Source of the DNA: Streptomyces sp. NRRL F-525
GTDB lineage: Bacteria > Actinomycetota > Actinomycetes > Streptomycetales > Streptomycetaceae
Length of the DNA stretch: 19,983 nt
Assembly: GCF_000716605.1 (NCBI RefSeq)
Contig: NZ_JNXE01000068.1
Coordinates: 1 to 19,983, forward strand
Reading direction: 5' to 3'
Notes under the pieces: generated by a model
Databases searched by the model: none
What the model saw: only the letters and a program-made list of their open reading frames with translations
Told to the model about the DNA's origin: nothing
Part shown: positions 1 to 19,983 of the stretch, one piece after another
How the letters are laid out: each line of letters begins with the position of its first letter
Numbering within the stretch: position 1 is the first letter of the stretch
Made by a program: the position numbers and the translations under genes

Positions 1-208
1 GAGCGGGTAAGTAGGTGCTGCGCACCTACTGAGAGAAAAGTTGCGCTTCGCGCAACGAGCCGGCTTCGCCGGCTTGATACCCCGTCACTTCGTTCCGGGA
101 GAATCCGCTTCGCGGATCCCGCCCCTTCGGGGCATGAGCAGGCTTCGCCTGCAGCAGGGAACGCTTCGCTTACCCCTGCTGGGACTCTCCGGCTTCGCCT
201 TCGAGTCC
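1..208. repeat. Streptomyces-type telomere, array of terminal palindromes
   Basis: The stretch is packed with short inverted repeats that I checked base by base: 10-30 (9-bp stem), 41-55, 58-74, 103-117, 121-133, 138-152, and two larger imperfect ones at 153-180 and 182-208. Most have three-base loops. Read on the complementary strand, which would be the 3' overhang at a left end, the loops are GCA (first) and GAA (the others). GNA loops closed by C-G pairs are the known feature of Streptomyces telomeric palindromes, which fold in single-stranded form and are bound by telomere proteins (Tap/Tpg). Bases 1-8 match the end of the canonical terminal palindrome CCCGCGGAGCGGGT, so about six terminal bases are probably absent from the assembly. 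Inference: this is a physical replicon end. It could also be an internal telomere relic if the true end lies further left. Confidence 0.85.
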
Positions 209-462
209 TTGGCTGGCAACTGTTGTGGGCTCTGCCGGGCTGGGTCTCTGGGGTTCAGTCAGGTTTCCGTGAGGAGTCAGTGCCTCTTGGCCGGAAGGAA
301 GCAACCACTGGCGCTCGCTGCTTCCTTCCGCGAAAAGTATGGTGGATCCGAGTTTTACTCCCCTTCCTCTGGCGTGTGTGTGCACGGGGTGCCTCTCTCG
401 GCGCGCGGGCTGAGGTGACGTCAAAGTGCTCGCCGGGATACGCAGCCGTTTGAGTTCAGCTG
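209..462. other. subtelomeric non-coding stretch
   Basis: I see no convincing gene here. Open frames exist on both strands, but their translations are compositionally odd and resemble no family I know. The only clear structure is a 12-bp perfect inverted repeat, 292-303 paired with 319-330, around a 15-base loop. Confidence 0.5.
292..330. repeat. 12-bp inverted repeat downstream of the telomeric palindromes
   Basis: CGGAAGGAAGCA (292-303) is exactly complementary to TGCTTCCTTCCG (319-330), with a 15-base loop. It differs from the telomeric palindromes in its long loop and purine-rich arm. It may be a further single-strand fold of the telomere, a protein-binding site or a stray hairpin. Nothing in the sequence decides between these. 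Confidence 0.6.
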
Positions 463-784
463 GTGCGGTCCATCCTGACTGGCACTCCCACTGACCAGGG
501 TCGGTTGTGGCGATGGCGGCGCCATCGGGGCCGTTCAGGAGTGGGAAAGTCGGTGTGGCGGGCGCGGACGGCGGCCCAAGTGATGTCTCGTGCCACAGTC
601 GAGGTCGGCACGGCGATGTGCTCGGCGGTACGTCGGGACGGGTGCGGTTGGCCTCGACCAGGGCGTAAAGGTACCAGCCGAGTTCGGCACGGGCGTGGTG
701 GATACGGCGGGAGACCAGGCGGTTGCTGCGGCCAGCGGTGATCATGGCCGTGTCGTCGAGGACGACGTGCCGGGCTGTGGTCAC
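463..784 (-). pseudogene. decayed PIN-domain protein gene
   Basis: On the minus strand from a GTG at 784 the translation begins MTTARHVVLDDTAM, then reads RIHHARAELGWYLYALVEANR. This resembles the start of small Streptomyces PIN-domain proteins, whose LDDTA holds the first acidic residue. The frame then turns into nonsense. A neighbouring minus-strand frame over about 560-620 carries the expected continuation (TAEHIA, then ITWAAVRARH). The original frame then resumes with a PIN-like C-terminus (PDGAAIATTDPGQW). So two compensating frameshifts are visible, and relative to my memory of the family a few residues seem missing before ALVEA and after EHIA. PIN domains are usually RNases, often toxins. 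No antitoxin-like partner is evident upstream. The product is most likely non-functional. Sequencing errors could imitate the frameshifts. Confidence 0.5.
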
Positions 785-943
785 CGGGCGCCTGCCTGGC
801 CCAGAAGGGTGGTCGGTTTCGACGTCTGTGGGGTCTAGCCGCTCCCCTCCTGCACGGATCCCGCCGTGGCGTTAGGGCGCGACGGCTGTCGGTCAGTGCT
901 GAAGCTGATCCGCAGAAGCGTTCTGGGGGCCTGTGTCCGGGGT

Positions 944-1525
944 CTACGTGTCTTCGTGCGCTTGAGGTAGGGCATACGTGAACTCCTTGCCGCCGTGTTC
1001 GGGCCCGGGGGCGCGTTCGCGTTTGAGTGCTCCCGCTTCGACTAGGCGTTTGAGTCGGTTGTTGGCGTTGGGCAGGGAGATTTGCAGTGCTTCGGAGAGA
1101 GCGGTGGTGCGGAATGTTCCGAGTTTTCGTGCTTGCTGATAGGTGTCGGCCAGTACCGCTGCATCGCCGAGCAGGTCGTGGGTAGCGGCGTCGACCGCGA
1201 TCTGCTTGCGGCGTTCGAGACAGACGGTGACCGCATCACGGGTCTCTTCGTTGAGGCCGACGAGTTGTACGCCCTCGACGTCGTTGTCTCCCGCGGCCAG
1301 CGCGACGTAGAACTTGCCGAGGAACTCGTCGGTGAAGCTGTTCGTCATCGCTTCAACGCCTGTGAAGTCGATGGTGAGCAGGGCTGCCGGTCCGGCGCTG
1401 TGGAGCTGTTTTTCCAGTTCGCTGCGTACGGTGATGCCGGTTGTGCGGGTGAACAGGAAGGTTCCGAAGCCGTGCACGGCGAATGTGGGCGATGCTTTTT
1501 GCTTCGTCGGGTTCATTGAACGCAT
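944..1525 (-). CDS. STAS-like (DUF4325-type) protein with C-terminal winged helix
   Basis: This 193-residue protein has two parts. Residues about 20-110 look like the STAS-like DUF4325 fold: alternating strands and helices, with TIDFTGVEAMTNSFTDEF at about 51-68 typical of the core strand and following loop. Residues about 125-188 look like a winged helix-turn-helix, with TALSEALQISLPNANNRLKR as the recognition region and a basic wing (KRERAPGPEHGGKEF). DUF4325 proteins commonly sit next to GHKL ATPases, as here: the ATPase gene ends only 15 bases upstream on the same strand, so the two are probably co-transcribed. By analogy with anti-sigma/anti-anti-sigma pairs, the STAS part may be a partner or target of the ATPase and the HTH an output domain; this is inference. 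The start at 1525 has no strong ribosome-binding site, and the ATG at 1516 is an alternative. The roughly 100 bases downstream (841-943) show no gene. Confidence 0.7.
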   Translation of the reverse strand: MRSMNPTKQKASPTFAVHGFGTFLFTRTTGITVRSELEKQLHSAGPAALLTIDFTGVEAMTNSFTDEFLGKFYVALAAGDNDVEGVQLVGLNEETRDAVTVCLERRKQIAVDAATHDLLGDAAVLADTYQQARKLGTFRTTALSEALQISLPNANNRLKRLVEAGALKRERAPGPEHGGKEFTYALPQAHEDT

Positions 1526-1540
1526 TGAAGCACAGCAGGG

Positions 1541-2392
1541 TTACGGCGTGAATGACACTCTCAGCCATGTCCAGGTGCCGTCGACCCAGGTGGAGGAGGT
1601 GTGGGATTGCACGGTGGACGCGTCGGCCAGCAAACGGCCGACGCGTAGGAGTCCGTCGCCGCTGCGTAGCACTAGACGGGTGGGGCCGTTGAGGCCGGCA
1701 TGCGCCAGCAGGTCGGGCAGTCCGTGGCCGCGTTGTTCGCTTGTGCCGGTGACGCCCGGCTTCAGTGCCCGGCGCAGGGCTTGTGCGCTGTCTGTGGTGT
1801 CTTTGTACTCGGGGTTGCGGCGCAGGTGGCCGAGCACGCCGACTCCTGGGTCGCAGACGGCAACCTCGAGCCTGCGGTAGCGAGTGGTCTTGCCGGTGTA
1901 GACCTGGGCCGCGATGAATGCCCCGGGGTGTCCCTGCCCGTGGCTGACGGCGTTGTCGATCAGTTCGCCGATGCTTCTGGCGGCCCGGGCGCCAGCTTTC
2001 GCGCCGAGGCCTGCGGTGGCGAGTCGGCCGATGCGTTCCCCCACGGCGTTGGCCGTCCCGGAAGTCAGGATGCTGGTTTCCAGCAGCGTCGATGAGCGGT
2101 CGCGCCGGTCGTCGAGCGGGAGCGCGCCGACAATCCGGGTGTCAGGAGGGAGGCGTTCGATCAGGTCCATGCGCTGTATGTAGGACGCCACGTCGGTGTC
2201 TGCGGGCAGGACCAGTTCTGTGCTTCCTCCGGCGTCTGCGCGTGTATGGGTGAGCGCCGCGATCCCGGCGAGGTCGAGGGGGCTGGCGAAGCGCAGTCGC
2301 CGGGCGTCGACGACCAGGCCGGAGTCCGCTTGTCCCCTCGCGTGCAGGTCGTTGCGGAGCAGGGGGTGTCGTCCGGCGAGTTCCAGCAGCAT
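1541..2392 (-). CDS. GHKL-family ATPase with N-terminal STAS-like region
   Basis: This 283-residue protein carries the GHKL (histidine-kinase-like) ATPase motifs. The N-box is SIGELIDNAVSHG (residues about 140-152, with E143, N147 and H151), G1 is DPGVGV (181-186) and G2 is RGHGL (221-225). The first ~95 residues (LVVDARRLRFASPLDLAGIAAL) look like a degenerate STAS-like domain. There is no dimerisation/phospho-acceptor histidine domain, no receiver domain and no membrane segment. It is therefore more like a soluble anti-sigma-factor-type kinase or a regulatory ATPase than a sensor kinase. It is first in a two-gene minus-strand unit with the STAS/winged-helix gene. It is divergent from the ubiquitin-like operon, with 129 bases between the start codons, which suggests shared regulation. 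Its real partner is unknown. Confidence 0.75.
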   Translation of the reverse strand: MLLELAGRHPLLRNDLHARGQADSGLVVDARRLRFASPLDLAGIAALTHTRADAGGSTELVLPADTDVASYIQRMDLIERLPPDTRIVGALPLDDRRDRSSTLLETSILTSGTANAVGERIGRLATAGLGAKAGARAARSIGELIDNAVSHGQGHPGAFIAAQVYTGKTTRYRRLEVAVCDPGVGVLGHLRRNPEYKDTTDSAQALRRALKPGVTGTSEQRGHGLPDLLAHAGLNGPTRLVLRSGDGLLRVGRLLADASTVQSHTSSTWVDGTWTWLRVSFTP

Positions 2393-2521
2393 GGTCTATC
2401 AGGATGCCAGGCGTTTGCTATGGGGCGGCGCGCGTTCATGTGTTCGGGCGTGTCGCATGGGTGTGATCGGCCTCGTGCTACGCTTTCATTGGCTTCAATG
2501 AACACGTGAAAGGAGTCTGGG
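2393..2521. promoter_or_regulatory. divergent promoter region between GHKL pair and ubiquitin-like operon
   Basis: This 129-base gap separates two divergent start codons and must hold both promoters. On the plus strand a TACGCT hexamer at 2479-2484 could be a -10 element; I see no good -35 at the right distance. An inverted repeat follows directly (2485-2502). A strong ribosome-binding site, AAAGGAG (2509-2515), lies six bases before the ATG at 2522. The minus-strand start at 2392 has no obvious ribosome-binding site. Confidence 0.5.
2485..2502. promoter_or_regulatory. candidate operator, TTCATTG-N4-CAATGAA
   Basis: TTCATTG (2485-2491) and CAATGAA (2496-2502) are perfect inverted 7-base arms around GCTT, placed just after a possible -10 box and just before the ribosome-binding site of the ubiquitin-like operon. 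The AT-rich site stands out in GC-rich DNA. The nine bases TTCATTGAA recur at 1512-1520, at the start of the winged-helix gene. This fits a repressor site, possibly for that winged-helix protein; this is inference. Confidence 0.4.
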
Positions 2522-2800
2522 ATGCCTGACACCCCCGACGAGTCCGCGGAGCGCGGACTCCACCGCGAGTACAAGATCATCGTCAACACCCGCGAGAAGA
2601 CCGTCGACCACGACGAGCTGTCCTTCGACGAGATCGTCCGGCTGGCCTTCCACCCGGTGCCCACCGGCCCGAACGTCGTCTTCACCATCGGCTACCGGCA
2701 CGCGGCGCAGCGCCCGGCCGAGGGGACGCTGGCCGTGGGCGGCCACATCAAGATCAAGAACGGGACGACCTTCAATGTCACGCAGACTGACAAGTCGTAG
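2522..2800 (+). CDS. ubiquitin-like protein, multiubiquitin family (single domain)
   Basis: This 92-residue protein matches my knowledge of the bacterial multiubiquitin domain (a beta-grasp, ubiquitin-like fold). Key features are EYKIIVNTREKTV (16-28), DELSFDEIVRLAF (31-43), the conserved TGPNVVFTIGYR (48-59), and the C-terminal KIKNGTTFNVTQTDKS (77-92). It has one beta-grasp domain after a short acidic N-terminal tail, whereas relatives can have several in tandem. The chain ends in Asp-Lys-Ser, not Gly-Gly, which appears usual for this family but makes classical C-terminal conjugation unclear. An AAAGGAG ribosome-binding site six bases upstream supports the start. The next gene, the predicted E1/E2 enzyme, starts 26 bases before this stop codon, so the two are translationally coupled. 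Predicted role: the modifier protein of a ubiquitin-like conjugation system. Confidence 0.88.
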   Translation: MPDTPDESAERGLHREYKIIVNTREKTVDHDELSFDEIVRLAFHPVPTGPNVVFTIGYRHAAQRPAEGTLAVGGHIKIKNGTTFNVTQTDKS

Positions 2801-3962
2801 CGCCGACCTCAAGCGTCTCCAGGACGAGGGGTTCGAGGTCGAGGTGCACGGCGGCTACCTGGTTGTCGGCCACGTGCCGTACGTGACCGACGACCGCACC
2901 GTCCGCTACGGCCGCCTGGTGTCAGAGCTGACCCTGAGCGGCGACGTCACCGCAGCACCGAGCACCCATGTGGTGCACTTCAGCGGGTCGACGCCGTGCG
3001 ACCACGAAGGCCGCCCGCTGGAGCAGATCATCAACACCCGCTCCCCCAGGCTGCTGGCCGACGGCCTCCCGGTCGACTTCGACTTCTCCAGCAAGCCGCC
3101 CAGCGGCGGCTACGCGGACTACTACGAGAAGATGTCGACCTACGCCGCGATCCTGTCCGCCCACGCCCAGGCGATCGACCCCGGGGCGACGGCCAAGACC
3201 TTCCCCGTGGTGACCTGCGAACCCGAGGACGACTCCGTCTTCCGCTATCTCGACACCGCCTCCAGCCGGGCCGGCATCAGCGCCGTCACCCAGCAGTTGG
3301 AGCGCAACCGGGTGGCGATCGTCGGCCTGGGCGGCACGGGCGCCTACATCCTGGACCTGGTCGCCAAGACCCCGGTGCGGGAGATCCACCTCTTCGACGG
3401 CGACCGCTTCCTGCAGCACAACGCCTTCCGGTCGCCCGGCGCGGCCACGGTGGAAGACCTCCGCGGCGGGCCGCAGAAAGTCGACTACCTCGCCGCCATG
3501 TACGGGAAGATGCGCCGCGGCATCATCCCCCACTCGGTGTATCTCGACGAGGCGAACGTCGCGGAGCTGCGCGGCATGGACTTCGTGTTCCTCTCGATCG
3601 ACCGCGGCCCCGCCCGGAAGCTGGTGGTCCACGCGCTCGAGGAGTACGGCATCGCCTTCGTGGACGTCGGCATGGGCGTGTACGAAGGCGACGGTTCACT
3701 GGCCGGCCTGGTGCGGGTCACCACCAGCACCCCAGAACAGCGAGCGCACGTCCATGCGATGGGACGGATCCCGTTCGGGGACGAGGACGAGAACAACGAG
3801 TACGCCCGCAACATCCAGATCGCCGACCTCAACGCAGTCAACGCCGCGCTCGCGGTGATCAAATGGAAGAAGTTCTGCGGCTTCTACGCCGACCTGGAAC
3901 ACGAGCACCACAGCGTGTACCAGATCGACGGCAACGTCCTCACCAACGAGGACACGACATGA
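2775..3962 (+). CDS. fused E2-like/E1-like ubiquitin-activating protein (DUF6791-ThiF)
   Basis: This 395-residue protein has two parts. Residues about 1-150 match the N-terminal domain found fused to bacterial ThiF proteins (DUF6791, described as E2-like). It includes VVHFSGSTPCDHEG (66-79), where C75 is a candidate catalytic cysteine. Residues about 165-395 are an E1/ThiF adenylating domain: the nucleotide loop GLGGTG (184-189), FDGDRFLQHNAFR (207-219, with D208, D210, N216 and R219), K235 and D276. I see no CxxC zinc pairs and no cysteine at the usual ThiF position; the only cysteines are C75, C148 and C368. By homology it would adenylate the C-terminus of the preceding ubiquitin-like protein and pass it on through C75. 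The start MSRRLTSRSADLKRL fits family N-termini and overlaps the upstream gene. The stop overlaps the next gene by four bases (ATGA). Confidence 0.87.
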   Translation: MSRRLTSRSADLKRLQDEGFEVEVHGGYLVVGHVPYVTDDRTVRYGRLVSELTLSGDVTAAPSTHVVHFSGSTPCDHEGRPLEQIINTRSPRLLADGLPVDFDFSSKPPSGGYADYYEKMSTYAAILSAHAQAIDPGATAKTFPVVTCEPEDDSVFRYLDTASSRAGISAVTQQLERNRVAIVGLGGTGAYILDLVAKTPVREIHLFDGDRFLQHNAFRSPGAATVEDLRGGPQKVDYLAAMYGKMRRGIIPHSVYLDEANVAELRGMDFVFLSIDRGPARKLVVHALEEYGIAFVDVGMGVYEGDGSLAGLVRVTTSTPEQRAHVHAMGRIPFGDEDENNEYARNIQIADLNAVNAALAVIKWKKFCGFYADLEHEHHSVYQIDGNVLTNEDTT

Positions 3963-4387
3963 CCACCGCTCGCCTGGCGCACACCTTCGTCGACTGCTTC
4001 CCCGACCAGCTGGAACCCGGCACGGTGTACGTCTCCATCCCGTATGCGACCGTGGCGCACCTGTGCTGCTGCGGCTGCGGAAACGAAGCCGTCACCCCGC
4101 TCGGCCGCGCGGAGTGGAAACTCACCTTCGACGGCGAATCCATCTCCCTGCACCCGTCCATCGGCAACTGGAGCTTCCCCTGCCGGTCGCACTACTGGAT
4201 CCGCAACAACACCGTGCACTGGGCCCGGCGCTGGTCCGACAAGCAGATCGCCGCGAACCGCAGCGGCCGCGGCGCCGTCGATGACCCGCACACCCCGGCC
4301 GGGAACCTCCAGGAGGCGGCTCCCGTGCCCGCCGAGCGACGCCTCACGCCTCTCCTTCGCTGGCTGAACGCACGGTTCCGCCACTGA
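3959..4387 (+). CDS. DUF6527-type Cys/His-rich protein of the ubiquitin-like operon
   Basis: This 142-residue protein starts at the ATG within ATGA, overlapping the upstream stop. Its core, HLCCCGCGNEAVTPL (34-48) followed by SIGNWSFPCRSHYWI (67-81), matches the DUF6527 family that accompanies multiubiquitin and ThiF genes. H34, C36-C38, C40, C75 and H78 are well placed for a zinc site. The last ~50 residues (from about 93) are low-complexity and basic at the end. The function is unknown. A zinc-binding adaptor or E3-like partner that selects targets for the modifier is a reasonable guess because the operon contains no other candidate, but no sequence feature proves it. Confidence 0.8.
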   Translation: MTTARLAHTFVDCFPDQLEPGTVYVSIPYATVAHLCCCGCGNEAVTPLGRAEWKLTFDGESISLHPSIGNWSFPCRSHYWIRNNTVHWARRWSDKQIAANRSGRGAVDDPHTPAGNLQEAAPVPAERRLTPLLRWLNARFRH

Positions 4388-4399
4388 CCTGGCGGAGGA

Positions 4400-4415
4400 G
4401 ACCCCGGCCGGGGTC
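4400..4415. terminator. possible transcription-end palindrome after the ubiquitin-like operon
   Basis: GACCCCGGCCGGGGTC is a perfect 16-base palindrome 12 bases after the stop of the DUF6527 gene. There is no T-run, and a hairpin would have to sacrifice central pairs for a loop, so a terminator role is only plausible. The remaining sequence to 4573 shows no gene. Confidence 0.3.
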
Positions 4416-4573
4416 GGGAACTTTGCCGAGGCCGACTCCAGCACTCTCTGGAACCCCAGCATTCCGCCCTGCGGTCAGCGGAGGAGGGCGCGGAACACGG
4501 GCACGCTGACTTCGCGGCTCGCGACTCCGGCGAGAATGGCTGCAGCCGCGCATGCGTTTCGCCCGCCCTTGCG

Positions 4574-7009
4574 CTACGCGAGAGAGACCGGCTGTGCGGT
4601 GTCGTCGGTCCAGTCGCCGTCGAAGAGCGGGGCGATGAGTGCGTGATGCTCCTCGGGGAGCCGGCCGGTGCGTCGGTGGGTGCGGGCCTTGGCGAACCAG
4701 GGGCCGAGCTTCACCGTCTCGCCGTCGACGAGGATCTTCTCGCGGGCGGTGGGGGCACGTCCTTCGCGGGCGATGAAGAACTCCAGGAGCTGGGCGGTCT
4801 GTTCGAAAGTCCGGCGGGGTCGGCGGGGCGGGGTGAGGGGGTTGGTGTCGGGGGTGAGACCGATCTCGGTGAGAAGGTCTTGCTGGCGGGGGTGGAGGGT
4901 GGTGAAGCCGGTGAGCTGTCGGTGCAGCCAGCGTCCGGCCTTGACCGGGCCGATCAGCGTGTCCAGGTGCAGGGTGGCCGGGTCATGGCCGGCGGTGAGG
5001 TGGGCGCGGAGCGCTTGGTATTTGCGGTGCCAGTCGGGTCCGTGCGGGAGCTGCCAGTCGGGGTCGATGGCCGCGAGTGCCTCGGCTCGGGCGGGGTCGA
5101 GCCGGTCCTTGGCGGCCAGGGAGCGCTGTTCGGCCAGGAAGGTGCCGCCGGGGGCCGTGGCGGGGATGGCGAGGTGGCCGTGAGCTCGGTGGTAGTCGGT
5201 GACGGTGGTGAGGTTGGCGCGCCAGGCGGCCTCGTGCTTGTTCCAGATCATGCCCAGGGCGTCGAGTTCGGTGATCCAGGCGGCGTCCAGGCGGCCGGCG
5301 GCGTGGGCATCGCGCATGCCGGTGATGAAGGAGCCCAGGGTGTAGCCGGTGGGGTCTACGTGGTCGGCGGGGACGTCGAGGTGGCCGTATTGGTCGTGGA
5401 AGGACTGGGCGGCTGCGAGGCCTTCGCGGCGGGGGCGGGATGTGGTGTCGCGGGGGTCGAAGGTGACCAGGTCCATGGCGCGGGCGATGCGTTCGGGGTG
5501 GACGGTGAAGTCGAAGTGCCAGCGGTGCTGGATGAGGCGGCTGGTCTCCCTGGAAAGTCGGTTGGCCTTGTCGGGCAGGCGCTCGGCGATGCGGTGGTCG
5601 TGGCTGGCCAGGGCGGTGGTGATCGCCCACACCGGCTCGTAGGGGGTGCCCAGGATGTCCTGTGGGTCGGCGCCGGGCGGGATGTAGACGGGGATGATCA
5701 GGCTGGCGATCTTGCCGCTTACCGACAGGCGCAGGGCGCGGCCGAGGGCCTGGACGCAGCGGCGTACGGAGCGGGTGGGGTCGGCGAAGACGATCGCGTC
5801 GACGCTGGGGATGTCGATTCCCTCGGAGATCAGTTTCGCGTTGGCGAGGATCGCATGGGGCGCGGCCGAGAAGTCGGCGAAGATGTCGGCGCGTTGCTGC
5901 GGGGTGTGCTCGCCGTGGACGAAGAACAGTTCCGGGTCTGTGTCGGGGCACAGCTCGGGGGCGGTGCGGCGCAACTGGCGCAGGGTGTGGCCGAGTTCGC
6001 GGGCGAAGCGTTTGGCGTCCTCGACGAGGTTGAAGTAGACGAGGATCCGGTGCAGTTGGTGGTCGGTCAGGGCTTTGAGGACCGCGAGGTGCAGGGCGGT
6101 GGTGCGTTGTGCGTCGTCGGTGCCGGGGCGGGTGTGGCCGTTGTCGTCGGTGTCGGGGGTGGGGAGGTTGAGGCGGGTGCGCAGTTCGGTGTCGGTGAGG
6201 GTGGGGATCACGATGCGGTAGTCCGCGGCCCGGCCGTCCGCGACTGCCTGTGCGAGGGGGTACTCGTGGATCTTCTTGCCGTAGACGGCCTCGTTGTCCA
6301 TCGAGTTGGCGTAGGAGTCCGGGTCGGGTGCTGCGGGGTGCCGTCGGCGGGGGCGGGTGGTGTCGGCGGACTCCGAGAGGTCTGGTGCGGCGATGAGGCG
6401 GGGGGTGGCGGTCATGTACAGGCGTCGCTCGGCGCGGATGCGGGTGGCGTCGTTGACGGCGGCCCATTTCTTGTCGGCGCGGCCGGCGATGCGGTGGGCT
6501 TCGTCCATGATCGCGAGGTCGAACGGGGGTACGTCGAACCGGCTGTGCCGGGTGTTCTCGATCTTGTCGAGGGAGTCGTAGGTACAGATCACCGTCAGGG
6601 CCGGAATCTGGTCCGCCCCCTCCCCCGTCACCGACATCAGGCCGGCCAGGGCGCGGAAGTCACCGGTCGAGCCGACCCGGTGGGCCACCAGGGCGTCATG
6701 GCCGGAGGCATCCATCGAGGACACGATCAGCATGTGCTCGGTGCGCCCGTCGGCACGCCAGGCCAGCGCGGTCTGCGCGGCCAGGTCCAGCGTCGGCACC
6801 ACGAACAGCACCAGCCGTGCGTCGAGCTCGTCGGCGATCCGGATCGAGGCCAGGGTCTTGCCGGTACCGGTGGCCGACACGTACAAGGCGCGTGTGCCGG
6901 GCCGGCGCAGATGCCGCACCGCTCGCCGCACTCCCTGTTCCTGGTCCGGGAACAACTGGGCCCGTTCGGGACGGCCGGGCCAGGACGGGGAGAGGACGGC
7001 GGTACTCAT
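4574..7009 (-). CDS. subtelomeric DEAD/DEAH-box helicase with helicase-associated repeats
   Basis: Starting at the ATG at 7009 the protein has 811 residues. An ATG at 7018 is also possible, and the frame is open to 7225, but the upstream part lacks family character. Superfamily 2 helicase motifs are clear: ATGTGKT (about 46-52), VVPTLDLAAQ (motif Ia), DEAH (169-172), TATPR (200-204), SEGIDIPS (395-402) and QALGRALR (420-427). The C-terminal half holds about four helicase-associated (HA) repeats (roughly 530-590, 593-653, 659-718 and 733-803), recognisable as aromatic-rich units such as YGHLDVPA and HGHLAIPA. This architecture is that of the helicases found near the ends of Streptomyces linear chromosomes and plasmids (TtrA type), which have been linked to conjugal transfer. 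The position ~4.6 kb from the palindromes agrees. It likely acts on DNA in the cytoplasm; the exact role is unproven. Confidence 0.85.
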   Translation of the reverse strand: MSTAVLSPSWPGRPERAQLFPDQEQGVRRAVRHLRRPGTRALYVSATGTGKTLASIRIADELDARLVLFVVPTLDLAAQTALAWRADGRTEHMLIVSSMDASGHDALVAHRVGSTGDFRALAGLMSVTGEGADQIPALTVICTYDSLDKIENTRHSRFDVPPFDLAIMDEAHRIAGRADKKWAAVNDATRIRAERRLYMTATPRLIAAPDLSESADTTRPRRRHPAAPDPDSYANSMDNEAVYGKKIHEYPLAQAVADGRAADYRIVIPTLTDTELRTRLNLPTPDTDDNGHTRPGTDDAQRTTALHLAVLKALTDHQLHRILVYFNLVEDAKRFARELGHTLRQLRRTAPELCPDTDPELFFVHGEHTPQQRADIFADFSAAPHAILANAKLISEGIDIPSVDAIVFADPTRSVRRCVQALGRALRLSVSGKIASLIIPVYIPPGADPQDILGTPYEPVWAITTALASHDHRIAERLPDKANRLSRETSRLIQHRWHFDFTVHPERIARAMDLVTFDPRDTTSRPRREGLAAAQSFHDQYGHLDVPADHVDPTGYTLGSFITGMRDAHAAGRLDAAWITELDALGMIWNKHEAAWRANLTTVTDYHRAHGHLAIPATAPGGTFLAEQRSLAAKDRLDPARAEALAAIDPDWQLPHGPDWHRKYQALRAHLTAGHDPATLHLDTLIGPVKAGRWLHRQLTGFTTLHPRQQDLLTEIGLTPDTNPLTPPRRPRRTFEQTAQLLEFFIAREGRAPTAREKILVDGETVKLGPWFAKARTHRRTGRLPEEHHALIAPLFDGDWTDDTAQPVSLA

Positions 7010-7135
7010 ACCGGCCATGTTCCCAGCAGTGACGGGGCGGATGGGAGAGATGCGCTCGGGTCTGGGCATCGCACTGGCCGTGCTTGCCCGTCCGGGGGTT
7101 TCAGGCACCGTGGTCCGGGGGTGTTGTCGGACCGG

Positions 7136-7740
7136 CGTGTGACGATGCGGTGGAGTACCTGGGAGGTACGGGCTTTGGCGATCGAGTGGAACCGCCGCTG
7201 GCCTTCGCCCAGCTCGTCGAGGCACTGCTGCACCGCATGTTCGATGACAGCAGGCAGGTGGTCGTGGTCAACGGGCGCGGTGGTGACGGCGGTATCGACG
7301 TGCAGGTTACCGGCGATGCCGACTTGCGGGTCTTCCAGCTCAAGTATCGCCCGGACGGCTTCCCCGGCTCGCTCGGGGGCCGTAGGACAGCGATCAAGAA
7401 GTCGTTCCGGCGGGCCATGGCGCATCACCCGGCGGAGTGGACGCTGGTGGTGCCGTGCACGCCAACGGTCTCCGAGCGGACCTTCGTCGACAAGTTCGCC
7501 GACTAACTACCAGCGGCGATTTCAGTCTTGGACCGATCCAATCTGGACTGTCACTTCGCCGCACACGCCGATCTGGAGGCCAGCTTCACCCGCGATCAGT
7601 TGCGGGAGGCCGCCAAGGACTACGGCCAGGAAAAGGCTCTCCTGCTGAGTTCGGGCGATCTCGTGGAGCGTGTCCGTGCACAACGTGTTGGCCTGAGTCC
7701 AGTAAGTCGCACTCGGTGGCAAGCTGACGTACTGCGGTAG
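7136..7740 (+). pseudogene. broken restriction-endonuclease-like gene
   Basis: The plus-strand frame contains a convincing nuclease core: FAQLVEALLHRMFDDSRQ, then GRGGDGGIDVQV and LRVFQLKY. This is the G-G-x-D plus Q-x-K pattern of Mrr/PD-(D/E)XK-type restriction endonucleases. The frame hits a TAA at 7504-7506, yet the same frame continues after it with protein-like sequence (LPAAISVLDRSNLD, then LEASFTRDQLREAAKDYGQE) to a TAG at 7738-7740. So a single in-frame stop breaks the gene. After about 7695 the sequence no longer looks protein-like, which suggests a truncated 3' end. The true N-terminus may lie in another frame, where a GTG at 7136 reads VTMRWSTWEVRALAIEW; if so, a frameshift occurred near 7195. 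The gene is divergent from the helicase. Nuclease inactivation is probable, though a truncated peptide from the first part is possible. Confidence 0.6.
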
Positions 7741-7959
7741 CGTGATCGTCCAGTACACCGTGCACGCGTAGGGCGTCAAGAGTTTCGGCCCTGGCGATCG
7801 TGTCCATTGCGGCAGCTGCCGCGTAGCTGCCCGCGAGGCGCTCCAATAGACGGGCAAGCGGGACCAGTGGGCGCATTCGTCGGTCATGTGTGGCTCGTGC
7901 CGGCTGTGTGGCGGAGGAACTCCGCGGCAAGGCCCCGGTCGGGATCGTCGTTGAACAGT
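7741..7959. other. gene-poor junk between nuclease and transposase remnants
   Basis: No intact gene is visible. On the minus strand, 7872 down to about 7695 reads a protein-like stretch (PLVPLARLLERLAGSY, then LDALRVHGVLDDHATAVRQL) that loses sense where it meets the nuclease remnant. This may be the truncated end of another gene. I cannot assign it to a family. Confidence 0.3.
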
Positions 7960-8162
7960 CGGCAGTCGAACGTGAGGCAGACGCAGCGTACATACACCAC
8001 CGGCACTGGTTCGCCACCCGCAGCGAGGGCCGGCTGAAGATCGCTACGTGGATCACGGACTTCTACAACGCTCGGAGGCTGCACAGCGTGTGCGACTTCG
8101 TCAGCCCGGTGGAGTTCGAGCAGCGGTACTGGGCTCAGCAAGTCTGGCAGCAAGCAGCGTAA
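7960..8162 (+). mobile_element. IS3-family transposase remnant (C-terminal end only)
   Basis: The plus-strand frame ending at the TAA at 8160-8162 reads YIHHRHWFATRSEGRLKIAT followed by WITDFYNARRLHSVCDFVSP and VEFEQRYW. This is the typical C-terminus of IS3-family transposases (integrase core, the FYN-RR-HS-SPVEFE pattern). Sequence upstream of about 7960 does not continue the catalytic core, so only the last ~60 residues remain. I found no terminal inverted repeats. It marks past insertion and decay at the border between the subtelomeric region and the biosynthetic cluster. Confidence 0.7.
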
Positions 8163-8330
8163 ATCGTCTCCACGCTGCGAGGGGATTGGCAGGTCCGGGG
8201 AATCGTCGTTGCACCACCCGGCCTCGGTGAGCCACCGCCCGAAGGACTGCGTAAGGGCCGCATTAGTCGTGGCATCAACGATGAACCGGGCGCGGGCCTC
8301 CGCATCCGGGACAACGACAGGAGCCTTTTC
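8163..8330. promoter_or_regulatory. upstream region of the barrel-protein gene, possible minus-strand gene remnant
   Basis: This gap must hold the promoter of the gene at 8331, whose ribosome-binding site AGGAG lies about eight bases before the ATG. I see no clear -35/-10 pair. On the minus strand the same stretch reads a protein-like segment (DAEARARFIVDATTNAALTQ, then SFGRWLTEAGW) without a recognisable family. It may be another gene fragment or chance. Confidence 0.3.
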
Positions 8331-8855
8331 ATGCGTATCACCGCACGCAGTGGGCGGTACGGTATCGGTCTTTTCGCGGCTTGTGCCGTCGGGGCCACAT
8401 TCACCGCCGTTCTCTCCCCGACGCCCGCCGCCGCGGGCCCGGACCTCGGCTCGCCGCGCTGCGTCAGCTTCACGGCGCTGAACGAGAAGGTGCTCAGTGC
8501 CACCAGTACCGACAACGACCCCAAGGGGCTGAGCCTCACCGACAGCGGCGGCTACACCAACGCGCTGATCGACGCGCACGGCAAGCAGATCGGTACCGCG
8601 ACCGGATCCAGCGTCGCCGTGCTGGTCCGGGCCAGCGACAACCACGTGATGGCCTTCAACACCAACGTGGACAAGCTGATCGGCGGCGACGTCACGGAGA
8701 ACTCGGTGATGGACGCCACCGGCACCGTGGCCGGCGCCACCGTCACCGAGCCCGCGGTCGGCACCAGCGGCCGCTACCTCGGCATGACCGGTGCCCGGAC
8801 CTACCGCCGGATCGACCCGCAGACGTACGTGTCCAGCATCGTCCTGTGCCACTGA
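8331..8855 (+). CDS. AbyU-like beta-barrel (allene-oxide-cyclase-fold) protein, candidate spirotetronate [4+2] cyclase, with signal peptide
   Basis: This 174-residue protein begins with a classical signal peptide: basic MRITARSGR, the hydrophobic stretch 11-28 and an Ala-rich cleavage site near PAAA-G (33-36). The mature ~139 residues resemble the small barrel cyclases of spirotetronate pathways, of which AbyU (about 140 residues) is the best known. Diagnostic stretches are ALIDAHGKQIGTATG (78-92) and VGTSGRYLGMTGARTYRR (143-160); AbyU, from memory, has closely matching IGTSSG and GVSGRYLGLTG motifs. C44 and C173 are the only cysteines in the mature part and could form a disulfide joining the two ends, in keeping with export. 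It lies directly upstream of abyA-type tetronate genes, which favours a cyclase role. Alternative: an unrelated secreted AOC/dirigent-like protein, common in Streptomyces. AbyU itself is not known to be secreted. Confidence 0.65.
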   Translation: MRITARSGRYGIGLFAACAVGATFTAVLSPTPAAAGPDLGSPRCVSFTALNEKVLSATSTDNDPKGLSLTDSGGYTNALIDAHGKQIGTATGSSVAVLVRASDNHVMAFNTNVDKLIGGDVTENSVMDATGTVAGATVTEPAVGTSGRYLGMTGARTYRRIDPQTYVSSIVLCH

Positions 8856-8902
8856 GGCTCGGACGGCACGGACTTCCGCAGCCGCTGAGCAGGTGACCCG
8901 CC

Positions 8903-8928
8903 CGGACCGGCAGGTCCGAGCGACGCTC
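8903..8928. terminator. two small hairpins after the barrel-protein gene
   Basis: CGGACC (8903-8908) pairs with GGTCCG (8913-8918), and GAGCG (8918-8922) with CGCTC (8924-8928). Both lie in the 117-base gap before the KASIII-like gene. There is no T-run. They may weaken read-through or be incidental. Confidence 0.25.
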
Positions 8929-8972
8929 GGCGGCGACCGGCAGCCAGCCCCAATCCCCTGAGAAGGGACCCG

Positions 8973-10004
8973 ATGGACGCCCCCGAGATCCACATCCTGT
9001 CCGTGGGAACCGCACTCCCCGGACCCCCCGTGGACAACGCCACCCTGGCCCGTCAGCTCGGCACGCACCAGCAGTTCGAACAGTGGGTGGACACGTTCAT
9101 CGGCACCCGCACCCGGCACCTCTCGGTTGACCTGGAGACCGGCGAGGTGAACCACTCGCTGGCCGACCTGGGCACCACCGCGGGCGGCCGGGCGCTGGCG
9201 GCGGCCGGCCTGGAAGCCTCCGACATCGACGTGATCGTGATGGGCACGGCTACTCCCGACGCACTGATGCCCGCGACGGTCAACCTGATCGCGGACCGGC
9301 TCGGCATCGACGGCATTCCCACCTACCAGTTGCAGTCGGGCTGCGCCGGCGCCGTGCAGGCCCTGGACGTGGGCCGCGAGATGCTGCTGACCGGCCGGCA
9401 CACCACGGCGCTGGTCATCGGCGGCGACGTGTGCGCCAAGCACCTCGACATCGACATGGACGTGTCGAGCATGGCGCCGGCGCAGCTGGTCAACGTGGTG
9501 CTGTTCGGCGACGGAGCGGGCGCGGCGGTGCTCAGCACCAGGCCGACCCCCGGCTCAGTCACCATCAAGGCAGTGCTGAACCGGCTGACCGGCCTCGGCC
9601 GCGCCCCCGGCCAGGTCATCGAGTGGTTCGGCCTGGCCGACCGTGCCTCGGACCGGCCGGCCGGCATGGAGGACTACAAGGCCATCGAGGAGTCGGTGCC
9701 GGTGATGGCCGGCGAGATCCTCAAGGAGCTGCTGGACACGCTGGGCTGGCAGCAGGCCGACCTGGACTTCCTACTCCCGCCGCAGTTGTCCGGCCGGATG
9801 ACGAAGCGGATCGTGGAGCGCCTGGCGGTGGCCGACGCCCAGGAGGTCAGCTGCGTTCAGGACACCGGCAACAACGGCAACGCGCTGGTCTTCTTCCAGC
9901 TGGAACGCGCCCTGGAGCGGATGGGACCGGGCGATCGCGCCATCGCCGTCGCGGTCGAGTCCAGCAAGTGGATCAAAGCTGGGTTCGCGTTGGAGAAGGT
10001 CTGA
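8973..10004 (+). CDS. KASIII (FabH)-like tetronate-forming enzyme, AbyA1 type
   Basis: This 343-residue thiolase-fold protein has the KASIII nucleophile in QLQSGCAGAVQ (C124), the VLFGDGAGA motif (176-184) and the C-terminal DTGNNGNA (297-304), whose Asn fits the catalytic asparagine. The usual catalytic His (PHQAN in FabH) is replaced: here the sequence is LLPPQLSGRM (268-276), with Pro270 at the His position. That fits an enzyme that does not run the normal decarboxylative condensation. In characterised tetronate pathways (RK-682, agglomerin, abyssomicin) the homologue joins glyceryl-ACP to the beta-ketoacyl chain, forming the tetronate ring and releasing it from the PKS. The start is supported by AAGGGA just upstream. 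It is followed after three bases by fkbH and heads a tightly packed operon. Confidence 0.85.
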   Translation: MDAPEIHILSVGTALPGPPVDNATLARQLGTHQQFEQWVDTFIGTRTRHLSVDLETGEVNHSLADLGTTAGGRALAAAGLEASDIDVIVMGTATPDALMPATVNLIADRLGIDGIPTYQLQSGCAGAVQALDVGREMLLTGRHTTALVIGGDVCAKHLDIDMDVSSMAPAQLVNVVLFGDGAGAAVLSTRPTPGSVTIKAVLNRLTGLGRAPGQVIEWFGLADRASDRPAGMEDYKAIEESVPVMAGEILKELLDTLGWQQADLDFLLPPQLSGRMTKRIVERLAVADAQEVSCVQDTGNNGNALVFFQLERALERMGPGDRAIAVAVESSKWIKAGFALEKV

Positions 10005-10007
10005 GTC

Positions 10008-11912
10008 ATGTCAGCAACCGAAGCCGCGTCCCCCGTCCCGGCCGCCGCACCGAACGCCACGCTGCTTGACCTGCACCGCTCCGGCGCTCTCGTCACTGAT
10101 TACCCGCAGGTCGGCGGGCTGCTGACGGATCTGGACAGCAGCGGTCTTGCCCACGCCGGGCAGTTGCTCGCCCGCCTCGACCCAGACGACGTGCTGGCTG
10201 CCCACCCGGCCACCCCGGTCGTGTCGGTCGCGGTCACCGGCCACGGCACGCTGGCCACCCTGGTGCCGGCGCTGACCGCGGAGTGCGCCCGGCACGGCTT
10301 GCTGCTGCGCGCCCACCAGTCGACGTTCGACAACTACGTCTTCGACCTGACCGACCCGGACAGCGCGCTCTACGCGGTCCGGGCCGATCTGACGCTGTGC
10401 CTGCTGGACCACACGGTGGTCTTCGACGCGGTGCCGTCGCCGTGGCGGCCCGAGGACGTCGCCGACGCGTTCGACACGAAGCTGGCGCTGATCGAGAAGC
10501 TGGTGGCCCGATTCGGGTCCGCCGGCAGCGGCACCCTCGTGCTCAACACCCTTTCGCTGCCGTCCCGTTACCCGCGCCAGCTGCTGGACCACCGCTCCCG
10601 GGCCCGGCTCGGCGCGATCTGGCGCGAGGCCAACGCGCGGCTGCTCCGGCTGGCCGAGGAGCACACGTCCCTGGTGGTGCTCGACCTGGACCCGGTCACC
10701 GCCGACGGAACCGCGGCCACCGACCCCAGGCTGAGCGTGTACGCCAAGGCGCACCTGTCCACCGAGCTGCTGGCGCACTACGCCAGGGACGTCGGTCACC
10801 TGGCCCGGCATGTGTCGGGGCGTACGAAGAAGTGCCTGGTGGTGGACCTGGACGAGACGGTGTGGGGCGGTGTCCTCGGTGAGGACGGCGTCGAGGGCAT
10901 CCAGGTGGCCGACAGCTACCGCGGCGAGGCGTTCCGCCAGTTCCAGCAGGCGGTCCGGCAGATCGCGTCGCAGGGCGTACTGCTGGCCGCGGTGAGCAAG
11001 AACGACGTCGAGCGGGTCCAGGAGGCATTCACGCATCCCCGGATGACGCTGGCCGCCTCCGACTTTGTCCGGATCACCGCCAACTGGCGGCCCAAGCACG
11101 AGAACCTGCTCGAACTCGCCGCCGACCTCAACCTCGGTGTGGACAGCTTCGTGTTCGTCGACGACAGCCCGTACGAGTGCAATCTGGTCCGCCGTCAGCT
11201 GCCCGGTGTGGCCGTGGTACCGGTGGGTACCGAACCGGCCCAGCACATCGGGAAGGTGCTGGCCGACGGCTGGTTCGACAGCCGCGAGCTGACCACCGAG
11301 GACATCACCCGCGTCTCCAAGTACCGCGACGAGTTGGTCCGCAACGACTTCCTGCACACTTTCGAGTCGATCGAGGACTACCTGCGGGAGCTGAAGATCG
11401 AGGTGCGGCTGGCCGAGCCCGCCGACACCGAGGTGTCCCGGATCTCCCAGATCACTCTGCGCACCAACCAGTTCAACCTCACCACGCTCCGGCTCCAGCC
11501 CTCCGAGGTCCGCGCGATGCGGGACGACGGTGACAGCCTGGTGCTGGGCATCGCGGCCGCCGACCGGTTCGGCGACAACGGCCTGGTCGGCGCGATCTTC
11601 GCCCGGCGCACCAACGACGAGCTGCACATCGAGAACTTCCTGCTCAGCTGCCGGGTGTTCTCCCGTGGCATCGAGCACGCCTGCCTGTCCGCGCTGCTGC
11701 GGCTCGCCCGGGACAGCGGCCTGTCCGCGGTGTGCGGCATGTACCGGACCAGCGCCAAGAACAGCATCGTCAAGGACTTCTATCCGCGCTATGGATTCCA
11801 GCACTTCGCGGGCTACGGGCAGACGGTCGTCTTCCGGCACAGCCTGGCGGCTATCGCCCCTGCGCCCGAGCACATCCACCTGACCGAGAACCTCGAAGGG
11901 GCACTCCAGTGA
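10008..11912 (+). CDS. FkbH-like glyceryl transferase/phosphatase, AbyA2 type
   Basis: This 634-residue protein has an N-terminal SGNH/flavodoxin-like region (about 1-265). A HAD-superfamily phosphatase core (about 275-410) follows, with CLVVDLDETVWGGVLGEDG (276-294; D280 and D282 as the DxDxT acids), AVSKND (328-333) and FVFVDDSPYE (381-390). A GNAT-like C-terminal part contains TLRTNQFNLTT and SCRVFSRG. This is the full-length FkbH architecture. Characterised members take 1,3-bisphosphoglycerate, remove phosphate and load D-glyceryl onto a stand-alone ACP. Here that ACP is the next gene, overlapping by four bases (GTGA). The glyceryl unit becomes the C3 part of the tetronate, or in other pathways a methoxymalonyl extender. 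The absence of methoxymalonyl dehydrogenase genes beside it and the presence of the KASIII-like gene point to tetronate formation. Confidence 0.92.
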   Translation: MSATEAASPVPAAAPNATLLDLHRSGALVTDYPQVGGLLTDLDSSGLAHAGQLLARLDPDDVLAAHPATPVVSVAVTGHGTLATLVPALTAECARHGLLLRAHQSTFDNYVFDLTDPDSALYAVRADLTLCLLDHTVVFDAVPSPWRPEDVADAFDTKLALIEKLVARFGSAGSGTLVLNTLSLPSRYPRQLLDHRSRARLGAIWREANARLLRLAEEHTSLVVLDLDPVTADGTAATDPRLSVYAKAHLSTELLAHYARDVGHLARHVSGRTKKCLVVDLDETVWGGVLGEDGVEGIQVADSYRGEAFRQFQQAVRQIASQGVLLAAVSKNDVERVQEAFTHPRMTLAASDFVRITANWRPKHENLLELAADLNLGVDSFVFVDDSPYECNLVRRQLPGVAVVPVGTEPAQHIGKVLADGWFDSRELTTEDITRVSKYRDELVRNDFLHTFESIEDYLRELKIEVRLAEPADTEVSRISQITLRTNQFNLTTLRLQPSEVRAMRDDGDSLVLGIAAADRFGDNGLVGAIFARRTNDELHIENFLLSCRVFSRGIEHACLSALLRLARDSGLSAVCGMYRTSAKNSIVKDFYPRYGFQHFAGYGQTVVFRHSLAAIAPAPEHIHLTENLEGALQ

Positions 11913-12139
11913 ATACCATCGACGACTTCATCGCGATCCTGCGCGATGAGCTCGGTCTGCCCGTCACCAGCGACGACGCCGCCCGCCGGCTGGATGAGGT
12001 GCCCGGCTGGGACTCCGTGCACCTGGTGTGGCTGCTGACCGTGCTGGAGCAGCGCACCGGTCGTAGCATCTCGCTGCCCGACGTGCTGGAGGCCCCGAGC
12101 ATCGGCGGCATCTACGACGTGGTGGCGGTGGCGGCGTGA
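11909..12139 (+). CDS. stand-alone acyl carrier protein for glyceryl, AbyA3 type
   Basis: This 76-residue protein starts at a GTG overlapping the fkbH stop (GTGA). It has the ACP helix II signature GWDSVHLVWLL, with S36 as the phosphopantetheine site, preceded by an acidic N-terminal helix (IDDFIAILRDELGL). Its length and fold pattern are typical of discrete carrier proteins. By position and family it accepts glyceryl from the FkbH protein and presents it to the KASIII-like enzyme. It overlaps the next gene by another GTGA. Confidence 0.9.
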   Translation: MNTIDDFIAILRDELGLPVTSDDAARRLDEVPGWDSVHLVWLLTVLEQRTGRSISLPDVLEAPSIGGIYDVVAVAA

Positions 12140-12891
12140 ACATCACCCCGCTCGCCCGCGAACGCCGCCACACCCTGTTCTTCCTGCGCGAGATCCGCTC
12201 GGTCATGCCGGTCTTCCTGGACACCGAGGTCGACCTCGGCACTGTCCTGGCGCACCGGGAGCTGGCCGGCGGCGAAGGCGACCGGTTCTCGGTGGTCAGC
12301 TACGTGCTGCACGCCGCCTCCCGCGCGCTGGCCGACCACCCGCAGGCCAACGCCGCGATCGGCGGCCGGCTGCGGCAGCGCGTCGCCGGCTACCCGTCGG
12401 TCAACGTCAAGCTCACCCTGGACAAGTCTCTCAACGGGCAGCGGGTGGTGCTCGCTGCGGTGCTGCCTGCGGTGGACACCGCCGGGCTGCGGGAGATCCA
12501 GAAGCTGGTCGAGCACTACCGCGACGGCAGCGCCGACACCATGGCCGAGTTCCAGGGCGTACGCGGTATGCAGCGCCTGCCCCGGCCACTGGGCGCCGCA
12601 CTGTTCCGCCTCGGGGTACGGCCGCTGCGGCGCCGCGCGGAGACCTTCGGCACGCTGGCCGTCACCTCGCTCGGGCACCGCCCGGTCGACGGCTTCCACT
12701 CGGTCGGCGGCACCGCCGTCACCCTGGGCGTGGGCCGTTTCATCGACCGGGCGGTGGTCAAGGACGGCGCGATCGTTGTTGCCCCGGTGCTGCGGCTGAA
12801 CATGGCCTTCGACCACCGGGTCGTGGACGGCGCCGAGGCCGCCGACCTGCTGGCCGACATCAAGCGGAACCTCGAGGAGTTCGCCGCATGA
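12136..12891 (+). CDS. 2-oxoacid-dehydrogenase-type acyltransferase, AbyA4 type
   Basis: This 251-residue protein consists of the catalytic domain of dihydrolipoamide acyltransferases only, without lipoyl or E1/E3-binding domains. The catalytic motif FDHRVVDG (225-232) gives H227 and D231. FGTLAVTSLG (171-180) matches the strand before the active site in the family. In agglomerin and abyssomicin biosynthesis the homologue acetylates the hydroxymethyl group of the tetronate, preparing it for elimination by the partner encoded next. The start is a GTG overlapping the ACP stop, and the stop overlaps the next start (ATGA), so the pair is translationally coupled. It could in principle transfer another acyl group. 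Confidence 0.88.
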   Translation: MNITPLARERRHTLFFLREIRSVMPVFLDTEVDLGTVLAHRELAGGEGDRFSVVSYVLHAASRALADHPQANAAIGGRLRQRVAGYPSVNVKLTLDKSLNGQRVVLAAVLPAVDTAGLREIQKLVEHYRDGSADTMAEFQGVRGMQRLPRPLGAALFRLGVRPLRRRAETFGTLAVTSLGHRPVDGFHSVGGTAVTLGVGRFIDRAVVKDGAIVVAPVLRLNMAFDHRVVDGAEAADLLADIKRNLEEFAA

Positions 12892-13982
12892 ACGACATCG
12901 ACGAGCTGAAGCAGTTCGTGCAGGTGCACGCCCGCACCCAGGGCATCGCGCCCGCCCAGTACAGCGAGATGCTGGGCCGTATCCGCACCGACGACGAGGG
13001 CATGCCCGGCTCCTGGGCCGTGGAGTGGAGCCGCTCGGCGCGGGCGCTGGCCGAGCAGGGCAGGCACCTGGACGCGGTGCGGTACTACAACCTGGCCCGC
13101 TTCCCGTACGTGGACGGACCCGCCCGGCAGGAGGCGCTGACCAACTGCGTCGGTGCCTTCGAACAGTGGGCCGCCGACTTCCCGTTCATCGAGCGCCGCG
13201 AGCTGAAGCTGCCCGGCGGCCGGGTTCGCTGCTGGACCAGCGGCCTGTCCGCGGCGCGGCCGCTGCCGGTGCTGCTGATCTGCGGCGGCATCGTCAGCAT
13301 CAAGGAGCAGTGGGCGCAGGTGCTTGGCGCGGTCCGGCGGCTCGGCATGGCCGCGGTCGTCGTGGAGATGCCCAGCGTCGGCGAGAACTCGCTCCCGTAC
13401 ACCGCCGACAGCTGGCAGCTGCTGTCCGGTGTGCTGGACGAGCTGGCCCACGTGGCCGACGTGACGCGGACGTACGCGATCGCGCTGAGCTTCAGCGGCC
13501 ATCTGGCCCTGCGCTGCGCGGTGAACGACCCCCGGATAAAGGGCGTCGTCACAGCCGGCCCGCCGGTACGGGACTTCTTCACCGACACCGACTGGCAGGC
13601 CGGGGTGCCGCGCGTCACCGTGGAGACGCTGGCGCACCTGACCGGCACCAAGCCCGCCGAGACGCTGGGGCAGCTGCGGGACTGGGCGCTGAGTGTGGAC
13701 GAGCTCGAAGCCCTGGACATCCCCGTGCACTGCATGGCCAGCGCGCGCGACGAGATCATCCCGCCCGGAGACGTGGAACTGCTGCGCCGCCATGTGAAGG
13801 GCGTCCACCTGGTGACCAACGACGACGTGCACGGCTCGCCGGCGCACGCCGCCGAGGCCCGGCTGTGGACGGTGCTGTCGGTGCTGCGGATGCGGCAGGC
13901 CGGCGGGATGCAACGAGCGGTGATCGGCGCGCTGTTCCAGGCGACGCGGGTCCGCAGGCGACTCGCGGGCACGCCCGCATGA
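12888..13982 (+). CDS. alpha/beta-hydrolase, acetate-eliminating, AbyA5 type
   Basis: This 364-residue protein has a helical N-terminal part (about 1-100) and an alpha/beta-hydrolase core of the FrsA/DUF1100-like kind. LLICGGIVSIKEQW (129-142) forms the oxyanion region. ALSFSGHLALR (199-209) is the nucleophile elbow, with S203. D288 (SARDEI) and H315 (NDDVHGS) complete a plausible triad. The elbow reads S-x-S-G instead of the canonical G-x-S-x-G. In tetronate pathways the homologue (AbyA5, Agg5) removes acetate from the acetylated intermediate to create the exocyclic methylene that later acts as dienophile. The gene overlaps its neighbours on both sides by four bases. Confidence 0.87.
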   Translation: MNDIDELKQFVQVHARTQGIAPAQYSEMLGRIRTDDEGMPGSWAVEWSRSARALAEQGRHLDAVRYYNLARFPYVDGPARQEALTNCVGAFEQWAADFPFIERRELKLPGGRVRCWTSGLSAARPLPVLLICGGIVSIKEQWAQVLGAVRRLGMAAVVVEMPSVGENSLPYTADSWQLLSGVLDELAHVADVTRTYAIALSFSGHLALRCAVNDPRIKGVVTAGPPVRDFFTDTDWQAGVPRVTVETLAHLTGTKPAETLGQLRDWALSVDELEALDIPVHCMASARDEIIPPGDVELLRRHVKGVHLVTNDDVHGSPAHAAEARLWTVLSVLRMRQAGGMQRAVIGALFQATRVRRRLAGTPA

Positions 13983-14785
13983 CGGAGGCCACGGGCCGGT
14001 CGACCGACGTGTCCGACATGTCTGGCGCATACCTGCCGGTGCCCCCGGATCCCGGCGCGCGGCTGCGGCTGTTCTGCTTCCACCATGCCGGCGGGGCGGC
14101 CTCGCTGTTCCGGGACTGGCAGCAGGCGCTGGGCCCGGACATCAGCGTGGTCCCCGTACAGCTGCCCGGCCGCGAACAGCGGGTCCGCGAGCCGCGCTTC
14201 ACCAGCATGGAAGAGCTGCTGCCCGAACTGCACGAGCGGCTCGGCCCGGCGCTGGCCGGGCCGTACGCCTTCTACGGCCACAGCATGGGAGCCCTGCTGG
14301 CCCGCAATCTCGCCCAGCGGGTGGTGCGTTGTGGGGGCGAGCCGCCGGTGAGTCTGCTGGTCGGCGCCTATCCCGCGCCGCACCGCCGGCCCGCGCTGGC
14401 CGGGGCGCTGGCGCTCGGCGACCAGGACCTGGCCCAGTGGCTGGTCGACATGGGCGGCATGTCGCCGATGCTGCTGGGCTATCCCGAGTGGCTGCGGATG
14501 GCCGTCGGCATACTCCGGGACGACCTGCAGGTCTGCGAGAGCCACCACGACGGCCAGGAGCAGGAGGCGCGGCATTCGCCGCTGTCCTGCCCGATCCATG
14601 TCTTCACCGGCGCGGACGACGCGCTGGTGCCCGAGCAGGACGCCGCCGCCTGGGCGCAGCACACCCTCGCGACCGCGACCGTGCAGGTCGTCCCCGGCGG
14701 GCATCTGTTCGTCCGCGACTCCCCGGCGGTGTTCCTGGACCGGCTGGTCGCGGTACTGCGGGAAACAGTGCCCACGCCGGGATAG
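13979..14785 (+). CDS. type II thioesterase
   Basis: This 268-residue alpha/beta-hydrolase has the type II thioesterase landmarks: LFCFHHAGGAAS (31-42), QLPGREQR (61-68), the nucleophile elbow YGHSMGA (99-105, S102), GADD (211-214) and GGHLFV (240-245, H242). Such enzymes usually remove stalled or wrong acyl groups from PKS carrier proteins. The gene overlaps the hydrolase stop by four bases, so it belongs to the same operon, and abyssomicin-type clusters also carry one (AbyT). The first ~20 residues (to about GAYLP) are a flexible extension. An ATG further in is possible but would lose the coupled start. Confidence 0.9.
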   Translation: MTEATGRSTDVSDMSGAYLPVPPDPGARLRLFCFHHAGGAASLFRDWQQALGPDISVVPVQLPGREQRVREPRFTSMEELLPELHERLGPALAGPYAFYGHSMGALLARNLAQRVVRCGGEPPVSLLVGAYPAPHRRPALAGALALGDQDLAQWLVDMGGMSPMLLGYPEWLRMAVGILRDDLQVCESHHDGQEQEARHSPLSCPIHVFTGADDALVPEQDAAAWAQHTLATATVQVVPGGHLFVRDSPAVFLDRLVAVLRETVPTPG

Positions 14786-15048
14786 TCCACGCCAGCGGAG
14801 ACCGCACGTCCGTCGGCCCGCTGAGCCTGAGGGCGCCGGCCCGCACCGGACCGCGTACGAAGCAGGCACAAGAGCAGGCACGACAAGCACGCGCGGGACC
14901 GTACGAGACCGCGTGTTAGATCGCGCGAAGAACGTCGTTAGCCGCGCCGGAAAAACTGGTGCCGGCATCAGAAACCGGCTGCGGCCGCCGCGTTGTTGCG
15001 TACCGCGACCGCACCCAGACTGTTCACCACGAGGGGCAGTGAGACGCG
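14786..15048. promoter_or_regulatory. non-coding gap before the PKS gene
   Basis: This 263-base gap separates the tetronate operon from the PKS and is the only gap of its size within the cluster. It probably carries the PKS promoter. I can point to no convincing -35/-10 pair or regulator site. A purine-rich GAGGGG (15031-15036) lies about a dozen bases before the PKS ATG and may be its ribosome-binding site. No gene is visible. Confidence 0.45.
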
Positions 15049-18000
15049 ATGACGAGTGGGCCCGTTCCCGCCATGTCCGACGCCGGTACCGACCTGGACG
15101 ACGCGATCGCGATCGTCGGTCTGTCCTGCCGGCTGCCGATGGCACCCAGTCCCGCCGCGTTCTGGCGGCTGCTCAGGGACGGTGTGAACGCCGTCACCGA
15201 GACGCCGGCCGACCGCTGGGACCCCGACGCTCTCATGGACCGGGACCGTTCCGCGCCGGGCGGCGCCCGTACCCGGCACGGCGCCTATCTCGACCGCGTC
15301 GACGGCTTCGAGCCGGCCTTCTTCGGCATCTCGCCACGCGAGGCCGTCACGATGGACCCGCAGCAGCGGCTGATGCTGGAGCTGGCCTGGGAGGCCCTGG
15401 AGGATGCCGGGATCGTGCCGGGCACCATCAAGGACAGCCGCACCGGTGTCTTCGTGGGGGCCATCTGGGACGACTACGCGACCTTGCTGCACCGCGGCGG
15501 CACCGGCGCCATCACCCGGCACACCATCACCGGACTGCACCGCAGCATCATCGCCAACCGCGTCTCGTACACCCTGGGCCTGCGCGGGCCGAGCCTGACC
15601 GTGGACGCCGCGCAGTCCTCGTCCCTGCTCGCCGTGCACATGGCCTGCGAGAGCCTGCTACGCGGCGAGTCCACCCTCGCGCTGGCCGGCGGGGTGAACC
15701 TCAACCTGGTGCCGGAAAGCGCCATGGAGGCATCGAAGTTCGGCGGCCTGTCCCCCGACGGCCGCTGCTTCACCTTCGACGCGCGCGCCAACGGCTACGT
15801 CCGAGGCGAGGGCGGCGGCCTGGTCGTGCTCAAGCCACTGGCGCTGGCGGTGGCCGACGGCGACCCGGTGTACTGCGTCATCCGCGGCACCGCGACCAAC
15901 AACGACGGCGGCGGGACGGGTCTGACCGTCCCCAGTCCGCGGGCGCAGGAGGAAGTCCTGCGGCTGGCCTACGAGCGGGCCGGCATCCGGCCGTCCGATG
16001 TGCAGTACGTGGAACTGCACGGCACCGGCACCAAGGTCGGCGACCCCATCGAGGCGTCCGCGCTCGGCGCGGCCCTCGGCGCCGACCGCTCCCCCGACCA
16101 GCCGGTGCGGGTCGGCTCGGCGAAGACCAACGTCGGCCACCTGGAGGGCGCGGCGGGCATCGTCGGCCTGCTCAAGGCGGTCCTCAGCATCCACCACCGC
16201 GAACTCCCGCCGAGCCTCAACTTCGAGACCCCGAACCCGGGTATCCCGTTCGACCGGCTGGGCATCCGGGTGCAGACAGAGCTGGGCCCCTGGCCGGCGG
16301 CGGACCGCCCGCTCATCGCCGGGGTCTCGTCCTTCGGCATGGGCGGCACCAACTGCCATGTGGCCCTGACCGAATGGCGCTCGCCCGCGGCGACACCTGT
16401 GGATCCGGGCGATACCCCGGTGGTGCTGTCAGCCAAGACGAAGAAGGCGCTGCGGGGTCAGGCCGATCGGCTGCGGACGTATCTGCTGGAGCGGCCAGGC
16501 GTCGAACCGGCCTCGCTGGGCGCCGCGTTGGCGGGCCGACGGACGAGGTTCGACCAGCGGGCGGTGCTGCTGACCGGTGACCGGGAGGAGCTGCTGGCCG
16601 GCCTGGACGCGCTCGCTCGGGGCAAGGCGACGCCGGACGTCGTACAGGGCACCTTGCAGGCGGGCGGAACGGCGTTCCTGTTCACCGGGCAGGGATCGCA
16701 GTACGCCGGCATGGGAGGGGAGTTGTACGCATCGGAGCCGGTGTACGCAGCCGCGTTCGACGCGGCATGCGCGGCGCTGGACCCGCATCTGGCCCGGCCA
16801 CTGAAGGACGTGCTGTTCGACACCGATCCGACGGACCTCAACACCACCGCTTATACGCAGCCGGCTCTTTTCGCCCTGCAGACCGCGCTGTTCCGGCTGG
16901 TCGAACACCGAGGCATCCGGCCGGACTTCCTGGCCGGGCACTCCGTCGGGGAACTGGCGGCGGCGCACGTCGCGGGAGTGTGGCCGCTGGCGGAGGCTGC
17001 CACTTTGGTCGCCGCTCGCGGGCGGTTGATGCAGGCCTCAACCCCCGGCGGAGCGATGATCGCCATCGAGGCCACCGAGGACGAGCTGCTGCCCACGCTG
17101 GCTCCCGGCGTCGACATCGCTGCCCTCAACTCACCCGTTTCCACGGTGATTTCCGGCGACTACGAGACCGCCCATCACGTCGCCGACGCATGGAAGGCCC
17201 GGGGCCGTAAAACCAAGGCGCTCACCGTCTCGCACGCCTTCCACTCTCCCCACATGGACAGCGCCCTCAACGAACTCCAGTCGGTCGCCGCGTCGTTGAC
17301 CACCAATGCGCCGGCCATCCCGATCGTCTCCACTCTCACCGGCGAGCCCCTCACCGCCGACGAGCTGGCCGACCCCGGCTACTGGGCCCGCCACGTCCGG
17401 CACACCGTCCGCTTCACCGACGCGGTCAAGCAGTTGCAGCAGCAGGGCGTCACCCACTTCGTGGAGCTGGGCCCGGACACCGTCCTCACTCCACTGACGC
17501 ACACCACTCTCGCGGGCGACTCCCCCATCACCGCCATCTCTCTCCTTCGCCGGAACCGCCCAGACACGGTCACCCTCCGGACCACCTTCGCCGAGCTGCA
17601 CACCACCAGCGACCTGACCATCTGGCCGGCCGACCGTGTCACCGCCTCCGGCCCGCTGGACCTGCCCACCTACGCCTTCCAGCACCAGCGCTACTGGGTG
17701 GACGCGGCCGGAGCCGAGGTCCCGCCCACCGTGCCGCCGGTTCCCCTCGCCGCCGCCGGGGCCGAGGCTCTGGCCGACGCCGACGCACGTGAGGACGCGT
17801 CGCTGGGCCGACGCCTCGCCGGCCTGCCGCAGGCCGAGCAGGAGCGCGAGCTGCTCGACCTCGTACTGACACATGTGGCGATCGTGCTCGGTCATGTCAC
17901 GCCCGAAGCCGTCGATGCCGAGCAGGCGTTCAAGGATCACGGCTTCGACTCGGTCAGCTCGGTGGAGCTGCGCACGCGGCTCAACGCGGCGACCGGGCTC

Positions 18001-19983
18001 GACCTCCCGACCACGTTGTTGTTCAACCACCCGACGCCGATGGCCCTGGTGCGCTTCCTGCGGGCCGAGGCCCTCGGTCTCGGCGACAGCAAGCCGGTGC
18101 CCGTGACGGGTACGGCGCCGGACGAGCCGATCGCGATCGTCGCGATGAGCTGCCGCTATCCGGGCGGTGTGGCGTCGCCCGAGGACCTGTGGCGGCTGGT
18201 CGCCGACGGGGTGGACGCGATCAGCCCGTTCCCGACCGACCGCGGCTGGGCCGAGGATCTGTACGACCCGGACCCCGGTCGGTCGGGCAAGGCCTACACC
18301 CGGTCCGGCGGATTCCTGCACGACGCCGACCAGTTCGACCCGGCCTTCTTCGGTATCAGCCCGCGGGAAGCCGCCGCCATGGACCCGCAGCAGCGGCTGC
18401 TGCTGGAGACGGCCTGGGAGGCGTTCGAACGGGCCGGCATCACGCCGGCCTCGCTGCACGGCAGCCAGGCCGGGGTGTTCGTCGGCGCGATGTCCCAGGA
18501 GTACGGCCCCCGGTTGCACGAGTCGGCCGAGGGATACGACGGATACCTCCTGACCGGCAGCACCGGCAGCGTCGCGTCCGGGCGTGTCGCGTACACCTTC
18601 GGGCTGGAGGGCCCGGCGGTCACCGTCGACACCGCCTGCTCCTCGTCCCTGGTCGCGCTGCACCTGGCCAGTCAGGCGCTGCGGCAGGGCGAATGCACCA
18701 TCGCGCTGGCCGGCGGCGCGGCGGTCATGGCCACGCCGGGCATGTTCGTGGAGTTCAGCCGCCAGCGCGGCCTGTCCCCCGACGGTCGCTGCAAGCCGTT
18801 CGACGCTTCGGCGGACGGTACGGCGTGGTCCGAGGGCGTCGGTCTGCTGCTGCTTGAGCGGCTGTCGGACGCCGAGCGCAACGGCCATGAGGTGCTGGCG
18901 GTCGTCCGCGGCTCCGCGATCAACCAGGACGGCGCCAGCAACGGCCTCACCGCCCCCAACGGCCCCTCCCAGGAACGCGTCATCCGGCAGGCGCTCGCCA
19001 GTGCCCGGCTGACCCCGGACCAGGTCGACGCCGTCGAGGCACACGGCACCGGCACCCGGCTCGGCGATCCGATCGAGGCCCAGGCGATCCTGGCCACGTA
19101 CGGCAGGGAACGGCCCGCCGACCGGCCGCTGATGCTCGGCTCGCTCAAGTCCAACATCGGCCACGCCCAGGCCGCCGCCGGAGTCGGCGGCATCATCAAG
19201 ATGGTCATGGGCATGCAGCACGGCGTACTGCCGAAGACGCTGCACCTGGACGAGCCGACCCCGCACGTCGACTGGAGCAGCGGTGCCGTCGCACTGCTCA
19301 CCGAGGCGGCGCCCTGGCAGACCGACGGCCGTCCACGACGGGCCGCGGTCTCCTCCTTCGGCATCAGCGGCACCAACGCCCACGTGATCATCGAGCAGGC
19401 GCCCCTGGCCGAGGCGGTGTACACCGCCGAGCCGGACGCTTCGGGCGACCGCCCGGAGGCGCTGGTTCCGTGGCCGCTGTCGGCGAAGACCGAGCCCGCG
19501 CTACGCGACCAGGCGGTACGACTCCGCGCGCACCTGGACGCGTATCCCGAGCTGTCCCCTTCCGCCGTCGGCCGGGCGCTGACGACCACCCGCACGGTCT
19601 TCGACCACCGCGCCGTCGTCTTCGGCCGGAACCGCGCCGAGTTGAGCGCGGCCCTGGACGCACTGAGCCGCGGCGAGACCGCCGCCGGACTGGCCCAGGG
19701 CACGCCCCGGCTCGGCGGGACGGCGTTTCTGTTCACCGGGCAGGGATCGCAGTACGCCGGTATGGGAGAGGAGCTGTACACATCCGAGCCGGTGTATGCG
19801 GCCGCCCTCGACACGGCCTGCGCAGCACTGGACCCGCACCTGGCCCGGCCACTGAAGGACGTGCTGTTCGACACCGACCCGACGGACCTCAACACCACCG
19901 CCTACACCCAGCCCGCACTCTTCGCCCTGCAGACCGCCCTGTTCCGGCTCCTCGAACACCACGGCATCCGCCCCGACTTCCTC
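15049..19983 (+). CDS. modular type I polyketide synthase, loading module KSQ-AT-ACP plus start of module 1 (partial, runs off window)
   Basis: The frame is open from the ATG at 15049 to the window end (1645 residues, incomplete). The domain order is as follows. KS (about 19-440) reads [16 protein letters not shown], with Gln189 in place of the active cysteine, so it is a KSQ decarboxylase. AT (about 543-845) has GHSVG (S632) and HAFH (729-732), the malonyl-CoA signature. ACP (about 935-1008) has GFDSVSS (S968). A second KS (about 1027-1450) has the normal [11 protein letters not shown] (C1197), EAHGTG and SNIGH. A second AT starts at about 1560 and is cut off. A KSQ plus malonyl-AT loading module starts the chain with acetyl made by decarboxylating malonyl-ACP. 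The enzyme follows the tetronate operon and probably builds the chain that is joined to glyceryl. Module 1 specificity cannot be read because the AT motif lies beyond the window. Confidence 0.95.
16663..16932 (+). repeat. AT-domain repeat, copy 1
   Basis: The first 270 bases of the loading AT match 19714-19983 at about 88% by hand count, at a constant offset of 3051 bases, including a perfectly identical run of 38 bases. The differences are mostly third-codon positions. Confidence 0.85.
19714..19983 (+). repeat. AT-domain repeat, copy 2 (continues beyond window)
   Basis: This is the second copy of the AT segment, the start of the module 1 AT. It is cut by the window end, so the extent of the duplication is unknown. 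Confidence 0.85.

What the first reader, a model, noticed from the sequence alone, without database searches (positions are those of the whole stretch)
2522..4387. Three-gene bacterial ubiquitin-like conjugation operon close to a telomere
A multiubiquitin-type modifier, a fused E2-like/E1-like enzyme and a DUF6527-type Cys/His protein are encoded by overlapping genes (26-base and 4-base overlaps). Bacterial operons with ubiquitin-like, E1 and E2 parts are known from comparative genomics, and one class (Bil) defends against phage, but this multiubiquitin/DUF6791-ThiF/DUF6527 type is, as far as I know, without an established function. Its subtelomeric location among nuclease and helicase genes fits an accessory, possibly defensive, role.
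Basis: partly seen in the sequence, partly recalled or inferred. Interest (0 to 1): 0.85.

Follow-up and report, generated by a model that had tools for sequence, protein, structure and literature searches.

The report
DNA-damage-controlled bacterial ubiquitin-like operon
A Streptomyces-family genome carries a compact three-gene system that appears to attach a ubiquitin-like tag to other proteins and sits beside a switch of a kind known to turn on defence genes after DNA damage; it belongs to a widespread but little-studied family whose enzyme seems to use a tyrosine where ubiquitin enzymes normally use a cysteine.

Summary
The trio is real: Multi_ubiq modifier (2522-2800), DUF6791-ThiF enzyme (2775-3962), DUF6527 protein (3959-4387), with 26- and 4-base overlaps. 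The class is known (Iyer 2006 row 6e; sister to the recent Bub pathways), so this is a variant. Added here: (1) The divergent genes 944-1525 and 1541-2392 are CapS/CapK-like, a published DNA-damage switch of Bub and other immune operons. Operators with the published 1-bp/10-bp geometry, but half-site TTCA, lie at the capS/capK junction and before the trio in 4 of 4 loci that carry the divergent pair. (2) A start codon stands at the exact 26-base overlap in 81 of 83 evaluable loci, archaeal MAGs included, with selection visible in both frames. (3) No cysteine is conserved in the E1 half; tyrosine Y343 (209 of 209 sequences) aligns with the Bub-type E1 tyrosine. (4) The modifier ends T-x-T-x-(K/R/Q)-S, without glycine, and no JAB protease was found in the trio. 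'E2-like' is not supported by profiles, 'telomere' is untestable (the window is a whole contig), and defence remains inferred.

The parts
944..1525 (-). CapS-like repressor: STAS (DUF4325) + winged HTH; phospho-acceptor candidate S63
   Evidence: DUF4325 25.6 bits (cut-off 23) plus HTH hits below cut-off; same gene in L007, L009, L011; Ser aligned in 6 of 6 compared
1512..1529 (.). Operator 1 at the capK/capS junction: TTCA-N1-TGAA nested with TTCA-N10-TGAA
   Evidence: present in 4 of 4 loci with the divergent pair
1541..2392 (-). CapK-like STAS-GHKL kinase, without the N-terminal HTH; N-box N147
   Evidence: HATPase_c_2 below cut-off (14.9 of 27.4 bits); full-length relatives in L007, L009, L011; BLASTP 4e-08 (single comparison) to the CapK-like protein of L023; N-box in 6 of 6. 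It also matches part of a PADLOC DrmA model at 33.5 bits
2476..2484 (+). Possible extended -10 (TGCTACGCT) directly before operator 2
   Evidence: TGnTACGnT in 4 of 4 promoters, by eye; no standard sigma-70 site found
2485..2502 (.). Operator 2 before the operon: TTCATTGGCTTCAATGAA
   Evidence: composite pattern found once in the 10.94 Mb genome with up to 1 mismatch, 0 for the backward control
2522..2800 (+). Ubiquitin-like modifier, single Multi_ubiq domain, C-terminus FNVTQTDKS
   Evidence: PF14452 E 1.8e-14; PDB 9cd2 chain of the same family ends VTQTDKS
2775..2800 (+). 26-base overlap: modifier tail and enzyme N-terminus in two frames
2775..3962 (+). DUF6791-ThiF enzyme (E1-like)
2997..2999 (+).
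   Evidence: Cys in 198 of 209 sequences
3801..3803 (+). Codon of Y343, proposed E1 acceptor tyrosine
   Evidence: 209 of 209; aligned with the Bub-type GY motif
3959..4387 (+). DUF6527 protein, predicted metal-binding (C36, C38, C40, C75, H78)
   Evidence: PF20137 E 1.3e-25; these residues invariant in 48 of 48 rows

Best explanation
A DNA-damage-inducible protein-tagging operon, a sister branch of the Bub pathways without JAB and without a separate E2. Proposed working: at rest a CapS dimer holds two operators shut (1512-1529 and 2485-2502). Single-stranded DNA from damage or infection activates CapK, which phosphorylates CapS on S63; CapS lets go, and its own gene and the trio are expressed. 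Modifier and enzyme are made together through the 26-base overlap, and DUF6527 through the 4-base overlap. The E1 half adenylates the modifier's C-terminal serine carboxylate and takes it onto Y343 as an oxyester, not a cysteine thioester. The DUF6791 half (invariant H65 and S105) positions or relays the modifier, and the metal-binding DUF6527 protein picks the target or trims the bond. Shown here by sequence: gene order, overlaps, operator geometry, residue conservation, predicted E1 fold. Inferred from relatives: CapK/CapS action, oxyester chemistry, translational coupling. Guesses: DUF6791 relay and the DUF6527 role; the target is unknown.
For: CapK/CapS-like pair beside the trio in the window, L007, L009, L011 (divergent) and in L023, L047 (forward; CapK-like, CapS-like by position and alignment). 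In the family capS is rare (4 of 394 genomes): 2 beside an intact trio, 1 beside a decayed trio, 1 a partial copy in a genome without trio match. TTCAnTGAA occurs exactly twice per 20-21 kb in 4 of 4 loci, once at each expected junction, against 0.035-0.07 expected by mononucleotide shuffling; the published CapS sites have the same 1-bp and 10-bp spacing (PMC13373217 passages). L023 and L047 have TTAA-N10-TTAA between capS and the modifier. E1 fold: BubCD. Y343 209/209 and no conserved Cys in the E1 half; HHalign to Bub-type JAB-E1 proteins, probability 98.1%, puts Y343 on their GY tyrosine; a PDB title names a BubCD Y370F mutant. Selection in both frames of the overlap.
Against: A CapK-like protein is found in only 5 of 83 fetched loci, and 7 of the 9 full-length copies in the family have none within the stretch read. 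The window CapK falls under its Pfam cut-offs and lacks the HTH; CapS resembles that of L047 only in the wHTH. In L023 and L047 no TTAA site with 1- or 10-bp spacing was seen at the capK/capS junction, and several other short palindromes occur beside the ones cited; L009 has one extra TTCA-N10-TGAA inside capK. Oxyester chemistry for Bub is recalled, not read. Y343 is one of many invariant residues. DUF6791 shows no significant profile match to the Bub E2. No substrate, activity or phage protection is known. PADLOC families were not clearly commoner near the trio than 5.5-10 kb away, apart from capP.
Confidence: 0.55

Rival explanations
1. Classical E1-E2 thioester relay: DUF6791 is a diverged E2 with C75 as its catalytic cysteine.
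For: C75 is Cys in 198 of 209 sequences and is the only cysteine column well above half in the enzyme (the next, column 274, is Cys in 106); the domain shows helix, strands, helix in the model.
Against: 11 of 209 lack it (S 5, H 4, F 1, R 1); HHalign to the Bub E2 family 1.9%; no E2 family hit. The fold search spans mainly residues 148-395 and says little about this domain.
Confidence: 0.2
2. DUF6791 is a peptidase-like stand-in for JAB that trims the modifier or removes it from targets; the tail TDKS is a leader that is cut before activation.
For: It stands where Bub enzymes have JAB, and Iyer et al. speculated this for an uncharacterised N-terminal domain (text read). H65 and S105 are 209/209. 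No JAB family was hit in the trio.
Against: The tail is conserved to the last residue (T 81 of 81, S 80 of 81), which a discarded leader would not need; no glycine stands at the tail; no HxH-type metal motif was noticed by eye.
Confidence: 0.15
3. Not protein conjugation: a ThiF-type activation feeding a small molecule or a sulfur carrier, for instance for the nearby polyketide genes.
Against: No polyketide family is among the listed top families of the nearest upstream genes in other loci; neighbours there are HTH, M78 peptidase and helicase genes; the tail lacks the GG of ThiS/MoaD-type carriers (recalled).
Confidence: 0.08

Closest known systems
Bub (bacterial ubiquitination-like) pathways, Citrobacter BubCD and relatives
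   Same: E1 of the same fold (BubCD first in the PDB lists), aligned E1 tyrosine, a DUF6527 protein downstream in the Bub-type locus L145 (62.8 bits), CapK/CapS or CapH/CapP neighbours
   Different: DUF6791 in place of JAB; no Prok-E2_E match in the window's genome; modifier ends in Ser, whereas the presumed modifiers of L146, L147, L145 (identified by position, no family hit) end GNLG, GNFG, NPGIRR; 26-base modifier/E1 overlap
Iyer et al. 2006 operon class 6e (polyUbl)
   Same: Ub-like protein, E1 with an uncharacterised N-terminal domain in some members, small metal-binding protein
   Different: single Ub-like domain here; that their domain X is DUF6791 is my inference; metal signature here reads C-x3-C-x34-C-x2-H, theirs is printed C-x(3)-C-x(35-38)-H-x(2)-C
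CapK+CapS regulators (EMBO J 2026, PMC13373217)
   Same: STAS-wHTH plus STAS-GHKL, conserved Ser and N-box Asn, two operators at the same two kinds of place with 1-bp and 10-bp spacing
   Different: divergent from the operon instead of upstream in line; CapK has no HTH; half-site TTCA instead of TTAA
Bil (BilABCD)
   Same: bacterial Ub-like conjugation operon
   Different: Bil has separate E1, E2 and JAB-type genes (passage); here no E2 or JAB family was hit

Membership tests
Iyer 2006 class 6e | protein of one to three Ub-like domains | tested here: met
   PF14452 once
Iyer 2006 class 6e | E1-like protein with N-terminal JAB or another domain | tested here: met
   DUF6791 + ThiF; identity of DUF6791 with their domain X not verified
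Iyer 2006 class 6e | small metal-binding protein C-x3-C-x35-38-H-x2-C | tested here: inconclusive
   C36-x3-C40-x34-C75-x2-H78, invariant in 48 rows; spacing and order differ slightly from the printed signature
Bub | JAB fused to E1 | tested here: not met
   no JAB family; DUF6791 instead. That JAB-E1 fusion marks Bub is inferred from Iyer's 6e text, L145 (weak Prok-JAB 17.6 bits, below cut-off) and the BubCD name
Bub | separate E2 (Prok-E2_E, PF14462) | tested here: not met
   no match in the window's genome (row G000)
Bub | E1 tyrosine in place of the catalytic cysteine | tested here: met
   Y343 209/209, aligned with the GY of L145, L146, L147; that Y370 is the acceptor in BubCD is recalled
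Bil | E2 and JAB genes with a two-domain Ub-like protein | tested here: not met
   no E2 or JAB family, one Multi_ubiq stretch
CapK+CapS | STAS-wHTH protein with conserved phospho-serine | tested here: met
CapK+CapS | STAS-GHKL kinase with N-box Asn | tested here: met
   alignment; Pfam HATPase below cut-off
CapK+CapS | N-terminal HTH on CapK | tested here: not met
   283 aa against 359 aa; the paper reports no effect of deleting it on induction
CapK+CapS | two palindromic operators, 1-bp and 10-bp spacing | tested here: met
   half-site TTCA, published TTAA
CapK+CapS | induction by DNA damage | not testable with these tools
   needs a reporter experiment
UBC/E2 fold for DUF6791 | UBC fold with catalytic Cys | tested here: inconclusive
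   (domain barely tested)

The most novel reading that the evidence does not exclude
A ubiquitin-like conjugation pathway, spread over many bacterial phyla and some archaea, that works with no catalytic cysteine at all: the C-terminal serine of the modifier is activated, held on an E1 tyrosine, and passed through an unrelated DUF6791 domain (H65/S105) instead of a UBC-fold E2, with the modifier's tail and the enzyme's first residues locked together in one 26-base two-frame sequence.
Probability: 0.3. Interest if true: 0.85.

Novelty: new variant of a known kind. Interest (0 to 1): 0.62.

Why it matters
It ties a widespread, little-studied branch of bacterial Ub-like systems to a defined DNA-damage switch, which gives an inducer and a reporter to test at once. 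It also makes a sharp chemical prediction (tyrosine oxyester, serine-ended modifier, no JAB, no UBC E2) that would widen what counts as ubiquitin-type conjugation. The near-fixed 26-base overlap is an unusually well conserved two-frame coding element and a simple marker of the branch.

Tried and rejected
Telomere: no evidence either way; one 12-bp inverted repeat (arms within 60 bases) in bases 1-1000. In the single-contig genomes G385, G135 and G321 the operon lies about 0.18, 1.5 and 2.8 Mb from the nearer end. Phage cargo: 0 of 50,697 phage records; 5 loci in IMG/VR, of which two (L090, L091) hold only part of the gene and were not used. Fold of DUF6527: no usable match. HHalign of the E1 domain against one MoeZ sequence gave no useful alignment and was replaced by the Bub-type set. 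Defence-island control: 110 near and 110 far genes (of 353 and 280 candidates) against PADLOC; capP 8 near and not in the far top 25, RmrA up to 5 near, but DISARM- and BREX-type hits also far; only 25 families are listed per set, so no enrichment is claimed. The HTH-M78 neighbours were read as toxin-antitoxin loci by a 2016 paper (PMC4963859, passages); I read them as CapH/CapP-like regulators. Loci L132, L133, L148 and L149 were fetched but not analysed.

Papers: EMBO J 2026 PMC13373217 (section 7 and passages read), Genome Biol 2006 PMC1779556 (outline, part 5 of its main section, passages), PMC4963859, PMC11354881 and PMC12687455 (passages). Gong 2025 and Ye 2026 are not held, and supplements could not be opened. 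So I cannot say that the overlap, the tyrosine or the CapK/CapS link of this branch is unreported; in the listings and passages seen in searches I found no report (long hit lists show only the first titles).

Full report
What is there. The three genes are as described: a 92-residue Multi_ubiq protein, a 395-residue DUF6791-ThiF protein and a 142-residue DUF6527 protein, with 26- and 4-base overlaps. The window is a whole contig of 19,983 bases; from about 8.3 kb on it holds polyketide genes.

How common. At least 7,998 relatives of the enzyme (capped) and 5,903 of DUF6527 were found in a set of 5.77 billion proteins. By their titles they come from Actinobacteria, Cyanobacteria, Bacteroidota, Proteobacteria, Acidobacteria, Chloroflexota, Planctomycetes, Nitrospirae, Verrucomicrobia, Elusimicrobia and others, and two archaeal MAGs (L057, L085); many are MAGs, so single assignments may be wrong. 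In the family 9 of 394 genomes have a full-length copy, one more (G196) has fragments, and the other 12 genomes at E <= 1e-3 show only partial ThiF-region matches. In the phylum sample 3 of 396 have it at E <= 1e-50, the own genome included. 115 of 72,556 plasmid records carry a relative, some of them near Tn7-like genes. The pattern is sporadic and mobile.

The two-frame overlap. Of 84 loci (80 genome, 3 viral, window) one (L088) begins at the gene's own start and cannot be judged. In 81 of the other 83 a start codon stands exactly 26 bases before the end of the modifier gene: 78 ATG, 1 GTG and 1 TTG by script (recounted), plus L058 (ATG), which the script's filter missed and which I read by eye. 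Exceptions: L007 (same register, codon changed to CCG, next start one codon on) and L060 (genes separated, yet both peptide motifs kept). Six of seven further Streptomycetaceae loci (L120-L125) also show 26 bases by their ORF ends, while the ORF of the seventh (L119) is drawn from an earlier start. The modifier tail has T in 81 of 81 and S in 80 of 81. The enzyme frame also selects: the last Ser codon is never TCC (0 seen in 78 TCN codons, 23.9 expected from each gene's own usage), and the Val codon is GTC in 74 of 76 (29.8 expected) (79 distinct loci). The loci are related, so the printed probabilities are not to be taken at face value. The enzyme stop is overlapped by a start codon (xTGA) in 63 of 79 loci. 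In three Bub-type loci the presumed modifier gene and the next gene do not overlap.

The regulator. The divergent neighbours are STAS-GHKL and STAS-wHTH proteins. The same pair stands divergently in L007 (Actinobacteria bacterium OV320), L009 (Streptomyces pilosus) and L011 (S. lincolnensis), and a CapK-like protein followed by an STAS-wHTH-like one in line with the trio in L023 and L047. A 2026 EMBO J paper describes the pair as CapK/CapS: CapK, activated by single-stranded DNA, phosphorylates a STAS serine of the repressor CapS; 231 of 443 capKS loci precede Bub operons; CapS binds TTAA-N1-TTAA at the capK-capS junction and TTAA-N10-TTAA before the operon (section 7 and passages). In the window and L007, L009, L011 the sequence TTCAnTGAA occurs exactly twice per 20-21 kb, once at each of these two places, each time nested in TTCA-N10-TGAA; L009 has one further TTCA-N10-TGAA inside capK. 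Shuffled sequence gives 0.035-0.07 narrow sites per locus. The longer composite pattern was found once in the 10.94 Mb genome with up to one mismatch. L023 and L047 have TTAA-N10-TTAA between capS and the modifier, but no such site at their capK/capS junction. Beyond this clade, an ORF with an M78-type HExxH motif (CapP-like) lies within 3.5 kb upstream in 37 of 80 loci (37 of the 75 with 2 kb or more upstream; regex). Pfam M78 hits were 11 of 60 nearest and 18 of 59 second-nearest upstream ORFs; these were picked by hand from 79 and 77, the divergent CapK/CapS loci, duplicates and shorter ORFs being left out. A 2016 paper already noted DUF955 (M78) neighbours for 70% of PF14452 proteins, as toxin-antitoxin loci. 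Not all agrees: 7 of the 9 full-length copies in the family have no CapK/CapS relative in the 16 kb read; their regulators were not examined.

The other two. The modifier ends in TDKS like the solved relative 9cd2, whereas the presumed modifiers of three Bub-type loci end GNLG, GNFG and NPGIRR (named by position, no hit with the window's modifier). DUF6527 has an invariant set H34, C36, C38, C40, C75, S77, H78 in 48 rows and no match in the PDB by fold or profile. A Bub-type locus (L145) carries a DUF6527 protein too (62.8 bits); in the alignment it keeps C36, C38 and H78, has His for C75, and lacks H34, C40 and S77. From this one sequence a metal-binding role looks likelier than catalysis by S77.

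Judgement. The CapK/CapS link with matching operators is the best-supported new point, the tyrosine prediction the most interesting one. A defence role is plausible but unproven, for this branch as for Bub.

Noticed in passing
window 2393-2475: Two further conserved blocks in the capK-modifier intergenic region, CAGGATGCCAG (3 of 4 exact, one changed base in L009) and GGCGTGTCG (4 of 4), of unknown role.
   Followed up: partly
L126 (G196): Decayed copy: capS remnant beside enzyme fragments with a stop, no capK or modifier hit, DUF6527 left, and a relative of the window's HA-domain helicase nearby.
   Followed up: partly
L131 (G052) around 8150-8540: Partial capS (match from residue 62 on) in a genome without trio match.
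   Followed up: partly
L134 2557-5046: A second Multi_ubiq operon close to the trio on a Rhizobium plasmid: modifier ending in GG, a Mov34/JAB protein and a protein that looks E1-like with CxxC (by eye), near UvrD helicases.
   Followed up: partly
L004, L005: Trio with a UvrD helicase (and a sigma-70 gene in L005) near Tn7-like transposition genes on Klebsiella and Acinetobacter plasmids.
   Followed up: no
window 4574-7225 minus: ResIII/Helicase_C protein with four HA stretches, convergent with the trio.
   Followed up: no
window 8331-19983: Polyketide genes: AOC-like protein, KAS III-like protein, large modular synthase by eye.
   Followed up: no
L060 around 4400-4530: Natural experiment: modifier and enzyme genes separated, both terminal motifs kept.
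   Followed up: partly
L007 11971-15510, L009 11611-14712: Long downstream ORFs (1180 and 1034 aa) without any Pfam hit at 1e-3.
   Followed up: no
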